A DNA stretch of 64,000 nt from Sphingomonas rubra. GTDB taxonomy: Bacteria; Pseudomonadota; Alphaproteobacteria; Sphingomonadales; Sphingomonadaceae. Under the pieces are notes generated by a model. The model did no database searches. It had not been told where the DNA came from and saw nothing but the letters and a program-made list of their open reading frames with translations. Of this stretch, positions 1 through 64,000 are shown one piece after another (the stretch's first letter is position 1; each line of letters begins with the position of its first letter). The stretch is taken from positions 124,001-188,000 of the forward strand of contig NZ_FOXP01000007.1 in assembly GCF_900115745.1 (NCBI RefSeq), in the 5' to 3' direction. Both the position numbers and the translations under genes were made by a program.

Positions 1-90
1 CAGCAGCAGCAGCACCGGCGCGACGATCGCGAACTCGACGATCGTCGCGCCGCGCCGGTCGGCGGCGACGGCGCTGAGCAGCCGAATCAC
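1..90 (-). CDS. TadE-family pilus assembly protein, N-terminal fragment
   Basis: Partial gene cut by the window start; only the first 30 codons are visible. They encode a short basic leader followed by GATIVEFAIVAP and a run of leucines, the prepilin-like start of TadE-type pseudopilins of the Tad/Flp pilus. These insert in the inner membrane and are processed by the prepilin peptidase. I chose the GTG at 90 because it overlaps the TadG-like stop codon as GTGA, which implies translational coupling. The family call is firm; the length and C-terminus are unknown. Confidence 0.8.
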   Translation of the reverse strand, partial: MIRLLSAVAADRRGATIVEFAIVAPVLLLL

Positions 91-2123
91 GAGGTGAGCC
101 TCAGCATCGAGATCTGGTCGGCGATCGACTTGAACGTGGCTTGGAGCTGGGCCGAGTTGGTCGCGGTGAAGTAGCGGCCGGACGACGCGCACGCCTTAAG
201 CCGGGTGACCGTCGCATCCTCCAACTGGCCGAACGCCACTACCCACAGCGTGATGTTCTTGTTCTTGATGGCGGTGCACAGCGCCGCCGCGCGCGCGTTC
301 ACCTGCTGCGTCAGTGTGCCCGTGTCGGTGCAGCCATCGGTCGGCCTGCTGCCGGTCGTGCGCCGATCCCACCAGCCGACCCCATAAGCGGTGTAGTTGT
401 TGACGCCGGTACAGGCGTCACCATCTGTCATGAAGATGATGTTGCGCTCGATCTCCCCGCCCTGCGGCGTTAAGGCATTCTCCGGCCCGAAGATGCCGGT
501 CGGCGACGCCAGGCGAGCGCCCCAGAGCAGACCGATGTCGTGGTATGTGTTTCCTTCCGGAGACAACCCATCGACATAGGCGCTGAACGTGCTGGCGCTG
601 GGCCATTTCTGCAGCTTCCGCGCCTCGCGCGGGCAAGCGTAGTAGAAGTCTCGATCGAGTTCGTCCGCCGTCTTAATCTCCTGTCGCGTTCGACCGGACG
701 AGGTCTGCCGCGTGTAGATCACGTCCGGCAGGACCTGGCGCCACTGCGTGGACGCGTCGCCGGCCACCGGTAGCGAGTCGATGTCGAGATCCTTCACGTC
801 GTTGGGACGCGGCGTATAGCTGTCATAGGAGGCTGTCTGTCGCTCTTCGATGCAGCCTCCCCAGGTGATCGTCTTGTCGGCCGCTTGCGAGCCGACCGGC
901 CAGGTGAACGATCTGTTCCAGCTGCTGCCGTTTTTGAGCAGGCTGATGTTGACCGGCAATTGCGCGTAGCGCCATTGATTGAACACGCGGGAGGTCGTGT
1001 CCGTACGCGTATAGGTTCGGCGGAGGTCGCCGTAGACCGTCTGCCGCTGTATTCGACAGGTTATGCCCTCATACGTCCGTTGATACTCGTAATAGAAACC
1101 GTATTGGTAGGTAGCCCAAGTCGTGGTGCTGGGATTGCCGCCCGTCGTGTTGTTCTCGACGGCGCTTCCTTCATTGCTCCCGATCGCTGCCATAAAGGAT
1201 GAATTCGGCGGAACCGGTTCCTGGTTGCACCGCGTGCTGCTCACGATCCCGATTGCCGTGGTCGTCCAGTCGTTCCGGGGGTTCTTGTTGACCACTATCG
1301 TGTTGGTCACGGCAGGGTCGGTGCTGGAGATGCGGTCCGCATACTCGGCTACGCGCGTCTGATAGAGGGCCTCGTTGGCGAACCATTCGGGCTTCAGCAG
1401 GTAGCCGACGTTGACGTTGGTCGCGTAGGGAACAAATTCAAAGCGAATCTGCACCTGGCTGCCGGTGCCGCCGGTAGGCGGGCCGGTTGTGCAGACGGCG
1501 TTGGTGTCGAGCCGCGCGACGATCTCATAGAAGCATTTTACCGCGGTCTTGAGCGCGCTCATCTTGGATACGCTGTCGCCGGGCTGTGCGTCCGCCATCG
1601 ATCCCGTCGTGTCGAGCACGAACATCACGTCGGTATTGGGCAGGCGCATCTCGGCGTCGCAGGTGACGGCCATCGTCATCGTCGGTTTGGAGAAGATGCG
1701 CATCAGCGTCATCGGCACGTCGGCCTGCGCGCGGCCGGAAACCTTGCCGGCAGCCTCGGTGAAGGTACGGCTGCGGTTCTGCGAGCCGTAGGCGCCGTCC
1801 TCGAAATTGCCGTCGAAGAACCGGTTGGCGGTCTTCAGCGGTTCGCCGTTGCTCTGCGTCCAGATGCCCGCGCCCATCGACTTGCGGCCGGCGAGCACGC
1901 CCGCGTCGCACGCGTGCTGCAGCCGGGTCTTGACCAGGTAGAGCCGGCTGAGATCGAGGCCGCTTCCCACCATCCCTGCCAGCGGCACGATCGCCGCCGC
2001 GATGACCGTCAGCGTGCTGCCGCGACGGTCGCGGCGCAGGCGGGTGAGGAAGCCGGCCGCCCCGGTCAGCTTGAAACGTACGTTGCGCATCGACATGTCC
2101 GCGGATGATTCTGCGAGGTTCAT
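87..2123 (-). CDS. TadG-like pilus assembly protein with von Willebrand A domain
   Basis: 678 aa. A basic N-terminus (LRRDRRGST) precedes one membrane segment at about residues 37-55, the pseudopilin-like TadG start. A vWA domain begins at DVMFVLDTTGSM (166-176), with the MIDAS residues DTTGS at 171-175. The protein is expected to be anchored in the inner membrane with the vWA domain in the periplasm, acting in Tad pilus assembly or adhesion. The region at about 200-480 is Thr/Tyr/Arg-rich and unlike the compact vWA core, so it may be an insertion. A second in-frame ATG (SMRNVRF, codon 12) is an alternative start. The gene is coupled to the TadE-like gene; the rest of the tad cluster must lie beyond the window. 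Confidence 0.85.
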   Translation of the reverse strand: MNLAESSADMSMRNVRFKLTGAAGFLTRLRRDRRGSTLTVIAAAIVPLAGMVGSGLDLSRLYLVKTRLQHACDAGVLAGRKSMGAGIWTQSNGEPLKTANRFFDGNFEDGAYGSQNRSRTFTEAAGKVSGRAQADVPMTLMRIFSKPTMTMAVTCDAEMRLPNTDVMFVLDTTGSMADAQPGDSVSKMSALKTAVKCFYEIVARLDTNAVCTTGPPTGGTGSQVQIRFEFVPYATNVNVGYLLKPEWFANEALYQTRVAEYADRISSTDPAVTNTIVVNKNPRNDWTTTAIGIVSSTRCNQEPVPPNSSFMAAIGSNEGSAVENNTTGGNPSTTTWATYQYGFYYEYQRTYEGITCRIQRQTVYGDLRRTYTRTDTTSRVFNQWRYAQLPVNISLLKNGSSWNRSFTWPVGSQAADKTITWGGCIEERQTASYDSYTPRPNDVKDLDIDSLPVAGDASTQWRQVLPDVIYTRQTSSGRTRQEIKTADELDRDFYYACPREARKLQKWPSASTFSAYVDGLSPEGNTYHDIGLLWGARLASPTGIFGPENALTPQGGEIERNIIFMTDGDACTGVNNYTAYGVGWWDRRTTGSRPTDGCTDTGTLTQQVNARAAALCTAIKNKNITLWVVAFGQLEDATVTRLKACASSGRYFTATNSAQLQATFKSIADQISMLRLTS

Positions 2124-2156
2124 GCCCCCGCCCGCGATAAGCGAGGTTCAAGCGAT

Positions 2157-2837
2157 ATGGTTAACGAGGCGGATACCATCGCTTCGCCCGCTGATGTGCG
2201 AGAGGCAGAGCGGGCGCTGGCACTGGGCTACGCGCCGGCGGATCGTCGCGCGGCGCTCGCGGCGCTTTTCGCGCTGGACGAGCGGCTGGGGGACATCCTC
2301 CGCTCGACGCGCGAGCCGCTGGTCGGGCAGATGCGGCTGACCTGGTGGCACGAGGCGCTGACAGCGCTCGACCGGCGCGAGGCACCGGCAGAGCCGGTGC
2401 TGACCGCCTTGGCACGCGAGGTGACGCGGGCGGGCGTCCCCGGTGCGGACTTGGCCGGGCTGGTCGACGGGTGGGAGGCGCTGCTCGACATGGACGTGCC
2501 TGACGATCCGGCGCTGGAACGGTACGCGGCGGGCCGAGGGGGCCGGCTATTCGCGCTGGCGGCGCGGCTGCTCGGCGCCGGCGACGCGCGGGTGGAGGCG
2601 GTCGGCGAGGGCTGGGCGCTCGCCGATCTCGCGCAGAACCTGTCCGACGCACCGGCGGCGGGACGGACGGCGGCGATGGCGCGGGATCGGCTGGGACTGA
2701 TCGGCGGCGGATGGATGCGGGCGCTGCGGCCGCTGGCGGCGCTGGGGCTGCTGGCGCGAAGCGATCTGGCAGGAGGCGCGGCCGGCAGCCCGCGGCGGGT
2801 GGCGCGGCTGATGGCGATGCGGCTGACCGGTCGGTGA
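2157..2837 (+). CDS. Squalene/phytoene synthase family protein (short form)
   Basis: 226 aa. The pattern LFALDERLGDILRSTREP followed by RLTWWHEAL matches the first half of trans-isoprenyl (squalene/phytoene) synthases and the NDUFAF6-like branch. WALADLAQNLSD near residue 160 corresponds to the second conserved helix. The protein is shorter than true synthases (about 280-300 aa) and I see no pair of DxxxD metal-binding motifs, so catalysis is doubtful. It may be one of the non-catalytic family members common in alphaproteobacteria. It is divergent from the TadG-like gene across about 33 bp. Confidence 0.65.
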   Translation: MVNEADTIASPADVREAERALALGYAPADRRAALAALFALDERLGDILRSTREPLVGQMRLTWWHEALTALDRREAPAEPVLTALAREVTRAGVPGADLAGLVDGWEALLDMDVPDDPALERYAAGRGGRLFALAARLLGAGDARVEAVGEGWALADLAQNLSDAPAAGRTAAMARDRLGLIGGGWMRALRPLAALGLLARSDLAGGAAGSPRRVARLMAMRLTGR

Positions 2838-2893
2838 GGGATTGTGCCGTGCCCTGCGTCCTCTAGGCTGGGGTTGCAGGGGGAGGACGAGCG

Positions 2894-3355
2894 ATGTGGC
2901 GGTGGTTGGCGGGCGGTGGCGCCGGCGTGGCGGCGATCGGCGCGGGGGCGCTGTTCCTGACCGGGCGGGAGGCGCCGTCGGTGGCGGCCTTGCCCGCGCC
3001 GCCGGCCGCGCAGGAGGGGGCGGGGGACGATGAGTTGCCGGCCATCGTGCCCGAGGCGACGCCGAAGACCCGCGAGGAGAAGCGGTGTGGCCGCTACGAC
3101 AAGGACCGCGACGGGCGGATCACGCGCGACGAGTATCTGGCGCAGCGGCGCAAGGCGTATGCGAAGCTGGACGCGAACGGCGACGGGCAGCTGTCGTTCG
3201 ACGAGTGGGCGGTGAAGGCGACGACCAAGTTCGCCGGCGCCGACCGCGACCGATCCGGCAGCATGACCGCCGCCGAGTTCGCGACCACCGCGGTCAAGCG
3301 GAAGCCGCGAGCGCCGGCGAAATGTCCGCCGACGGCGCCGGCCGAGGAGGGTTGA
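2894..3355 (+). CDS. EF-hand calcium-binding protein, membrane-anchored or secreted
   Basis: 153 aa. The N-terminal hydrophobic stretch (residues 5-23) is a signal peptide or anchor. Three EF-hand-like loops follow: [24 protein letters not shown] and [12 protein letters not shown], with the acidic residues in the usual 1, 3, 5 and 12 positions for the first two. Ca2+ binding in the periplasm is likely; the partner is unknown. ATG 2894 follows GGGGGAGGACGAGCG. The 3' end overlaps the trmFO 3' end on the opposite strand by about 60 bp. Confidence 0.8.
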
Positions 3356-4649
3356 GCCAGTCGGCCAGCGCCGCCCGGCCGCGATCGGTGTAGGCGCGCT
3401 TGCGATCGGCCTTCTTGCGGCCCTCGACCGGCGGGAACAGCCCGAAATTGACGTTCATCGGCTGGTAGGTCGCCGCCTCCGCGCCGCCGGTGATGTGGCC
3501 GAGCAGCGCGCCGAGCGCGGTTTCCACCGGCGGCGGTGCCAGCGTTTCTCCGCGCAGTTCCGCCGCGGCGAAGCGGCCGGCGAGCAGGCCGATCGCCGCG
3601 CTCTCGATATAGCCCTCGCACCCCGTGATCTGTCCGGCGAAGCGCAGGTGGGGACGCGACTTCAGCCGCAGCATCGGATCGAGCAGTTCGGGCGAGCGGA
3701 TGAAGGTGTTGCGGTGAAGACCGCCCAATCGCGCGAACTCGGCCTTTTCCAGCCCCGGAATGGTGCGGAACAGGCGGACCTGCTCGGCATGTTTGAGCTT
3801 GGTCTGGAAGCCGACGATGTTCCACAGCGTGCCTTGCGCATTGTCCTGGCGCAACTGCACGACGGCGTAGGGCCATCGGCCGGTGCGGGGATCGTCGAGG
3901 CCGACGGGCTTCATCGGGCCGTAGCGAAGCGTGTCGACGCCCCGTTCCGCCATCACCTCGATCGGCATGCACCCCTCGAAATAGGGGGTATCCTTTTCCC
4001 ATTCCTTGAACGGCGTCTTCTCGCCCTCGACCAGGCCGGCGTGGAAGGCGAGATACTGGTCGCGGGTCATCGGGCAGTTGATATAGTCCGCCTCCCCCTT
4101 GTCCCAGCGCGACGCCTTCCAGGCGACGTCCATGTCGATCGATTCGTGATGAACGATGGGCGCGAGCGCGTCGAAGAAGGCGAGCGCCTCGGCGCCGGTC
4201 GCCTCGCCGATCGCGCTGGCGAGCGACGCGGCGGTGAGCGGGCCGGTGGCGAGGATGGCGGGGCCGTCGGGCAGCGCGTCGACCCGCTCGCGGACGAGCG
4301 TGACGTTGGGATGGTCGGCGAGCGCGGCGGTGACGCCGGCAGAATAACCCTCACGGTCGACGGCCAGCGCGGAGCCGGCGGGGACGCGGTGCCGATCCGC
4401 CTCACGCATGATGAGCGATCCCAGCGCGCGCATCTCCTGGTGGAGCAGGCCGACCGCGTTGGAGTCGGCGTCGTCGGAGCGGAAGGAGTTGGAGCAGACG
4501 AGCTCGGCCAGCCCGTCCGTCTGGTGCGCGGGCGTGCGCTCGCCGGAGCCGCGCATCTCCGACAGGCGGACCTGGTAGCCCGCCTCGGCGAGTTGCCACG
4601 CGGCTTCCGACCCGGCGAGCCCGCCGCCGACGATGTGGATGTGGTGCAT
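3294..4649 (-). CDS. trmFO: Methylenetetrahydrofolate--tRNA-(uracil(54)-C5)-methyltransferase (FAD)
   Basis: 451 aa from ATG 4649. The Rossmann FAD-binding motif is at the extreme N-terminus ([14 protein letters not shown]), followed by the family-specific [22 protein letters not shown] block. TrmFO makes m5U54 (ribothymidine) in tRNA using CH2-THF and FADH2, in the cytosol. Length agrees with the family (about 440-460). A longer reading with 20 more residues upstream exists, but those residues are not family-like and the glycine-rich motif starts right after this ATG. Confidence 0.95.
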
Positions 4650-4707
4650 GGCGGCGCCATAGCGCGGCGGGCTTGCCGTGTCAGCGGTGGGTCGCCACCT
4701 TCGCGGC

Positions 4708-5145
4708 ATGACGATCTACACCATCGGCTACGAGGGCGCGACGATGGCCGGCTTCCTTGCCACGCTGCGAAGGGCGGGCGTCGCGCGCGTCATCGACGTG
4801 CGCGCGCTGCCGCTGTCGCGCCGCCCGGGCTTCTCCAAATCGCCGCTCGCCGCGTCGCTGAAGGAGGACGGCATCGATTACGTCCACCTGAAGGCGCTCG
4901 GCACACCCAAGCGCGGGCGCGACGCGGCCAAGAAAGGCGACGTGGCGACGCTGACCGAGGTGTACGACGCGCAACTGGCACTACCGGAGGCGCAGGCCGC
5001 GGCGGCGCGGATGCTCGACCTGGCGGCGGACCGCCCGAGCGCGCTGCTCTGCTACGAGCGGGAGCCGTGCCACTGCCACCGCACGCTGTTGCTGGCGGCG
5101 GTGGGAGAGGGGGTGACGGTGGAGGATCTGTACGTGGAGCTGTGA
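4708..5145 (+). CDS. DUF488 family protein
   Basis: 145 aa from ATG 4708. It shows the DUF488 pattern: TIGYEG at residues 4-9, [16 protein letters not shown], and a C-terminal [11 protein letters not shown] motif with clustered Cys/His that may bind metal. Function in this family is not established; a nucleic-acid or nucleotide-related role has been suggested from fold. It is divergent from trmFO with 58 bp between starts, so the two may share a promoter region. Confidence 0.85.
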
Positions 5146-5226
5146 TCGGGGATGCGGGCATTTGACGGCCCGGCGGCGGACGCCGGACCGTCAAGCATGG
5201 GCTATCGATCGTCCAGGCTGTGCGGT

Positions 5227-5763
5227 TCAGCTCGCCTGAAAGACGCCGCAGGCGATACGGCTGCCGCTGTTGCCGGAGGGGTCGGTACGCAGGTCGTCGG
5301 CGTTGGCGTGGACCACCATCGCGCCGCCGTCCGCGTCCAGCAGCCCGGCCATGGTCGCGCCGGGCACGGTCACGCCGATCGTGCCGCGCCCGTCGGTGCC
5401 GACGATCAGGTTGGGCAGATCGCCCTCGTGCGGGCCGGCGGGGTTCTGCGTTCCATGCTGACGCATGGCCGGATTCCAGTGCGGGCCGGCGGTGGTGAAG
5501 TCGGGCGCGTCGCAGCGGCCGACGGTGTGGACGTGGGCGCCGTGCGTGCCCGGCGGCAAGGCACGCGCGTCGAGGGTGAAGCGTAGGCCGCCCGCCACCT
5601 CGGTCGCGGTGGCGCGGCCCGCGTCGGCACCGGCGGCGGTACGCAGCGAGGCGGTGGCGGTACGTGCACCCGGCGTCGCCTCGCCCAGCGCGGTGCGATC
5701 GTTCTGGCAGGCGGCGAGGCCGAGGATCGCGATGCCCAGCGCCGCTACGGTCGTCGTCTTCAT
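5227..5763 (-). CDS. sodC: Cu/Zn superoxide dismutase, lipoprotein
   Basis: 178 aa. The lipoprotein signal peptide ends LGLAAC (Cys about residue 19). Cu/Zn SOD signatures follow: GAHVHTVGRCD with the copper His pair, GPHWNP, GPHEGDLPN with the zinc/copper ligands, VVHANADD, and the C-terminal GNSGSRIACGV, which supplies the disulfide Cys. It dismutates superoxide in the periplasm. Its ATG overlaps the stop of the thpR gene as ATGA, so the two are cotranscribed. Confidence 0.92.
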   Translation of the reverse strand: MKTTTVAALGIAILGLAACQNDRTALGEATPGARTATASLRTAAGADAGRATATEVAGGLRFTLDARALPPGTHGAHVHTVGRCDAPDFTTAGPHWNPAMRQHGTQNPAGPHEGDLPNLIVGTDGRGTIGVTVPGATMAGLLDADGGAMVVHANADDLRTDPSGNSGSRIACGVFQAS

Positions 5764-6356
5764 GTCGTTTCGCTCCCGTTCGTCATCTGATGCGAACCAG
5801 CGGCGGACGTGGGGGTTCCGAGCGGCCAGCGCGCGACCGGTTCATAGAGCGCGCCGCCGCGGCCGAGATGACTGCGGTAGAGGACGAGATGGGGCAGCAC
5901 GAAGGGCGCGCTGGTGAGCGCGGCGTGGCGCGCGCACCAGGCGGCGATCTCCGCGCCCGCGCCCAGCGAGCGGGGCAGCCGCGCGACGGTTATGTGCGGG
6001 TGATAGGCGCGGTGCTCGGGCGGCAGGCCGGCGCGCGCGCACGCCTGCTCGACGCGGGCGTGGAGATGGCGCAGCGGCTCGGCCGGCGCGACGCCCGCCC
6101 ACAGCGTGTCGGCCCGCCCGCGCGCCCCGAAGCTGCCGACGCCTGCCAGCGACACGACGGGCGCAGGGGCATGGACGTGCGCCAGCGCGGCGGCGAGGTC
6201 CTCCGCCACCGGCCGCTCGACCTCGCCGACGAAGCGAAGGGTGAGGTGCAACTGCTCGTCGTCCTGCCAGCGCGCGCCGGGCACGCCCTCCATCAGGTCG
6301 GCGAGGGCGTCGCGGATCGCGGGCGGCGGGCGGAGGGCGATGAAGAGGCGAATCAT
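5760..6356 (-). CDS. thpR: RNA 2',3'-cyclic phosphodiesterase (LigT/ThpR)
   Basis: 198 aa from ATG 6356. This is a 2H phosphoesterase with both HxTx motifs: HLTLRFVGE near residue 40 and HITVARLPRSLG near residue 130. It opens 2',3'-cyclic phosphates on RNA ends. MIRLFIALRPP is the classic LigT start; the open frame continues upstream without homology. It is the first gene of the thpR-sodC pair. Confidence 0.9.
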   Translation of the reverse strand: MIRLFIALRPPPAIRDALADLMEGVPGARWQDDEQLHLTLRFVGEVERPVAEDLAAALAHVHAPAPVVSLAGVGSFGARGRADTLWAGVAPAEPLRHLHARVEQACARAGLPPEHRAYHPHITVARLPRSLGAGAEIAAWCARHAALTSAPFVLPHLVLYRSHLGRGGALYEPVARWPLGTPTSAAGSHQMTNGSETT

Positions 6357-6484
6357 GCTGGTGCGATCATGGCACAGGCGCGACGGACGCGAGAGCATCC
6401 TGTCGCGGCCGGGCGCTTGAAAGCCGGCTGGAACGGGCCGATATGTCACGGCAACCGGCCCGTTGCCGGCCTTGGGAGATTTCA

Positions 6485-7234
6485 ATGGCGAACTGGTCTG
6501 ATCCCCGGCCCACGACCGCCCCGTTCGGGGCGACGCGGGCGCGTGCGGGTGACGCGGCCTACGATGCGGGCCTGCGCTCGTACATGCTGCGCGTCTACAA
6601 TTACATGGCGTCGGCGGTGCTGCTGACCGGCGTGGTGGCGATGCTGTTCGCCGCCGGTGGTGCCGATTCGATGGCGGCACAGGTGTTCCTGAACGGCGGT
6701 ATCCTCCGCTACGTCATCATGTTCGCGCCGCTGGCGATCGTGTTCGGCATGAGCTTCGGCCAGAACCGGATGTCGACGGGCACGATGCAGGCGCTGTTCT
6801 GGGGCTTCGCGGTCCTGATGGGCCTGTCGCTGTCGACCATCTTCCTGGTCTATTCGGGCACGTCGATCGCGCAGGCCTTCTTCGCGACGGCCGCGGGCTT
6901 CGCGGCGCTGAGCCTGTACGGCTACACCACCAAGCGCGACCTGTCGGCGTTCGGCACGTTCCTCATCATCGGCGTCGTCGGTCTGCTGGTCGCCAGCCTC
7001 ATCAACATCTGGACCCAGTCGGACACGCTGGCGCTGGTCATCAGCGCGGTCGGCGTGCTGCTGTTCGCCGGCCTGACCGCCTACGACACGCAGCGCACCA
7101 AGAGCATGTACGCGCAGGTCGCGGGCACGGACTATGAGGGCAAGGTCGTGGTGATGTCGGCGTTGTCGCTGTACCTCGACTTCATCAACATGTTTCTGTT
7201 CATCCTGCGACTGTTCGGATCGCAGCGGAACTGA
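6485..7234 (+). CDS. Bax inhibitor-1/YccA family membrane protein
   Basis: 249 aa from ATG 6485, which follows GGGAG about 8 nt upstream. Seven hydrophobic segments run from about residue 40 to the C-terminus, ending in the family-typical ALSLYLDFINMFLFILRLFG. BI-1 proteins act in the inner membrane; YccA interacts with FtsH, and others are pH-gated calcium leak channels. A strong hairpin terminator follows at 7266-7297. Confidence 0.9.
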   Translation: MANWSDPRPTTAPFGATRARAGDAAYDAGLRSYMLRVYNYMASAVLLTGVVAMLFAAGGADSMAAQVFLNGGILRYVIMFAPLAIVFGMSFGQNRMSTGTMQALFWGFAVLMGLSLSTIFLVYSGTSIAQAFFATAAGFAALSLYGYTTKRDLSAFGTFLIIGVVGLLVASLINIWTQSDTLALVISAVGVLLFAGLTAYDTQRTKSMYAQVAGTDYEGKVVVMSALSLYLDFINMFLFILRLFGSQRN

Positions 7235-7265
7235 CGGTTCACCGGGGACGCCCGGTGATCGGAAC

Positions 7266-7297
7266 GGGGCTCGGCGGCGACGCCGGGCCCTTTTCTT
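7266..7297 (+). terminator. Rho-independent terminator after the BI-1 gene
   Basis: Stem GGGCTCGGC / GCCGGGCCC (one G-T pair) around the loop GGCGA, followed directly by TTTTCTTT. It lies about 30 bp after the stop of the BI-1 gene and before the transglutaminase start. Confidence 0.8.
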
Positions 7298-7316
7298 TGC
7301 GCGAGAGGGAGCGTCC

Positions 7317-8093
7317 ATGCGCCTGACGATCGAGGCCGATCTCGACTATCTCCTGCCGCGCCCCGCCGACGTGCTGTTGCAGGTCGAGGTGGCGGCGATG
7401 GCGGACCAGCGGATCGAGACGGCGAGCCTGACGGTCGGGTCGGACCTGCCGCTCGGGGCGGTCGTGGGCGAGGACGGGATCGGCCAGCGCTGCTGGGTGC
7501 GCGGCGCCGACCGGCTCGTCGCGACCTATCGCGCGACGGTGACGGTGGTGCGGGAGGAGGTGGTACTCGCCGCCCTGCCCGCCACGTCGGTGCGGCTGCT
7601 GCCGGCGGAGACGGTGGCGTACCTGCTGCCCAGCCGCTACTGCCAATCCGACCGGTTCGAGGGCTTCGTCGCGCGCGAGTTCGCCGGCTTGACGGGCGGC
7701 GCGATGGCGGCGGCGCTGGTCGATTGGACGCGGATGTCGCTGGATTACGCCGGCGACGGCAGCACGGGGACGACCACCGCGCTCGACACCTTCGCCTCAC
7801 GCCGCGGCGTGTGCCGCGACTACGCGCACCTGCTGGTGGCGCTGGCGCGGGCGGCCGAGATCCCGGCGCGCTGCGTCGCCGCCTACGCGCCCGGCGTTGA
7901 TCCGCCCGACTTCCACGCGGTGGCGGAGCTGTGGCTGGACGGCGCGTGGCGGCTGGTCGATCCGACCGGCATGGCGCGGAGCGACGAGATCGCGCGGGTG
8001 TGCGTCGGCCGCGACGCCACCGACATCGCGTTCATGACCGTGTTCGGCACCGCCACCTTCGTGCGCCAGCGCGTGTCGGTACGGCGGGAATAG
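7317..8093 (+). CDS. Transglutaminase-like cysteine protease-fold protein
   Basis: 258 aa. The C-terminal half carries the transglutaminase-core triad: Cys in SRRGVCRDYAHL, His in DPPDFHAVAELW and Asp in RLVDPTG. The N-terminal half resembles the beta-rich domain found in bacterial transglutaminase-like proteins. It is probably an amidase or protease rather than a cross-linking enzyme; the substrate is unknown. ATG 7317 follows GAGAGGGAGCGTCC. Confidence 0.88.
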   Translation: MRLTIEADLDYLLPRPADVLLQVEVAAMADQRIETASLTVGSDLPLGAVVGEDGIGQRCWVRGADRLVATYRATVTVVREEVVLAALPATSVRLLPAETVAYLLPSRYCQSDRFEGFVAREFAGLTGGAMAAALVDWTRMSLDYAGDGSTGTTTALDTFASRRGVCRDYAHLLVALARAAEIPARCVAAYAPGVDPPDFHAVAELWLDGAWRLVDPTGMARSDEIARVCVGRDATDIAFMTVFGTATFVRQRVSVRRE

Positions 8094-8153
8094 GAACGCG
8101 CGAGGCCGCCGATCGTTTTGATGGGCGAACGAATTCACAGCGAGGGACCAGCC

Positions 8154-8420
8154 ATGAACTCCATCGACGACCGCGCACTCGACAGCATGTCGGTGGCCCC
8201 CGACGAGGGCGGCGCCGGCGGCAGCCGCGATCCGCGGCAGGACGCCGGCCAGGACAAGTCGATCGCCAAGCGGTTGCAGAAGAACCCCGACAGCGTCGAT
8301 GCGCGCCTCGACAACGGGTTGGACGAGACGATGGACGGCAGCGATCCCGTGTCGATCAGCGAGCCCAACGACGACGGCGAGCCGGCACCCTCGTCAGGGT
8401 TCGACGAGGACAAGCGCTGA
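8154..8420 (+). CDS. Small acidic disordered hypothetical protein
   Basis: 88 aa, rich in Asp, Ser, Gly and Pro, with no predicted membrane segment or fold. ATG 8154 has GCGAGGGA in ribosome-binding position. I do not recognise the family. It is similar in style (hydrophilic, disordered, N-terminal MN-) to the 88-aa protein at 32492. Both may be stress-related disordered proteins, but that is a guess. Confidence 0.6.
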   Translation: MNSIDDRALDSMSVAPDEGGAGGSRDPRQDAGQDKSIAKRLQKNPDSVDARLDNGLDETMDGSDPVSISEPNDDGEPAPSSGFDEDKR

Positions 8421-8591
8421 ACAAAAGGCTTTCCATCATATCGCCGCTACGCGAGCGTAGCGACATTGCCCATGCGGACACCCAATTTTGCACGGTGTAG
8501 CGGACCGGGCTCTGCAATGCGGCGGGCAGACGATCCGTTAAGGCTATGGTTAACCACGGCGGCGTAGACCATCCCTGGTGCGTGGGAGCGG

Positions 8592-8909
8592 ATGGGACAG
8601 TCGATGGCATCAGGGATGAAGCCGGCGCAAGGGTCGATGGCGCTGGCGGAAATGAAGGAGTTTGCGAGCTTCCCGGCCGCCACTCAGCGGTACATTCGCC
8701 GCTCGCTGGATATCGGCCTCGACCGCGACGACGCTGTGGCGCGCTGGTCGCGGGACGTGGTCGAGTCCGCCAGCATCCGCGCGCAGGCGAAACTCTATGG
8801 TGGCCTGCCGATGCTTAGCGAGACGGTGCCCGACGATAGCGGGCTCGACGCGGTGGAGCCGTTCCTGGCGCCGCTCATCACCGTCGTCGCGTTTGATCTG
8901 GGGCAGTGA
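8592..8909 (+). CDS. Hypothetical protein
   Basis: 105 aa, with GGGAG upstream of ATG 8592. Predicted mostly helical (FASFPAATQRYIRRSLDIGLDRDDAVARW), ending with a hydrophobic stretch FLAPLITVVAFDLG. It is not recognised. The TGA stop at 8907 is followed in the same frame by a further open frame up to 9158, so this may be the front part of a longer, interrupted protein. Confidence 0.5.
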   Translation: MGQSMASGMKPAQGSMALAEMKEFASFPAATQRYIRRSLDIGLDRDDAVARWSRDVVESASIRAQAKLYGGLPMLSETVPDDSGLDAVEPFLAPLITVVAFDLGQ

Positions 8910-8930
8910 CGCCTGCCGAGCTTCGCGGCC

Positions 8931-9158
8931 GTGCGCTTCCTCTACGAGCGGCTGATCGGCGCCGAAGTCCGGCCGTGGCTGCCCGCCGCCTTCTGCGCCG
9001 CGGCGGCGCTGCCGCATCTCCATCCCGAGCTTCGGCGCAAGCTGCTCCAGTCGATCAGCGAGGTGGCGGCAACGGCGGTGGGCTGGTCCAACCGGCAGCC
9101 GGGGTTCTTTCCGCACTGGGTGGAGAAGGTCGAAGGCGGGCAGGCGCTGCCCAACTGA
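8931..9158 (+). CDS. Hypothetical protein, possible continuation of the preceding gene
   Basis: 75 aa from GTG 8931, in the same frame as the gene ending at 8909 and separated from it by one TGA and seven codons. Composition is protein-like (ALPHLHPELRRKLLQSISEV) with GC-biased third positions, but no family is recognised and no clear ribosome-binding site precedes the GTG. It is either a small separate gene or the 3' part of a gene broken by the TGA. Confidence 0.4.
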   Translation: MRFLYERLIGAEVRPWLPAAFCAAAALPHLHPELRRKLLQSISEVAATAVGWSNRQPGFFPHWVEKVEGGQALPN

Positions 9159-9177
9159 CCGGCGGCGGCGCGCATGG

Positions 9178-9909
9178 CTAACGGCAGGCGCGCCAGCCCA
9201 TGCCGCCTCGCGCAGCCTGGTCGAGGTGGAGATGATCCCGGTGTGCCGCGTTGTAGTCGGGCGACAGCGTCGTCGCGAACAGGTCGCACGCCCCGTCGCG
9301 TACCGCGCGGAGAAAGCGGGCGGCGTCGTCGTCGCCCTGCCAGTCGCGCGCGACCGTGATGCGCCGGCCATCGGCGAGGCGGAAGCCGGCGATGTCGATC
9401 GCGTCGGCGGTGGAATGCTCGCTCCAGCTGCCCGCGTCGCGGCCGTAGAGGCGGCGGCAGCTATAACTGCCGAAGTGATCGATCGTGACGATCGGGCTGC
9501 CGAGGATCGAGCGGGCGGCGGGCTGCACCACCTCCCACTCCCATACCGCCAGCGCGGCCGCGACCGGGCAGGCGGTGCCGAGCCCGGCGGGTGCTAAGCC
9601 GATCCGGCGCGGGCCGCCGGCGGTGAAGCGCACGCCGTCGGCGTAGCCGCACTCCCCAGCGCCCGCACGCGGCGGCAGCGCGGTGTAGCGGACGCCGGCG
9701 CGGTCGAGCGCGGCGCGGCAGGCGGGAAAATCGTCGGTGAGCGCGGTGAGCTTGCGGCCGGTGAACAGGCCGACGGGCTGCGCCAGGTCGAGCGGCGTCC
9801 AGGGTAGGTCCTGGGGCCGTCCCCGCAGGCTGCTCCAGGCCAGGAACAGCAGCGCCACCGCGATGCCGCCGCCGACGATCAGCCCGGCGACGCGGCGCAC
9901 CGCTCGCAT
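9178..9909 (-). CDS. Extensin-like C-terminal domain protein
   Basis: 243 aa. One N-terminal membrane segment (residues 8-26) is followed by the bacterial extensin-like C domain: CGYADGVRF, WEWEVVQPAA, IDHFGSYSCRR, EHSTADAIDIAGF and NAAHRDHLHLD. The His/Asp arrangement (H..ADAID...HRDHLHLD) resembles the M15/LAS zinc peptidases, so a periplasmic cell-wall hydrolase role is likely. Its ATG shares one base with the stop of the upstream NUDIX gene (TGATG), so translation is coupled. Confidence 0.87.
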   Translation of the reverse strand: MRAVRRVAGLIVGGGIAVALLFLAWSSLRGRPQDLPWTPLDLAQPVGLFTGRKLTALTDDFPACRAALDRAGVRYTALPPRAGAGECGYADGVRFTAGGPRRIGLAPAGLGTACPVAAALAVWEWEVVQPAARSILGSPIVTIDHFGSYSCRRLYGRDAGSWSEHSTADAIDIAGFRLADGRRITVARDWQGDDDAARFLRAVRDGACDLFATTLSPDYNAAHRDHLHLDQAARGGMGWRACR

Positions 9910-10640
9910 CAGCCGCGCATCGCCGCACCGAGCGGCTCGGCGGTGATCGGGTAGCCGAGATCGTCGGGAATACAGAGCTGGTCGATCCCGCCGCGCCGCT
10001 CAACCGCCGGCGTGATCGTGCGCACCGGGTGGGCGGCGGCATCCGCCACCGCTTCCTCGAATGACGCGAAGCGGGCGAGCCGTTCCAGGTTGCGACGCGT
10101 GGGGTAGATGATCGTCGCAGCGCCCGCGTCGGCGGCGGCGAGCATTGCCGCGGCGGTGGTCCAGCACAGCCGCACATTCTCGGTCTGGTCGACCGTGGCG
10201 ACTGCATCATCGGCTATGCGAGCGAGATAGAAGCGCGTGTCGAAGACACGCACCGGCGCGTGCGCGGGCAGCCAGCGGGCGAACGGCACCAGCTGATCGG
10301 GGGTGAGGCGCAGCCCCGCGGCGGTGAGCAGCGTCTGGAACGCCTCGCCGCGGTGAAGGCCCGCGCGCAGCGCGGCGATGGTGTCGGCCGCGGGGGGCGG
10401 GTGGAGCCCAACGGCGAGCCCCGTCTCCTCGATCGTCTCGCGGATCGCGGCGACGCGGGCGGCGCCTTCGTCGTCGGCGGCGAGCGCGTGGTCACCGGGA
10501 TCGACGCGGCCACCGGGAAACACGCTGGCACCGCCGGCAAAGGCCAGCGCGCGCGACCGCTCCACCATCAGCAGCTCGGGCGGGCCCGATGCGACGGCGC
10601 GGAACAGGACCAGCGTGGCGGCGGGGATCGGATCGGTCAT
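9909..10640 (-). CDS. NUDIX hydrolase
   Basis: 243 aa from ATG 10640. The Nudix box is present but stretched: GGRVDPGDHAL, then AAIRETIEETGLAVG, giving the REXXEE core. The insert between the two halves and the length match the NUDT19-like/CoA-pyrophosphohydrolase-like branch rather than MutT. It probably cleaves a nucleoside-diphosphate-linked substrate; the substrate is unknown. It is the first gene of a two-gene operon with the extensin-like gene. Confidence 0.88.
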   Translation of the reverse strand: MTDPIPAATLVLFRAVASGPPELLMVERSRALAFAGGASVFPGGRVDPGDHALAADDEGAARVAAIRETIEETGLAVGLHPPPAADTIAALRAGLHRGEAFQTLLTAAGLRLTPDQLVPFARWLPAHAPVRVFDTRFYLARIADDAVATVDQTENVRLCWTTAAAMLAAADAGAATIIYPTRRNLERLARFASFEEAVADAAAHPVRTITPAVERRGGIDQLCIPDDLGYPITAEPLGAAMRG

Positions 10641-10693
10641 ACCATGGCACAACGCGTGGATGGACGATCGGTGCGGCCGGCGTGAACGGGCGA

Positions 10694-10719
10694 TGGAGCT
10701 GAGGGGAGTTGAGCTCCTG
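10694..10719 (-). pseudogene. Relict of a tRNA 3' end (tRNA-Ala-like)
   Basis: Twenty-six bases align without gaps to the acceptor and T-arm end of tRNA-Ala at 11925-11950 of this window. There are four mismatches, all transitions (A/G or C/T). The T-stem is broken by the changes, so this is not a functional tRNA. The region upstream to about 10770 could be the decayed rest of the gene but does not fold as a cloverleaf. It lies in the 291-bp gene-free stretch between the NUDIX gene and the aldolase leader ORF. Confidence 0.45.
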
Positions 10720-10931
10720 TCGGCGGCAGGCGGCGATCCGCCGGCCCATCGCGAGTTCGCGCCAGCCTTTGGTGCATCTGACCTCGCGCAACGTCGTGCC
10801 TCGGCGCGGTCCGGCGTCGTTGCCGAGCCATGAACACCATGCGGCGCGATACATCCGGCATCAGCGACGTCGGATCATACTATATTTGCCGTGACAATCC
10901 GTAACCGTGTCACGATAGGCCTCGATGGAGA

Positions 10932-11054
10932 ATGACAGATCTGTCCTATGAATTGCCGGCGGAAGGAAAGGCGGGGACGTTGTTCGAGAAGCGATCGAAC
11001 AGCCACGCGGCGTTCGTCGCCGGCATCACCCGCATCCAGGAGCAGACCGCATGA
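10932..11054 (+). CDS. 40-codon ORF coupled to the KDPGal aldolase; likely remnant
   Basis: 40 aa (MTDLSYELPAEGKAGTLFEK at the start, ending ITRIQEQTA). The stop overlaps the aldolase ATG as ATGA. It reads like the C-terminal tail of a larger enzyme rather than a leader peptide, but there is no continuation upstream (TAA at 10902). I do not recognise the parent. It may be what remains of a sugar-acid dehydratase or kinase gene after a deletion, or a translational coupler for the aldolase. Confidence 0.4.
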   Translation: MTDLSYELPAEGKAGTLFEKRSNSHAAFVAGITRIQEQTA

Positions 11055-11692
11055 ACCATCGGGACCGTTTCGACGAGGCGTTCGCGCACTTCCCGCTCGT
11101 CGCGATCCTGCGCGGGGTTCGCCCCGACGAGGTCGAGGCGATCGGCGAGGAACTGGTCGCCGCGGGGTTCACGATCCTTGAGGTGCCGATGAATTCGCCC
11201 GAACCGCTCGAGAGCGTCGAGCGCCTGGCGCGATCGCTCGCCGGGCGCGCGGTGGTGGGCGCAGGGACGGTACTCCGCGTCGAGGACGTCGCCGCGGTCG
11301 CGGCGGCCGGCGGTACGGTCATCATCGCCCCCAATGCCGACACCGACGTGATCGCCGCCGCCGCCGCCGCGGGGCTGGTCGCCCTTCCCGGCATCGCCAC
11401 GCCGACCGAGGCGTTCGCCGCGCTGGCGGCCGGGGCCGCCGCGCTCAAGCTCTTCCCGGCCGAGGCCGCGTCCCCGGCGGTGCTCAAGGCGATGCGGGCG
11501 GTACTGCCGCAGGGGACGCGCATCCTCCCCGTCGGCGGCATCGCGCCCGACACGATGGCGCCGTGGCAGGAGGCGGGTGCGGCCGGTTTCGGGCTCGGCT
11601 CCGCCCTCTACAAGCCGGGCATGACCGCGGCGGAGGTGGGCGAGCGTGCCCGTGCCTTCGCCGCGGCGCTCGGCGACACGGCTCGGGCTTGA
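11051..11692 (+). CDS. dgoA: 2-dehydro-3-deoxy-6-phosphogalactonate aldolase
   Basis: 213 aa. KDPG/KDPGal aldolase fold: LVAILRGVRPDE start, catalytic Glu in ILEVPMNSP, VVGAGTV, and Schiff-base Lys in ALKLFPAE, with PVGGI near the C-terminus. The MNSPEPLESV segment is typical of the KDPGal (DgoA) branch rather than Eda. It cleaves KDPGal to pyruvate and glyceraldehyde-3-phosphate. The gene stands alone: no dgoK or galactonate dehydratase is adjacent, apart from the 40-codon remnant overlapping its start. Confidence 0.9.
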   Translation: MNHRDRFDEAFAHFPLVAILRGVRPDEVEAIGEELVAAGFTILEVPMNSPEPLESVERLARSLAGRAVVGAGTVLRVEDVAAVAAAGGTVIIAPNADTDVIAAAAAAGLVALPGIATPTEAFAALAAGAAALKLFPAEAASPAVLKAMRAVLPQGTRILPVGGIAPDTMAPWQEAGAAGFGLGSALYKPGMTAAEVGERARAFAAALGDTARA

Positions 11693-11921
11693 GGGCTGAC
11701 GCGCTTGTACGCCGCGCGGCGTGCCCCCACACGGCGAATAACGGTGCGTCATGTCGCTCCGCCCATCACGCTGGCCCGAGCCACCAAGCGATCGGGGTGC
11801 TGTCGATTCCGTCCAGGTCGATCCGACGCGCCCTCGATGAGAAGGCTTCAGCAGCATAACCGAAGCGGCTGCTGACGGCGACTGACGTCTCGATTGCCTG
11901 GGAAATTGTCGAACGGGCGGG

Positions 11922-11997
11922 TGGTGGAGCTGAGGGGAATCGAACCCCTGACCTCTGCAGTGCGATTGCAGCGCTCTCCCATCTGAGCTACAGCCCC
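11922..11997 (-). tRNA. tRNA-Ala (anticodon CGC)
   Basis: 76-nt cloverleaf on the minus strand including encoded CCA. Acceptor GGGGCTG pairs with CAGCTCC; the anticodon stem CTGCA/TGCAG encloses loop ATCGCAC, giving CGC. The T-arm contains GTTCGATTC. It reads GCG codons. Confidence 0.96.
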
Positions 11998-12233
11998 GCA
12001 CCCGTTCGGGCACCCGGCCGCGACCGGGTGCGCCGCCTTTACCGGGCCGCATCCGGGGATGCAACAAGGGGTACGCGATCCGCCGCATTCTTTTTCGCCG
12101 CGGCGAGTGGCGACGTGTTCGCGACCGGCGGAGCGGGGCGGGCCGGAACACCCGCGCGAAACAGTCGTTTTCCCGCCAGCAACCGCGCCTCGCGCGAGAC
12201 GGGGCGGGTCGCCGCAGGAAAACGGAGACAGCC

Positions 12234-13301
12234 ATGGTGTACGATCGCAATTCGCGCGAGGGCACTCGCGCCGGCCAGTTCGATTACGAGCGGGATTACG
12301 GCTCGGGCCGGGACAACACATATTCCAGCGCGCGCGAATATGGGGCGGCAGGCATGTACGGCGACGGTCGGGACGATCGCGGCGGTTACGGGCGGTCGGA
12401 CGCGGGGCGCGGCTATGGCGACCGGCAGGGCTATGGCGATCGCCAAGGGTACGGCGATCGGCAGGACTATGGCCGCCGGGCGTACGGCGCGCAGGACTAC
12501 GGCCACGACCGATATCGCCAGCGCGACCAGTACGGCCGTGGTCAGCAGCAGCGCTCCGACTATCATGGCGCCTATGCCGATGACGGTCGGCCGTTCGAGG
12601 ATGTCGGCCGCAACCGCCACGCCGACGACGATAACCGTCGCCAGGGCCAGCGCGGCGGTTACGGACGCCAGCCGCAGGGCTATCAGTACGAGGATCGCGG
12701 CTTTATCGAGCGCGCGGGCGACGAGGTCCGTTCCTGGTTCGGCGACGACGAGGCCGAGCGTCGGCGCGAGCAGGACCAGCGCTACGACGAGCGCGCCGAG
12801 CGCGGTCGCCAGGGGCACCGCGACGAGGATTACCATAGCTGGCGTTCCGAGCAGATCGCGTCGCTCGACCGCGACTATGACGAGTACCGGCAGGAGAACC
12901 GCTCGCGCTTCCACAACGAGTTCTCGACTTGGCGCACGGGACGGCAGGGTCAGCGCGACCAGTTGAGCAAGGTGACCGAGCATCAGGAAGTGGTCGGCTC
13001 CGACGGTCAGCACGTCGGTACGGTCGACAAGGTGAAGGGCGATCGCATCCTGCTGACCAAGAACGACAAGGATGCGGGTGGCCAGCACCACTCGATCCCG
13101 TCGAGCTGGATCACGTCCGTCGACGACAAGGTGACTCTGAACCGATCGGCCGACGAGGCCAAGCAGGCGTGGCGCGACGAGGATCGCAAGTCGGCGACGG
13201 TCGGCTACGGTGACAACGCCAAGGACCGCGACCAGGGCGGCAACGACGGCCGCGACGCGCAGGGCCGCGGGCTGAACCGCAGCTTCTCCGGCACCTACTG
13301 A
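12234..13301 (+). CDS. DUF2171 protein with Tyr/Gly/Arg-rich repeat region
   Basis: 355 aa. The first two thirds are low complexity, rich in Tyr, Gly, Asp, Arg and Gln, with a tandem YGDRQG hexamer (three copies near residues 61-78) and many further YG-R/D variants. The C-terminal 100 residues carry the DUF2171/PRC-like domain (EVVGSDGQHVGTVDKVKGDRILL, then HHSIPSSWI). No signal peptide is visible. Such architectures are common stress-associated proteins in Sphingomonas; the disordered part may be prone to phase separation, which is inference. A strong terminator follows. Confidence 0.75.
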   Translation: MVYDRNSREGTRAGQFDYERDYGSGRDNTYSSAREYGAAGMYGDGRDDRGGYGRSDAGRGYGDRQGYGDRQGYGDRQDYGRRAYGAQDYGHDRYRQRDQYGRGQQQRSDYHGAYADDGRPFEDVGRNRHADDDNRRQGQRGGYGRQPQGYQYEDRGFIERAGDEVRSWFGDDEAERRREQDQRYDERAERGRQGHRDEDYHSWRSEQIASLDRDYDEYRQENRSRFHNEFSTWRTGRQGQRDQLSKVTEHQEVVGSDGQHVGTVDKVKGDRILLTKNDKDAGGQHHSIPSSWITSVDDKVTLNRSADEAKQAWRDEDRKSATVGYGDNAKDRDQGGNDGRDAQGRGLNRSFSGTY

Positions 13302-13325
13302 ACCGTAGGTAGCGGCAAGGACGAG

Positions 13326-13358
13326 GGGGCTCCGGGCGCAAGCCCGGAGCCCCTTTTC
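13326..13358 (+). terminator. Rho-independent terminator after the DUF2171 gene
   Basis: An 11-12 bp perfect GC stem (GGGGCTCCGGG / CCCGGAGCCCC) with a short loop is followed by TTTT, 25 bp downstream of the stop codon. Confidence 0.9.
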
Positions 13359-13416
13359 GTTTGCGTGGGGGCGTGGATCGCGGCACGTCCAACCGATCAC
13401 CTCAGGAGACCGATCG

Positions 13417-14403
13417 ATGCCCCGCGCCTGGACCCTCGCCGCCCGCCCGCAAGGCATGCCCCGGTCGACCGACTTCGCGATCGTCGACCTGCCCGTGCGC
13501 GATCTGGCCGAGGGCGAAGTGCGCGTCGCCAATCGCTGGCTGTCGGTCGACCCGTACATGCGCGGGCGGATGAACGACGTGAAAAGCTACGTGCCGCCGT
13601 TCCAGATCGGTGCGCCGATGGAGGGCGGCGCGGTCGGCGAGGTGGTGGAAAGCCGCGATGCGGGCCTGAAGCCCGGCGACATGGTGCAGCACATGCTCGG
13701 CTGGCGCGACGAGGCGGTTGGGCCGGCATCGGCGTTCCACAAGCTGCCGCTGCTCGACGTGCCGCCGCAGGCGTTCCTGGGCCAGTTCGGGATGCCGGGG
13801 ATGACCGCCTATTTCGGGCTGCTCGCAGTGGCGGAGGCGAAGGCCGGCGACACGGTGTTCGTGTCCGCGGCGGCGGGGGCGGTAGGCTCGACCGTCGTGC
13901 AGGTCGCCAAGGCCAAGGGGATGACGGTGATCGGCTCGGCCGGCGGGCCGGACAAGGTGGCGTGGGTCCGCTCGCTCGGCGCGGACGCGGTGATCGACTA
14001 CAAGGCGGGGCCGGTCGCCAAGGCGCTGGGCGAGGCGGCGCCGAAAGGGATCGACGTGTATTTCGACAATGTCGGCGGCGATCATCTCGACGCGGCGCTG
14101 GCCCACGCCCGGCCGCGTGCGCGGTTCGCGATCTGCGGCATGATCGACGTGTACAACGATGCCAAGCCGACCCAGCTCAAATATCTCGCGCGGCTGATCG
14201 GCAACCGTGTGCGGATGGAGGGCTTCATCGTCAGCGACCATATGGGTCGCGCGGAGGAGTTCTACCGCGACATGGGCGCAATGCTGGCCGCCGGCACGCT
14301 GCGCCGCGAGGAGACGGTGCACGACGGGCTGGACGCGATGCCCGACGCCTTTCTGGGCCTGTTCAGCGGCGGGAACACGGGCAAGATGCTGGTGCGGGTG
14401 TAA
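13417..14403 (+). CDS. NADP-dependent MDR-family oxidoreductase (zinc-independent)
   Basis: 328 aa. It has the leukotriene-B4-dehydrogenase/CurA-like pattern: LSVDPYMRGRM, GEVVESRDAGLKPGD, GQFGMPGMTAYFGL and the nucleotide-binding VFVSAAAGAVGSTVVQVAKAKG, then YFDNVGGDHLDAAL. It probably reduces activated C=C bonds of alpha,beta-unsaturated carbonyls with NADPH in the cytosol. No zinc ligands of the alcohol-dehydrogenase type are present. ATG 13417 follows CAGGAG. Confidence 0.9.
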   Translation: MPRAWTLAARPQGMPRSTDFAIVDLPVRDLAEGEVRVANRWLSVDPYMRGRMNDVKSYVPPFQIGAPMEGGAVGEVVESRDAGLKPGDMVQHMLGWRDEAVGPASAFHKLPLLDVPPQAFLGQFGMPGMTAYFGLLAVAEAKAGDTVFVSAAAGAVGSTVVQVAKAKGMTVIGSAGGPDKVAWVRSLGADAVIDYKAGPVAKALGEAAPKGIDVYFDNVGGDHLDAALAHARPRARFAICGMIDVYNDAKPTQLKYLARLIGNRVRMEGFIVSDHMGRAEEFYRDMGAMLAAGTLRREETVHDGLDAMPDAFLGLFSGGNTGKMLVRV

Positions 14404-14430
14404 CCGGCGACTTCAAGCGGAGCAACGATC

Positions 14431-15318
14431 TCAGACCGCGCCCGCTGCGAAGGTATCGCACTGCGCGGGGTCGGCGGTCTGCAGCCCGCGGCGCAGCCAA
14501 TATTGCCGCTGTGCGGAGGTGCCGTGGGTGAAGCTCTCCGGCGATGCACGACCCTGGGTCAGCGTGTCGTCGCCGATCGCCGCCGCGGCGGTCATCCCCT
14601 CCTCGATGTCGCCGGGTTCGAGCCGATCACGGTTGAGCCCGGCCCAGACACCCGCGTAGCAATCCGCCTGGAGCTCCAGCCGGACCGAGGCTGCGTTGCC
14701 CTCCGCCTGCCCCGAGGAACGCTGGATGTTCTGCACGCGCTCGGAGGCGCCGGTCAGCGACTGGATGTGATGGCCGAATTCGTGTGCGACGACGTAATAT
14801 TGGGCAAAGTCGCCGCGCGCACCGAAGCGGTTGGCCAACTCGTTGAAGAAAGCGGTGTCCAGATAGATGTCGTTGTCGCTCGGGCAGTAGAACGGGCCCG
14901 AGGCCGACATCGCCGCACCGCAGCCGGACTGGTCGCCGTCGGTGTAGAAGCGCAGTCCGGGCGGGGCGAAGCGCTGTCCGTTGCGGGCGAACACGGCTTC
15001 CCACGTATTCTCCGCCGAGCTGAAGGCGTTACAGGTCGTACGACGCTCCGGACTGGCGTCGCAGACGGAGGCGACGCTGGTGCCACCAGAGCGCGACGTC
15101 GTCGTCGGCGCGCTGCCGCCGCCGAACATGGAGCCGAGATTGCCGAGGCCACCGAACAGCGCCAGGACGATCAGCACCACGACGATGCCGCCGCAGCCGA
15201 AGCGGCTGCCGATCAGCGGCAGCAGCCCGAAGAGGAGGCCGCCGCCACCGCCGCCGAACCCGCCGCCGCCCTGCGCCTCACCGACATCGATGTCGTTATC
15301 GTAATCGTCGAGCCGCAT
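14431..15318 (-). CDS. Neutral zinc metallopeptidase, YpfJ/KPN_02809 family
   Basis: 295 aa from ATG 15318. A short acidic N-terminus and Gly-rich linker are followed by one membrane segment (about residues 30-60). The catalytic HEFGHHIQSLTG motif follows, with a downstream Glu in the ELQADCYAG segment. The protein is anchored in the inner membrane with its catalytic domain in the periplasm. It is divergent from bdhA by about 100 bp. Confidence 0.92.
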   Translation of the reverse strand: MRLDDYDNDIDVGEAQGGGGFGGGGGGLLFGLLPLIGSRFGCGGIVVVLIVLALFGGLGNLGSMFGGGSAPTTTSRSGGTSVASVCDASPERRTTCNAFSSAENTWEAVFARNGQRFAPPGLRFYTDGDQSGCGAAMSASGPFYCPSDNDIYLDTAFFNELANRFGARGDFAQYYVVAHEFGHHIQSLTGASERVQNIQRSSGQAEGNAASVRLELQADCYAGVWAGLNRDRLEPGDIEEGMTAAAAIGDDTLTQGRASPESFTHGTSAQRQYWLRRGLQTADPAQCDTFAAGAV

Positions 15319-15420
15319 GAGAGTCCGCCTGCCAAGTCGTTGCGCGGGTGAAATGCATGAGGATGCGCGGTTGATCCATCGCGCCCGCGCCCGCATGACG
15401 GCGGCGAAGGAGAAGGCCCC

Positions 15421-16206
15421 ATGTTCCTGCGAGGAAAGACCGCGATCGTCACCGGATCGACCTCCGGCATCGGCCTGGCCTACGCGCGTGCCTTCGCCGC
15501 GGAGGGGGCGAGCGTCGTCCTCAACGGCTTCGGCGAGGCGGACGCGATCGAGGCGATCCGCGCCGAACTGGCCGCGACGAGCGGCGCGGCGGCGCTGTAC
15601 GACCCCGCCGACATGACCCGGCCGGACGAGATCGCCGCCATGGTCGAGCGCGCCGTGGCGGAGACGGGCGGCTGCGACATCGCGGTGTCAAACGCCGGCA
15701 TCCAGCACGTCTCCCCCGTAGCCGAGTTCCCGCGCGACAAATGGGACGCGGTGATCGCGATCAACCTGTCGGCGGTGTTCCACCTGACCCAGGCGGCGAT
15801 CCCGCACATGGTGGCAAAGGGCTGGGGCCGGCTGATCGCCACCGCGTCGGCCCACTCGCTGGTCGCGAGCCCCAACAAGGCCGCCTACGTCGCCGCCAAG
15901 CACGGCGTGGTCGGGCTGACCAAGACGGTGGCGCTGGAACTGGCGCGCACCGGCGTCACCGCCAACTGCCTGTCGCCCGGTTATGTCTGGACGCCGCTGG
16001 TGGAGAACCAGATCCCGGACACGATGCGCGCGCGCGGGCTGACGCGCGAGCAGGTGATGAACGACGTGCTGCTCGCCGCGCAGCCGACCAAGCAGTTCGT
16101 TACGCCCGAGCAGGTCGCCGCCGCCGCGCTGTTCCTGTGCCGGGACGAGGCGGCGCAGGTGACGGGCGCAAACTGGTCGATGGACGGCGGGTGGACGGCG
16201 GCGTGA
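15421..16206 (+). CDS. bdhA: 3-hydroxybutyrate dehydrogenase
   Basis: 261 aa classical SDR. The NAD-binding TGSTSGIGLAYA is at residues 11-22; NAGIQHV and the catalytic Ser-Tyr-Lys (SAHSLVASPNKAAYVAAK) follow. The C-terminal QPTKQFVTPEQVAA segment is characteristic of the D-3-hydroxybutyrate dehydrogenase branch. It interconverts 3-hydroxybutyrate and acetoacetate with NAD in PHB/ketone-body turnover. ATG 15421 follows GGCGAAGGAGAAGGCCCC. Its stop overlaps the GTG of the next gene. Confidence 0.92.
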   Translation: MFLRGKTAIVTGSTSGIGLAYARAFAAEGASVVLNGFGEADAIEAIRAELAATSGAAALYDPADMTRPDEIAAMVERAVAETGGCDIAVSNAGIQHVSPVAEFPRDKWDAVIAINLSAVFHLTQAAIPHMVAKGWGRLIATASAHSLVASPNKAAYVAAKHGVVGLTKTVALELARTGVTANCLSPGYVWTPLVENQIPDTMRARGLTREQVMNDVLLAAQPTKQFVTPEQVAAAALFLCRDEAAQVTGANWSMDGGWTAA

Positions 16207-16811
16207 CCGCGCCGGCGGTCGTTGCGCTGCTGCTCGCGGCCTCTATGCCCGGCTCGTCGGCCGGGCCCGATCGGCCGCCTGGGCCCAGCGAGTGGCGTCG
16301 CGTCGCCAGCCCTGCCGACCGTGCCCGTCTGCGCGGCTGGCGATCCGCCTGGATGGAGGCGCTGGCGCAGGTAAGGGGGCAGGACGGCGGCGCAATCGCC
16401 GCCGATCCCGTGCTGTTCGATCCCGACCGCGCGCTGGAGGAGCCGGTACTCCCCCCCGGCCGCTATCGTTGCCGTACCGTCAAGCTGGGGCGCAAGGCCG
16501 CCGGCGGCCTCGGCTACGGCGCCTATCCCTGGTTCCGCTGTATGGTCGGTCCGGGGGCGGTGCCGGGCTTCGCCAAGGTCGATGGGTCGCAGCGGCAGGT
16601 GGGCAAGATCTATCCCGACACCGACGCGCGGGCGGTGTTTCTCGGCACCCTGTCGCTGGGCGACGAGCGCGGCGCGATCCGCTATCGCCGCGATCCGCAA
16701 CGCGACGTTGCGGGCTGGGTGGAGCGGATCGGCGAGCGGCGCTGGCGGATCGCCTTCCCCTATCCCGCCTACGAGTCGACGCTGGATCTGATGGAACTGG
16801 TGCCGGGCTGA
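16203..16811 (+). CDS. DUF4893 domain-containing protein
   Basis: 202 aa from GTG 16203, which overlaps the bdhA stop as GTGA. A short hydrophobic N-terminus is a likely signal peptide. It is followed by the DUF4893 pattern (SEWRRVASPADRARLRGW, then PGRYRCRTVKLG, FRCMVG and ERRWRIAFPYP). Its role is unknown; it is probably periplasmic. Translational coupling to bdhA may be incidental. Confidence 0.8.
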   Translation: MTAPAVVALLLAASMPGSSAGPDRPPGPSEWRRVASPADRARLRGWRSAWMEALAQVRGQDGGAIAADPVLFDPDRALEEPVLPPGRYRCRTVKLGRKAAGGLGYGAYPWFRCMVGPGAVPGFAKVDGSQRQVGKIYPDTDARAVFLGTLSLGDERGAIRYRRDPQRDVAGWVERIGERRWRIAFPYPAYESTLDLMELVPG

Positions 16812-16832
16812 GGGTAGGCAGGCAATCCCCAA

Positions 16833-16915
16833 CCGTTTTTGCTGAGCGAAGTCGAAGCACTGCCGCAACCGGACCGTCCTCGGCCTGTCCTTCGACTTCG
16901 CTCAGGACGAACGGA
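16833..16915. repeat. REP-like dispersed palindrome (CTTCGACTTCGCTCA type), copy 1
   Basis: Inverted arms TGAGCGAAGTCGAAG (16843-16857) and CTTCGACTTCGCTCA (16890-16904), the second followed by GGACGAACGG. The same arms recur at 27125-27193. Repeats of this type are widespread between convergent genes in sphingomonads. Here it lies between the DUF4893 gene and the 3' end of purK and could form a bidirectional terminator hairpin. Confidence 0.85.
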
Positions 16916-16938
16916 GGCCGCTCGGGCTGAAATTGGCG

Positions 16939-17994
16939 CTAACGCCGGACGCGCGTGACGTGGCCCATCTTGCGCCCAGGCCGCGCGCTGTGCTTGCCGT
17001 AGAGGTGTAGGTGCGCGTGCGTATCGGCGAGTGCGGCACTCCAGGGATCGTCGCCGATCAGATTCTCCATCTCGACCCGGTCCCCCGTTCGCGCGGTCGC
17101 ACCGAGCGGCAGGCCGCAGATCGCGCGCACGTGGTTCTCGAACTGCGAGCACTCGGCGCCCTCGATCGTCCAGTGACCGGAATTATGGACGCGCGGCGCC
17201 ATCTCGTTGAACACCGGTCCGTCGGCGCCGACGAAGAACTCGCAGGCGAGCACGCCGACATAGTCGAGCTCGGCCGCGATGCGACAGGCGAGCGCGGTCG
17301 CCTCCTCGGCCTGCGCCTCCACCTCGGCGGGCGCGGGGAGGGTGGAGGTGCGCAGGATCGCGTCGCGGTGGACGTTGTGGGGCGCGTCGTAGCGGACGGT
17401 GGCGCCGTCCTGCCCGCGCGCGATCAGGATGGAGAATTCATGGGTGAAGGACACGAACGCCTCCAGCACCGCGGGCCCACCGATCGCCGCCCAGGCGGCG
17501 TCTGCGTCGGCGAGGGAGGACAGCCGCATCTGGCCCTTGCCGTCGTAGCCGAAGCGCGCGGTCTTCAGGATGGCCGGGCAGCGCACCGTCTCCAGCGCGG
17601 CGGCGAGATCGTCGCGGTCGGCAACCGGCGCCCAGCGTGCGGGACGGCCGCCGACCCCTTCGACGAAGCGTTTCTCCGCCACCCGGTCCTGCGCCACCGC
17701 CAGTGCGCGGGGGTGGGGGTGGACGGGCACCCGCTCGGCCAGCCATTCGACCGGTCCGACGGCGACGTTCTCGAACTCGTAGGTGACGACGTCGCAGGCG
17801 GCGGCGAAATCGCCCAGCACGATGCGGTTGTGGTAATCGGCGCGCGTCAGGCTGGTCGCGGTCTGCGCGGCGACGCTCTCCCGATCGGGGGCGAGCACGT
17901 GGGTGCGGTAGCCGAGCTGCGCGGCGGCGACCGCGAGCATCCGGCCGAGCTGGCCACCACCGAGGATGCCGATCGTCGATCCGGGCGGCAGCAT
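16939..17994 (-). CDS. purK: 5-(carboxyamino)imidazole ribonucleotide synthase
   Basis: 351 aa from ATG 17994. ATP-grasp enzyme: GILGGGQLGRMLA start, EFENVAVGPVEWLA, AILKTARFGYDGKGQ and the metal-binding EFFVGADGPVFNEMAPRVHNSGHWT. It makes N5-CAIR from AIR, bicarbonate and ATP. The start overlaps the purE stop by one base (TGATG), a standard purEK operon. Confidence 0.96.
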   Translation of the reverse strand: MLPPGSTIGILGGGQLGRMLAVAAAQLGYRTHVLAPDRESVAAQTATSLTRADYHNRIVLGDFAAACDVVTYEFENVAVGPVEWLAERVPVHPHPRALAVAQDRVAEKRFVEGVGGRPARWAPVADRDDLAAALETVRCPAILKTARFGYDGKGQMRLSSLADADAAWAAIGGPAVLEAFVSFTHEFSILIARGQDGATVRYDAPHNVHRDAILRTSTLPAPAEVEAQAEEATALACRIAAELDYVGVLACEFFVGADGPVFNEMAPRVHNSGHWTIEGAECSQFENHVRAICGLPLGATARTGDRVEMENLIGDDPWSAALADTHAHLHLYGKHSARPGRKMGHVTRVRR

Positions 17995-18470
17995 CAGTTC
18001 GGCGCGTCCGCGACCGCCTCGGTCTGCGCCGCACGCCATGTCCGCAGGCGCGCCGACAACGCCTCGTCGCCGGTCGCCAGGATCGCGGCGGCGAGCAGCC
18101 CGGCATTGATCGCGCCGGCACGACCGATCGCCAGCGTGCCGACGGGGATGCCGCCCGGCATCTGCACGATCGACAACAGGCTATCCATGCCCGATAGCGC
18201 CTTGGACTCGACCGGTACGCCGAGCACCGGCAGGTGCGTCATCGCCGCGACCATGCCAGGCAGGTGCGCCGCCCCGCCCGCGCCGGCGATCACAACCTTC
18301 AGGCCGCGTTCCGCGGCGGTGGCGGCGTAATCGTACAGCCGCTGCGGCGTGCGGTGCGCCGACACCACCCGCGTTTCGTGCGCCACGCCGAGCGCACTCA
18401 GCGTCTCGGCGGCGTGGCGCATCGTTTCCCAATCGGACGTCGAGCCCATGATGATGCCGACCAGCGTCAT
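17994..18470 (-). CDS. purE: 5-(carboxyamino)imidazole ribonucleotide mutase
   Basis: 158 aa from ATG 18470; a GTG two codons upstream (18476) is an equal alternative because neither has a clear ribosome-binding site. Class I PurE signatures are [34 protein letters not shown] and [22 protein letters not shown]. It converts N5-CAIR to CAIR. It is the first gene of purEK. Confidence 0.96.
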
Positions 18471-18634
18471 GGCCACCGGTTAGCCGCGCGCGCGGGGCAG
18501 GGCAACGGGGCAGGCTCGGCGCCGGCCTGCTCGTCCCGCGATTGGACGGCGCCGCCGGACAGGCGTACGTCACGTTGGTGCACTGAACCGGGTTGCGTCG
18601 GCTTGGGGCACGACATCGTAGGGGGAGAAGCTCG

Positions 18635-19330
18635 ATGGACGGAGCGGCAGGCGTGATCGCGGCGGCGGCGGCGTTCGTGGGGACGCATTTCCTGCTCTCG
18701 CATCCGCTGCGGCGGCCGCTGGTCGCGGCGCTCGGCGAGTGGGGATTTCTGCTGCTCTACTCGCTGGTCGCGGCGGTGACGCTCGGCTGGCTGGTGCTGG
18801 CCTATCGCGCGGCGCCGGCGAGCGCGCCGTGGTGGCCGGTCGGCGACGGGCTGTGGGCGGTCGCCACCGCGCTGATGCTCGCCGCGTCGGTGTTGCTGAT
18901 GGGGTCGCTGGTCGGCAATCCCGCGCTGCCAAACCCGACCGGCACCACCACCCCGCCGGCCGAGGCGCGCGGCGTGTTCGCGATCACCCGTCACCCGATG
19001 ATGTGGTCCTTTGCGATCTGGGGCGTCGCGCACGTCATCGTCTATCCCGTCGCGGCGAACATCGTCGTCGCGGTCGGGATCGCTTTCCTGGCGCTGGTCG
19101 GCGCGGCGATGCAGGATCGCAAAAAGGCGGCGCTCGACCCGCGCGGCTGGCCCGCCTGGGAGGCTAGGACGAGCTACTGGCCGTTCGCCGCCATCCTCCG
19201 CCGCCACGCGCGGGCCAGCGGGCTCGGCGCGCATGCGATCGGCGGCGGGCTGGTCGTGTGGCTGGTCGCCACCTGGGCGCACCTGCCGCTCGCCGGATGG
19301 CCCGCCGGCATCTGGCGATGGATCGGCTGA
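18635..19330 (+). CDS. NnrU family membrane protein
   Basis: 231 aa from ATG 18635, preceded by GGGGGAG. Six or so hydrophobic helices, with the conserved FAITRHPMMWSFAIWG block and GTHFLLSHPLR near the N-terminus, identify NnrU. NnrU relatives are linked to nitric oxide/nitrite reduction and, in photosynthetic bacteria, carotenoid isomerisation. No denitrification genes are nearby, so the role here is open. Confidence 0.9.
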   Translation: MDGAAGVIAAAAAFVGTHFLLSHPLRRPLVAALGEWGFLLLYSLVAAVTLGWLVLAYRAAPASAPWWPVGDGLWAVATALMLAASVLLMGSLVGNPALPNPTGTTTPPAEARGVFAITRHPMMWSFAIWGVAHVIVYPVAANIVVAVGIAFLALVGAAMQDRKKAALDPRGWPAWEARTSYWPFAAILRRHARASGLGAHAIGGGLVVWLVATWAHLPLAGWPAGIWRWIG

Positions 19331-19334
19331 GTTC

Positions 19335-20021
19335 TCAGCGCTCCGACAGATAATAGCGGTCGAGCGCGGTGAGGTCGTCGTCGAGCTCGTAGACGATCGG
19401 CTGGCCGGTCGGAATCTCCAGACCGGTGATCTCGTCGTCCGGAATGTTCGACAGGTGCTTGACCAGCGCGCGCAAGCTGTTGCCATGGGCGGAGATCAGC
19501 ACCCGGTTGCCCGATTTCAGCGCCGGCGCGATGCGACCGTTCCAATAGGGGAGCACGCGCTCGATCGTGTCCTTCAGGCTCTCCGCCTTGGGAATGGCGA
19601 TCCCGGCGTAGCGGCGGTCGTTCGTGAGGTCGAAGGCGCCACCATCGGCCGCGGCGGGCGGCGGCACGTCGAAGCTGCGGCGCCAGATCTTCACCTGATC
19701 CTCGCCGTGCTCGGCCACCGTCTCCGCCTTGTTGAGCCCGGTCAGCCCGCCATAATGCCGCTCGTTCAGGCGCCAGTCCTTCTCCGTCGGCAGCCACAGC
19801 CGACCCATCGCTTCCAGCGCCAGGTTGAGCGTCTTGATCGCGCGCAGCTGGAGCGAGGTGAAGGTGAGATCGAAGTCGAGGCCCTTGGCCGCCATCAGCT
19901 CGCCCGCGGCGCGCGCCTCGGCGGCGCCCTGCTCGGTCACGTCGACGTCCCACCAGCCGGTGAATCGATTCTCCAGATTCCACGCAGACTGGCCGTGGCG
20001 GATGAGGACGAGCTGCGGCAT
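19335..20021 (-). CDS. gpmA: 2,3-bisphosphoglycerate-dependent phosphoglycerate mutase
   Basis: 228 aa. The phosphohistidine motif [10 protein letters not shown] is at the N-terminus, followed by [29 protein letters not shown] and [15 protein letters not shown] with the second catalytic His. It interconverts 3- and 2-phosphoglycerate in glycolysis. Its 3' end lies 4 bp from the nnrU stop (convergent). Confidence 0.95.
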
Positions 20022-20032
20022 TGAGGTTCCTT

Positions 20033-20485
20033 TTACAGGGCCAGCGTCATGAAGCGGTTGTGCGGGCTCGCCTCGTAGTCGGCGAAAGGCTCCGCGTCCA
20101 CGAAGCCCGCTCGCTCGTACAGCGCCACCGCCGGGCGGTAGCTAGCGGTCACGCCCGTCTCCAGGCTGAGCCGGTCGTAGCCGCGAGCGCGCGCCTCCGC
20201 GACGATCCGGCCGAGTAGGGCCGCGCCGATGCCGTGACCCGGCATTGCGGAGCGCATCGATTTGACCTCGCCATGCCTGGCGTCGAGTTGGCGCAGCGCG
20301 CCGAAGCCGGCGAGCGTGCCATCGATCCAGGCGGTGAAGAAGGTCACGTCCGCCGCGGCCAAGGCATCGGCACCCAGCGCGAAGGAGAACCCTTCGGGCA
20401 CCGCGCCGCGCTGTTCCGCCAGATGGGCGGCGAGCAACGCGGCGACATGGGGGCTGCGCGGATCGTCCTGCCGGATGTCGACCAT
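20033..20485 (-). CDS. GNAT family N-acetyltransferase
   Basis: 150 aa. Acetyl-CoA-binding motif around [27 protein letters not shown], then RLSLETG and [12 protein letters not shown]. The N-terminal [20 protein letters not shown] resembles the PhnO/YjaB-like small GNATs. The substrate is unknown. It lies between gpmA and the M14 peptidase on the same strand. Confidence 0.87.
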
Positions 20486-20493
20486 TCCGCCGG

Positions 20494-21615
20494 CTACAGC
20501 TCGTCGATCATGTCCGCGAGCGTCTCCAGCATCGCGTGGGCGAGCCGCTTCGAGCGTTCGGGACTCCAGCCGAATTCCGGATCGGGGTTGGGATCATGAT
20601 CCTTGAACGGCATCTCCAGCGTCATCGATACCGCGCCGAACCGCTCGGCCAGCTGGTTGGTCGACATCGCCAGGTTGGCGGTGCCGGGTGCCGCCTTCTG
20701 GTACCCCTTCTCCGTCTGGAAATCGGGGGTGTGCGCGGCGAGGCGGCGGCCATACTCCGTGAACCTGGCGCCGTGATCGTCGGTCCAGGAAGGAATACCC
20801 TCGTAGCCGGCGAGGAAGTTGGCGGGGATCGCCTCGTCGCCGTGGACGTCGATGGCGACGTCGACTCCGGTGCGGTCCATCTCGGCCAGTACGCACAGCA
20901 CTTCCGGGCTCCGCTCCGGCGAAGGGGCGTGCCACTCGCGGTTAAGATTGACTCCTGCGGCGTTGGTGCGCAGGTGCCCGCGCGCCGTGCCGTCGGGGTT
21001 CATGTTGGGGACGAGGTGGACTGTCGCCTTGGCGAGCAGCGCGGCGATGCCAGGCGCGCTCCCGTCGGCGAGATGCTCGATCGCGCCCTCCATCCACCAT
21101 TCACACATCGATTCTCCCGGATGCTGGCGGGCGTAGAGCCAGACCTGCTTGGTGCCGGCGCCGACCCGAAAATAGTCGATCGCGCGGCCGTCCAGGCTCT
21201 GGCCCAGTTCGCGATGCGCGAAACCGGGCAGCGCCGCGGCGCGGGCGACCAGTGCGTCGTGCATCTCGCTCGTATAGGGCGCGAAATAGGCGAACCAGAC
21301 GAGGGGGCCGTCCGCGGTCCACGTCCATTCGAGCACGCCGTCGGCGTAGCGCGTGTCGGCCATCCGCCAGGCCTGCCGGTCGGTGGAGGCGCGCACGCGG
21401 TAGCCGGGCCAGCCGAACGGGTAGGCGGATAGCCCGGCGTTGACGATCCTGAAGGTGAGGGCGCGCCCATCCGCCTCCGCGACCCGGAAGTAGAACCATT
21501 GAAAGAAATCGGAGTCGCGGTCGCGGACGATTTCCAGGTTGATCCGGTCGCCGTCGATCGCGACCACGCGGATGTTGCCGCCGTCGAAGGCGGCGTTGAT
21601 GATGGGGTTGCTCAT
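20494..21615 (-). CDS. M14-type carboxypeptidase (cytosolic carboxypeptidase-like)
   Basis: 373 aa. The N-terminal beta domain (FFQWFYFRVAEADGRALTFRIVNAG) and the zinc motif HPGESMCEWWMEG, then NREWHAPSPERSPEV and AIDVHGDEAIPANF, identify the M14D cytosolic carboxypeptidase group. ITLEMPFKD near the end supplies the catalytic Glu. It probably trims C-terminal residues from peptides. Its ATG overlaps the DUF4136 gene stop as ATGA. Confidence 0.9.
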   Translation of the reverse strand: MSNPIINAAFDGGNIRVVAIDGDRINLEIVRDRDSDFFQWFYFRVAEADGRALTFRIVNAGLSAYPFGWPGYRVRASTDRQAWRMADTRYADGVLEWTWTADGPLVWFAYFAPYTSEMHDALVARAAALPGFAHRELGQSLDGRAIDYFRVGAGTKQVWLYARQHPGESMCEWWMEGAIEHLADGSAPGIAALLAKATVHLVPNMNPDGTARGHLRTNAAGVNLNREWHAPSPERSPEVLCVLAEMDRTGVDVAIDVHGDEAIPANFLAGYEGIPSWTDDHGARFTEYGRRLAAHTPDFQTEKGYQKAAPGTANLAMSTNQLAERFGAVSMTLEMPFKDHDPNPDPEFGWSPERSKRLAHAMLETLADMIDEL

Positions 21616-22235
21616 TTCACCTCTATGGTCCGGCCGGACTCGCCGGGGAAGCCGGCGAACAGTGCGCCTGCGAGGCGTGTCGCCTGATCCCCCGCCTGCG
21701 GATCGGCGCGGCGCGGGTCGGAATAGCCGTGGACGCGTCCTTCCCAGACCGGGCTCTGGTCGACGCGGCGCTTGATCGTCACCGCCAACTCGGTCTCGAC
21801 GATCTCGCGCGCGCCGCCGCCGCCGATCGGGAAGCCGACGCCCCCGCCCAGGCCCACGCCACCTCCGCCGCGGTAGCCGCCGCCCGAGAAGCCGCCGCCG
21901 CCGATGCCGATCGACACCGGCGAACGACGCGGCGGTGCGAGACGGCCCTGGCGGGTAAAGGAGACGGTAGCGATCAACTGCGGCTGCGTGCCGGCGGGCG
22001 CCAGCGCGTAGCCGTTGCGCAGCAGCTCCGATTCAACGGCGGCGGCGTAGGTCTTGTACTCGATGGAAGCGGGCACGCCCGGCGCGGTCAGCGGCTCGAC
22101 CCGTATGGTGCCGCGATCGATCGGCTCGCCCAGATGATAGCGCAGGACCTGCGCGGGCGGCAGGCCGCCGCCGGTGGCGCAGGCCGCCAGCGATAGGCCG
22201 GCGAGGAACAGAGCGGCGGGCGTGCGGATCGACAT
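21612..22235 (-). CDS. DUF4136 lipoprotein
   Basis: 207 aa. Lipoprotein signal peptide ending LSLAAC (Cys about residue 19), then a DUF4136-type domain (TYAAAVESELLRNGYAL, then REIVETELAVTIKRR, WEGRVHGYSDPR). A glycine-rich insert (about 110-140) sits in the middle. Expected in the outer membrane or periplasm; function unknown. It is the first gene of an operon with the M14 peptidase. Confidence 0.82.
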   Translation of the reverse strand: MSIRTPAALFLAGLSLAACATGGGLPPAQVLRYHLGEPIDRGTIRVEPLTAPGVPASIEYKTYAAAVESELLRNGYALAPAGTQPQLIATVSFTRQGRLAPPRRSPVSIGIGGGGFSGGGYRGGGGVGLGGGVGFPIGGGGAREIVETELAVTIKRRVDQSPVWEGRVHGYSDPRRADPQAGDQATRLAGALFAGFPGESGRTIEVK

Positions 22236-22365
22236 GGAACGGACCTCGAATCAAACGTTGCGTGGGCGAAACGCCCGAACTCGCCGGTCCGTTGCTTGAC
22301 CGGGCACCGTCAGGTCACTATGCGGCGGCGCTTTCCCAGACACTCGAACAAGAAGCATCGGCGCC

Positions 22366-22491
22366 ATGAAGATCCGTAATTCGCTGAAGTCGCTCAAGGA
22401 CCGGCACCGGGACAACCGCGTAATCCGTCGTCGCGGCCGCACCTACGTCATCAACAAGACCAATCGTCGTTTCAAGGCACGTCAGGGCTGA
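22366..22491 (+). CDS. ykgO: 50S ribosomal protein L36, YkgO type
   Basis: 41 aa, very basic, [20 protein letters not shown] through [12 protein letters not shown]. It is the long L36 form that lacks the zinc-binding Cys/His set. The lack of zinc ligands means it can serve when zinc is scarce, but in sphingomonads it is often the only L36. The gene was found by direct translation from ATG 22366 and starts 131 bp from the divergent DUF4136 lipoprotein gene. Confidence 0.95.
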
Positions 22492-22505
22492 TTTCGGCCG
22501 CCGCG

Positions 22506-23126
22506 ATGGGTGGCGATCTTCCCACCGCGGTCATCTTCGACGTCGGTCGGGTCCTGTACGAGTGGGACCCGCGCCACCTCTACGAGCGTCTTATCCCGCC
22601 GGGTGAGGCGCTCGACGCGTTCCTGCGCGACGTTGTCACCATCGAGTGGCATTTCCAGCACGATGCCGGCCGCGATTTTGCCGACACGTCGGCAGAACTG
22701 ACCGCGCTCCATCCTCAGCATGCCGAGCTGATCGCCGCATGGGGGCCGCGTTTCGCCGAGAGCATCCCCGGCCCGGTCGCCGATATGCCGGCGCTGGTAG
22801 AGCGGCTGGACGAGGCGGGCGTCCCGCTGTTCGCGATCACCAATTTCAGCCACGAATTCTTTCCGCCGTTCCGCGCGGCTGAGGCAGCGCTGTTCGACCG
22901 GTTTCGCGACATCATCGTGTCCGGTGCCGAGCGGTTGGTGAAGCCCGATCCGGCGATCTACCACTTGGCGCTCGATCGATTCGGGCTGCGCGCCTCGGAG
23001 GCGGTGTTCATCGACGATAACGCGGCGAACGTCTCGGCCGCCGCGGCGTTCGGGATGCACGCGATCCTGTTCACTGGTGCGGCCGACCTGATCCCGCGCC
23101 TGCGCGCGCTCGGCTTGCCCGCTTAG
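22506..23126 (+). CDS. HAD family hydrolase (YihX-like)
   Basis: 206 aa. HAD motif I is IFDVGRVLYEWDP, the YihX-type variant in which FDxG replaces DxDG. Motif II lies in AITNFSHEFF, Lys in LVKPDPAIY and the acidic motif IV in VFIDDNAANVSAA. It is probably a sugar-phosphate phosphatase. It starts 14 bp after L36 and its stop overlaps the L,D-transpeptidase stop by 4 bp (convergent). Confidence 0.88.
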   Translation: MGGDLPTAVIFDVGRVLYEWDPRHLYERLIPPGEALDAFLRDVVTIEWHFQHDAGRDFADTSAELTALHPQHAELIAAWGPRFAESIPGPVADMPALVERLDEAGVPLFAITNFSHEFFPPFRAAEAALFDRFRDIIVSGAERLVKPDPAIYHLALDRFGLRASEAVFIDDNAANVSAAAAFGMHAILFTGAADLIPRLRALGLPA

Positions 23127-23707
23127 CGCGTCAGCGCGGCGAGCTGCGCGCCGTTGGCCCGCATCGCGTCGGTCATCAGCAAGTCGCGATCGAGCCGGTC
23201 GCCGTATACGTCCTGATCGGTGACGACCACGGTGGTGCCGAGATCGGTGATCGAGAACAGGCGCTTGGCGAACTCGGCGGGCAACCGCACGCAGCCGTGC
23301 GAATCGGGAAAGCCGGGGTTCTTGCCCGCATGGAGCGCGATGCCGTCCCATGTCAGCCGCTGCATGAAGGGCATCGGCGCACTGTTGTAGAGGTTTGAGA
23401 AGTGCTTCTCGTTCTTCTGCAGGATCGGATAGATGCCGATCGGCGTGTCGTTGCCTTCCTTGCCGGTCGAGACGCTGGAGGCGGCGACCAGCGTGTCGCC
23501 GCGGTAGACGAACGCACGCTGCTGCGGGATGCTGACGACCACGGTGACGGGATCGGCGGCCACCATCTCCGTCGCGGCGGACCAGACGAACTTGTTTGGC
23601 TGGAGCGTGGAGGCGGCGGCGTCGACGGCCAGGGCGGCGTCGCTGGCGAGGGCGGGAGAGGCGCTCAGCGTCGCGGCGGCGGCCAGCGCGAGGAACAGGT
23701 GCTTCAT
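23123..23707 (-). CDS. L,D-transpeptidase (YkuD)
   Basis: 194 aa. Signal peptide ending SASPALASD; YkuD domain with GIALHAGKNPGFPDSHGCVRLP, in which His and the catalytic Cys lie in the expected spacing. It forms 3-3 peptidoglycan cross-links or attaches proteins to the wall in the periplasm. It is divergent from a second, different L,D-transpeptidase-like gene. Confidence 0.92.
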   Translation of the reverse strand: MKHLFLALAAAATLSASPALASDAALAVDAAASTLQPNKFVWSAATEMVAADPVTVVVSIPQQRAFVYRGDTLVAASSVSTGKEGNDTPIGIYPILQKNEKHFSNLYNSAPMPFMQRLTWDGIALHAGKNPGFPDSHGCVRLPAEFAKRLFSITDLGTTVVVTDQDVYGDRLDRDLLMTDAMRANGAQLAALTR

Positions 23708-23914
23708 CGTCCAAAAACCCTTTGTAAGCTCAACAAACCCCTTGACTTCTTAACGCACGACTATCCGGAAGGTGCCGAAGGTTGTGCGCGACGAGCTGTT
23801 CATGGCTTGCGGCGAATGGCGGAACTTGGGTAGCAAGTCGCGGCAAACGCTACAGAATTTTCATCGTTGATCGGGTATAGGGCGGCCAAACGGGTCAACT
23901 TTGGCGGGGTATCG

Positions 23915-24607
23915 ATGCACGACACGGACGGGGCGCTGGGGCGTCGGGCGGTGATTCGGAACGGGTTGGTGATGGCGGGCGCGATGGCGATCCCGGGGGC
24001 GGTATCGTCGGCGACGCGGCGGCTGACCGCGCGCGACCTGAAGCCGCTGAAGCAGCCGCCCGCCCCCGCACCGGCCCGGCCGCTGGTGTCGTCCAAGGTC
24101 GTCCGCCCCGAGCTGCTGCGCCGCGCGCTCGCCTCGCTCCAGCGACATGGTTCGCGGGTGGCGCAGCACGACCGGATGGCGATCGTCGATTTCACCGCGG
24201 GATCGTCGCAGCCGCGTTTCCACTTCGTCGACCTGGCGAGCGGCGCGAGCACGTCGCTGCTGGTCGCGCACGGCAGCGGCTCCGATCCGGCGCATACCGG
24301 CTATCTGAAGCGCTTCTCCAACGATTTCGGCTCCAACGCCTCGTCGGAGGGCGCGTTCGTGACCGCCGACTATTATGTCGGCAAGCACGGCCGGTCGCAG
24401 CGGATGATCGGCCTGGACCCGACCAACTGCAACGCGCTGGGCCGCGCGCTGGTGATCCATTCGGCCTGGTATGCCAATCCCGACATGCTGCGCACCCACG
24501 GCATGCTGGGCCGCAGCCAGGGCTGCTTCGCGGTCGGCGAGCGCGACCTGGATCAGGTCTTCGCACGCCTCGGGCCCGGCCGGATGATCTACGCCGCCAA
24601 GGTCTGA
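23915..24607 (+). CDS. Murein L,D-transpeptidase catalytic-domain protein (YkuD_2), probable Tat substrate
   Basis: 230 aa from ATG 23915, preceded by GGCGGGG. The N-terminus carries a twin-arginine-like segment (LGRRAVIRNGLVMAGAMAIPGAVSSA), suggesting Tat export. The YkuD_2 catalytic block is at the C-terminus: VIHSAWYAN, then RSQGCFAVGERDLDQV with the catalytic Cys. The motif is RSQGCF instead of the SHGCVR of classical YkuD enzymes. Periplasmic. The upstream open frame (from 23867) has no ribosome-binding site. Confidence 0.85.
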   Translation: MHDTDGALGRRAVIRNGLVMAGAMAIPGAVSSATRRLTARDLKPLKQPPAPAPARPLVSSKVVRPELLRRALASLQRHGSRVAQHDRMAIVDFTAGSSQPRFHFVDLASGASTSLLVAHGSGSDPAHTGYLKRFSNDFGSNASSEGAFVTADYYVGKHGRSQRMIGLDPTNCNALGRALVIHSAWYANPDMLRTHGMLGRSQGCFAVGERDLDQVFARLGPGRMIYAAKV

Positions 24608-24664
24608 TCCGACAGGCCATCGTCGCGGTGGCGCGCACGCGCCATCGCCGCTATCGCGCGCGGC

Positions 24665-25762
24665 ATGACCAAGCCTGGCCTGCTGCCCGAAGGATTCCAT
24701 GACCGCCTGCCGCCGTTCGCCGATGCCGCGGCGAGCGTCGAGGCGCGGGTGCTGGAGGCGGCGAGGGCGCACGGATACGAGCGCGTCGACCCGCCGCTCG
24801 CCGAATTCGCCGACGAGCTGGCCGCGCGGCTGAAGGCGGGCGGGCTGACGGACGCGGTGCGCTTCGTCGATCCCGTCGGCCAGGCGACGCTGGCAATCCG
24901 GCCCGACCTGACCGCGCAGGTGGCGCGGATCGCGGCGACCCGGATGGGGCATCACCCGCGGCCGGTGCGGCTGTCCTACGCGGGATCGGTGCTGAAGCTG
25001 CGCGGCCGGCAGCTGGCGCCCGCGCGCGAGCTGCGCCAGGTCGGGGCCGAGCTGATCGGGCTCGACTCGGTGGCGGCCGCGCAAGAGGTGGTCGGCGTCG
25101 CGGTGGAGGCGCTCGCGACCGCCGGTGTGCACGGTATCTCGATCGATTTCACGCTGCCCGACCTGATCGACACGCTGGCGGGCGGGCCGCTGCCGGTCGG
25201 GAATGTCGGCGTCCTGCGCGACCGGCTCGATGCCAAGGACGCCGCAGGTGTCGCCGAGGTGGCGCCCGCCTATCTGCCGCTGATCGAGGCGGCGGGGCCG
25301 TTCGACGCGGCGATGGAGCGGTTGCGCGCGTTCGACGCGGGCGGCGTTCTGGCGAGCCGGCTCGACGGGCTGGCGGCGATCCGCGCGGGGCTGGGCGAGA
25401 GCGTCGCGGTGACGCTGGACCCGACCGAGCGGCACGGGTTCGAGTACCAGTCCTGGCTCGGCTTCTCGCTGTTCGCGGCGGAGCCGGCGCGCGAACTGGG
25501 GCGCGGTGGCACCTACCTGATCGTCCATGCCGACGGGCGGGAAGAGGCGGCCACCGGCTTCTCGCTCTACGCGGATGCGCTGCTCGGCCCGGCGGCGCCG
25601 GAGCGCCGGCGATTGTTCCTGCCGCTCGGCACCCCCGCCCGCGACGGTGCGCGGTTGCGCGCGGACGGATGGGTGACGGTGGCGCAGCTAGACGCCGACG
25701 ATAGTGCCGAGGGGCAGCTGGCGACGCATATCTGGGTGGCGGGGGAAGCGCGGGCGCTGTAG
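24665..25762 (+). CDS. hisZ: ATP phosphoribosyltransferase regulatory subunit
   Basis: 365 aa. HisRS-like catalytic fold: [13 protein letters not shown] start, [11 protein letters not shown], then [17 protein letters not shown]. It lacks the tRNA-binding C-terminal domain of HisRS. HisZ forms a complex with short HisG for the first step of histidine synthesis; hisG itself is not in the window. It is followed by purA 37 bp downstream on the same strand. Confidence 0.9.
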
Positions 25763-25799
25763 GCGGCGCCTGAACTCACGCATTCATGGGAGCAAGGCT

Positions 25800-27089
25800 T
25801 TGGCCAACGTAGCGGTCGTCGGCGCGCAATGGGGCGACGAGGGCAAGGGCAAGATCGTCGACTGGCTCGCCGAGCGTGCCGACATGGTGGTGCGCTTTCA
25901 GGGCGGGCACAATGCCGGGCACACGCTGGTGGTGGGCGGCGCCACCTACAAGCTGTCGCTGTTGCCGTCGGGGATCGTGCGCGGCACGCCATCGGTGATC
26001 GGCAACGGCGTGGTGCTGGACCCCTGGGCGCTGCGCGACGAGATCGCGCGGCTGGGCGAGCAGGGCGTGGTGGCGACGCCGGAGACGCTGCGGATCGCCG
26101 ACACCTGCGCGCTGATCCTGCCGTTCCATCGCGATCTCGACGCGCTGCGCGAGGATGCGAGCGGCGCGGGCAAGATCGGCACCACGCGACGCGGCATCGG
26201 CCCGGCGTACGAGGACAAGGTCGGGCGCCGTGCGCTGCGCGTATGCGACCTGGCGCATCTGGACGATCTCGACGCGCAGCTCGACCGGCTGCTGGCGCAT
26301 CACGACGCGCTGCGGGCGGGGTTCGGCGTGGCGGCGATCGACCGAGCCGCGCTAGTCGAGGAGCTGCGCGCGATCGCGGGATTTGTGCTGCCGTTCGCGA
26401 AGCCTGTATGGCGCGACCTGAACGAGGCACGCGCCGCGGGCAAGCGCATCCTGTTCGAGGGCGCGCAAGGCGTGCTGCTGGACGTGGATCACGGCACCTA
26501 CCCGTTCGTCACCTCGTCCAACACCATCGCGGGCACCGCGGCGGGGGGATCGGGGCTGGGCCCGGCGGCGGTCGGTTTCGTGCTGGGGATCGCCAAGGCC
26601 TATACCACGCGGGTCGGGTCGGGGCCGTTCCCGACCGAGCTGGCGGACGAGACGGGCGAGCGGCTGGGCGTGCGCGGACATGAGTTCGGCACGGTGACGG
26701 GCCGCAAGCGGCGTTGCGGCTGGTTCGACGCGGTACTGGTTCGGCAGTCGGCGGCGGTGTCGGGGATCACCGGCATCGCGCTGACCAAGCTCGACGTGCT
26801 CGACGGCTTCGAGGAGATCGCGGTCTGCACCGGGTATCGGCTGAGGGGCGAGACGCTGGACTATTTCCCGTCGCATGCCGCCGACCAGCGCGCGGTGGAG
26901 CCGATCTACGAGGTCATGGAAGGCTGGTCGGAGTCGACGGCCGGTGCGCGCAGCTGGGCGGAACTGCCCGCCGCGGCGATCAAATATATCCGCCGGATCG
27001 AGGAGTTGATCCGCTGCCCGGTGGCGCTGGTATCGACCAGTCCCGAGCGGGAGGACACGATCCTGGTACGCGATCCGTTCACCGACTGA
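25800..27089 (+). CDS. purA: Adenylosuccinate synthetase
   Basis: 429 aa from TTG 25800, a start fixed by family alignment ([23 protein letters not shown]) and by GGGAGCAAGG just upstream. No ATG/GTG fits near the conserved N-terminus, so TTG is the real start. Signatures are the P-loop-like [33 protein letters not shown] and the C-terminal [10 protein letters not shown]. It converts IMP and Asp to adenylosuccinate with GTP. Confidence 0.95.
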
Positions 27090-27124
27090 GCGGATTAGAG
27101 CCGGCTTCGATCAGCTTTAATCAT

Positions 27125-27193
27125 CCGTTCGTGTTGAGCGCAGTCGAAGCACCTTGTGGAGGCGTGCCCTTCGACTTCGCTCAGGGCGAACGG
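27125..27193. repeat. REP-like dispersed palindrome, copy 2
   Basis: Arms CCGTTCG...GAGCGCAGTCGAAG and CTTCGACTTCGCTC...CGAACGG around a short central loop, the same family as 16833-16915. It lies in the 295-bp gene-free stretch after purA together with a second kind of palindrome (27260-27361). Confidence 0.85.
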
Positions 27194-27259
27194 AAGTGAA
27201 TACACCTGATCTAGTTTAAACCTAGCGCCGATCGTCATTCAACGCTGCGCCTCATCATC

Positions 27260-27361
27260 CACCCCGGCGAAGACCAGGGTCCAGCTGGGAGACGCGAACC
27301 GTCGGTAGTCGCACCTCTTTCACGACCTTCCCGACGGGACCCCGGCCTTCGCCGGGGTGGA
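27260..27361. repeat. CCCCGGCGAAG-type palindromic repeat
   Basis: The outer arms are CACCCCGGCGAAG (about 27260-27272) and the near-perfect complement CTTCGCCGGGGTGG (27348-27360). The right arm is itself a hairpin (CCCCGGCCTTCGCCGGGG). This is a second dispersed repeat type often seen in sphingomonad intergenic regions. It occupies most of the space between purA and the next gene. Confidence 0.75.
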
Positions 27362-27384
27362 AAAATGCCGATTGTCGATCCGTC

Positions 27385-27675
27385 CTAGCCCTTGGGCGGT
27401 GGTCCGCTCGCGCTGGTCGGATCGCCCGGTGCGGGGGCGGCGTTATCCGGTGCGGCGGCGTTGTCGGGTGCGGGCGCCGATGCGTCGGGCGCATCGGCGC
27501 GGTCGGACGGCGCCGCGTCGTCCGTCGTCGGTGAGGGTTCCGCGGTCGGCGGGCCGACCGGAGCCGGGACCTGGTTGGCGGGAATCTTGTTCTCGACGGG
27601 ATCGGTGCCGACCTGGGCGAGCGCGGCAGTCGACACGGCGGTAGCGACGACGATGAGGGTGGTGAAGCGCTTCAT
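27385..27675 (-). CDS. Small secreted Ala/Pro/Asp-rich hypothetical protein
   Basis: 96 aa. A clear signal peptide (MKRFTTLIVVATAVSTAALAQ) is followed by an acidic, disordered, Ala/Pro/Asp-rich tail with DAAPSDRADAPDASAPAPDN-like runs. ATG 27675 has CAGGAGG upstream on the minus strand. No family is recognised. It lies downstream of another secreted low-complexity protein, from which a terminator separates it. Confidence 0.6.
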   Translation of the reverse strand: MKRFTTLIVVATAVSTAALAQVGTDPVENKIPANQVPAPVGPPTAEPSPTTDDAAPSDRADAPDASAPAPDNAAAPDNAAPAPGDPTSASGPPPKG

Positions 27676-27691
27676 GACGTCCTCCTGACGT

Positions 27692-27721
27692 GAAAAGGGC
27701 CCGCCAATCGGCGGGCCCTCT
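27692..27721 (-). terminator. Rho-independent terminator after the Thr/Gly-repeat gene
   Basis: Perfect 9-bp stem GGGCCCGCC / GGCGGGCCC with a 4-nt loop; on the minus strand it is followed by CTTTTC. It ends the transcript of the gene at 27731-28255 just before the ATG of the next one. Confidence 0.88.
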
Positions 27722-27730
27722 TGTTCAAGC

Positions 27731-28255
27731 TCAGCGCGGCGTGCCGGGCGAGCCCGGCGTGCCGGTGGTGTTGCCCGGCCCGGTCATGCTGCCGAGCCCG
27801 GTGGTTCCGGTCGATCCGGTCATGCCGCCGGTGCCGGTGGCCGATCCCATCGTGTCCGGGATCGTCGTGCCGGTCGTACCGGCGGTGGTGTCGGTCGACC
27901 CCATCGTTCCGGTGGTCGTTCCCGTCGTCGAGCCCATCGTGCCGGTGGTCGAACCCATCGTGCCGGTGGTCGAGCCGGTCGTGCCGGTGGTGGACCCCAT
28001 CGTGCCGCCGGTGGACGAACGGCCCGTGGTGCCGCGGGTGCCCCGCTGCGTGCCGCGCGTCGTCGTGCTGCGGGTGCCGGTGGTCGACTGGACGCCGGTA
28101 TTGGCGCCGAGCGTGCCCGTGGCCGTACCGGTGCCGCCCATCGTGCCGACGCCGGCCGATCCGGTGCCGCCCATGGCTCCGCCGGTGCCGGTCTGTGCGG
28201 CGGCGAGGGCCGGGATGGCGAGCGCGGCGGCTGCCAGAGTGATCGTGATCCGCAT
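27731..28255 (-). CDS. Secreted Thr/Gly-rich tandem-repeat protein
   Basis: 174 aa. Signal peptide (MRITITLAAAALAIPALAAAQ), then almost only Gly, Thr, Ser and Met, with a repeating TTGTMGS heptamer clearest at about residues 88-125. It is predicted disordered. The corresponding DNA is a degenerate tandem repeat, so copy number may vary between strains. No known family; it could be a surface or matrix protein, which is a guess. Confidence 0.6.
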   Translation of the reverse strand: MRITITLAAAALAIPALAAAQTGTGGAMGGTGSAGVGTMGGTGTATGTLGANTGVQSTTGTRSTTTRGTQRGTRGTTGRSSTGGTMGSTTGTTGSTTGTMGSTTGTMGSTTGTTTGTMGSTDTTAGTTGTTIPDTMGSATGTGGMTGSTGTTGLGSMTGPGNTTGTPGSPGTPR

Positions 28256-28333
28256 GGTGCTTCTCCTACGTATCTGTTTGATATCGTAGCCGTTAAACGG
28301 ATCGTTTTCCCGATCGTTCCGGTTGCCGCCGCG

Positions 28334-29407
28334 TCAGCCGACCGGACCGCCGCATTGCGCGCGATGCAACATCATCTGATCGGCGAGGACGAACGCCACC
28401 ATCGCTTCCACCACCGGCACGCCGCGGATGCCGACGCAGGGGTCATGCCGACCGCGCGTGGCGATCTCCGTCGCCGTGCCGTCGCGCGCGATCGTCGGCT
28501 GTGGCGTCAGGATCGAACTGGTCGGCTTGAACGCCACGCGCACCGTGATGGGCTGGCCGGTGGAGATGCCGCCCGCGATGCCGCCGGCATGGTTGGCGAG
28601 GAACTCGGGGCCGTCGCTGCCGGGCCGCATAGCGTCGGCGTTCGCCTCACCCGACGCCGCCGCCGCGGCGAAGCCGTCACCGATCTCGACGCCCTTGACC
28701 GCGTTGATGCCCATGCATGCCGCCGCCAGCTCCGCGTCGAGCTTGGCGTAGAGCGGCGCACCCCAGCCCGCGGGCACGCCCGTCGCCTCGCACGCGACCA
28801 CCGCGCCGAGCGAGGAGCCGGCCTTGCGCGCGGCATCGACGATCCCCTCCCAGCGGGCGGCGGCGAGCGGGTCCGGGCAGAAAAAGGGGTTGGTGTCGAT
28901 CGCCGCGTCGTCGAACGTCGCGATCCGGTCGCCGCCGATCGCCTCCACCCAGGCGCGCACGCGCACCTGCGGGATCACCAGCCGCGCGACCGCCCCGGCG
29001 GCGACGCGCATCGCTGTCTCGCGGGCGGACGAGCGGCCGCCGCCGCGCGGGTCGCGAAAGCCGTATTTCGCGTCATAGGCGTAATCGGCATGGCCGGGGC
29101 GGTAAGCCTGGGCGACCTGCGCGTAGTCCTTCGATCGCTGGTCGACATTGTCGATCAGGAGCGAGATGGGGGTGCCCGTCGTCCGCCCCTCGTACACGCC
29201 CGACAGGATGCGGACGCGGTCGGGCTCCTGCCGCTGCGTGGTGAAGCGCGAGGTGCCCGGCCGGCGGCGGTCGAGCCAGGGCTGGATGTCCTCCTCCGCC
29301 AGCGCGATCCCCGGCGGGCAGCCGTCGACCACCGCGCCGATCGCGGGGCCGTGGCTCTCACCCCATGTCGTGAAGCGGAGGACGTGGCCGAAGCCGTTGC
29401 GGCTCAC
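28334..29407 (-). CDS. aroC: Chorismate synthase
   Basis: 357 aa from GTG 29407, placed by the conserved N-terminus ([27 protein letters not shown]). Signatures are [33 protein letters not shown] and GGISTGQPI. It makes chorismate from EPSP using reduced FMN. The GTG overlaps the stop of the small membrane gene (GTGA), so it is translationally coupled. Confidence 0.96.
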
Positions 29408-29643
29408 CGCCCCACCGTCCGGTCGCGCGCCCATTGCGCCAGGACCGATCCCACCACCACGCCGGCGAGCGCGCCGGAGACGCCGTCGCCGCCCTCGCGC
29501 GCGACGATCCACGCGCCCGCCGCAGCGACGGCGAGCACCAGCGCCAGCGCGCCCGCGTCGATCGCGGCGCGCCAGCCGTGGCGCTCGCGCCGCAGCGCCC
29601 AGAAGCCCAGGACCGCGGCGAGAAGGGCGAGCAGCGTCGTCAT
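29404..29643 (-). CDS. Small membrane protein between fabI and aroC
   Basis: 79 aa with two hydrophobic segments (residues 2-17 and 27-47) separated by [10 protein letters not shown]. It overlaps the aroC start by 4 bp and begins 8 bp after the fabI stop. Not recognised; its conserved coupling to aroC would support it as a real gene. Confidence 0.65.
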
Positions 29644-29650
29644 TTCACCC

Positions 29651-30460
29651 TCACGCCAGCGCGATGTCGGGAGCGTCCTCCGCCTTCATGCCGATGACGT
29701 TGTACCCGGCGTCGACGTGGTGGACCTCGCCCGTCACGCCGCTCGCCAGGTCGGACAGGAGGTAGAGGCCGGCGCCGCCGACATCCTCGATCGTCACGTT
29801 GCGCTTCAACGGGGAGTTCAGCTCGTTCCACTTCAGGATCAGGCGGAAATCGCCGATGCCGCTCGCCGCCAGCGTCTTGATCGGGCCGGCCGAGATCGCG
29901 TTGACGCGCACGCCGTCGCGACCGAGGTCGACCGCGAGATACTGCACGCTGGTCTCCAACGCCGCCTTGGCCACGCCCATGACGTTGTAGTGCGGGATCA
30001 CCTTCTCGGCACCGTAATAGGAGAGCGTCAGCAGGCTGCCGCCGGGTGCCATCATCCTGGCCGCGCGCTGCGCCACCGCGACGAAGCTGTAGACCGAGAT
30101 GTTCATGGTCAGCAGGAAATTGTCGAGGCTGGTGTCGACGTAGCGGCCGCGCAGCTCGTTCTTGTCGGAGAAGCCGATGGCGTGGACCACGAAATCGATC
30201 GTCGGCCATTCCTGCGCCAGCGCCTCGAACGTCCGGTCGAGCGCGGCCATGTCACCGACGTCGCAGTCGAACAGCCGCGCCACGCCCAGCTGCTCGGCGA
30301 GCGGGCGGACCCGCTTCTCCATGGTCTCGCCCTGGTAGGAGAAGGCGAGCTCGGCCCCCGCCTCCGACAGCTGCTTGGCGATGCCCCAGGCGAGCGACTT
30401 GTCGTTGGCGAGCCCCATGATGAGCCCACGCTTGCCTGCCATCAAACCGTTCACGCGCAT
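29651..30460 (-). CDS. fabI: Enoyl-ACP reductase (NADH), FabI
   Basis: 269 aa. SDR-like FabI: GLANDKSLAWGIA, DVGDMAAL, HAIGFSDKNEL and the catalytic Tyr/Lys set in SYYGAEKVIPHYNVMGVAKAAL, then NAISAGPIKTLAASGI. Last step of each fatty-acid elongation cycle and the target of triclosan. The start is ambiguous: ATG 30460 touches GAAGGA, whereas GTG 30454 or ATG 30442 (MAGKRGLIMG) have better spacing. The stop of yihY lies 5 bp upstream. Confidence 0.95.
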   Translation of the reverse strand: MRVNGLMAGKRGLIMGLANDKSLAWGIAKQLSEAGAELAFSYQGETMEKRVRPLAEQLGVARLFDCDVGDMAALDRTFEALAQEWPTIDFVVHAIGFSDKNELRGRYVDTSLDNFLLTMNISVYSFVAVAQRAARMMAPGGSLLTLSYYGAEKVIPHYNVMGVAKAALETSVQYLAVDLGRDGVRVNAISAGPIKTLAASGIGDFRLILKWNELNSPLKRNVTIEDVGGAGLYLLSDLASGVTGEVHHVDAGYNVIGMKAEDAPDIALA

Positions 30461-30464
30461 TCCT

Positions 30465-31433
30465 TCACGCTGTCGCCGCTACCCCGAGGTCGTCTTCCTT
30501 TAGCGAAGCCTCGGCCGGTTCCGCCAGTGCCGCGTTGAGATGCGCGCCGAACACGAAGCCGAGCCCGATCAGGTAGAAGAACAGCAGCATCACGACCACG
30601 CCCGCGAGGCTGCCATAGGTGGCACCGTAGCCGCCCAGCATCGACAATGCCCAGGGCAGTCCCGTCGTCATGCTGACCCACCACACGGCGGTGAACAGCG
30701 CGCCGGGCCATTTGCGGCTGCTGGTGTAGCGGTATTTGGACGGGGTGACCGAGTAGAACAGCATGTACAGCGCGCCGAACATCACCACCGCCGGGATGAT
30801 CCGCGACAGGCCGATCCAGCCGGACAGGTCGCGTGCCCAGGGGACGAGGCGATAAAGGAACTGCTCCACCCCGGCGAGGAGGCCCTGCACCAGGAAGGAG
30901 AGCAGCACGATCAGCACCGACAGGATGATCGCGCCCGTGGTCCGCAACCGACCCTGCACGAACGAGGTCGAGCTCTTGGTGCCATAGGCGCGGCGAAAGA
31001 TGTCGCGGATGGTGTCGATGAAGCTGCCCACCGTCCACAGCCCGACCAGCCCGCCCAGCCACAGCAGCGTGCCCGTGCGCCCCGCCAGCACGCTGGCGAT
31101 CGGCTCGGCCAGCAGGGTCCGCGTGTCCGACGGCAGCGTCGCCAGGATGGAGGCGACGGTGCGCTGCGTTTCTCCGCTCTGCCCGATCAGCGACAGCACC
31201 GCCGCGGCGACGATGAAGAAGGGGAACACCGTCATCAGCGCCAGATAGGCGAGGTTGCCGGCGTGGATGAACCCGTCGTTATACGTGCCGAGCAGTGCCC
31301 GCTTCGCCACCTCGAAGGCGTAGCTGCCGGGTCGGACGCGCGCGAACTCGCGGTCGAGCCGCGCGCGGGCGCCGCCGTGGTGATGGGCGCGTGCCCGATC
31401 CTCCGGGGTCAATCCGCTCGTCGTCTCGTCCAT
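30465..31433 (-). CDS. YihY/BrkB family membrane protein
   Basis: 322 aa from ATG 31433. A hydrophilic N-terminus is followed by six membrane helices, with the BrkB signatures GFIHAGNLAYLALMTVFPF, LWTVGSFIDTIRDIFRRAYG and YGSLAGVVVMLLFFYL. It is an inner-membrane protein of uncertain function, once misnamed RNase BN. It lies between the DnaJ-like gene (5 bp) and fabI (4 bp) in one transcription unit. Confidence 0.9.
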   Translation of the reverse strand: MDETTSGLTPEDRARAHHHGGARARLDREFARVRPGSYAFEVAKRALLGTYNDGFIHAGNLAYLALMTVFPFFIVAAAVLSLIGQSGETQRTVASILATLPSDTRTLLAEPIASVLAGRTGTLLWLGGLVGLWTVGSFIDTIRDIFRRAYGTKSSTSFVQGRLRTTGAIILSVLIVLLSFLVQGLLAGVEQFLYRLVPWARDLSGWIGLSRIIPAVVMFGALYMLFYSVTPSKYRYTSSRKWPGALFTAVWWVSMTTGLPWALSMLGGYGATYGSLAGVVVMLLFFYLIGLGFVFGAHLNAALAEPAEASLKEDDLGVAATA

Positions 31434-31438
31434 GGCGG

Positions 31439-32392
31439 TCAGACGCCCATCGCGGCCCGCGGGTTCCCCTCGTCGCGGCCCGCCCATCCCTCGACGAACT
31501 GGCGCAGCGCCGCATCGTCCGCGGGCACGGTGACGGCGAGCGTGACCAGCTGGTCGCCGCGTTCGCCGGGCGCGCCCTTGCGGTGAAAGCCCTTGCCCTT
31601 CAGGCGCAGCACCTTGCCCGACGAGGTGCCGGCCGGGATGGTCAGCATCACCGGATTCTCCACCGTCGGCGCGCGCACCTTGCCGCCCAGCACCGCCTCC
31701 GCCAGCGAGATCGGCAGGTCGACGCGCACGTCGTCGCCCTCGCGCGTGAAGAAGCGGTGCGGCTGCACCTCGATCGTCACCAGCGCGTCGCCGGCGCCGC
31801 CCGGTCCGGGCTGACCCTTGCCGGCCAGGCGCATCTGGGTGCCGCTCTCCACCCCGGCGGGCAGCTTCAGCTCGATCGTCGCGCCGTCGCCCAGCGTCAC
31901 CCGCTGCGGCGCCAGCGTCGCGGCGTCGACGAAGGGCACCTGCAGTCGGTACTGGATGTCGCCGCCCTTGGCCGCCGCCTGGCGCCCGAACCCGCTCGCG
32001 AAGCCGCCGCGCCCACCGCCGCCGCGGCCGCCGCCGAACAGCCCCTCGAAGATGTCGCCCATGTCGGCCTCGCCGCCGCCGAACTCGAACCCCTGCGAGC
32101 GGAAGCCGCCGCCGGGGCCGCCGGGGCGGGGGCCGCCCCCGCCGCCGCCGAAGCCGAAGGGCGCCGCGGGGTTGCCGTCGCCGTCGATCTCGCCCCGGTC
32201 GAAACGGGCGCGCTTGTCCTTGTCCGACAGCAGGTCGTACGCGTTGGTCACCCCGCTGAACCGTTCGGCCGCCTTGGGATTGTCCTTGTTGCGGTCGGGG
32301 TGCAGCTCCTTGGCGAGCTTGCGGTACGCCTTCTTGATCTCGGCCTCGCTCGCGGTGCGCGCCACACCCAGTGTCTTGTACGGATCGGCCAT
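31439..32392 (-). CDS. DnaJ-like co-chaperone without zinc finger (CbpA type)
   Basis: 317 aa. J domain at residues 3-68 with intact HPD (LHPDRNKD), a Gly/Phe-rich linker (about 78-140), then the two-part DnaJ C-terminal substrate domain (PAGVESGTQMRLAGKGQPG, then RLKGKGFHRKGAPG). No CxxCxGxG repeats occur, so it is class II (CbpA/DjlA-like) rather than DnaJ. It stimulates DnaK. First gene of the cbpA-like, yihY, fabI, small membrane protein, aroC run. Confidence 0.9.
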   Translation of the reverse strand: MADPYKTLGVARTASEAEIKKAYRKLAKELHPDRNKDNPKAAERFSGVTNAYDLLSDKDKRARFDRGEIDGDGNPAAPFGFGGGGGGPRPGGPGGGFRSQGFEFGGGEADMGDIFEGLFGGGRGGGGRGGFASGFGRQAAAKGGDIQYRLQVPFVDAATLAPQRVTLGDGATIELKLPAGVESGTQMRLAGKGQPGPGGAGDALVTIEVQPHRFFTREGDDVRVDLPISLAEAVLGGKVRAPTVENPVMLTIPAGTSSGKVLRLKGKGFHRKGAPGERGDQLVTLAVTVPADDAALRQFVEGWAGRDEGNPRAAMGV

Positions 32393-32491
32393 TGTCGGTC
32401 CCTGTTTCTGCCGGCGCTATGTGGGGCAGACGTTCCGGCAGCGCAACGCGCTTGGGTCCCCGTGCGTTGGCAGGCGAAGAGGAGAAGCACG

Positions 32492-32758
32492 ATGAACGAC
32501 AGCGATCACGGCAGCCAGCCCATGCAGGCCGCGGGCAAGGACGGCCGCGAGGGCGCGGCGGACGGCGTCGAGAACCCCAACGGCCAGGGCGCGGAGGGCC
32601 AGAGCAACGGCGGCGCCTATCCCAATGCCAAGGGGCCGGACACCAAGGACAAGGGCGGCTTCTTCGGCCATGGCGGCCAGACCGAGATCGACTATTCGGG
32701 CACCGGCGCCAAGGGCGACGAGGGATCGGGCAACGCCAATTCGGTGACCGGCGGCTGA
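32492..32758 (+). CDS. Small hydrophilic Gly/Asn-rich hypothetical protein
   Basis: 88 aa from ATG 32492 with GAGGAGAAG upstream. Rich in Gly, Asn, Asp and Lys, without hydrophobic segments; the composition is like plant LEA or bacterial stress-hydrophilin proteins. Not assigned to a family. It is the last gene before tRNA-Arg and the island. Confidence 0.6.
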
Positions 32759-32824
32759 TCGCCCGCGGGGATGACGGCGAAACCGCTGGCATCCCCGCCC
32801 GCTGCCTGCTAGCGGGGCGGGCAG

Positions 32825-32901
<77 letters not shown>

Positions 32902-33171
32902 AGCTATACGCCTAAGTCGTTGATCATAGCTTAATTAACATCCCCGCCAGTGCATCAAACCCACGGGTGTTCCCACATCGCAACGCGACTGCGGGCGAAC
33001 TGGTGCGACCTGCCACAGTGGATGTTGGTGAGATATCGACGTGCGTTCATGGTGGATCACGGCCTGGCTGCTTTGGAGCAGTAACCCGGCGTAAGCGGAC
33101 CTTTGTTAATGGGCCGAGCCGGAACACACTCAAGTCTTCAATGCTGCTGTCCCGCATCCGCGCGTCAGCCC

Positions 33172-33408
33172 TCATGCGTCGCCCTCAGCTGAACGACGAG
33201 CCTTGCTTGCCGCGCCGCCACGGGGGCGCTGCTTCTCGTCGGCCACCCGCTTCAAGTCGTACTTCTCGAAGAGGTCGTTCAAGGCTTCGGCTAATAGCAC
33301 CTGATGGGTGGAATCACGCTCGGCCGCGAGGCGCTTGAGCGTTCGAACAACGATCGGCTCAAACCATCCGCCGATCTGCCGCAAACCATTTCGCGCTTCG
33401 CTTGCCAC
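33172..33408 (-). CDS. Ribbon-helix-helix antitoxin-like protein
   Basis: 78 aa. GLRQIGGWFEPIVVRTLKRLAAE followed by VLLAEALNDLFEKYDL is the beta-strand and two helices of an orphan RHH protein of the antitoxin-like type common on sphingomonad islands and plasmids. A basic Lys/Arg/Ala tail follows. No toxin gene is adjacent. It may be a DNA-binding regulator left from a partition or toxin-antitoxin module. The 270 bp between tRNA-Arg and this gene, and the 176 AT-richer bases up to 33585, hold no gene I can support. Confidence 0.7.
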   Translation of the reverse strand: MASEARNGLRQIGGWFEPIVVRTLKRLAAERDSTHQVLLAEALNDLFEKYDLKRVADEKQRPRGGAASKARRSAEGDA

Positions 33409-33584
33409 GTTCGTCCTTGCTCAATCCGAGCAGGGACTGACGCATACTCAAACTTCAACCGCAACAAAGACCCATCGATTGGAGTGTCTACACTTCAAGG
33501 AGTCAGAATGTTTGTGCATATTAGATTGACGTATGCAGCTACTCACATCAAGTTTGTGCAAACAACGAGCTGCGGATTACAAAC

Positions 33585-34001
33585 ATGCTTGCACGGCAAC
33601 CGAAGAGAGAGGACCTGCAGAAGGCGATAAAGGTTGCACGCCGTGATCGCGCCGAGCGCTTGCTCACGCGCGAGATTAGCTGGTCGCCGGACGGAACGGT
33701 TGAGTTGGTGCTCACCCGTGAGTTCATGGTCCCGGATGACGCCGGCGTCTACTTAATCCACGACCTTCGCGGCATCCTCTACGTCGGGCAGTCTCGCAAG
33801 CTCCGGCAGCGCTTCGCCCAGCACGATCGCCTGCGCCGCAACCGGCTGCTGCATCTCGCGATGAGCCGCCCTGTCGGCATCATGCGCTTCAGCTGGCGCC
33901 TCGTCGCCGACGAAGAAGAACGCTCCGCCTTCGAGCGCGAGCTCGTCGCCACCCTCCAGCCGGTCTGCAACCGGCAGCTGCTCGACACCCCCCTTACCTG
34001 A
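33585..34001 (+). CDS. GIY-YIG nuclease domain protein (left module)
   Basis: 138 aa. A basic helical N-terminus (residues 1-30) is followed by a complete GIY-YIG domain: GVY at 54-56, YVG at 66-68, the catalytic Arg in RKLRQRFAQH (71-80) and the metal-binding Glu in ERELVATLQPVCN (about 117-129). All key residues are present, so nuclease activity is expected. It starts the first island transcription unit and ends 14 bp before the DGQHR gene. The same gene pair recurs in mirror orientation at 44268-47207. A weak ribosome-binding site leaves the exact start uncertain. Confidence 0.8.
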   Translation: MLARQPKREDLQKAIKVARRDRAERLLTREISWSPDGTVELVLTREFMVPDDAGVYLIHDLRGILYVGQSRKLRQRFAQHDRLRRNRLLHLAMSRPVGIMRFSWRLVADEEERSAFERELVATLQPVCNRQLLDTPLT

Positions 34002-34015
34002 AAAGGAGAAGACTC

Positions 34016-35314
34016 ATGGCCCTGCTCATCCCAGCCATCAAAGGCCGTATCGGCAACACCGAGTATTTCGAAACCACCATGCGCGTGCGCGACCTGGTGC
34101 AGGCCGTGCGCCGGCCGAGCGAACTCGACGAGTGGGCGAACTTCTCAATCGAGGAGCGCATGCAGCGCGAGCTCGACGACAAGCGCGTCCGCGAACAGAT
34201 TGTCCCTTACCTGACCCGCAACGAGGACCGCTTCTTCGGCTCGATCATCGTGCTGGTCTATAACGGCGAGGTCCTGTTCGAGACCATCGCCGACTTAAAA
34301 ATCAGTGTGCCTGGCGCCTACAAGGCGAACGCGCATCGCATCGGCTTCGTCACCATCGACGGTGGCAGTTTGATCGTACTCGATGGCCAGCACCGCCTTG
34401 CGGCCCTGAAGAGCGTCTACGAACCCAAGCAGGACGGCGTCGTGTACGGTCCCTATGTCAAGGACATCCCTGACGACGAGGTCTGCGTCATCTTCCTCAA
34501 GCACGAGGATCCGGTGAAGACGCGGCGCATCTTCAACACCGTCAACCGCTACGCGAAGCAGACGAGCCGCGGCGATAACATCATCACGAGCGAGGACGAC
34601 GGCTACGCCATCGTGACCCGCCGGCTGCTTCGCGACGATGAACCGCTCGGTAATCGGCTAGTGAACGGCAAGCCCTTCGAAGTCGTCAACTGGAAGAGCA
34701 ACACGTTGACGACCCGCAGCCGCCAGCTGACGACGATCAGTGCGGTCTACGAGAGCGCGTCGCTCATCCTCGGCAACAGCTTCTATCAGCCGCAGACGCG
34801 GCCAGACGATCTAAAGCTCGACGAGGGCGCCGAGCGTGTCGGCGCCGTTTGGCAGGCGATGCTCGAGGGGCTGAAGCCGTATCAGGATGCTCTCGCCAAC
34901 CCGGAGAGCATACCCGCGATGCGGGACGAGAATGCGCCGCACGCGCTGCTGTTCAAGCCGGCTGCGCAGATCGCGCTTCTTCGTGGACTACTGAACGCCA
35001 CCACCGGTGATCGCATGACTCTGGCCGAAGCCGTCAAGCGCGCCAACGCGATCGACTGGCGCATGCAGGCGCCAATGTGGGAGGGTGTCATCATGAAGGC
35101 GAGCGGGGCGATCGATGCAGGTCAGGAAGCCCGCAATCGCGCTGGCAGCCTGATCAACTGGCTGATCGCGGCTGACGTGATGCCGAAGGAGGAGCGCGAG
35201 GCGATCCGCCGGACCTACAACCAGGCCTTCGGCATCGATGTGAATGATGCCGAGCAGGCAAAGGCAGCGCGCGAGCTGCCAGAGCCTGTGGCCGGCGCGA
35301 AGCTCGCCGCCTGA
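34016..35314 (+). CDS. DGQHR domain protein, DndB-like (left module)
   Basis: 432 aa. The DGQHR motif lies at 123-127 (LIVLDGQHRLAAL), in the ParB/sulfiredoxin-like fold shared with DndB and distantly with the DUF262 (DGQQR) domain of SspE. IFNTVNRYAKQTSRGDN is the second conserved block. DndB proteins regulate or tune phosphorothioation genes; SspE's DUF262 domain hydrolyses nucleotides when it senses modified DNA. Which role applies here is open. Strong AAAAGGAGAAG before ATG 34016. Partnered with the GIY-YIG gene just upstream. Confidence 0.82.
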   Translation: MALLIPAIKGRIGNTEYFETTMRVRDLVQAVRRPSELDEWANFSIEERMQRELDDKRVREQIVPYLTRNEDRFFGSIIVLVYNGEVLFETIADLKISVPGAYKANAHRIGFVTIDGGSLIVLDGQHRLAALKSVYEPKQDGVVYGPYVKDIPDDEVCVIFLKHEDPVKTRRIFNTVNRYAKQTSRGDNIITSEDDGYAIVTRRLLRDDEPLGNRLVNGKPFEVVNWKSNTLTTRSRQLTTISAVYESASLILGNSFYQPQTRPDDLKLDEGAERVGAVWQAMLEGLKPYQDALANPESIPAMRDENAPHALLFKPAAQIALLRGLLNATTGDRMTLAEAVKRANAIDWRMQAPMWEGVIMKASGAIDAGQEARNRAGSLINWLIAADVMPKEEREAIRRTYNQAFGIDVNDAEQAKAARELPEPVAGAKLAA

Positions 35315-35373
35315 CACCCGTCCGGGGCGTGCCGAACGCGCCCCGGTTTCCCCCACGCTTGGAGCTGAACACG

Positions 35374-35757
35374 ATGAGCGCTTCTCAAAAACTCTTCCTG
35401 ATGGTCGACGAGCCGCACAGCTACGCGCAGCTCGTAAGCGGGCCTGATGCGTTCGCCGCCGTTGAAGGCCATTACACCACGCTCGACGCCTGGTGTTCGC
35501 CGTCGCCCGACGCCGACATTAGCGAGGAGTTCCTGCTCTTCCTCTATGAAGTTCCCGCTCACTTGGCGGACGATCTGAGCGAGCGTTTCGAAGATCTTGA
35601 CGGGGACGAACTGGCCAATCAAGTCTCTGTATTCACCCGCGAAAACCCGAGCGTTGCGCCCGTCGAGGTCAACGTCACCTACACCGCCGTCGAGGGTGCG
35701 AAAGCGTCAAAGCTGCCCGCTTTCCCGGACCTCTTCAGCGGCCGCCGCGAGGACTGA
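35374..35757 (+). CDS. Small strongly acidic protein of unknown function
   Basis: 127 aa from ATG 35374 (GGAG upstream). It has 24 Asp/Glu against 7 Lys/Arg, no membrane segment, and is predicted alpha/beta. No family is recognised. It follows the left DGQHR gene on the same strand, and its 3' end overlaps the 3' end of sspA (opposite strand) by 51 bp. Its charge would suit a DNA-mimic or a modulator of a DNA-binding partner, but this is speculation. Confidence 0.65.
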   Translation: MSASQKLFLMVDEPHSYAQLVSGPDAFAAVEGHYTTLDAWCSPSPDADISEEFLLFLYEVPAHLADDLSERFEDLDGDELANQVSVFTRENPSVAPVEVNVTYTAVEGAKASKLPAFPDLFSGRRED

Positions 35758-36882
35758 GGCCGCTGCGGTCACCTCCTCCTCGCGTGTCAGGCGACCGAGG
35801 CTGAGGCGGATGGATTCGGCGGCTTGGGTCCCGCTCAGGCCCATCGCGATCAGCACGTGCGACGGTTCGGTCGTGCCCGAGGTGCAGGCCGATCCAGTGG
35901 CGGCGGCGAGCTTGGGGCGAGCCGCAGCGAGCAGAAGCTCGGCATCGATCCCTGGGACACGGATGTTCAAGTTCCCCGGGTGCCGCCCGATCAGCGTTCC
36001 ATTGACTTCCAGATTCGGGATCGCGGCGCGGAGCTGTTCCAACAGCCGGTCGCGAAGACAATGCGTTCGCTCGATCTCGGCTTCGCGCTCGTCCGACAGG
36101 ATTTGGCAGGCGGCGCCGAAACCGACGCACAAGGGTGTGGGCAAGGTGCCGGGCCGCAGACCGTCTTCCTGACCGCCGCCAAACATGATCGATCGCAGCT
36201 GCGGTCGCCGTTCTCGACGCACATAGAGCGCGCCAATGCCTTTTGGCCCATAGGCCTTGTGCGCCGATAAGGAGAGAAAATCGACGTTCCAGCGATCCAC
36301 GTCGATGCCCTTGACCGCGAGGGCCTGCGCGGCGTCTGAGTGGAACAGCGCGCCGGCGGCGCGGCAGAGCTCACCGACCTGCGTCACCGGCTGTGCAACC
36401 CCGGTCTCGTTGTTCACGGCCATGACCGACACTATCGCCGTGTCCTGTCCGATCAGCCGGGCAAGTTCGCCGAGGTCGATCGTGCCGTCGGCGAGCACAG
36501 GCGCGACGCGCAGCGTGAACCCGTCGTCCATAAGGGCGCGGCCGACAGCGAGTACGCATTTATGCTCGATCGCGGAGACGACGATCTCGCGGCGAGACGA
36601 CGGAGCCCCGCGCATGGCACCGAGCAGCGCAAGATTGTTGGCTTCGGTCGCGCCGGAGGTAAAGATCACCTCATCCGAATCGGCGCCGATCAGGGTAGCA
36701 ACCTGATCACGCGCCCGGTTGATCGCCGCGTCTGCGTCCCAACCATAGGCATGGTCTGCGGCATGTGGGTTACCAAGGCCGGCCGCGCCTTCGAAGAAGG
36801 GGCGCATCACGGCGAAGACCCGCGGATCAAGCGGAGTGGACGCCTGATAGTCCATGTAGACGCCGTGCGTCCCTCCACTCAT
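35707..36882 (-). CDS. sspA: Cysteine desulfurase of the phosphorothioation system (SspA/DndA-like)
   Basis: 391 aa from ATG 36882 (GGAGAG at good spacing; a GTG four codons upstream is possible). Fold-type I PLP enzyme: YMDYQASTPLDPRV, SGATEANNLALLG, PLP-binding Lys in SLSAHKAYGPKG and the mobile catalytic Cys in ATGSACTSGTTEPSHVL. It would take sulfur from Cys and pass it to the SspD-like protein. Divergent from sspBCD across a 92-bp region with twin palindromes, an arrangement like dndA/dndBCDE. The location, not the sequence alone, separates it from housekeeping IscS. Confidence 0.88.
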   Translation of the reverse strand: MSGGTHGVYMDYQASTPLDPRVFAVMRPFFEGAAGLGNPHAADHAYGWDADAAINRARDQVATLIGADSDEVIFTSGATEANNLALLGAMRGAPSSRREIVVSAIEHKCVLAVGRALMDDGFTLRVAPVLADGTIDLGELARLIGQDTAIVSVMAVNNETGVAQPVTQVGELCRAAGALFHSDAAQALAVKGIDVDRWNVDFLSLSAHKAYGPKGIGALYVRRERRPQLRSIMFGGGQEDGLRPGTLPTPLCVGFGAACQILSDEREAEIERTHCLRDRLLEQLRAAIPNLEVNGTLIGRHPGNLNIRVPGIDAELLLAAARPKLAAATGSACTSGTTEPSHVLIAMGLSGTQAAESIRLSLGRLTREEEVTAAASVLAAAAEEVRESGQL

Positions 36883-36912
36883 CGCACTCTCCACCGCTCG
36901 TCTGAACTCGCC

Positions 36913-36931
36913 ACTGGCGCATACCGCCAGT
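36913..36931. promoter_or_regulatory. Operator-like palindrome 1 (ACTGGCG-N5-CGCCAGT)
   Basis: Perfect 7-bp inverted repeat with a 5-bp spacer in the divergent sspA/sspB promoter region. It has the same architecture as the palindrome at 36946-36964; centres are 33 bp apart, close to three helical turns, so the two sites face the same side. A candidate binding site for a repressor of the writer genes, for example a DGQHR protein. Confidence 0.7.
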
Positions 36932-36945
36932 CCCCGCTATGATCC

Positions 36946-36964
36946 ACTGGTGTTATTCACCAGT
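36946..36964. promoter_or_regulatory. Operator-like palindrome 2 (ACTGGTG-N5-CACCAGT)
   Basis: Perfect 7-bp inverted repeat with a 5-bp spacer, 10 bp upstream of the sspB ATG. It differs from palindrome 1 by one compensated base pair (ACTGGYG / CRCCAGT). Occupancy here would block sspB initiation directly. Confidence 0.7.
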
Positions 36965-36974
36965 AAGGCCTTTT

Positions 36975-37976
36975 ATGGCACGCAGTCTACTCGATGATGG
37001 TCGATTCCGCCTGCAGTTCGCAGGTCATGAAACATTTCCGCTGCGCTACGGCTGGTTGAAGAAGTCCTTTGATGCGGTTGTGGCCGCAGAAGCGGCCGGT
37101 CAGATAGATACCCGCTCTATCTTTACAGATGATGCGGCGATTGCGAACTTCGGCGTCGGCAAGAACATGGTTACGTCGATGCGACATTGGTCGCTCGCGT
37201 CTGGAATTTTGCAGATAAGTAACGATGACGACCTGTCGTCCTCTGGTGGGCAATTTCAGCCGACAGCGCTCGGCCGACTACTATTTGGCGACTCGGGCGA
37301 CCCCTATCTGGAGCGCCCGGCATCGCTTTGGCTGCTCCATTGGCATTTGGCCGCCACGCCCGGTCGGGCGACGACATGGTATTGGGCGTTTAACGAATTG
37401 AACGAGCCTACGTTCACGCGAGACGTCGTGCGAACCCGGCTCGGCCGCCGCTGCAATGAGCTTCGCGACGATGGTCGGCTCAAGACGTCGCGCATCACCG
37501 AATCGACGCTGAAGAGCGATGTCCTGTGTTTCATTCGAACCTACGCTGTGAAGTCTGACGGCCGGTCTACGCAAGAGGACGCCCTAGAATGTCCGCTGAC
37601 CGAGCTTGGGCTCGTGCAATCGGTCGACATCGGCTCGGCGTTCCAGTTCCGGCGCGGACCGAAGTCGACCCTACCCGACGAGGTGTTCCTCTATGGCCTG
37701 CTCCGGTTCTGGCGAGGCCTGTACCCGACACGTCGCGAGTTCACCGTCGAGGCCGTGACCCATGAACCGGGCTCGCCGGGCCGGGTCTTCCTCTTGGATG
37801 AAGAGACCGTCGCCGAGCGGCTCGCGCGCCTGTCTGACCTAACGCGCGGCGCGGTGCGCTGGGATGAGTCGACCGGGATGCGGCAGGTTTATGCCGCTGA
37901 CGTGATGACGCTCGAGCCGTTGGCCTTCGTCGAGCGGCTGTATCGCCGCGCTCGCCCGGAGGCGAAAGCGGCATGA
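36975..37976 (+). CDS. sspB: DUF4007 protein, SspB-like DNA phosphorothioation component
   Basis: 333 aa from ATG 36975. The DUF4007 signature opens the protein (LQFAGHETFPLRYGWLKKSFDAV), followed by FGVGKNMVTSMRHW and a helical C-terminal half. SspB is the DUF4007 nicking component of the single-strand phosphorothioation system SspABCD; nicking at the modified site is known for that family, not shown here. The stop overlaps the sspC-like start as ATGA. An ATG 12 codons upstream exists but would run through palindrome 2. Confidence 0.8.
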   Translation: MARSLLDDGRFRLQFAGHETFPLRYGWLKKSFDAVVAAEAAGQIDTRSIFTDDAAIANFGVGKNMVTSMRHWSLASGILQISNDDDLSSSGGQFQPTALGRLLFGDSGDPYLERPASLWLLHWHLAATPGRATTWYWAFNELNEPTFTRDVVRTRLGRRCNELRDDGRLKTSRITESTLKSDVLCFIRTYAVKSDGRSTQEDALECPLTELGLVQSVDIGSAFQFRRGPKSTLPDEVFLYGLLRFWRGLYPTRREFTVEAVTHEPGSPGRVFLLDEETVAERLARLSDLTRGAVRWDESTGMRQVYAADVMTLEPLAFVERLYRRARPEAKAA

Positions 37977-40900
37977 CGAAGACCCTTGATAGCCTCGTCC
38001 ATGTCCGGCGGCGGTTCCAGCGTTCGATCCGGGTCGACACCGATATTGGCGCTGCAGCCCTCGAAGGGTTTGTGTGCCCGCAGAGCGTGGGCGAGTCGCT
38101 GCTATCGATGGCGCGTCAGATTGAGGAGACAGGTCAGGGCGCCTTCACTTGGACGGGGCCGTACGGCTGCGGCAAGTCCAGTTTGGCGGTGGCCGTAGCG
38201 GCCTTGCTTTGCGAGCCGTCTCTCAAGATGCAGGCGCGTGCCGCGCTAGGGCGGGACGTCGCCAGTGCCTTGGAACGGCAACTCGATCCGGAAGCGCTCG
38301 GATGGACGGTGTTGCCGGTTGTTGGCAGCCGAGCCGACGCGGCCAAGATGGTCGGTACGGCGCTTGATCAAGCGCTGGCGATCAAGCGGACGCGTGGTCG
38401 CCCGAGTAAGGCCGAGGCCGATGTAATCTCGCGCCTGCTCGAGACAGCGAATCGGCCCGGGAGCGCAGGAACGTTGCTTGTCATCGACGAAATGGGCAAG
38501 TTCCTGGAGGAGGCGGCCTACGGCGCCGCGGACGTCTACTTTTTCCAGCAGCTCGCCGAAGCGGCCAACCGCAGCCAAGGACGGCTGATCGTGGTCGGTG
38601 TGCTGCACCAAGCCTTCGACGACTATGCCCATCGGCTCGGCCGCGAGATTCGCGACGAGTGGCTGAAGATTCAGGGCCGCTTCGCTGACGTTCCGATCAA
38701 CGTCGCGGGTGAGGAGCAGGTCGAGCTTATCGCCCGCGCTATCGAGGCGGAGAGCGGGCCTAGGACGAGTGCAGCGCAGGCGGAGGCGATTGCTGAGGCG
38801 ATTCGAGCACAGCGTCCAGCGACCGCCGCCGATCTCGGCGAGCGTCTTCATCAATGCTGGCCCTTGCACCCGGTCGTAGCGACCCTCCTTGGCCCGCTAT
38901 CGCGACGGCGGTTCGGGCAGAATCAGAGAAGCGTCTTCGGCTTCTTGAACTCTGCCGAGCCGTTCGGCTTCCAAGAGTATTTGAAGTCCGAGCCGGTGCT
39001 CGACGCGGCCGCCTACGGATCGACCCATCTTTGGGATTACCTCCGGGCAAATTTGGAGCCGTCGATCCTTGCCTCGCCGGACGGCCATCGCTGGTCGCTC
39101 GCTGTCGACGCAGTCGAGCGGAGCGAAGGGCGCGGGGCTGAGCCTGACCATATAGCGATCGTGAAAGCGGTCGCGCTGATCGACATGTTCAAGGAACGAT
39201 CCGGGCTGCTGGCTAGCGGCGCGGTCCTCGCGGAGGCGCTGCCGGACATCGAAGCCGGCCGACTGGAGCGATGCCTCGACGATCTGCAGACCTGGTCGGT
39301 CGTCCTTTACCGACGCCATGCCGGCGCGTTCGCGATCTATGCTGGAAGCGACTTCGACATTGATGCGGCGGTCGCCGAGGTACGCACACGGCTGCCAGTG
39401 ATTGACCTGGCGCGCCTGCGCACTCTGGCGCTGCTGCAGCCGGTGCTTGCAAAGCGGCACTACCATGTAACGGGTGCGTTGCGGTGGTTCGAAGTCGATA
39501 TTGCGGCCCTCGCGGATGGCGCTGAGCGCGTGCGACAGTTTCGCCCGCAGTCCGGCGCGACCGGCCTGTTTCTGCTTCTCATCGGGACCGAGGCCGAGAC
39601 GGACGCCAAGGCCAAGAAGCTCTGGAAGGCCGCGGCGGGTGCGGCTGAACGCTGGCCAGCTGCCGTCGGGTGGACCCGTGATAGCTTCATGATCCGCGAA
39701 CTTGCAGCGGAGCTGCTGGCGCTGGAAGCGGTGCGTGCTGAGCGGTCGGAACTGCAAGGCGACGCCGTTGCTCGCCGCGAGGTGTCCGCTCGCATCGCCC
39801 GCCTCGCGGCCGAGGTCGAGGATCGGCTCAACCAGGCGTTCGATGGTGCGCAATGGGCGTGGCAGGATCTTCAGTCCGAAGAGCTTGTCACCTCCGAAGG
39901 CGGGGCGACGCTCAACGCCATCGCCTCAGATCTGGCAGACCAGCGTTACAAGCTCGGGCCCAAGCTCAAGAACGAGCTTCTAAACCGCATCAAACCCTCG
40001 TCCAATGCCATCGCCGCGCAGAAGGAGTTGCTCAAGGCGATGGTAGAGCGCTGGCAGGCGCCGCGCCTTGGCATCGAAGGGTACCCCGCGTCACGCGGAC
40101 TCTACGACTCGCTCCTGGAAGCGACCGGGCTCCATCAGGTCTCCACAGACGATCCCACTCGGTACGTGTTCGGCGATCCGTTAGCGGGCGGCGACTACAA
40201 TCTCGCACCGCTGTGGGCGGCGGCAGAGACGCTGTTCCAAGACGCCGGCGCATTGGGCGCGGACCTCTCGACGCTCTATGCCGGGTGGCGCAAGCCCCCC
40301 TACGGCGTGCGCGACGGCCTGCTGCCCGTGCTTGCGATCGCGTATCTGATGTCGCGCGCCGGACGCCTCGCCGTTTATCTCGACGGCGCGTTTCAGCCTC
40401 GTATCGGGTCAATTTTGATCGACCGGCTCGCACAGGACCCGGCAAGCGTGCGCCTTCGCTGGACTGAAGCAAGCGACTTCCATGTCCGCGTGCTCTCCGG
40501 CGTGGCGGAACTCGTGGCCGATTTCGGTGCGATCCCGGCCGGCCAGACGCATCCCGAGCCGATCGATGTCGCCCGTGGGCTGGTCGGCCTGGTGCTCGAG
40601 CTACCGGCCTGGGTTCTCCGGACGGGCAGGCTGTCGCCGGTCGCGACGAAGGTCCGGAACCTCGCAAAGCTTGCGAGCGACCCGAACAAGTTCTTGCTGG
40701 ACGACCTACCCTCCATATTCGGCGCTGACGATCGGACCGCCGAAGAGGCTGTCACCGTGGTCGGGTCGCTACAGGACGGTCTGCGAGAGCTAGTCGGCGC
40801 TTATCCGCTGCTGCTGCGCGAGCTCGAAGCGGTGCTGTTGCGCGAACTGCGGCTGGGAGAGCTGACCGAGAAGGTCCGCGCTGACCTACAAGCGCGAGCT

Positions 40901-41401
40901 GCCGCCGTTCGGGGCCTGACGGGCAACTACCGGTTGGATGCATTCGCGACCCGCCTTCAGACTTACAGCAGCGAACTGGAAGAAATCGAGGGCTTCGCGA
41001 GCTTGGCCGCGAATAAGCCGCCCCGGGATTGGGTCGATCGCGACATCGATCATGCGCGGGTCGAGATTGCCGCGCTTGCGCAGGAGTTCGTCCGCGCCGA
41101 GGCTTTCGCGCATGTGAAAGGTCGCGAGGACGGCCGGGTGCGGATGGCAATCTTCATCAGCGACCCGAGCCGCCCGTCTCCACTCCGTCCCGACTTCGAC
41201 ATCACTTCAGGGCAGCAGCGCGAAGTGCGCGAGTTGGCAGGGCAGCTTGAGAGCCTGCTTGAGACCGCCGGGGCCAGCCGGGACGTGGCGCTGGCCGCCC
41301 TAGCGGAGCTTGGAGCGCGGTTGAGCGAGCCTGACCCGCAGCCGGCTCTGCCGCTGGAGGTTCCGATGGCAGCCGGGAAACGGAAGGGAGCGATGCGATG
41401 A
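37973..41401 (+). CDS. sspC: Large P-loop ATPase, SspC-like
   Basis: 1142 aa. Walker A GPYGCGKSS at 62-70; Walker B LLVIDEMGK at about 168-176. A long helical remainder contains a further conserved region at about 690-760 (SRGLYDSLLEATGLHQVS, VFGDPLAGGDYNLAPLW). No nuclease motif seen. In the Ssp system this ATPase works with SspB and SspD to install sulfur. It overlaps both neighbours by ATGA, so sspB, sspC and sspD are translated as one coupled unit. Confidence 0.78.
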   Translation: MTKTLDSLVHVRRRFQRSIRVDTDIGAAALEGFVCPQSVGESLLSMARQIEETGQGAFTWTGPYGCGKSSLAVAVAALLCEPSLKMQARAALGRDVASALERQLDPEALGWTVLPVVGSRADAAKMVGTALDQALAIKRTRGRPSKAEADVISRLLETANRPGSAGTLLVIDEMGKFLEEAAYGAADVYFFQQLAEAANRSQGRLIVVGVLHQAFDDYAHRLGREIRDEWLKIQGRFADVPINVAGEEQVELIARAIEAESGPRTSAAQAEAIAEAIRAQRPATAADLGERLHQCWPLHPVVATLLGPLSRRRFGQNQRSVFGFLNSAEPFGFQEYLKSEPVLDAAAYGSTHLWDYLRANLEPSILASPDGHRWSLAVDAVERSEGRGAEPDHIAIVKAVALIDMFKERSGLLASGAVLAEALPDIEAGRLERCLDDLQTWSVVLYRRHAGAFAIYAGSDFDIDAAVAEVRTRLPVIDLARLRTLALLQPVLAKRHYHVTGALRWFEVDIAALADGAERVRQFRPQSGATGLFLLLIGTEAETDAKAKKLWKAAAGAAERWPAAVGWTRDSFMIRELAAELLALEAVRAERSELQGDAVARREVSARIARLAAEVEDRLNQAFDGAQWAWQDLQSEELVTSEGGATLNAIASDLADQRYKLGPKLKNELLNRIKPSSNAIAAQKELLKAMVERWQAPRLGIEGYPASRGLYDSLLEATGLHQVSTDDPTRYVFGDPLAGGDYNLAPLWAAAETLFQDAGALGADLSTLYAGWRKPPYGVRDGLLPVLAIAYLMSRAGRLAVYLDGAFQPRIGSILIDRLAQDPASVRLRWTEASDFHVRVLSGVAELVADFGAIPAGQTHPEPIDVARGLVGLVLELPAWVLRTGRLSPVATKVRNLAKLASDPNKFLLDDLPSIFGADDRTAEEAVTVVGSLQDGLRELVGAYPLLLRELEAVLLRELRLGELTEKVRADLQARAAAVRGLTGNYRLDAFATRLQTYSSELEEIEGFASLAANKPPRDWVDRDIDHARVEIAALAQEFVRAEAFAHVKGREDGRVRMAIFISDPSRPSPLRPDFDITSGQQREVRELAGQLESLLETAGASRDVALAALAELGARLSEPDPQPALPLEVPMAAGKRKGAMR

Positions 41402-42237
41402 GCGAAGTGAAGGTCCGGCACGTTCTCGGCCTGTCCGGCGGACGCGACAGCGCCGCCTTAGCGGTCTTCATGCGCCAGCATCACCCCGAGATCGAGTTGG
41501 AGTACTTCTTCACCGACACGGGCAAGGAGCTGCCCGAAGTTTACGAGTATCTCGTCTCGCTCGAAGGCTTCCTCGGCAAGCCGATCCAGCGGCTCAATCC
41601 CGACCGCACGTTCGACTTCTGGCTGACGCAATACAAGAGCTTTTTACCGTCGCCGAAAACGCGTTGGTGCACGCGTCAGCTCAAGATCCGTCCTTTCGAG
41701 CAATGGCTGCGACCAGACCTGGAGGCCGGTGTCACGATCGTCAGCTACGTGGCGATCCGGGGCGATGAGGACTACCGCGAAGGCTATGCATCGACCCATC
41801 CCAACCTGTCGGTGCGGCTGCCGTTTCGTGAGGAGGGGATCGACAAGGAGGGCGTCATCGAGATCCTAGAGGCCTCTGGGGTCGGTCTGCCGAACTACTA
41901 TCGGTGGCGGTCGCGCAGCGGATGCACGTTCTGCTTCTTCCAGCAGAAGATCGAATGGGTGCGGTTGATGGACGAGCACCCCGAGGCCTTCGAAGAAGCA
42001 AAGGCTTACGAGAAGAATGCGGTCGAGCATGGCTCGCCGTTCACCTGGAGCCAGGGCGAGAGCCTCGACGCGCTGAGCCGTCCTGAGCGGATCGCTCAGA
42101 TCCGCGAGGATCATGAACGGCGCGTCGCGCGCCTTCGCGAGCGGCAGCCGATCAATCCGCTCCGGGCAGAGCCCGAGCCGCTCGATATCGATGTGGTCTA
42201 CGGGTCGTCGAAGGTCTGCCTGGCTTGCCATAAATAG
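41398..42237 (+). CDS. sspD: PAPS-reductase-type ATP pyrophosphatase, SspD/DndC-like sulfurtransferase
   Basis: 279 aa. The PP-loop is LGLSGGRDSAALAVF at the N-terminus. Cysteines are clustered in WCTRQLK, GCTFCFFQQ and the C-terminal CLACHK, enough to hold an iron-sulfur cluster as in DndC. It activates the DNA backbone and receives sulfur from the desulfurase. The last gene of the coupled sspBCD run; the next gene begins 12 bp later, so read-through is likely. Confidence 0.85.
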   Translation: MSEVKVRHVLGLSGGRDSAALAVFMRQHHPEIELEYFFTDTGKELPEVYEYLVSLEGFLGKPIQRLNPDRTFDFWLTQYKSFLPSPKTRWCTRQLKIRPFEQWLRPDLEAGVTIVSYVAIRGDEDYREGYASTHPNLSVRLPFREEGIDKEGVIEILEASGVGLPNYYRWRSRSGCTFCFFQQKIEWVRLMDEHPEAFEEAKAYEKNAVEHGSPFTWSQGESLDALSRPERIAQIREDHERRVARLRERQPINPLRAEPEPLDIDVVYGSSKVCLACHK

Positions 42238-42249
42238 GAGCGAGCGCGC

Positions 42250-43176
42250 GTGAGCGATGTCAGTCCTTGGGATGATCTAGTCACATCAGTGCGGGCGCGC
42301 CGGTCCCGGGACGCACCATTCTTCAAGCCGGCTTGCCTGATCGCCGTCGTTGATCTGATCGGCGAGGGCGTCATCGACCCAGCCGCCATGGACGCGGAGC
42401 GGATTGTCGAACGTGTCGATAAGCTGATTGAGAGCGTGCACACGGGTCGCCCCGACATGCGGTGGCGTCCAGTCTGGCACCTGTCCAACGACAGGGCCTG
42501 GGTCTTTACCAAGAGTGGACGCCAAATCGGGCCCGAGGACTTCGAGCCTGCGCGCAAGCCTGACAGTTTGCGGGAATGGCGGGCGAGTTTCGACCACCTA
42601 GCGGTCCCGGCGGACATGCTGGAGCGTTGGCGATCGCCGATGCATCGTGCGACCCTGCGCCGGGCTGCGCTTGCGATGCTGGAAACGGGCGACGCCGCAT
42701 GCCGGAGCTTGGCCTTGGACCTGGCCGATGGGGTCACGGCGAGCACCGAGGCTGAGCAGCCTTCCCACGGCGGGCAAGGCTTTTCGGCGGACAGCGTCGT
42801 GCGGCGCGCCATCGAACTCCACGCGATGGAGCTGACCCGAGCGTGGCTCGAGGAGAAGGGCTGGACAGTCGATGACCGCTCGGCTTCGGAAAGCTACGAT
42901 TTCCTATGCAAGCGTGATGGTGCGACCTTGTTTGTCGAGGTGAAGGGCACCACGGGGGACGGCCGCCTCATCCAACTCACCCGCCTTGAGGCGGAGTTCG
43001 CACTCGCTCATCAAGCCGACATGGCTCTGGCGGTCGTCGCGGGCATCCGAGTCACGCGCACTGAGCGGAAGATTAAAGCTTCTGGCGGCGTGCTTTTGGT
43101 GCGGCAGCCTTGGGCGCCTGCGCTCGGCAGCCTCCGGCCGATCAGCTATACCTGCCAGCTGGAGGGCGTCGCATGA
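42250..43176 (+). CDS. DUF3883 protein with N-terminal sulfur-binding-domain-like region
   Basis: 308 aa from GTG 42250 (TAGGAGCGAG upstream). The N-terminal 150 residues show the pattern of ScoMcrA-like phosphorothioate-binding domains: a FFKPACLIAVVDLIGEG helix (24-40), PVWHLSNDRAW (74-84) and a final helical RSP-LRRAALAML segment. The C-terminal part is DUF3883 with ESYDFLCKRDGATLFVEVKGT (214-234), whose Asp and Glu-Val-Lys resemble a PD-(D/E)XK nuclease core. This would make it a reader-plus-nuclease effector. Family assignment of the N-terminus is by eye and needs profile search. It overlaps the next gene by ATGA. Confidence 0.7.
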   Translation: MSDVSPWDDLVTSVRARRSRDAPFFKPACLIAVVDLIGEGVIDPAAMDAERIVERVDKLIESVHTGRPDMRWRPVWHLSNDRAWVFTKSGRQIGPEDFEPARKPDSLREWRASFDHLAVPADMLERWRSPMHRATLRRAALAMLETGDAACRSLALDLADGVTASTEAEQPSHGGQGFSADSVVRRAIELHAMELTRAWLEEKGWTVDDRSASESYDFLCKRDGATLFVEVKGTTGDGRLIQLTRLEAEFALAHQADMALAVVAGIRVTRTERKIKASGGVLLVRQPWAPALGSLRPISYTCQLEGVA

Positions 43177-43616
43177 GCAGCGAGGCTTCAAGCGAAGATG
43201 CGGCTCGGAAGGAAGTCTTCGACCGAGACAAGGTCTGCTACGAGCAGAACTTCCAACAATTTCGGGCCATGAACCAGATCATGTGGCAGGTGCCTTTGCT
43301 GGCGATCACGATTACCGGAGGCCTTTGGTACGCGGCGTTGAACGTGACCAGCGTGCTGGACTTCAAGCGTCCCATTTTCTTGCTCGCGTTCGTCTTGGAC
43401 GCCGCGCTGATCGCGGTGCTCTGGCGCGTTCGCCACGTTATGTCGGCCTACATGGTGCAAATCGAGCGCTTCAACCCAGGATCGTTCGTGAAGGCCTCTG
43501 GGCGCGGCTTGTTCAACTGGCCCTACACGGTCGTGACGGCTTTCAGCGTTGCATTGGCGATCGCTGCCATTGGCTCGTTGATCGGCTTCCTCAACATCAA
43601 CTGGCTGCGAGTCTGA
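43173..43616 (+). CDS. Small integral membrane protein in the phosphorothioation operon
   Basis: 147 aa from ATG 43173. A charged N-terminus (about 34 residues) precedes three hydrophobic helices at about 36-56, 66-86 and 118-142, with a cytoplasmic-type linker (SAYMVQIERFNPGSFVKASGRG). The layout resembles small SLATT-like membrane effectors, but I see no diagnostic motif. The overlap with the DUF3883 gene suggests a joint role, for example membrane disruption as abortive infection. Confidence 0.68.
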   Translation: MSSEASSEDAARKEVFDRDKVCYEQNFQQFRAMNQIMWQVPLLAITITGGLWYAALNVTSVLDFKRPIFLLAFVLDAALIAVLWRVRHVMSAYMVQIERFNPGSFVKASGRGLFNWPYTVVTAFSVALAIAAIGSLIGFLNINWLRV

Positions 43617-43618
43617 GC

Positions 43619-44257
43619 ATGACCGGAGCCGCGAGCGCCCGGACGCGCGTGCCACAATCGCAGCGATCGGTTTCCGTCTATGATGGCTCCGCCGAGCGCA
43701 TGGCGGACTTGTATGAGTTGACCTCGTTCGACCAGGTGCATGTCGACATTCTGGACCTTCTGCCGGAGCCCGGCACGGCGGTCCTCGACATCGGGGCTGG
43801 TTCTGGACGTGATGCGGCGGCTCTCGCCGATCGTGGGTATCTGGTGACTGCTGTCGAGCCGTCGGCGGGGCTCCGGCGCGAAGCGGCGGTGCGGCATCCC
43901 ACAGCGAGCGTGCAGTGGATCGACGACGCTCTGCCGAAGCTCTCGAGGTTACCCGGGCGTGCGTTCGCGTTCATTCTGGTGTCGGCGGTGTGGATGCATC
44001 TTGCCCCAAGAGACCGCACGCCGGCGATCCGCCGTCTGACGCAGCTCCTCGACCCCGGCCGGCATCTCGCAATCTCTATCCGTATCGGACCCGCCGATCC
44101 CGCCCGATCAATCAGGCAGGTCGACATTCAGGCTCTGGAGGCCGACGCTCGGGCGGCGGGTCTCAAGCCGGTGCGGAGCCTAGAAAGCGGCGACGCGCTT
44201 GGGCGCGCCACCGTTCGGTGGCGCACCTTAGTGTTTCGCGCTCCGGGCCAGGCCTAA
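43619..44257 (+). CDS. SAM-dependent methyltransferase
   Basis: 212 aa from ATG 43619, two bases after the membrane gene stop. Class I motif I VLDIGAGSGRDAAAL (55-69) and motif II TAVEPSAGLRREA, then WIDDALPKL and SAVWMHLAP. No DPPY/NPPY-type motif for exocyclic amino methylation of DNA is visible, so it is more like a small-molecule or Tellurite-resistance/UbiE-like enzyme. Final gene of the sspB operon; it ends 10 bp from the convergent DGQHR gene. Confidence 0.78.
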   Translation: MTGAASARTRVPQSQRSVSVYDGSAERMADLYELTSFDQVHVDILDLLPEPGTAVLDIGAGSGRDAAALADRGYLVTAVEPSAGLRREAAVRHPTASVQWIDDALPKLSRLPGRAFAFILVSAVWMHLAPRDRTPAIRRLTQLLDPGRHLAISIRIGPADPARSIRQVDIQALEADARAAGLKPVRSLESGDALGRATVRWRTLVFRAPGQA

Positions 44258-44267
44258 CGCAACCGCC

Positions 44268-46562
44268 TCAGGCGACCTGATCGTCCTCCATTTCGGGATC
44301 CGCTTCCGTCGAGGCGGTGGCTGGCACTTGCGACAGGGCCTCGCGCATGGCTCTCCGATCCAGAGCGTCGGCGCCGATGTTTTTAATAAGGCCCGAGTAG
44401 GTGTCGAACGCTTGGCCAAAGATGGCCTTACGCTCATCCTTGGACAACTCGTCCTTTGCCTTCTGAGTCTCGCGACAAAATGCTGTTTCATAATGATCGT
44501 GAAGGGCAGCGAAGACTTCCGCGCGGCACTCGGATCGCTCTTCGGCCACGATCGACTGCAGGCCCGGATGCGTCGGGTGCCAGATCTCGAGGAGAAGGTA
44601 GCGATACTTCGGCCACTGGTCAGGCTGCATCTCAGCCCGGTAAACAACGCTCCGGAACGTTTGGTTGCTCGGGCGGACCGCCCAGACCTCCTTGTCGTCC
44701 GCTACCTCCCCGATGAAGACACGGATCAGTCGCTTGAGCTGCGTGGGCGACCGCGGCACGAAAAACTGATTTAGCTGCGTCACGTACTCGTCAAACGCCT
44801 GGTCACGGTCGATCGGCGGTTGATCCCCAAAGTCGCCTTTCTTGAGCTTACGCTCGGCCTTTTCGACCAGTCCGAGGAAGCCGCAGACGAGCGCGGTTTG
44901 GAAGGCGACCGTAGTGAAGAGTTCGTCGTACAGGCGGTTGCACCAATCCACCATCTTCGGGTGGATCGCGCCGTCTTCGCCGCGCACAAGTTTTTTGTCG
45001 GAGAGGTCACCGAACAAGCGAGCGGCGCGATCCCGCCGAAGCCGAGTCACAGTGTCCTCTATGCGCGTCGCGGTTGCGTCGAGACGCCGCGAGCTCGCCT
45101 CGATCTCTGGAACGTCGGTTCGGAAATAGCCGTTCCTCAGCCGCTGTCGGAGGCTTGTCCGGTGAGCCTCAAACACGCGGCCGATCCCCTGTCCCTCGAG
45201 CAGGATGGGTTTGAGTTGCCGGTCCTGTTCCCGCTCTAGCTGCTCACCCATCTCGATGACGGCGCGGTTGTGGCGATCGAATGGGGCGAAGCGTTCCAAT
45301 GCGCCGATCACATAGGTGCCGTAGCGGCTGTCGAACTGGGTCGCTAGCTTCTCGGCCGCGGCGGCAGTGAAGAGATCCCGGCGGATTGTGTCAGCCGTTC
45401 CGGCGCCGAGCAGGTTGCGTCCATCTAGCCTTGCAAGGAGATCGTCGAGCCGCGTGCGGTTGTAGAATGTGCCTGCGCGAGGTTTGACGCCCCGTACGGT
45501 GCCCCCGTTGTCGAGCATCATATGCTCCGTCATGTAGTAGATATGGGGCACGCCAGTGATGGCCACCGGTGTCTGGATCTTCTGTCGGCTGCCTTCCTGG
45601 TCGAGCTCGACGTTGGCGATGCGCAGCGCGTGCGGCGAGCGGGCGTCGCGTTCCTTTATGTGGGACAGCGTGCGACGCATTAAGAAGCTGATAAGGTCAT
45701 TGTCATCAAGCAGCTTGTTGCGGGCGTCTGAGACCTGTCGCGCCGTCTTGTTCAAGGTCAGGAAGATCGAGCGCGCAGCTTTTTTCATGTCGAAGTCGCC
45801 GGTGTAGACGGTGTCGAGCTCGGGGATCGTGCAGAGCAGGACGGGCAGGTTGATCTCATTGAGGTTGAACCGCTCGATGTAGTTCTTGGTCCAGGCCGAG
45901 TAATATTCCTTAAAGGGGGCGCGGCGCTCGTCGGACCATTGGTCCTTCAAATTTCGGTAGATCGCGAGCAGCGCCATGGCCCGGTGCTGGCCGTCGACGA
46001 TTACCAGTCGCGTGCGGTGGGTGTTGAGCTTCAGGCGGACTAGGTCGCTTGTGAGAGGCCGTCCGTCGTCGATAGGCTGCTCGAATTGGAAAACTTCGCT
46101 GCCGACACTTCCCGATCGCGTCGACAAAACCGGATGCTCCCGATCCCCCTCCGGTTCGAGTGTCTCGACCGAGACTTCAGGATAGAAGCTTTCTGGCTGT
46201 GTGCGCCCTTCGCGGATCGGCATGACCACGATTACAATCGGCGGGAAGAGCTTGATCATGTCCTTCGATTGCTCATCGAGCAGATAGGGCACCAGCTCAG
46301 CCGAGACGCGCGCGTCGTCGATGTCGCGCTGCATAATCTCGTCGAAGTCAAGGGTCTGGAAGTCGAAGATTTCACGAACCGGAGCAAGGGCGCTCAGCAG
46401 CTTGTCGTTCGACGAGGTAGAGAAGTTCAGCCCAACATGAGTGAGAAGATACTTTACCTCCAGCGACCGCGAGCCCCCGCTCCCGGCGCCCACGCGAAAC
46501 GAGCCAACCGTTCCTTCGAGAGTAAGGTCTAGGGCGGTCTCTCGACGCAGGCGTAGCGCCAT
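44268..46562 (-). CDS. Large DGQHR domain protein (right module)
   Basis: 764 aa, much longer than the left copy (432). The motif VIVDGQHRAMALL lies at 188-200, followed by IFLTLNKTARQVSDARNKLLDDND, which parallels the left copy's IFNTVNRYAKQTS block. The C-terminal 400 residues are mostly helical and unassigned; no HNH or other nuclease motif seen. It may be the nucleotide-hydrolysing sensor that SspE's DUF262 domain provides elsewhere. It lies 3 bp after the right GIY-YIG gene. Confidence 0.78.
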   Translation of the reverse strand: MALRLRRETALDLTLEGTVGSFRVGAGSGGSRSLEVKYLLTHVGLNFSTSSNDKLLSALAPVREIFDFQTLDFDEIMQRDIDDARVSAELVPYLLDEQSKDMIKLFPPIVIVVMPIREGRTQPESFYPEVSVETLEPEGDREHPVLSTRSGSVGSEVFQFEQPIDDGRPLTSDLVRLKLNTHRTRLVIVDGQHRAMALLAIYRNLKDQWSDERRAPFKEYYSAWTKNYIERFNLNEINLPVLLCTIPELDTVYTGDFDMKKAARSIFLTLNKTARQVSDARNKLLDDNDLISFLMRRTLSHIKERDARSPHALRIANVELDQEGSRQKIQTPVAITGVPHIYYMTEHMMLDNGGTVRGVKPRAGTFYNRTRLDDLLARLDGRNLLGAGTADTIRRDLFTAAAAEKLATQFDSRYGTYVIGALERFAPFDRHNRAVIEMGEQLEREQDRQLKPILLEGQGIGRVFEAHRTSLRQRLRNGYFRTDVPEIEASSRRLDATATRIEDTVTRLRRDRAARLFGDLSDKKLVRGEDGAIHPKMVDWCNRLYDELFTTVAFQTALVCGFLGLVEKAERKLKKGDFGDQPPIDRDQAFDEYVTQLNQFFVPRSPTQLKRLIRVFIGEVADDKEVWAVRPSNQTFRSVVYRAEMQPDQWPKYRYLLLEIWHPTHPGLQSIVAEERSECRAEVFAALHDHYETAFCRETQKAKDELSKDERKAIFGQAFDTYSGLIKNIGADALDRRAMREALSQVPATASTEADPEMEDDQVA

Positions 46563-46565
46563 ACT

Positions 46566-47207
46566 TCAGTTCCTTCCAAGAAGGGGATAATGGATACGAT
46601 TCAGGATATTCTCTATGTCGACGTATGTCCCGGGCGGCCCAGCGATCACAGTCGCTACTACAAATAATCGGGACGGCGGGATACTCCGCGCCCGTACTTC
46701 CTTCGCGAAGCTGTGATCGCGCTGATCCTCTTCGGAGGCGCCGGGATCGGGGAGCTCGCCGTATTTCTCGATGAGCGCCTTGTGCTGGCCCAGTCGGGTG
46801 CGCAGTCGCTCCGACATGCCGATGTAGATCGGAGAAGCAGAATTCGGAGCTGAGGCTTCGAGGACGGTTCGTATCGTCGCGAGGCGAGCGGGCTCCTCGA
46901 CGATCCGTTCCAACAGCGACTCGGAGAGGGTCGGGCGGTGCTCGATCTGGCCTTCGTAGCGGGGCTTGAGCGGCCCGCGAAGCTGGGCCGAATAGGGTTG
47001 CTCACGGAAGTAGCGGAAGACCGTCTCGTCGAGGAAATCTCGAACAGCGTCTTTAGCGGCGGAGGTCCCTCGGCCCGCTTTCAGCTCAAGAATGTCCGAC
47101 GTGATCCGGTCGAGATCGAAGGCGGTGATCTCCGGAGTGTAGTACCAAGCGTATACGCCTGGCGCGAACGGCACGTCGCCGATGTCATGCCAGTTGTAAA
47201 TCGCCAT
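46566..47207 (-). CDS. GIY-YIG nuclease-like protein with long insertion (right module)
   Basis: 213 aa. GVY at 17-19 and YIG at 128-130 are separated by about 108 residues instead of the usual 10 or so. The rest of the domain follows normally: RLRTRLGQHK (Arg and His, 134-143) and a C-terminal IENILNRIHYPLLGRN with the catalytic Glu (199). It is thus a GIY-YIG fold carrying a large helical insert after the first strand. First gene of the right module, mirror partner of 33585-34001. The 407 bp upstream (47208-47614) hold no gene I can support. Confidence 0.72.
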   Translation of the reverse strand: MAIYNWHDIGDVPFAPGVYAWYYTPEITAFDLDRITSDILELKAGRGTSAAKDAVRDFLDETVFRYFREQPYSAQLRGPLKPRYEGQIEHRPTLSESLLERIVEEPARLATIRTVLEASAPNSASPIYIGMSERLRTRLGQHKALIEKYGELPDPGASEEDQRDHSFAKEVRARSIPPSRLFVVATVIAGPPGTYVDIENILNRIHYPLLGRN

Positions 47208-47614
47208 CGAGTGTCACAACGCCTTTCGCCATATGCGACCGAGGTCGCTGCGAGCGGCTAATTCCGCGCAGGTACTCCGTTCAGCCTGACGGTAGCAAGG
47301 CCGCAGGCTCGTTGCACCGGTAGAATTTGGATCGTTGCCGTTCCTGAGTCGTGCGTCTGCTGACGCTCGGTTGAGGACACTTTAGCCGTGGCAGCCCCCA
47401 ACGGCTGTAGCCGGCGTTGGAGGCCGCGCAAATCGCCTCGTAAGATGCAGCCCTTGTCACCACCTCGATGTTGTGAATGTTTCGTCGGTCCCCACTTACG
47501 GAACGAATTCCTGATGTCGTGATTGCTGCGCGGGTAGCTTCCGATACCAATGACCTCTGGACGAGCCCGCCTACGCTGGGGAGGCGAGTTCACCCCTCCC
47601 TTGAGCTGCTAATC

Positions 47615-49192
47615 TCACCCCTCGTCTTCAGCAACCATGCGTAACAGGCTCCGCAGGCGACGGCTGGCCTCAGCGTCACCACCAGGCCTAGGGCATAGAA
47701 GCATGCAGTCGCTGGCTCCGGGGAGCGTTGCCAGTTCCAACCAATGGTCAGCAGGCGGGGGAAACAGGACGAATCCTCCCATCGGGTGACATCTGACAAT
47801 CTGGTCCCCAGCGGCCCACCCGATCGTCCTCCTGTAGCGCTCGACCGTGTAAGGCTTGGTATCGTTCTTAGACCGCCTACCGTGGTGGCCCGGACTGGCG
47901 AGGCAGGCGTCCCCAACCAGGAGCGACCTGCCGCGTGGCGTAGTGATACGAATGAGGTAGTCGGGCGAGCACTTCTCCTCGGTCCCGACGAAAGGGCGTC
48001 CCGCATCCAGTTCCTGATTGTGCGCGACCCATTCCAATGCGGAAATAGCCCGATCATGGGCCGGCGGCAGCTTGCTGTAGTCGACCAAAACCGGTTCAGC
48101 CTCGAAATCCAATTCGATCGTGGACGTCCCCTTCTCGAGTCGCCATTGGCAGCGCTCGATCGTCTCCCCGCCCTCGATGGAGCAAGCGCCGGAAAAGCCG
48201 AGCGTCCTGAACTCGTTGACTAGCCAGATTGCTCCCCAGAGTTCCCAGAGGTTGTTGAGGAACACCGGAGGGTAGTGCGACCTCGCGGACTCGAACTCGG
48301 TCATTGCGTCGGACGGCGACGCCGCGAAGGCTCGCAGGAGCAGCCGCAGCCGGTAATCGCGCTGAAGCAGGGGACCCGGATGGACTTGGACACTAAGTTC
48401 TTCAGCGAGCACGAACCCTGCCAGCAAGCTCTTCAACTCGCTCAGGCGAGCCAGCGTCGCACTGAGTCGCCTCGCTTCCCCTTCGATATTCTCCTGTCGC
48501 GCGCCCGGGTTTGATCGGGCGGCTCTCGCCGTGGCAGCAGTGAGTGCCACGGCGACTTCCCCGCGATGATCGCTAAGTTGGGTCGCTCTGCGGGCGGCCC
48601 ATAATGACACCAACGCATTCTCCGGAAGGGGTACGTGCATCCTTGAGCGGGGAGCGAGCTCGACAAACGGCTCACGGCGGATCGAATGTGCGGCGAGCAT
48701 TTCCTCCCCCACGAGGCGGATCGTCTCGGACGGCATGCTCGGCCGCAGCGCATCGCGCGGACGGCTCCAGGTCCGGTCGGGCCGTTGTGCGAGGACGTCC
48801 CACGCCCCGGGGAGACCCAGTTCGGCTTCGACATCCTCGGCCATCGAGACTACGTCACCGTAGCCTAGCAGCGCCGTTGGCACGACGTAGCAGCGAAGCA
48901 CGCCTCTCGGGTTCTTCAGCTCGGCGGTGAGTTCACCGGCGCGCCGCTTTCTCGCCAGCAACTCGGCCAGATCCCAACGCTGCCATTGGGTCCCATCTTC
49001 GCAAGGGTCGGTCAGCTTCGGCAGCTTGGCATCCCCAGCGAGCTGCGCGGGATAACCGCGGGTCAGGATGTCAAGGAACGGCTGATCGTCGCGGATCTGG
49101 AACCAGAGGTCAGGGTTCCAATCGTAGACGATGTGGGAGCCGTCCGCCTCCGCAACCCGAACAGCCTCTATGGTCGTCCTCGTCACTGCCAC
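47615..49192 (-). CDS. McrC/DUF2357-like protein with altered nuclease motif
   Basis: 525 aa. The N-terminal beta-rich half is followed by LWELWGAIWLVNEFRTLGF (315-333), typical of DUF2357/McrC-like proteins. A PD-(D/E)XK-like core lies at SPDYLIRITTPRGRSLLVGDACLAS (409-433), where the expected DAK is DAC, so the catalytic Lys is missing. KPYTVERYRRTIGWA continues the family pattern. It starts inside the 3' end of the AAA+ gene (10-bp overlap), a standard mcrB-mcrC arrangement. Either inactive, using a migrated Lys (SKND, 441-444), or a scaffold. Confidence 0.68.
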   Translation of the reverse strand: MAVTRTTIEAVRVAEADGSHIVYDWNPDLWFQIRDDQPFLDILTRGYPAQLAGDAKLPKLTDPCEDGTQWQRWDLAELLARKRRAGELTAELKNPRGVLRCYVVPTALLGYGDVVSMAEDVEAELGLPGAWDVLAQRPDRTWSRPRDALRPSMPSETIRLVGEEMLAAHSIRREPFVELAPRSRMHVPLPENALVSLWAARRATQLSDHRGEVAVALTAATARAARSNPGARQENIEGEARRLSATLARLSELKSLLAGFVLAEELSVQVHPGPLLQRDYRLRLLLRAFAASPSDAMTEFESARSHYPPVFLNNLWELWGAIWLVNEFRTLGFSGACSIEGGETIERCQWRLEKGTSTIELDFEAEPVLVDYSKLPPAHDRAISALEWVAHNQELDAGRPFVGTEEKCSPDYLIRITTPRGRSLLVGDACLASPGHHGRRSKNDTKPYTVERYRRTIGWAAGDQIVRCHPMGGFVLFPPPADHWLELATLPGASDCMLLCPRPGGDAEASRRLRSLLRMVAEDEG

Positions 49193-52100
49193 GGCGATAC
49201 GAAGCCGAGCCGCTCCTGGTGACGGGCGAGCTTGAGGCGATGCCGGGTGCGGGGCAGCTCCTCAAGATTGCCCACCACCTCCTCAAGCGACTTCAAGGCG
49301 GGCCTAAGCTGGTCATAGGCGCCAGAAAGCTTAACGAGCACGCGGCTCGCGATGAGGCGATCCACCAAGTCGTCGCGGTTCAGAAGGCCTCTTCCCTGCA
49401 GGTCAAGTCGGTGGTGAAGCGCGAGCATGGCCCGCAGATCGTGGAGCACGCGTCGGGAGGGGAGTAGGTCCTGGCGCAGATCATGCCTGTGAACCGCCTC
49501 GCTCAACGCACCGAGAACGCTAGCCAGACCTTCGTTCGAGCTGTTGCCCCCGGCTATCGCAGCAGGGAGACCTGGAAGCTGGGGGAGGTCGCCGGCCGAA
49601 GAACGGGCGGGCAGCTCATCGGCGTCGTGAGCCACCTGCGAAAGTTCGAGGAGGAAGCAGCGATCGATGACCTTCGGGGAGGGAGGGCGGGAAGAATCGT
49701 CGATGTTCATGGTACCGAAAACCCTGCTTGGAGGCAGTGGCTGACCGTCGAAGAGTTCGCCTGCCTCGCTCTCAAGGGAGTGGAACAGGCGCGACATGTA
49801 GTATTCGGGTCGCGTCAGGTTAAACTCGTCGAAAAGTATGAGATGAGCCTCCCCCGGTCGGTCCAGAAGAGACTTGAGCCTACCGTCGCGGCCAAAGAGG
49901 TGACCGTCGTCCGCCCAGTGCGCCTGAACGGGAACGTCATGGAAACTCTGCCCCGGACGCTTGCCGAGGAGGCGCGCGATAAGCCGCACCAAGCTAGACT
50001 TGCCGCACCCTGGTGGCCCGGCCAGTAGCACGACAGGGCGGACTGATAAGGCGAGCAATGCCACGACGATGTCGTCGAAAGCTTCTCGCGGCAGCTCATT
50101 CATAACTTCGCGGGTGGCTGCCAGCGCATTCGAAAACTCAGCGTCCGGCACACTCGGACCCCAACCTGTGTTCTGCGTCGAACTCAGCGAAGATGCCGCG
50201 TCCGCAGTCGGCAATCCGCTCGAGGGTTCTTCGACGGCGTCCGGGCCTGAAAAGACTGGCGCATCCGCGACGACCGCATGCTCGCCCGGGTGGTCGTCGT
50301 CGGTGCCGGTGAGCTCGCTTCGAATTGGTGCCTGGCCCGGATGGCCTAGCACCTCAATGTCCGCAACCACACCATCCATCAGACCGCCCAAGTCGTTCGG
50401 CGTGTCAACGTCGCCCAGGAGATTGGACAGCGAGGCACGATCGCCCTCGCGCACGACCCGTTCCAGCTCGCTCGTCGAAATCCAGCCACTTTCCGCGGTG
50501 ACGGCGACGATCTTGGACATGCCCAGGTCTAGGACCACGTCCTCGGCGGCGTCCACTGCAAGCGCGCCTGAGGGCACTGTGGCGTGGAACGGCTTGGGCG
50601 TCGCCTCCTCCCGCGTTCGCAGAGTGCCTACGTCAATCCAGAGGCGGCTCGTTCCAGTGACTTCCGTCGAGGATACTGTCGCGCGCTCTTTGATCGGGTC
50701 CCACGCAAGGTCCATTCGACCCGGCGCCCGTTGCACGTGCAGGCTCTGGTGGCCTCGACCCCGACGCGCCTCCACTCCGGCCGACGGTCCGGGAACGAGC
50801 CTCGCCTTCAGCTGGTCGCCCTGCGCGAAGGGCGGCAGGCTGCCTATCGGGCGCTTGCCCCCGTCGTCCACGAATGGGTCGTTGGGATCGAGCAGCGTGA
50901 AGTGGCGTTCGCGGCTCGTGGGATCCTTGATCCCGAGCAGGAGGGGGTGCTGCAAAGTCGCCTGGAGAGGGGCATCGAAGGTCTCGCTCCGCTGTCCGGC
51001 CTGTTCACGGAGGCGCGGCGGCGAGTAATTGTGAAGGATGTGAGCAAGCCCGCCAGCCGCGGCTGCGACGGCGAATGACTCGCCAACACGAAGGACTTGC
51101 GGCCGGCGGCCGTCCAGGAACAGGGTCGCCAGCATCGCCTCTTCGAAGCCGGGCAGCATGCTGGTCCCGCCAGCAAGGAGGACCGCGTCGATAAGACGGT
51201 GTGAATCGGCCGGTCCTTCAACCTCGCGTTCCTGAAAACGCACCTCGCTGCTGCGACGGGCGGCCTCGGACGAGACCTGATTGTCGTACAGGCGCTCACA
51301 CAGCTTCTCGAATACCGGGCGCAACTCCATCCAGAGCTCGGTCGACAGCGCTTCGAGCAGGGTACGGTCAATTACGAGCGCCGCGCCGTCCTGGGTACTT
51401 TGGACGTCTCCTGAGCTTGCCCGGACCTTCGCGCTCTCGATTTCGCGAAGCGACGAGTCAAGCGTGTCCCGCCCAAGCATCTCGGCAAGCCGCTTGTCGA
51501 TCCACCGGCCCGCGTGGTCGTCGCTGTCCCCTCGAAGTGCGCGGAGCCGCAGATCGCGCTGGGCGCCCGTGGCGTCGACGCCGACCATTGTCCGGTCGCG
51601 CCGACTCACTATGATCGTCATATTCGCGGTCGAAGCGCCGACGTCGACCACCAAGATGACGTTGTTGTGGCCAGCCTCGAGCGAGAGATTGCGTTTCAGT
51701 AGCCGAAAGTATTCCGCGACCATCTCAGGCTCGGGCAGGATCACCACGCCTGGGATAGCCGCCTCGACCGCGTCTCTGTACCGGATCCTTGTCTTGTCGT
51801 CCGCGATGGAGGGCATGAGCGCGTATTTGCGGCGCGCCTGCATGGCAGCGGGCAGCCTCGCCAACACCTGCCGAAGATACTCTCGGAACACCTCGTCGCG
51901 TTCAAGATCTCGGAAGGGCGTGCGCGGATCCGTTTTGTCGTAGATGATTTGCCGCTTGGTCTTTCCATGCAGCATCCAATCCTTGACGTCGTCGATTTGC
52001 TCGAACCAGGCGCCTTCGTCTGGGGCGTCGAGCTGCAGCGTCCATTGCTTGCGGTTCGTGATCGAAGGATCAGCGACGACGTAACATCGAGAAGGCTGGA

Positions 52101-52227
52101 ATGGCCGGCCCCCCTCCTGAAGAAGGAAGCGGAAAGCGCCTTCGCTCATCTCAAGCTGCCTTCCGATGCTCGCCTGGCTTCGATCCGATCGGCGCAGCGG
52201 GTGCGCAAAACCGTGAGTCAGAGCCAC
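49183..52227 (-). CDS. Hsp70/actin-like ATPase fused to McrB-type AAA+ GTPase
   Basis: 1014 aa. An Hsp70-like nucleotide-binding domain covers about 130-400: phosphate-1 motif VVDVGASTANMTIIV (193-207) and adenosine motif VLLAGGTSMLPGFEEAML (349-366). A beta-rich, Hsp70-substrate-like region and linker follow (400-690). The C-terminus is an McrB-type AAA+ module: Walker A LLAGPPGCGKSSL (734-746), Walker B LILFDEFNLTRPEYY (796-810), sensor GTMNIDDSS (838-846) and Arg finger KVIDR. A chaperone-like sensor coupled to a restriction motor is unusual. First gene of a two-gene operon with the McrC-like gene. Confidence 0.82.
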   Translation of the reverse strand: MALTHGFAHPLRRSDRSQASIGRQLEMSEGAFRFLLQEGGRPFQPSRCYVVADPSITNRKQWTLQLDAPDEGAWFEQIDDVKDWMLHGKTKRQIIYDKTDPRTPFRDLERDEVFREYLRQVLARLPAAMQARRKYALMPSIADDKTRIRYRDAVEAAIPGVVILPEPEMVAEYFRLLKRNLSLEAGHNNVILVVDVGASTANMTIIVSRRDRTMVGVDATGAQRDLRLRALRGDSDDHAGRWIDKRLAEMLGRDTLDSSLREIESAKVRASSGDVQSTQDGAALVIDRTLLEALSTELWMELRPVFEKLCERLYDNQVSSEAARRSSEVRFQEREVEGPADSHRLIDAVLLAGGTSMLPGFEEAMLATLFLDGRRPQVLRVGESFAVAAAAGGLAHILHNYSPPRLREQAGQRSETFDAPLQATLQHPLLLGIKDPTSRERHFTLLDPNDPFVDDGGKRPIGSLPPFAQGDQLKARLVPGPSAGVEARRGRGHQSLHVQRAPGRMDLAWDPIKERATVSSTEVTGTSRLWIDVGTLRTREEATPKPFHATVPSGALAVDAAEDVVLDLGMSKIVAVTAESGWISTSELERVVREGDRASLSNLLGDVDTPNDLGGLMDGVVADIEVLGHPGQAPIRSELTGTDDDHPGEHAVVADAPVFSGPDAVEEPSSGLPTADAASSLSSTQNTGWGPSVPDAEFSNALAATREVMNELPREAFDDIVVALLALSVRPVVLLAGPPGCGKSSLVRLIARLLGKRPGQSFHDVPVQAHWADDGHLFGRDGRLKSLLDRPGEAHLILFDEFNLTRPEYYMSRLFHSLESEAGELFDGQPLPPSRVFGTMNIDDSSRPPSPKVIDRCFLLELSQVAHDADELPARSSAGDLPQLPGLPAAIAGGNSSNEGLASVLGALSEAVHRHDLRQDLLPSRRVLHDLRAMLALHHRLDLQGRGLLNRDDLVDRLIASRVLVKLSGAYDQLRPALKSLEEVVGNLEELPRTRHRLKLARHQERLGFVSPWQ

Positions 52228-52376
52228 TTCGTCGGCCAGCAGCGCACGGGTATTTCAGCTCAAGAAGCGGAGCAGTATCGCCAAGGATCTCAGGAACAAG
52301 TGGCATCTCGCTCCCGATGATGGCCGCTGATGTGAAGTCGGGCAACCCCGAACGTCGTGAATGGTAGCGTCTCGAA

Positions 52377-52529
52377 TTGACCGGCGTCGACACATGGTAT
52401 GCGCACCGCAAGTCAGTCGGACAATTCGAGCCGAGCGGCGCGCCCGACGCTCGCTTCGCCGTCAGCAGTCACGCGGCGATGAACGAAGGGCAGCTATCGG
52501 AAATCGAGAAGGTGCTCCTGAACGTCTGA
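52377..52529 (+). pseudogene. Orphan 50-codon ORF, possible gene remnant at the island end
   Basis: 50 aa reading LTGVDTWYAHRKS near the start and ending SEIEKVLLNV, with protein-like composition but no good start codon (TTG after TAG) and no recognised family. It lies in the 367-bp space between the Hsp70-McrB gene and the EthD gene and may be the 3' end of a chromosomal gene cut by the island. The rest of the gap shows nothing. Confidence 0.3.
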
Positions 52530-52594
52530 TAATGGGTCTGTTCTGCATAAGGCTCGGCATCGATCCTTCGGGAGTGATGCCGACGCTCTGGCTC

Positions 52595-53515
52595 CTAATC
52601 GAGCGTGCCTGTCAGCATCAGGTGGCGAACATCCTCGGCCGTCTGATTGACCGCTCCCAGCTGCTCGATGAGCTGCGCCGGGCGACTGCCTCTCAGGCCC
52701 GCGAGCGTCAGCTCCTTGTCGCGAACATAGGTGTACATGCCGCTGACCGCGAAGGCGGTGACATGGCCGATGTTCTGCTTCTGCCCGTCGATGGTGCCGG
52801 AAAAACTGTCGGATGCGAAGAAGAGTCGCCGAACGAGCGGTGTGGCGAAGGTGAGGTCCAGGATTGCCAGGCGCTCGCGTTCGGGCGGCACCGTGTGCAT
52901 TACGTCCGGCGCAGGCGGGGCGGGATCGGCATTGTCATAAGCCTCGGGCAGATGCAGCCGGACGCGTAACAGCGCCGGGTCGGCGGCCAGCGTCTCTGCG
53001 AGCGTGGCCATGAAGGCCGCGAACGCTTCCGGATCCTTGGTGCCCGGCCCGAAATGGACGTGCATCCGGTCAAGCGTGTCATTGCCGTTGGGGCTGGGGT
53101 TCGCGATCCGGTCCACCAGCGTCCGCGAGCTTTGCGGGAGCGCATAGGCGACCGTGGCGGCGAACATGTTCTGTTCGTCGGAGAACAGAATCGACGAGGC
53201 CTCGTTGAAGACGGCCTGATCGGCGGCGCTGGCAAAGCCGATCTCCACCCCGCCATCGAGCACATAGTCGGGGAAGGGGGTGATCCCGTCCTGGGAGGGC
53301 CAGAGGTGCGCATCCTGTTCGCGGTCAAGATGATATTGCACGTACCAGGCCAGCCCGGGCACCCGGGAGCAGAGCGGTCCATGCACGTCGCGCCAATATG
53401 CCGCGAACACCTCGTGCGGAACCTGCGGCCGTTTCAGCACGGTCGTGTAGGTGTTGATCGCGATGGCGTCGTCGCGGTTCGCGTAGTTGGCAGCGGGGCG
53501 GTCTTTGTAGGTCAA
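52595..53515 (-). CDS. EthD domain protein
   Basis: 306 aa. The EthD-type ferredoxin-like barrel is visible at residues 20-110 (INTYTTVLKRPQVPHEVFAAYWRDVHGPL) and a second related half follows (DRMHVHFGPGTKDPEAFAAFM), so it is probably a tandem dimeric alpha-beta-barrel protein. EthD relatives accompany oxidative degradation of ethers and aromatic compounds or make polyketide cyclases. It is transcribed after the PRISE-type reductase gene 22 bp upstream. Confidence 0.8.
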   Translation of the reverse strand: MTYKDRPAANYANRDDAIAINTYTTVLKRPQVPHEVFAAYWRDVHGPLCSRVPGLAWYVQYHLDREQDAHLWPSQDGITPFPDYVLDGGVEIGFASAADQAVFNEASSILFSDEQNMFAATVAYALPQSSRTLVDRIANPSPNGNDTLDRMHVHFGPGTKDPEAFAAFMATLAETLAADPALLRVRLHLPEAYDNADPAPPAPDVMHTVPPERERLAILDLTFATPLVRRLFFASDSFSGTIDGQKQNIGHVTAFAVSGMYTYVRDKELTLAGLRGSRPAQLIEQLGAVNQTAEDVRHLMLTGTLD

Positions 53516-53537
53516 GGCAGGTCTCGCATCGGTCGGG

Positions 53538-54599
53538 TCAGGGGATCAGGCGATCGGCACGCAGTCGGTCGAACAGCGCGAAGAACGCGTCATCGGTGGG
53601 CTGGTACCCTGTGAATCCGAGCCGTCGGCTCTTGGACATGTCCGTCACCACCTCGATCGGACGGCCGAGATCTGCGTCGGTGTGCCAGGGTGACGCGAGG
53701 CGGGCGAGGTCGGGTTCGGCCAGGCTTTCCCGTTCCGCGATGCGGCGCCACGTCTCGGCATCGCCCGCCATCTGGCGTTCGAGTGGCTGCGGGGTGCCAT
53801 CGAACGGCGCTGCCTCCAGCCCGAACCATTCGGCGATCCGCGACCACATCCACTGCCAACGGAAGACGTCGCCGTTGACGATGTTAAACGCCTGATCGTG
53901 CGCCGCCTCGGTTTCCGCGGCCCAGAGCAGCTGCCGGGCGAGCTGGCCGGCATCGGTCATGTCGGTAAGCCCCGACCATTGTGCAGCCGAGCCGGGAAAG
54001 GCGAAGGGACGGCCGACCTCGCGGCAGAGGGTGGCATAGACGGCAAGCGTCGTCCCCATGTTCATCGCGTTGCCGACCGCCTTGCCGATCACCGTATGCG
54101 GGCGGTGGACGCTCCAGGTGAAGCCGTCGCGCTGGGCGGCCGCGAACACCTCGTCCTCCTGCGCGTAATAGAAGTTCTCGATGTCCAACCGGCCCTGTTC
54201 CTCGCGGAACGGCGTTTGCGGCAGCTTGCCCTGACCATAGGCCTCGAACGGCCCGAGATAATGCTTGAGCCCGGTGACGAGCGCGACGTGTCTGCGCCGC
54301 GTCGGCTTGAGCAGTCCGTCCAGGAGGTTGCGCACCATCGCCGAGTTGACGCGGATGTTCTCGGCCTCGCTATCCTGCCGCAGCCAAGTCGTGATGAACA
54401 CCGCATCGGGATCGAGAGCGGAAAGCGCCGTCTTCGTCGCCTCGGCGTCCTGCAGATCCGCCGCTATGGGGTGAACATCGGCCTGTGCGGTGGGCCGGCG
54501 GGCCAACCCGTGCACCGTCCATCCCTGTTCGACGAGAAGCCCTGCGGTCGCGCTGCCGACGATGCCGCTCGCGCCCACTACCAATGCCGTCTTCGTCAT
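53538..54599 (-). CDS. PRISE-type SDR (progesterone 5-beta-reductase/iridoid synthase-like)
   Basis: 353 aa from ATG 54599. Extended SDR with Rossmann motif VGASGIVGSATAGLL and the PRISE patterns LVTGLKHYLGPFEAYG, NFYYAQEDEVF (Tyr active site without the usual YxxxK), WSVHRPHTVIG and FNIVNGDVFRWQWMW. These enzymes reduce enones with NADPH. Divergent from the HxlR regulator; the pair with the EthD gene looks like a small inducible catabolic or detoxification unit. Confidence 0.88.
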   Translation of the reverse strand: MTKTALVVGASGIVGSATAGLLVEQGWTVHGLARRPTAQADVHPIAADLQDAEATKTALSALDPDAVFITTWLRQDSEAENIRVNSAMVRNLLDGLLKPTRRRHVALVTGLKHYLGPFEAYGQGKLPQTPFREEQGRLDIENFYYAQEDEVFAAAQRDGFTWSVHRPHTVIGKAVGNAMNMGTTLAVYATLCREVGRPFAFPGSAAQWSGLTDMTDAGQLARQLLWAAETEAAHDQAFNIVNGDVFRWQWMWSRIAEWFGLEAAPFDGTPQPLERQMAGDAETWRRIAERESLAEPDLARLASPWHTDADLGRPIEVVTDMSKSRRLGFTGYQPTDDAFFALFDRLRADRLIP

Positions 54600-54661
54600 A
54601 CTGTTCTTTCCATCGATCTCGATCATGCAGAGCTAGGCAGCGTCGCATCCGAGTTCTAGAC

Positions 54662-54688
54662 GGCACCAAATAGGGAACTAGGCACCAA
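54662..54688. promoter_or_regulatory. Direct repeat GGCACCAA x2 in the SDR/HxlR divergent promoter
   Basis: Two copies of GGCACCAA (54662-54669 and 54681-54688), 19 bp apart, sit just upstream of the HxlR ATG and inside the divergent intergenic region. CTAG(A)C precedes both. A plausible HxlR operator by position only. Confidence 0.35.
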
Positions 54689-54701
54689 GAGGTAACCACC
54701 G

Positions 54702-55082
54702 ATGCAGTCCGGATCTATTGAGGATGAGTGGCGCGAGGACTGCGCACCGCGGCGCGTGCTGGCGCTGTTCGCAACCAAGTGGACAAGCATGGTGCTGCAC
54801 ACGCTCCACGTGCGTCACCTAGGCGCATGCCGGACTGGCGCGCTACAGCGTAGCCTTCCCGGCATATCCAAGAAGATGCTGACCCAAACGTTGCGCGACA
54901 TGGAGGAGGTGGGGCTCGTCACTCGCCATGTGCAGAGCGCTATTCCGCCGGCGGTCGAGTATCGGCTGACGCCGCTCGGCCAGCGCTTCGTGGAGCCCGT
55001 AGAGTTGCTCTACGCTTGGGGGCGCGACAATGCCGACGCGCTCGACCAGCTCGGCAGCCGATCGACCGCAAGGCGGCTCTGA
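54702..55082 (+). CDS. HxlR family transcriptional regulator
   Basis: 126 aa. Winged-helix HxlR domain with an N-terminal Cys (DCAPRRVLALFATKWTSMVLHTL), FAELRR-like LQRSLPGISKKMLTQTLRDMEEVGLVTR, then EYRLTPLGQ. HxlR proteins sense electrophiles or redox changes through the N-terminal Cys and repress adjacent oxidoreductase genes. The likely target is the divergent PRISE reductase-EthD unit. Confidence 0.9.
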   Translation: MQSGSIEDEWREDCAPRRVLALFATKWTSMVLHTLHVRHLGACRTGALQRSLPGISKKMLTQTLRDMEEVGLVTRHVQSAIPPAVEYRLTPLGQRFVEPVELLYAWGRDNADALDQLGSRSTARRL

Positions 55083-55274
55083 TAGCAGCGGGTTGTTTTG
55101 CGAGCGAAGATTATGAAGCGTCCGAAGTTCGGCTGTCCGAACCAGATCGTGAATTCCTGCGATTGGGTCGTGGCGCCTAGCAAGACCATGCGAAAGCAAG
55201 AGGGTAATTGACGGATACGCTCGGCGAACCAGTTCGACGCCTGTTTGAGCTGGCATGTTAGAGCGCACGTTATT

Positions 55275-55299
55275 CATGAACCTGAGCGATAGGCTCATG
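55275..55299. promoter_or_regulatory. Imperfect palindrome CATGAACC-N9-GGCTCATG
   Basis: The 25-bp inverted repeat (one mismatch in 8-bp arms) lies 91 bp upstream of the aldo/keto reductase gene, in the 307-bp gap after the HxlR gene. Size and spacing suit a LysR- or TetR-type site, but no such regulator gene is adjacent. The rest of the gap shows no gene. Confidence 0.4.
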
Positions 55300-55302
55300 T
55301 AG

Positions 55303-56379
<1,077 letters not shown>

Positions 56380-56388
56380 ACAGCGCCG

Positions 56389-57261
56389 ATGGTCTCAGTC
56401 GAGTTCGACGCGATCGGCACGCAGTGGCGGATCGAAACCGGCGTGGCGCTGTCCGCAGCGCTGCGCCGGAACGTCCGCGACCGGATCGCCGCGTTCGAGG
56501 CGGTCTGGTCACGATTTCGGGCCGACACACTCGTAGCGAGCATGGCGAGATCTTCGGGTGGGGGCACATTCCGCTTCCCTGACGAAGCGGACGACCTGTT
56601 TGCGCTTTATGACACGCTGCACCGGCTCACGGATGGTGCGGTCGATCCGCTCGTCGGACGCGACCTAGAATTGCTGGGCTATGATGCAGCCTACTCGCTG
56701 GCGCCGGTCGCTTCGGCACACCGCGAGCCGCGCTCAAGCTGGTCGCACGATATCCGCCGCGAGGGGACAACGCTCGTCTCGCAGCGGCCGCTCGTCATCG
56801 ATGTCGGCGCTGCCGGCAAAGGCCTGCTGGTCGACATCGTAACGAAGCTCCTGGTCGATGACGGCATACTGGCAGTTAGCGTGGATGCCGGGGGCGATAT
56901 GCGGTTGGTGGGCATGGAGCCGGTCCGGATCGGGATGGAACATCCCTTCGATGCAACACTGGCGATCGGTGTGATCGAGATGGCAGAAGGCGCGCTCTGC
57001 GCCTCGGGCGTGGGGCGCCGAACATGGGGCGACGGACTGCATCACGTCCTCGACGGACGCACCGGCCGTCCTGCCCGAGAGCTGGTTGCGACCTGGGTCC
57101 GTGCCGACAGCGCGATGATCGCGGATGGTCTTGCGACCGCACTGTTCTTCACGCCCCCTGGCGATCTCGCCGGATCATTCGCGTTTTCATATGCCCTGAT
57201 GTTCGCGGACGGGCGTGCCGAAATGTCGCCGTGCTTCGGTGGCGAACTCTTCATCGACTGA
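56389..57261 (+). CDS. apbE: FAD:protein FMN transferase (ApbE)
   Basis: 290 aa. ApbE signatures: FDAIGTQWRIE, FEAVWSRFRADTLVA, DGAVDPLVGRDLELLGY, IDVGAAGKGLLVDIV, VSVDAGGDMRLVG and the metal-binding Asp near RADSAMIADGLATALF. It transfers FMN from FAD to a Thr/Ser of a target flavoprotein. No lipoprotein signal is visible, so it is a cytosolic form. The following gene encodes the natural candidate target. Confidence 0.88.
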   Translation: MVSVEFDAIGTQWRIETGVALSAALRRNVRDRIAAFEAVWSRFRADTLVASMARSSGGGTFRFPDEADDLFALYDTLHRLTDGAVDPLVGRDLELLGYDAAYSLAPVASAHREPRSSWSHDIRREGTTLVSQRPLVIDVGAAGKGLLVDIVTKLLVDDGILAVSVDAGGDMRLVGMEPVRIGMEHPFDATLAIGVIEMAEGALCASGVGRRTWGDGLHHVLDGRTGRPARELVATWVRADSAMIADGLATALFFTPPGDLAGSFAFSYALMFADGRAEMSPCFGGELFID

Positions 57262-57272
57262 AAGGAACGGTC

Positions 57273-57686
57273 ATGCGCCTATCGTCCAAACATGCCGCGG
57301 CGCTCGCCGGGGTCTCCGCGTCGTTGCTGGGCGCCGATGCCACGATGGTCGACGCGCAAACGGTTGGGTCCAGCGAAGCTGCCTCCAAGGCATCGCGCTT
57401 CGCTGACGGCGTTTATACCGCGACCGGGCAATATGGCGGCCTGCCGTCCTCGCTCACCGTGCGGGTCAGGCTGGTGCGGGGCACGATTGCGGGCGTCGAA
57501 GTGGGGACGCCGGCGAAGAATCCGACATCGCTCGGCTACCAAAAACGCTTCGCCGCTGCCGTCCCTGCGGTCGTTGTCGGCAGGCCGATCGACCAAGTTA
57601 GGGTCGGCAAGCTGGCGGGCGCGAGCGGATGTCCCGACGGATTTAATGCAGCGATCGCCAAAATCCGAACGCAGGCGGCACGCTGA
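57273..57686 (+). CDS. FMN-binding-domain protein with atypical flavinylation motif
   Basis: 137 aa from ATG 57273 with AAAGGAACGG upstream. Signal-peptide-like N-terminus (ALAGVSASLLGADATMVDAQ), then an FMN_bind-type domain: FADGVYTATGQYGGLPSSLTVRVRL, TIAGVEVG and a C-terminal VGKLAGASGCPDGFNAAIAKI. The position of the usual flavin-accepting SGAT motif reads SGCP, so the acceptor Thr is absent. It follows apbE by 11 bp, which otherwise suggests an enzyme-substrate pair. Confidence 0.75.
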   Translation: MRLSSKHAAALAGVSASLLGADATMVDAQTVGSSEAASKASRFADGVYTATGQYGGLPSSLTVRVRLVRGTIAGVEVGTPAKNPTSLGYQKRFAAAVPAVVVGRPIDQVRVGKLAGASGCPDGFNAAIAKIRTQAAR

Positions 57687-57777
57687 TCCGAGTTTCTTCG
57701 CCGACGCCGCACACCCAGTGTAGGCCAGGCTGCGGCCCCCATACGGGCCATGGGCAGGCCGCAACGGGAGCATCGAA

Positions 57778-59313
57778 TTGATTATCTTCGATACGATACT
57801 GCTCCTGCTGTTCGGTGCCGCGCTGCTGTCGATCCTAGCCGGCCGGATCGGGGTGCCGTATCCAACACTGCTGGCCTTGGGCGGCGTTGCACTGGCATTG
57901 ATCCCGGGGACACCGCGGCTCGATCTACCGCCGGACCTGATCCTCGCGCTCTTCGTCGCGCCGGTGTTGCTCGATGCCGCGCACGATACGTCGCTGCGCG
58001 ATCTGCGGGCGAATTGGCGGCCGGTTTTGTCATTGGTGCTGGTCGCGGTCGGACTGACGACGATCGCAGTAGCAGTCGTGACGCGCGTCTTCCTACCGGA
58101 CATGCCGTGGGCGGCTGCAATCGCGCTTGGTGCCCTCCTGGCCCCCCCTGACGCTGTAGCCGCGCTGGCGGTCATGCGTTCTGTTGCACCGCCCCATCGC
58201 ATCCGTTCGATCCTCGAAGGCGAAAGCCTGCTCAACGATGCGTCATCGCTGCTTGTCTACAATCTGGCGGTGGCAGCGGTTGCTGTCGGCGCCTTCCGGC
58301 CTGCCGATGCCGTTCCGGCTTTCGCGCTGGTCACGGTCGGTAGTGTGGTGGTCGGCTGGGTGCTTGCGAAGCTCGTCATCCGCCTGACCGCGCCGATCGA
58401 CCACCCGGCAATCGCTACGATCATCCAGTTCGTGACGACGTTCGGTGTGTGGATATTGGCCGAGCGGCTGGAGCTGTCGGGTGTCGTCACGATCGTCGTA
58501 TTCGGCTTGACCGCCGGGCGGCGCAGCTCGTCCTCATCGCACACCTCGGTTCGTGTCCTATCGTTCGCGACGTGGGAAACGCTGACGCTGGTGCTGAACG
58601 TCCTGGCGTTCACGATGATCGGATTGCAGTTGCGACCGATCCTCGACCGGCTCGATGGCGGGGAACGGGCAACCTACCCACTCTATGCGCTTGCGATCCT
58701 CGGGGTCGTCATCATCGTCCGGCTGGCATGGGTACTGTTCTACGGTGCCTCGCACCGCCTGTCGCGCAAACCGGACGACGCGCTGCGGAGCTGGGCGGGC
58801 ACCCTCAAGAGCGGCGTGCTGGTCGGATGGTCCGGGATGCGCGGCATCGTCACCCTTGCGGCAGCGCTCGCCGTGCCGGAGGGCTTCCCCTACCGCGATT
58901 TCATCCTGCTGGTGGCGTTCGTCGTGGTGCTGGGAACGCTGGTGATCCAGGGCCTGACGCTCAAGCCGCTGTTGCGCGCACTGCGGTTTCCGGCTGATAC
59001 GATCGTGTCGGACGAGATGGCGACCGCACGGGCGGGCGCGATCGATGCCGCGATGCGAACGCTTGATAATAACGCTAGTCCTGCGGCGGAGCGTCTGCGC
59101 CAAGAATATCGCGAGGCGCTAGGTGTCGCGCGAGCCGGCGATGATCCACGGGGCTCCTCCGACAATACCCTGCGGCAGCGCATGATCCCCGCATCGCGTC
59201 ACGCGATCGATACGTTGCGCGCGAAAGGCACGATCGGCGACGAAGCGTATCGCGCCGTCGAGGAAGAGCTGGACTGGCTCGAACTCAGTTCGCGCCCCTC
59301 TGCTTCGGCTTGA
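57778..59313 (+). CDS. Cation:proton antiporter (CPA1, NhaP-like)
   Basis: 511 aa from TTG 57778, supported by CGGGAG seven bases upstream and by the hydrophobic start (IIFDTILLLLFGAALLSILAG). About 12 membrane helices; the CPA1 core motif LLAPPDAVAALAVM and ILEGESLLNDASSLLVYNLA contain the acidic ion-binding residues, and WSGMRGIVTLAAALAVP follows. A cytoplasmic helical tail of about 95 residues ends the protein. It exchanges Na+ or K+ for protons at the inner membrane. Confidence 0.92.
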   Translation: MIIFDTILLLLFGAALLSILAGRIGVPYPTLLALGGVALALIPGTPRLDLPPDLILALFVAPVLLDAAHDTSLRDLRANWRPVLSLVLVAVGLTTIAVAVVTRVFLPDMPWAAAIALGALLAPPDAVAALAVMRSVAPPHRIRSILEGESLLNDASSLLVYNLAVAAVAVGAFRPADAVPAFALVTVGSVVVGWVLAKLVIRLTAPIDHPAIATIIQFVTTFGVWILAERLELSGVVTIVVFGLTAGRRSSSSSHTSVRVLSFATWETLTLVLNVLAFTMIGLQLRPILDRLDGGERATYPLYALAILGVVIIVRLAWVLFYGASHRLSRKPDDALRSWAGTLKSGVLVGWSGMRGIVTLAAALAVPEGFPYRDFILLVAFVVVLGTLVIQGLTLKPLLRALRFPADTIVSDEMATARAGAIDAAMRTLDNNASPAAERLRQEYREALGVARAGDDPRGSSDNTLRQRMIPASRHAIDTLRAKGTIGDEAYRAVEEELDWLELSSRPSASA

Positions 59314-59406
59314 TCGCCGGGGCTTTCATGAATGACGGATATCACCGCATGCCGATCTTGCCGTCTAATCGCCGGGAAGCCTGCATCCTAGATTGAGGGT
59401 GACGCG

Positions 59407-60738
59407 ATGGTCGCGTCGGTGCCGCTCGGTGCCGGACAGGTGGACCTCATGAATGCTCGACTTTTGACGATGCCCGACGACGGCGCCCTGATCGCCCCGG
59501 CATTGCCGGCCGCGATGACCGCCCACGGACGGAGCTTGCGCGTCATGGCGATCCTGAGCGTCCTGATGGGGTTCGGGTCGATCTCGACCGACATCTATCT
59601 ACCGGCGTTGCCGACGATGGGCCAGGCGCTGGGATCGTCCAGCGGTATGATGGAGCTGACGATTTCGGGCTATCTGGTCGGGTTCAGCCTCGGCCAATTG
59701 CTGTGGGGTCCGATCGGCGATCGGTATGGACGTCGACTGCCGGTTGCCGCGGGCATCGTCCTGTTCGTCATCGGATCGGCAGGCTGTGCGCTGTCGGATA
59801 CGGCGTGGCAGATGATCGGGTGGCGGATCGTCCAGGCGGTGGGCGCCTGTGCTGGCGTCGTCCTGGCGCGCGCGATGGTGCGCGATATGTACGAGCGCGA
59901 CGCGGCCGCGAAGACGCTGTCGACGCTGATCGTCGTGATGGCGATCGCGCCCCTCATCGGGCCCTTCATCGGGGGACAGATCCTCGCGGTCGCATCTTGG
60001 CATATAATCTTCTGGCTCCTGGTCGGTGTCGGGCTGCTGACCCTGGCGGCGCTCTTCACCCTACCGGAGACGCTCGCGCCAGCGCAGCGCAGTCGCGAAC
60101 CGCTCATCCGCGCGGTCGCGGAATATGGCCATCTGCTGCGCCAGCGCGCGATCCTGGGCTATGCTGGCGTGGGTGCGTTCTTCTACCTCGGCGTCTACGC
60201 CTACATCGCCGGCACCCCGTTCGCCTACATCAGCTACTATCATGTGCCCGCTCAGCTCTACGGGCTGCTGTTCGGGAGCGTCATCGCCGGGATCATGGCG
60301 ATGAACATGGTCAACACCCGCCTCGTCACGAAGCTGGGAAGCGACCGACTCCTGCGGCTCGGAACTGTCGGCGCGGCGATCTTCGGCGTTGCCGTGGCGG
60401 TTGCCGGAGGCACCGGATGGGGCGGCCTGGGCGGACTTGCGACGACGCTGTTTCTGTTCTCGGCCATGTCGGGACTGATCGTCGCGAACTCGATCGCCGG
60501 CGCGCTGGGGCGGTTCCCGGAAAGGGCCGGCACGGCGTCCGCGCTGGTCGGCGCGATCCACTACGGCGCCGGTATCATCGGATCGGCGCTCGTCGGCGCA
60601 TTCGCGGACGGAACGCCTTGGCCGGTCGGCTGGGTGGTATGCGTGGCCGGCATCGGTAGCCTCGCCTGCGCGCGCCTGTTCCTCCCGGCGCCCCGCCCGA
60701 TCCGACAGGCGCCGATGACGTCCGAAGTACTTCCCTGA
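59407..60738 (+). CDS. MFS multidrug efflux transporter, Bcr/CflA family
   Basis: 443 aa with GAGGG upstream of ATG 59407. Twelve helices with the DHA1 motif (WGPIGDRYGRRLPV) between helices 2 and 3 and motif C-like GPFIGGQILAVASWHIIFW in helix 5. The STDIYLPALPTMGQAL start is typical of Bcr/CflA pumps. It exports drugs or small molecules driven by the proton gradient. An in-frame ATG at codon 15 is an alternative start. Confidence 0.92.
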   Translation: MVASVPLGAGQVDLMNARLLTMPDDGALIAPALPAAMTAHGRSLRVMAILSVLMGFGSISTDIYLPALPTMGQALGSSSGMMELTISGYLVGFSLGQLLWGPIGDRYGRRLPVAAGIVLFVIGSAGCALSDTAWQMIGWRIVQAVGACAGVVLARAMVRDMYERDAAAKTLSTLIVVMAIAPLIGPFIGGQILAVASWHIIFWLLVGVGLLTLAALFTLPETLAPAQRSREPLIRAVAEYGHLLRQRAILGYAGVGAFFYLGVYAYIAGTPFAYISYYHVPAQLYGLLFGSVIAGIMAMNMVNTRLVTKLGSDRLLRLGTVGAAIFGVAVAVAGGTGWGGLGGLATTLFLFSAMSGLIVANSIAGALGRFPERAGTASALVGAIHYGAGIIGSALVGAFADGTPWPVGWVVCVAGIGSLACARLFLPAPRPIRQAPMTSEVLP

Positions 60739-60784
60739 CCCTTGTGGCCGTCTGACGCTCCCTCCAGTTTTGAAAGTCGATGTC

Positions 60785-61582
60785 ATGAGCGCCAAATCCC
60801 TGACAGTCCTGATCGTCGGCGCGACCGGCAGCATCGGGCGGCTGGTTGTCGGCGAAGCGTTACGGCAGGGCCATGCGGCCCGTTCGCTGGTGCGCGACGC
60901 CCAGAAGGCCGCAGGCCTACCGGGTGATGCGACCTGGATCGTCGGCGACGTGACTCGGCCGGAGACGCTCGTGGCCGCGGTCGAAGGCGTTGATGCGGTG
61001 GTCCTGACGCTCGGCGCGGACGGTGCCGGCAAGGCGGGTGCGGAAAACGTCGACTATGGCGGGGTGCGCAACATCCTTGCCGCGCTGGCCGATCGGCCCG
61101 CGCGGATCGCGCTCATGACGGCGATCGGCGTCACGAACCGCACGGGCGACTATAACCGGCGAACGGAGGCGCACGACTGGAAGCGTCGTGCCGAACGGCT
61201 CGTACGGGCGAGCGGCCGCCCCTACACGATCGTTCGGCCGGGCTGGTTCGACTACAACGAGCCGGACGAGCAGCGGATCGTCATGCTTCAGGGCGACACC
61301 CGACAGGCGGGGGATTCGAGCGACGGCGTGATTGCGCGAGCACAGATCGCCCGGGTGTTGGTGGAGAGCCTCACCTCAGAGGCGGCGAATGCCAAATCCT
61401 TCGAGCTGGTCGCCGAGCGGGGCGCCGCGCAGCCCGATCTGGAACCGCTGTTCGTCGTCCTGGACCGCGACGATCCCAAGGCGATCGACGCCATTCGCGA
61501 CGTCGACAATCAGCCCCTCGACCAAGAACCGCAGCGCGTTCGGGATGATCTGACGACCATCACGCACCATCGCTCAGCCTGA
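60785..61582 (+). CDS. NmrA-like NAD(P)-binding SDR
   Basis: 265 aa from ATG 60785 (a TTG five codons upstream is possible). Atypical SDR with VLIVGATGSIGRLVVGEAL, AVVLTLGADGAGKAGAENVDYGGVRNIL, LMTAIGVTNR and TIVRPGWFDYN. No Ser-Tyr-Lys triad is visible, so it is probably a regulatory or reductase-like NAD(P)-binding protein of the SDR_a5/NmrA group. Confidence 0.85.
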   Translation: MSAKSLTVLIVGATGSIGRLVVGEALRQGHAARSLVRDAQKAAGLPGDATWIVGDVTRPETLVAAVEGVDAVVLTLGADGAGKAGAENVDYGGVRNILAALADRPARIALMTAIGVTNRTGDYNRRTEAHDWKRRAERLVRASGRPYTIVRPGWFDYNEPDEQRIVMLQGDTRQAGDSSDGVIARAQIARVLVESLTSEAANAKSFELVAERGAAQPDLEPLFVVLDRDDPKAIDAIRDVDNQPLDQEPQRVRDDLTTITHHRSA

Positions 61583-61617
61583 ACGCCCCTCAAACATCAA
61601 GCACAAGGAAGACAGTC

Positions 61618-62444
61618 ATGCCCAAGTCATCGTCGTTGTCGGAGCCGGCTCGATCGGTCAGGCCATCGCCCGGCGCGTCAGTTCCGGCAAGCACGTGCTG
61701 CTGGCGGATCTTCGGCAGGAAGCCGCGGACGCGGCCGCCAAGGTCATGAACGACGCCGGTTTCGACGTCAGCACGACCACGGTCGACGTCTCGAAGCGGG
61801 AGTCGGTCGAGGCGCTGGTCGCCAAGGCGACCGCGATCGGCGACGTGTTCGGCCTCATCAACGCGGCCGGGGTCTCGCCGTCGCAGGCGACCCCGGAAAT
61901 GATCCTCCACGTCGACCTCTACGGCACGGCGTTGCTGCTGAAGGAGTTCGGCCGCGTGATCGTGGAAAGCGGCTCGGGCATCGTCATCGCCTCGCAGTCC
62001 GGCCACCGGCTGCCTGCGCTCACCGCGGAAGAGGACAAGGCGCTGGCGACGACGCCGGTCGAAGAGCTGATGGCGTTGCCGATGCTATCGCTCGAGAAGG
62101 TCACCGATCCGCTCAATGCCTATCAGATCGCCAAGCGCGGTAACTCGCTCCGCGTGAAGGCCGAGGCGGTTAACTGGGCGAAGCGCGGCGCACGCGTGAA
62201 CACGATCAGCCCCGGCATCATCATGACGCCGCTCGCCAACGACGAGCTGTCCGGCCCGCGGGGCGAGGGCTATCGCAAGATGATCGACGGCTCGCCGGTC
62301 GGTCGTGCCGGGACCCCGGACGAGGTCGGCGTACTGGGCGCTCTGCTGATGGGGCGCGACGGCGCGTTCATCACGGGCAGCGACTTCCTGATGGACGGCG
62401 GTGTCACTGCCTCCTGGTTCTACGGCGAACTTGCTCCGAAATAA
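61618..62444 (+). CDS. SDR family oxidoreductase with a one-base lesion at codon 2
   Basis: About 275 aa if intact. ATG 61618 has AAGGAAG upstream, but the homologous frame (QVIVVVGAGSIGQAIARR, then LLADLRQEA, NAAGVSPS, YQIAKRGNSL, NTISPGIIMTPLA) begins one base off. Inserting a single G after ATG restores M-A-Q-V-I-V. Without it the first in-frame start is GTG 61695, which loses the nucleotide-binding glycines. The catalytic Tyr-x-x-x-Lys is YQIAK. Similar in sequence and order to the next gene. Either a real frameshift or a base-call error. Confidence 0.75.
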
Positions 62445-62541
62445 TCCCGGGCGGAGCGAGCCACAGGCGGCCGCTCCTCCTGACCCTCAACGGCAGCTAC
62501 AAATTGCGTCGAGCGTTGATCCTCGGCACATCGACGGAGAA

Positions 62542-63372
62542 ATGAAAATGGCGGATGTTGTTGTGGTGATCGGCGCAGGTGGCATCGGTCTGGCGATCGC
62601 CAAGCGGCAGGGCTTTGGAAAGACGGTACTGCTGGCCGATTTCAACGAGACGGTGCTCGAGGCTGCGGCCCAGAGCATGAAGGACGCCAGCTACACCGTC
62701 GAAACGCAGATCGTCGATGTGGCGTCGCGCGACTCGGTTCGTGCGCTGGCCGACAAGGCGGCGTCGCTTGGCCCCGTGATGCAAGTGGTCAACACCGCCG
62801 GACTATCGCCAAACATGGCACCTCCGCAGAAGGTGCTCGAGGTCGATCTCTACGGCTCGGCCGTCGTGTTCGAGGAATTCGAGCGCGTTATCGCCGCTGG
62901 TGGCGCCGGACTCATCATCTCCAGCATGGCTGGCCACATGATGCGGCAGTTGCCCGAGGATCAGGAACACGCGCTGGCCTTCGCGCCCGCCGACGAGCTG
63001 CTCGACCTGCCGTTCCTGAAGGACGTGCCCAATTCGCTGGTCGGCTACATGGTCGCCAAGCGCGCCAACCATCTGCGGGTCCAGGCCGCGGCGATGACCT
63101 GGGGGGCGAAGGGTGCGCGCGTCAACTCGATCAGTCCGGGCATCATCGTGACGCCGTTGGCGCAGCACGAGCTGAACTCCGAGATCGGCGACGGCTACCG
63201 CGCGATGATTGCCGCATCCCCCTCGAAGCGCATGGCGCCGCCCGAGGAGATTGCGGTTGCAGCGGCTTACCTGCTGGGCACCGATGCCGGCTTCGTCACC
63301 GGCAGTGATCTGTTGATCGATGGTGGTGTGATCGCGGCGATGAGAGCAGGCAAGCTACCCGTGCCGGCCTGA
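62542..63372 (+). CDS. SDR family oxidoreductase, paralogue of the preceding gene
   Basis: 276 aa from ATG 62542 (GGAGAA upstream). VVVVIGAGGIGLAIAKR, LLADFNETVLEAAAQSM, NTAGLSPNMAPPQ, and catalytic YMVAKRANHLRVQAA with SSMAG supplying Ser. The C-terminus is FVTGSDLLIDGG. Clearly related to the gene upstream along the whole length (same LEVDLYG, SISPGIIVTPLA blocks), so the pair arose by duplication. Substrate unknown; probably an NAD(P) alcohol or hydroxysteroid-type dehydrogenase. Confidence 0.9.
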   Translation: MKMADVVVVIGAGGIGLAIAKRQGFGKTVLLADFNETVLEAAAQSMKDASYTVETQIVDVASRDSVRALADKAASLGPVMQVVNTAGLSPNMAPPQKVLEVDLYGSAVVFEEFERVIAAGGAGLIISSMAGHMMRQLPEDQEHALAFAPADELLDLPFLKDVPNSLVGYMVAKRANHLRVQAAAMTWGAKGARVNSISPGIIVTPLAQHELNSEIGDGYRAMIAASPSKRMAPPEEIAVAAAYLLGTDAGFVTGSDLLIDGGVIAAMRAGKLPVPA

Positions 63373-63391
63373 TGGCCGGCATCGGGAGGTC

Positions 63392-63892
63392 ATGATCCAT
63401 CGAGGACCGGCAGTGTTCCAGATCCGTAAGGCAGCCTCGACGGACGCCTCGACGCTCGGTCGTCTGGGAGCGTCCCTTATGGCACTACACCATGAATTCG
63501 ATCCGAGCCGTTTCATCGCGCCGACGCCTCATACCGCGGACCGGTATGGCGACTTCCTGGAAGCGCAGAGATCGCGCGACGATGCCATCGTGCTCGTTGC
63601 GGAGGAGGAAGGGCGGGTTCTTGGCTACGCCTACGGATCGCTCGAAGGGAACGACTTCATGGCGCTGCGCGGTCCAGCGGGCGTGCTTCACGACCTGATG
63701 GTCGACACCGATGAACGCGGACGAGGCGTCGGCTGGGCGCTCGTCACGGCGATCCGGGACGTGTTCGTCTGTCGCGATGCGCCCCGTCTCGTGCTGTCCG
63801 CTGCGGCCCGGAACGAGGCGGCGCGACGATTGTTCGACCGCCTCGGATTCCGGCCGACCATGATCGAGATGACGATGGACTTTGGCTCCTAG
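63392..63892 (+). CDS. GNAT family N-acetyltransferase
   Basis: 166 aa with GGGAGG seven bases before ATG 63392. N-terminal QIRKAASTDASTLGRLG, then LMVDTDERGRGVGWALV (acetyl-CoA-binding motif A) and NEAARRLFDRLGFRP. Substrate unknown. It ends 17 bp from the convergent partial gene at the window edge. Confidence 0.9.
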   Translation: MIHRGPAVFQIRKAASTDASTLGRLGASLMALHHEFDPSRFIAPTPHTADRYGDFLEAQRSRDDAIVLVAEEEGRVLGYAYGSLEGNDFMALRGPAGVLHDLMVDTDERGRGVGWALVTAIRDVFVCRDAPRLVLSAAARNEAARRLFDRLGFRPTMIEMTMDFGS

Positions 63893-63908
63893 ACACCAGG
63901 TGCCGCGG

Positions 63909-64000
63909 CTACCGTCCCGCGAACACCGCCGGTCGTTTCTCGATGTAACCCTTCAGCGGCGTCCTGCGAACCGGCGGTGGCACGCATCATTTCAGGGATC
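63909..64000 (-). pseudogene. Enoyl-CoA hydratase/isomerase, 3' end, frame-disrupted
   Basis: Partial. The last codons before TAG read LKGYIEKRPAVFAGR, the usual C-terminus of enoyl-CoA hydratases. The preceding residues of that domain (MMRATAGSQDAAEG) lie in another frame. The switch falls at GCTGAAGG (63950-63957, minus strand). A tandem duplicate of this octamer would restore one continuous frame, so an 8-bp slippage deletion is the simplest explanation. Only 92 bases are visible. Confidence 0.5.

Follow-up and report, generated by a model that had tools for sequence, protein, structure and literature searches.

An Hsp70/actin-type ATPase–McrB fusion with a displaced phosphate-1 motif and its McrC-type partner in Sphingomonas rubra

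We describe a gene pair of Sphingomonas rubra in which an Hsp70/actin-type ATPase is fused to a McrB-type AAA+ motor and one piece of the ATP site lies out of its usual order. The pair was found in a stretch of 64,000 nucleotides (the window), and six further loci carry full-length relatives of the fusion gene. A McrC-type gene stands directly behind the fusion gene, overlapping it, in all seven loci (broken or truncated in two), so the core is, as judged from gene order, a two-gene McrBC-like system. The phosphate-1 loop of the ATPase, DLGMSK, is canonical and invariant in seven of seven members and lies about 165 residues past the rest of the domain, a position that suggests that the domain is circularly permuted and its ATP site complete. 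With confidence a little short of even, we interpret the N-terminal domain as a naturally circularly permuted Hsp70/actin ATPase, its phosphate-1 hairpin placed after the domain and immediately ahead of the linker that leads to the AAA+ part; the site would be complete and probably active, and ATP binding would be coupled to the motor as in a nucleotide-gated clutch (Table 1).

Table 1 Features of the gene pair and of one nearby gene, with positions in the window; residues are those of the fusion protein unless the partner is named
Feature	Position	Strand	Basis or remark
Hsp70/actin-type ATPase–McrB-type AAA+ fusion gene, 988 aa	49183..52149	-	longer ORF to 52227
Hsp70-like nucleotide-binding domain core, residues 84-375	51025..51900	-	hhalign against Hsp70 profile and BeeR
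Connect-1-like motif PEPEM, residues 139-143	51721..51735	-	7/7 members
Phosphate-2 motif DVGAST, residues 169-174	51628..51645	-	7/7 members; block scan
Adenosine motif LLAGGTS, residues 324-330	51160..51180	-	7/7 members; block scan
Conserved region between nucleotide-binding domain and displaced phosphate-1 motif, residues 376-535	50545..51024	-	at the place of the Hsp70 substrate-binding domain
Displaced phosphate-1 hairpin EDVVLDLGMSKIVAVTAE, residues 536-553	50491..50544	-	PSSM; FtsA profile
Variable linker, residues 570-660	50170..50442	-	family alignment
McrB-type AAA+ domain with NxD motif, residues 673-988	49186..50133	-	hhalign, Pfam AAA_5
Partner: McrC/DUF2357 homologue, PD-(D/E)xK region without canonical lysine, 525 aa	47615..49192	-	10-base overlap with fusion gene
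Partner's degenerate active site: PD (410-411), GDAC (427-430)	47903..47965	-	DAK/DSK in most McrC-type relatives
GIY-YIG-like gene	46566-47207	-	weak GIY-YIG match, E 0.11; abuts DndB-like gene

The 1014-aa open reading frame of the preliminary description (49183-52227) is real and lies on the minus strand, and all five motifs quoted from it (DVGAST, LAGGTSM, GPPGCGKSS, LILFDEFN and GTMNIDD) are inside it. The gene itself probably starts at residue 27 of that frame, since database relatives align only from residues 24-27 onwards and share an aligned ATG (6/6); in two of them (L003 and L004) the frame also opens further upstream than this ATG. Relatives are very rare. In a wider search, 11 out of 147 genomes of the order had matches, and 10 of these span the AAA+ part alone. 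The six full-length relatives that were found are 54-61% identical and come without exception from Hyphomicrobiales, and the viral contigs and phage records searched contained no relatives of the fusion. These six relatives, together with motifs kept in seven of seven members, indicate that the frame is not a chance one. Searched against PDB sequences, the whole protein matched P-loops of other AAA proteins. AlphaFold models built from four-row alignments for each protein, with plasmid relatives excluded, reached mean pLDDT values of 35.7 and 48.1 for the fusion and its partner, too poor to confirm the fold.

The motor is complete, as had been claimed. Comparison with 12 NxD McrB relatives (hhalign) gave an E value of 3.3e-35, the Pfam AAA_5 model matched over its cut-off, and the Walker A (711-718), Walker B (770-777) and NIDD (815-818) sites are kept in all seven members. 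The McrB signature reads [GA]T[ML]N[IV]D[DE] throughout, with N815 and D817 invariant and the next residue D in six members and E in one. The NxD McrB clade is defined by N-x-D with D or E as the usual next residue (Bell et al. 2024, PMC11090510), and the motor carries this signature. Plasmid NxD relatives display NxDE in 12 of 12 cases.

The slot N-terminal to a McrB motor is usually occupied by a DNA-binding specificity domain. The placement of an Hsp70-type domain in this slot, ahead of a complete motor, holds as proposed at the outset, and the preliminary description likewise gives this slot to DNA-binding readers. The Hsp70/actin-type nucleotide-binding domain was recovered by profile-profile comparison: the N-terminal half matched an Hsp70 profile with an E value of 1.3e-9 and a score of 82, and 40 column shuffles scored at most 25.5. 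To this profile each of 42 PF00012-matching loci contributed its longest ORF, a few of these ORFs being odd or partial, and 32 sequences remained after trimming. Single members scored 28.7-50.7 (n=7), compared to 13.4-21.3 for the N-terminal regions of other NxD McrB relatives (n=11). The Pfam HSP70 model did not match the fusion protein, and no PDB sequence matched the N-terminal half better than at E 0.35. Meanwhile, the NCBIfam model of the actin-like protein BeeR (NF053558) matched all seven members (best E 1.6e-8) and was the top NCBIfam/Pfam match of the N-terminal half in each; weak Pfam Actin and PilM matches occurred in six. Among four families compared with the whole half, similarity was highest to Hsp70, followed by FtsA (E 7.5e-5), PilM (6e-4) and MreB (0.083, from an alignment that included wrongly extended ORFs). 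Blocks starting at residues 151 and 161 matched single stretches in Hsp70, FtsA, PilM and MreB, which we take to be phosphate-2.

The evidence for the displaced phosphate-1 motif comes from two sides. In a position-specific search, hairpin 536-553 was the best site of the whole protein in seven of seven members; it exceeded the 99% level of 300 shuffled proteins in six and all 300 in four. The matrix overlooks some true sites, as indicated by left-out families scoring down to 2.3 (PilM) and 4.1 (MreB) and by the few usable windows (2/18 PilM proteins, 12/20 MreB, 30/42 Hsp70-locus proteins); its controls were 11 genes, among them a methyltransferase read in the wrong frame. In the block scan, which used trimmed alignments, residues 531-560 fell on the phosphate-1 of FtsA (columns 10-24) at rank 3 with an E value of 6.8e-4. 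Hsp70 (rank 41, E 0.28) and MreB (rank 57, E 0.48) gave the phosphate-1 placement at noise-like scores, and PilM (rank 8, E 0.033) placed the block away from phosphate-1. Putting block 530-564 first and dropping 400-529 changed the Hsp70 comparison from E 1.4e-9 to 9.1e-10 and the score from 81.8 to 81.0; the alignment did not reach over the relocated block, and the result is neutral for a permutation. Two candidate matches were set aside. One joined region 376-560 to columns 11-24 of the untrimmed Hsp70 alignment as phosphate-1, a stretch that is full of gaps and precedes the true motif; the other joined linker residues 544-649 to an Hsp70 chain fragment in PDB 6zhi (E 0.0065), over a stretch that is mostly unconserved in the family. 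In the available part of the literature we found no earlier description of a displaced canonical phosphate-1 motif in an Hsp70-McrB fusion. If the permutation is real, the ATP site would close only with a segment that is anchored on the ring or on an adjacent subunit.

A different reading follows the proposal made for the NxD McrB fusions and for CnuD Hsp70-like domains (Bell et al., PMC11090510): a conventional Hsp70 with nucleotide- and substrate-binding domains and a degenerate Walker A, steering the system to viral or aberrant RNA. Residues 22-40, strand-turn-strand-like and with an invariant ADP, could be such a degenerate phosphate-1 in the usual place. However, all seven proteins carry a canonical, invariant motif elsewhere, which removes the need to assume a degenerate site; Pfam scans of the gene pair gave no domain for RNA binding or RNase activity over the cut-off; and residues 376-530 displayed no detectable sequence similarity to the DnaK SBD-beta, with a score of 11.5 where 60 shuffles reached 19.8. 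We consider this reading unlikely. The preliminary description raised the idea that the domain may sense capsid or unfolded proteins, and the same lack of a substrate-binding domain detectable by sequence weakens the unfolded-protein version; its other suggestion, ATP-gated control of the motor, is favoured by ATP-site motifs that are complete and invariant.

It is also conceivable that the N-terminal domain is an actin-like sensor which polymerises on ATP and clusters McrB rings, a reading compatible with the two-gene scheme given below. The BeeR, Actin and PilM matches point in this direction, as does the phosphate-1 motif, which with its lysine scores better against FtsA than against Hsp70, but over its whole length the half resembles Hsp70 most among the four families compared, and we regard such a sensor as quite unlikely.

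The second gene of the McrBC-like core was recognised by profile comparison. Against 11 McrC-type proteins (hhalign) the partner aligned over 380 columns with an E value of 6.5e-8 and a score of 67.9, and 40 shuffles scored at most 21.2. A Pfam scan of the partner gave no hit over the cut-off, the PF04411 (PDDEXK_7) model had no matches in the window's genome, and a PDB sequence search found nothing better than E 0.58. PD is kept, but five of five aligned partners have C, S or T in place of the catalytic lysine, and the separate fragment of locus L015 has C; D[AS]K is present in 9 of the 11 McrC-type relatives. K446 is invariant, and the lysine may have migrated to this position. No active nuclease is evident in the two-gene core. 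Neither this partner nor the displaced phosphate-1 motif was mentioned in the preliminary description.

A partner lacking its lysine raises the question of a third gene, with the GIY-YIG-like gene as cutting subunit. It lies on the same strand as the next sizeable gene downstream, and coiled-coil NxD systems with a missing or inactive McrC nuclease are reported always to have another nuclease nearby (PMC11090510). We nevertheless find a three-gene system improbable: a gap of 407 bases separates the gene from the partner, it was not found at the six other loci, its GIY-YIG match is weak, and it abuts a DndB-like gene, as happens in a second such pair at 33585-35314.

Neighbours of the two-gene core that were hand-picked for a defence-like look matched PADLOC models in the six loci tested (of seven); outside the window 13 of 14 matched, at E values up to 0.001 and some of them weakly. 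These were SspABCD in the window, Gabija and Mza-like genes in L002, MADS- and MkoA-like genes in L003, a pAgo pair in L004, E1-E2 in L015 and IetS in L017. At the S. fredii copy (L016), the annotated upstream genes look metabolic. Beyond the pair, no further gene, helicase and HEPN genes included, was common to the loci among the genes tested. Eleven other island genes searched by tblastn, among them the methyltransferase gene in its correct frame, were absent from all six other loci within 8.6-14 kb on each side. A tRNA-Arg end considered as island boundary displayed no direct repeat of at least 14 bases. The pair might do the restricting for the phosphorothioation system SspABCD next to it, a role otherwise filled by SspE or SspFGH, but we find this very improbable. 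In its favour, SspABCD is complete in the window, a PADLOC scan of 12 window proteins (fusion and partner included) gave no match to SspE, F, G or H, and an L003 neighbour matches the SspF model (8.3e-20, residues 780-1088). Against it, SspBCD is linked to the pair in the window alone, being absent from the tested flanks of the six other loci, the L003 protein also has a MkoA/MADS-type kinase stretch (MkoA 6.5e-30, mad6 8.7e-21) and a mad7-like neighbour, and the two DndB-like and GIY-YIG pairs that flank SspABCD are better candidates.

Based on the anatomy of the fusion, its pairing with a McrC-type gene, the conserved motifs, the missing lysine and the nearby defence genes, all of which can be read from the sequence, we postulate that the two genes form a McrBC-type defence module within the NxD branch, and we give the following scheme an even chance. 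The Hsp70-like domain would substitute for the usual modified-DNA reader and, we conjecture, bind ATP and a phage-induced ligand; in a gating step that is equally conjectural, its closure would allow the ring to assemble and the motor to hydrolyse NTP. The McrC-like partner, which has a DUF2357-like activator region, would stimulate this hydrolysis. The output would be translocation or blocking on nucleic acid, or recruitment of another nuclease, rather than cutting by McrC. From the neighbouring genes we infer a role in defence; an Hsp70/actin-like fold, a hexameric ring, use of both ATP and GTP and antiphage activity are likewise to be expected under this scheme.

These results bear on how such proteins are understood. 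Bell et al. (PMC11090510) treated Hsp70-McrB fusions as a branch of a tree and guessed that the Hsp70 portion binds RNA and has little or no ATPase activity. Should the phosphate-1 loop have been missed on account of its displacement, the Hsp70-like domains may be functional ATPases controlling a GTP-type motor, and one protein would use two nucleotides. The small two-gene form would be a tractable case for the function of Hsp70-like domains in restriction-type defence.

Among known systems, BeeR is the best NCBIfam or Pfam match of the N-terminal half, although the window protein scores far under the cut-off of that family (25.5 of 530 bits, on a model of 349 positions). Plasmid NxD McrBC pairs (L018, L019 and L139, for example) also combine an NxD AAA+ motor with a downstream McrC-type gene with DUF2357. 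Unlike the fusion, they display N-terminal regions of 153-987 aa with similarity to Hsp70 in none of 11, the DAK/DSK nuclease motif is present in 9 of 11, and several have a methyltransferase gene nearby. The CoCoNuT type III systems with CnuD or CnuCD resemble our gene pair in having an Hsp70-like unit work with a McrBC pair with a nuclease-inactive McrC (PMC11090510). They differ in carrying this unit on McrC or as a separate gene, with coiled coils, the CnuH helicase and often HEPN RNases; of the features of CoCoNuT types I-III, no CnuH helicase, HEPN or OB/YTH domain exceeded the Pfam cut-off in our gene pair. Also close are the Hsp70-McrB fusions, which branch deepest among the NxD McrB GTPases (Bell et al. 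2024, eLife, CoCoNuTs, PMC11090510). The possibility, raised at the outset, that the architecture already belongs to a named defence family is thus largely borne out, as the fusion is published, although it has no system name of its own there. It is the order of the ATP-site pieces that is unusual here. The published fusions likewise place an Hsp70-like domain on an NxD McrB motor, and the window protein may belong to their exact clade. Their Hsp70-like domain is described with degenerate Walker A-like motifs, which we take to be the phosphate-1 loop. In comparison, the window protein has no substrate-binding domain detected by sequence, and its phosphate-1 motif is not degenerate, but canonical and displaced.

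The reading frame at 49183-52227 claimed in the preliminary description is real and runs on the minus strand, and all five motifs named there were found in it. The window has 67% GC, a range in which long spurious ORFs are common, and a chance ORF is ruled out by six relatives with 54-61% identity along the full length. Their alignments begin at residue 24-27 of the ORF and an ATG occurs at the matching alignment position in all six, suggesting that the start is most likely at 52149 and the protein 988 aa long. All six are Hyphomicrobiales, in part according to records and taxonomy. The pattern-based scan behind three of them detects close relatives only.

Coordinates of island features and list of full-length relatives of the fusion protein
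Feature	Locus	Position	Remark
tRNA-Arg(CCG)	Window	32825-32901	Edge of defence island
SspA, SspB, SspC, SspD	Window	Within 35707-42237	PADLOC E 9.6e-138, 1.8e-102, 0, 8.8e-135
NOV_C-domain gene	Window	42250-43176	After SspABCD set
Partner gene (McrC-type)	Window	47615-49192	10-base overlap with fusion gene
S8 peptidase and ATP-binding protein	L017	27047-30541	Beside A. tumefaciens copy; peptidase matches IetS, 4.5e-35
Full-length relative	L002		Mesorhizobium sp. B4-1-3; pattern-based scan
Full-length relative	L003		Bosea lupini; pattern-based scan
Full-length relative	L004		Bradyrhizobium sp. NAS96.2; pattern-based scan
Full-length relative	L015		Mesorhizobium huakuii plasmid
Full-length relative	L016		Sinorhizobium fredii GR64 plasmid; strain represented by two records
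Full-length relative	L017		Agrobacterium tumefaciens plasmid

A class-wide search (385 genomes, E up to 1e-12) matched only the window's own genome, and a phylum-wide search (398 genomes) returned that genome and one further match. Among 397 genomes from the order of this further match there were two: Bosea lupini, 100% identical to L003, and a fragment of ~220 residues terminated by a stop near a contig end. Within the window's own order (147 genomes), 11 genomes matched, ten of them confined to the AAA+ part. Phage records and viral contigs yielded no match.

The fusion is real, rare, and mostly a case of an already published architecture. Bell et al. 2024 (PMC11090510) describe Hsp70-McrB fusions as the deepest branch of the NxD GTPases, possibly related to CoCoNuTs, and give NxD spacing followed by D or E as the defining mark of the clade. 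Residues 661-988 matched a profile of 12 NxD McrB relatives (E 3.3e-35), and all seven members retain GPPGCGK as Walker A, FDEFN as Walker B and the N-[IV]-D-[DE] motif. NIDD by itself is compatible with NxxD as well; since one relative reads NIDE, only N-x-D is invariant. Other NxD McrB relatives on Vibrio/Klebsiella plasmids (L133 1974-4541, L140 1947-4466) have N-terminal regions of more than 500 aa, in which Pfam found no domain above cut-off ahead of the motor.

Pfam did not match HSP70 in the N-terminal half, and the NCBIfam actin-like family BeeR matched all seven members (best E 1.6e-8), far below its family cut-off. The seven N-terminal halves were combined into a profile, which matched an Hsp70 profile of 42 proteins taken from Hsp70 loci with E 1.3e-9, a score of 82 and a probability of 96.4. 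The match was colinear along profile residues 87-373; column shuffling reached at most 25.5 in 40 runs, and the reversed profile 18.6. Individually, the seven members scored 28.7-50.7, and 11 other NxD McrB relatives, their N-terminal regions treated alike, 13.4-21.3. Comparison of the seven-member profile with other families gave E 7.5e-5 for FtsA, 6e-4 for PilM and 0.083 for MreB. By sequence comparison, region 376-530 did not resemble the Hsp70 substrate-binding domain.

Members of this superfamily carry phosphate-1 first, then phosphate-2, then the adenosine motif. With motif names as in PMC1079889, phosphate-2 (DVGAST, 169-174) and adenosine (LLAGGTS, 324-330) precede a phosphate-1-like site in the fusion protein. 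A phosphate-1 position matrix, built from windows of 30 Hsp70, 18 FtsA, 12 MreB and 2 PilM proteins, had its top site across the whole window protein at residues 536-553, EDVVLDLGMSKIVAVTAE. The top site lay at the aligned place in 7/7 members (scores 9.7-18.6); among 300 shuffled proteins the 99% level was 10.4, exceeded by six members, and the maximum 12.8, exceeded by four, while no score above 4.6 came from 11 further frames of the window, ten of them genes and the eleventh a wrong frame. LDLGMSKI is invariant in all seven. In a block-wise profile comparison, residues 531-560 landed on FtsA columns 10-24, the FtsA phosphate-1 (E 6.8e-4); the block was also placed on phosphate-1 of Hsp70 and MreB, with noise-level scores, and its aligned place in PilM was not phosphate-1. 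The N-terminal 115 residues gave no match to the Hsp70 phosphate-1.

The plainest reading of this displacement is a circular permutation. Alternatively, a degenerate N-terminal loop may be accompanied by an additional hairpin. Realignment of a permuted profile brought no clear gain. As judged from sequence, the new element is a phosphate-1 motif, displaced yet complete. Bell et al. call Walker A-like motifs degenerate and favour RNA binding, and a word search of the main text found no mention of permutation, phosphorothioation or Ssp (PMC11090510). Searches for a named Hsp70-McrB system and for a permuted Hsp70/actin ATPase gave nothing further among the matches listed, with subscription journals largely outside their coverage.

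In 7/7 loci the partner gene immediately follows the fusion gene. In L015 (17021-18554, M. huakuii plasmid) its frame changes just behind the PD motif, and L016 (16967-18028, S. fredii) carries a truncated version close to an IS21 gene; these two of the seven systems look damaged. A Pfam scan of the partner gave nothing above cut-off. Meanwhile, a profile of five partners matched 11 McrC/DUF2357-type neighbours of NxD McrBs (E 6.5e-8, score 67.9, compared with at most 21.2 in 40 shuffles). The partners retain PD, and all five have DAC, DAS or DAT where relatives have DAK/DSK (9/11 by pattern match, the exceptions being the plasmid loci L131 and L132, the latter short), from which we infer that the nuclease is dead or altered. 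The invariant K446 of the partner could be a migrated lysine. A lysine-less McrC agrees with the account that Bell et al. give of other NxD systems (PMC11090510).

The window pair sits in an island adjoining tRNA-Arg, with a complete SspABCD set. No direct repeat of the tRNA-Arg end of at least 14 bases was found elsewhere in the window. SspE, F, G and H had no match among 12 window proteins scanned, nor did PADLOC Ssp models match fusion or partner. Two GIY-YIG plus DndB/DGQHR gene pairs, at 33585-35314 (+) and 44268-47207 (-), bracket the Ssp operon, the GIY-YIG match of the second being weak (E 0.11); the pairs may serve as alternative effectors linked to phosphorothioation. The consulted portion of a phosphorothioation-system reappraisal (PMC10853773) mentions GIY-YIG/URI nucleases near Dnd genes and does not mention McrB, McrC or Hsp70; in that of the SspFGH paper (PMC8092258), one protein is credited with a Walker A motif and another with an FtsK-like end, and nothing more is reported.

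None of eleven other island genes was found in the six relatives within the 8.6-14 kb of flanking sequence covered on each side. Of 14 neighbour proteins picked as promising-looking and scanned (L016 outside the scan), 13 matched, the HEPN-annotated protein of L017 giving no match. L002 has Gabija and Mza-like genes, L003 MkoA/MADS-like genes, one containing an SspF-like stretch, L004 a pAgo pair, and L015 E1-E2. We conclude that the core is a two-gene pair accompanied by varying defence genes.

McrB rings use GTP and read DNA via an N-terminal domain, and McrB is stimulated by McrC (abstracts agree on GTPase and stimulation). Structural and defence roles of the present pair are predictions. 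Since the reader's position would be taken by a domain whose superfamily ATP-site motifs appear intact, ATP and ligand most likely close the Hsp70/actin-like domain and so license the motor, and the output is most likely something other than cleavage by the partner. Where McrB has its DNA reader, the fusion would carry an Hsp70/actin-type domain.
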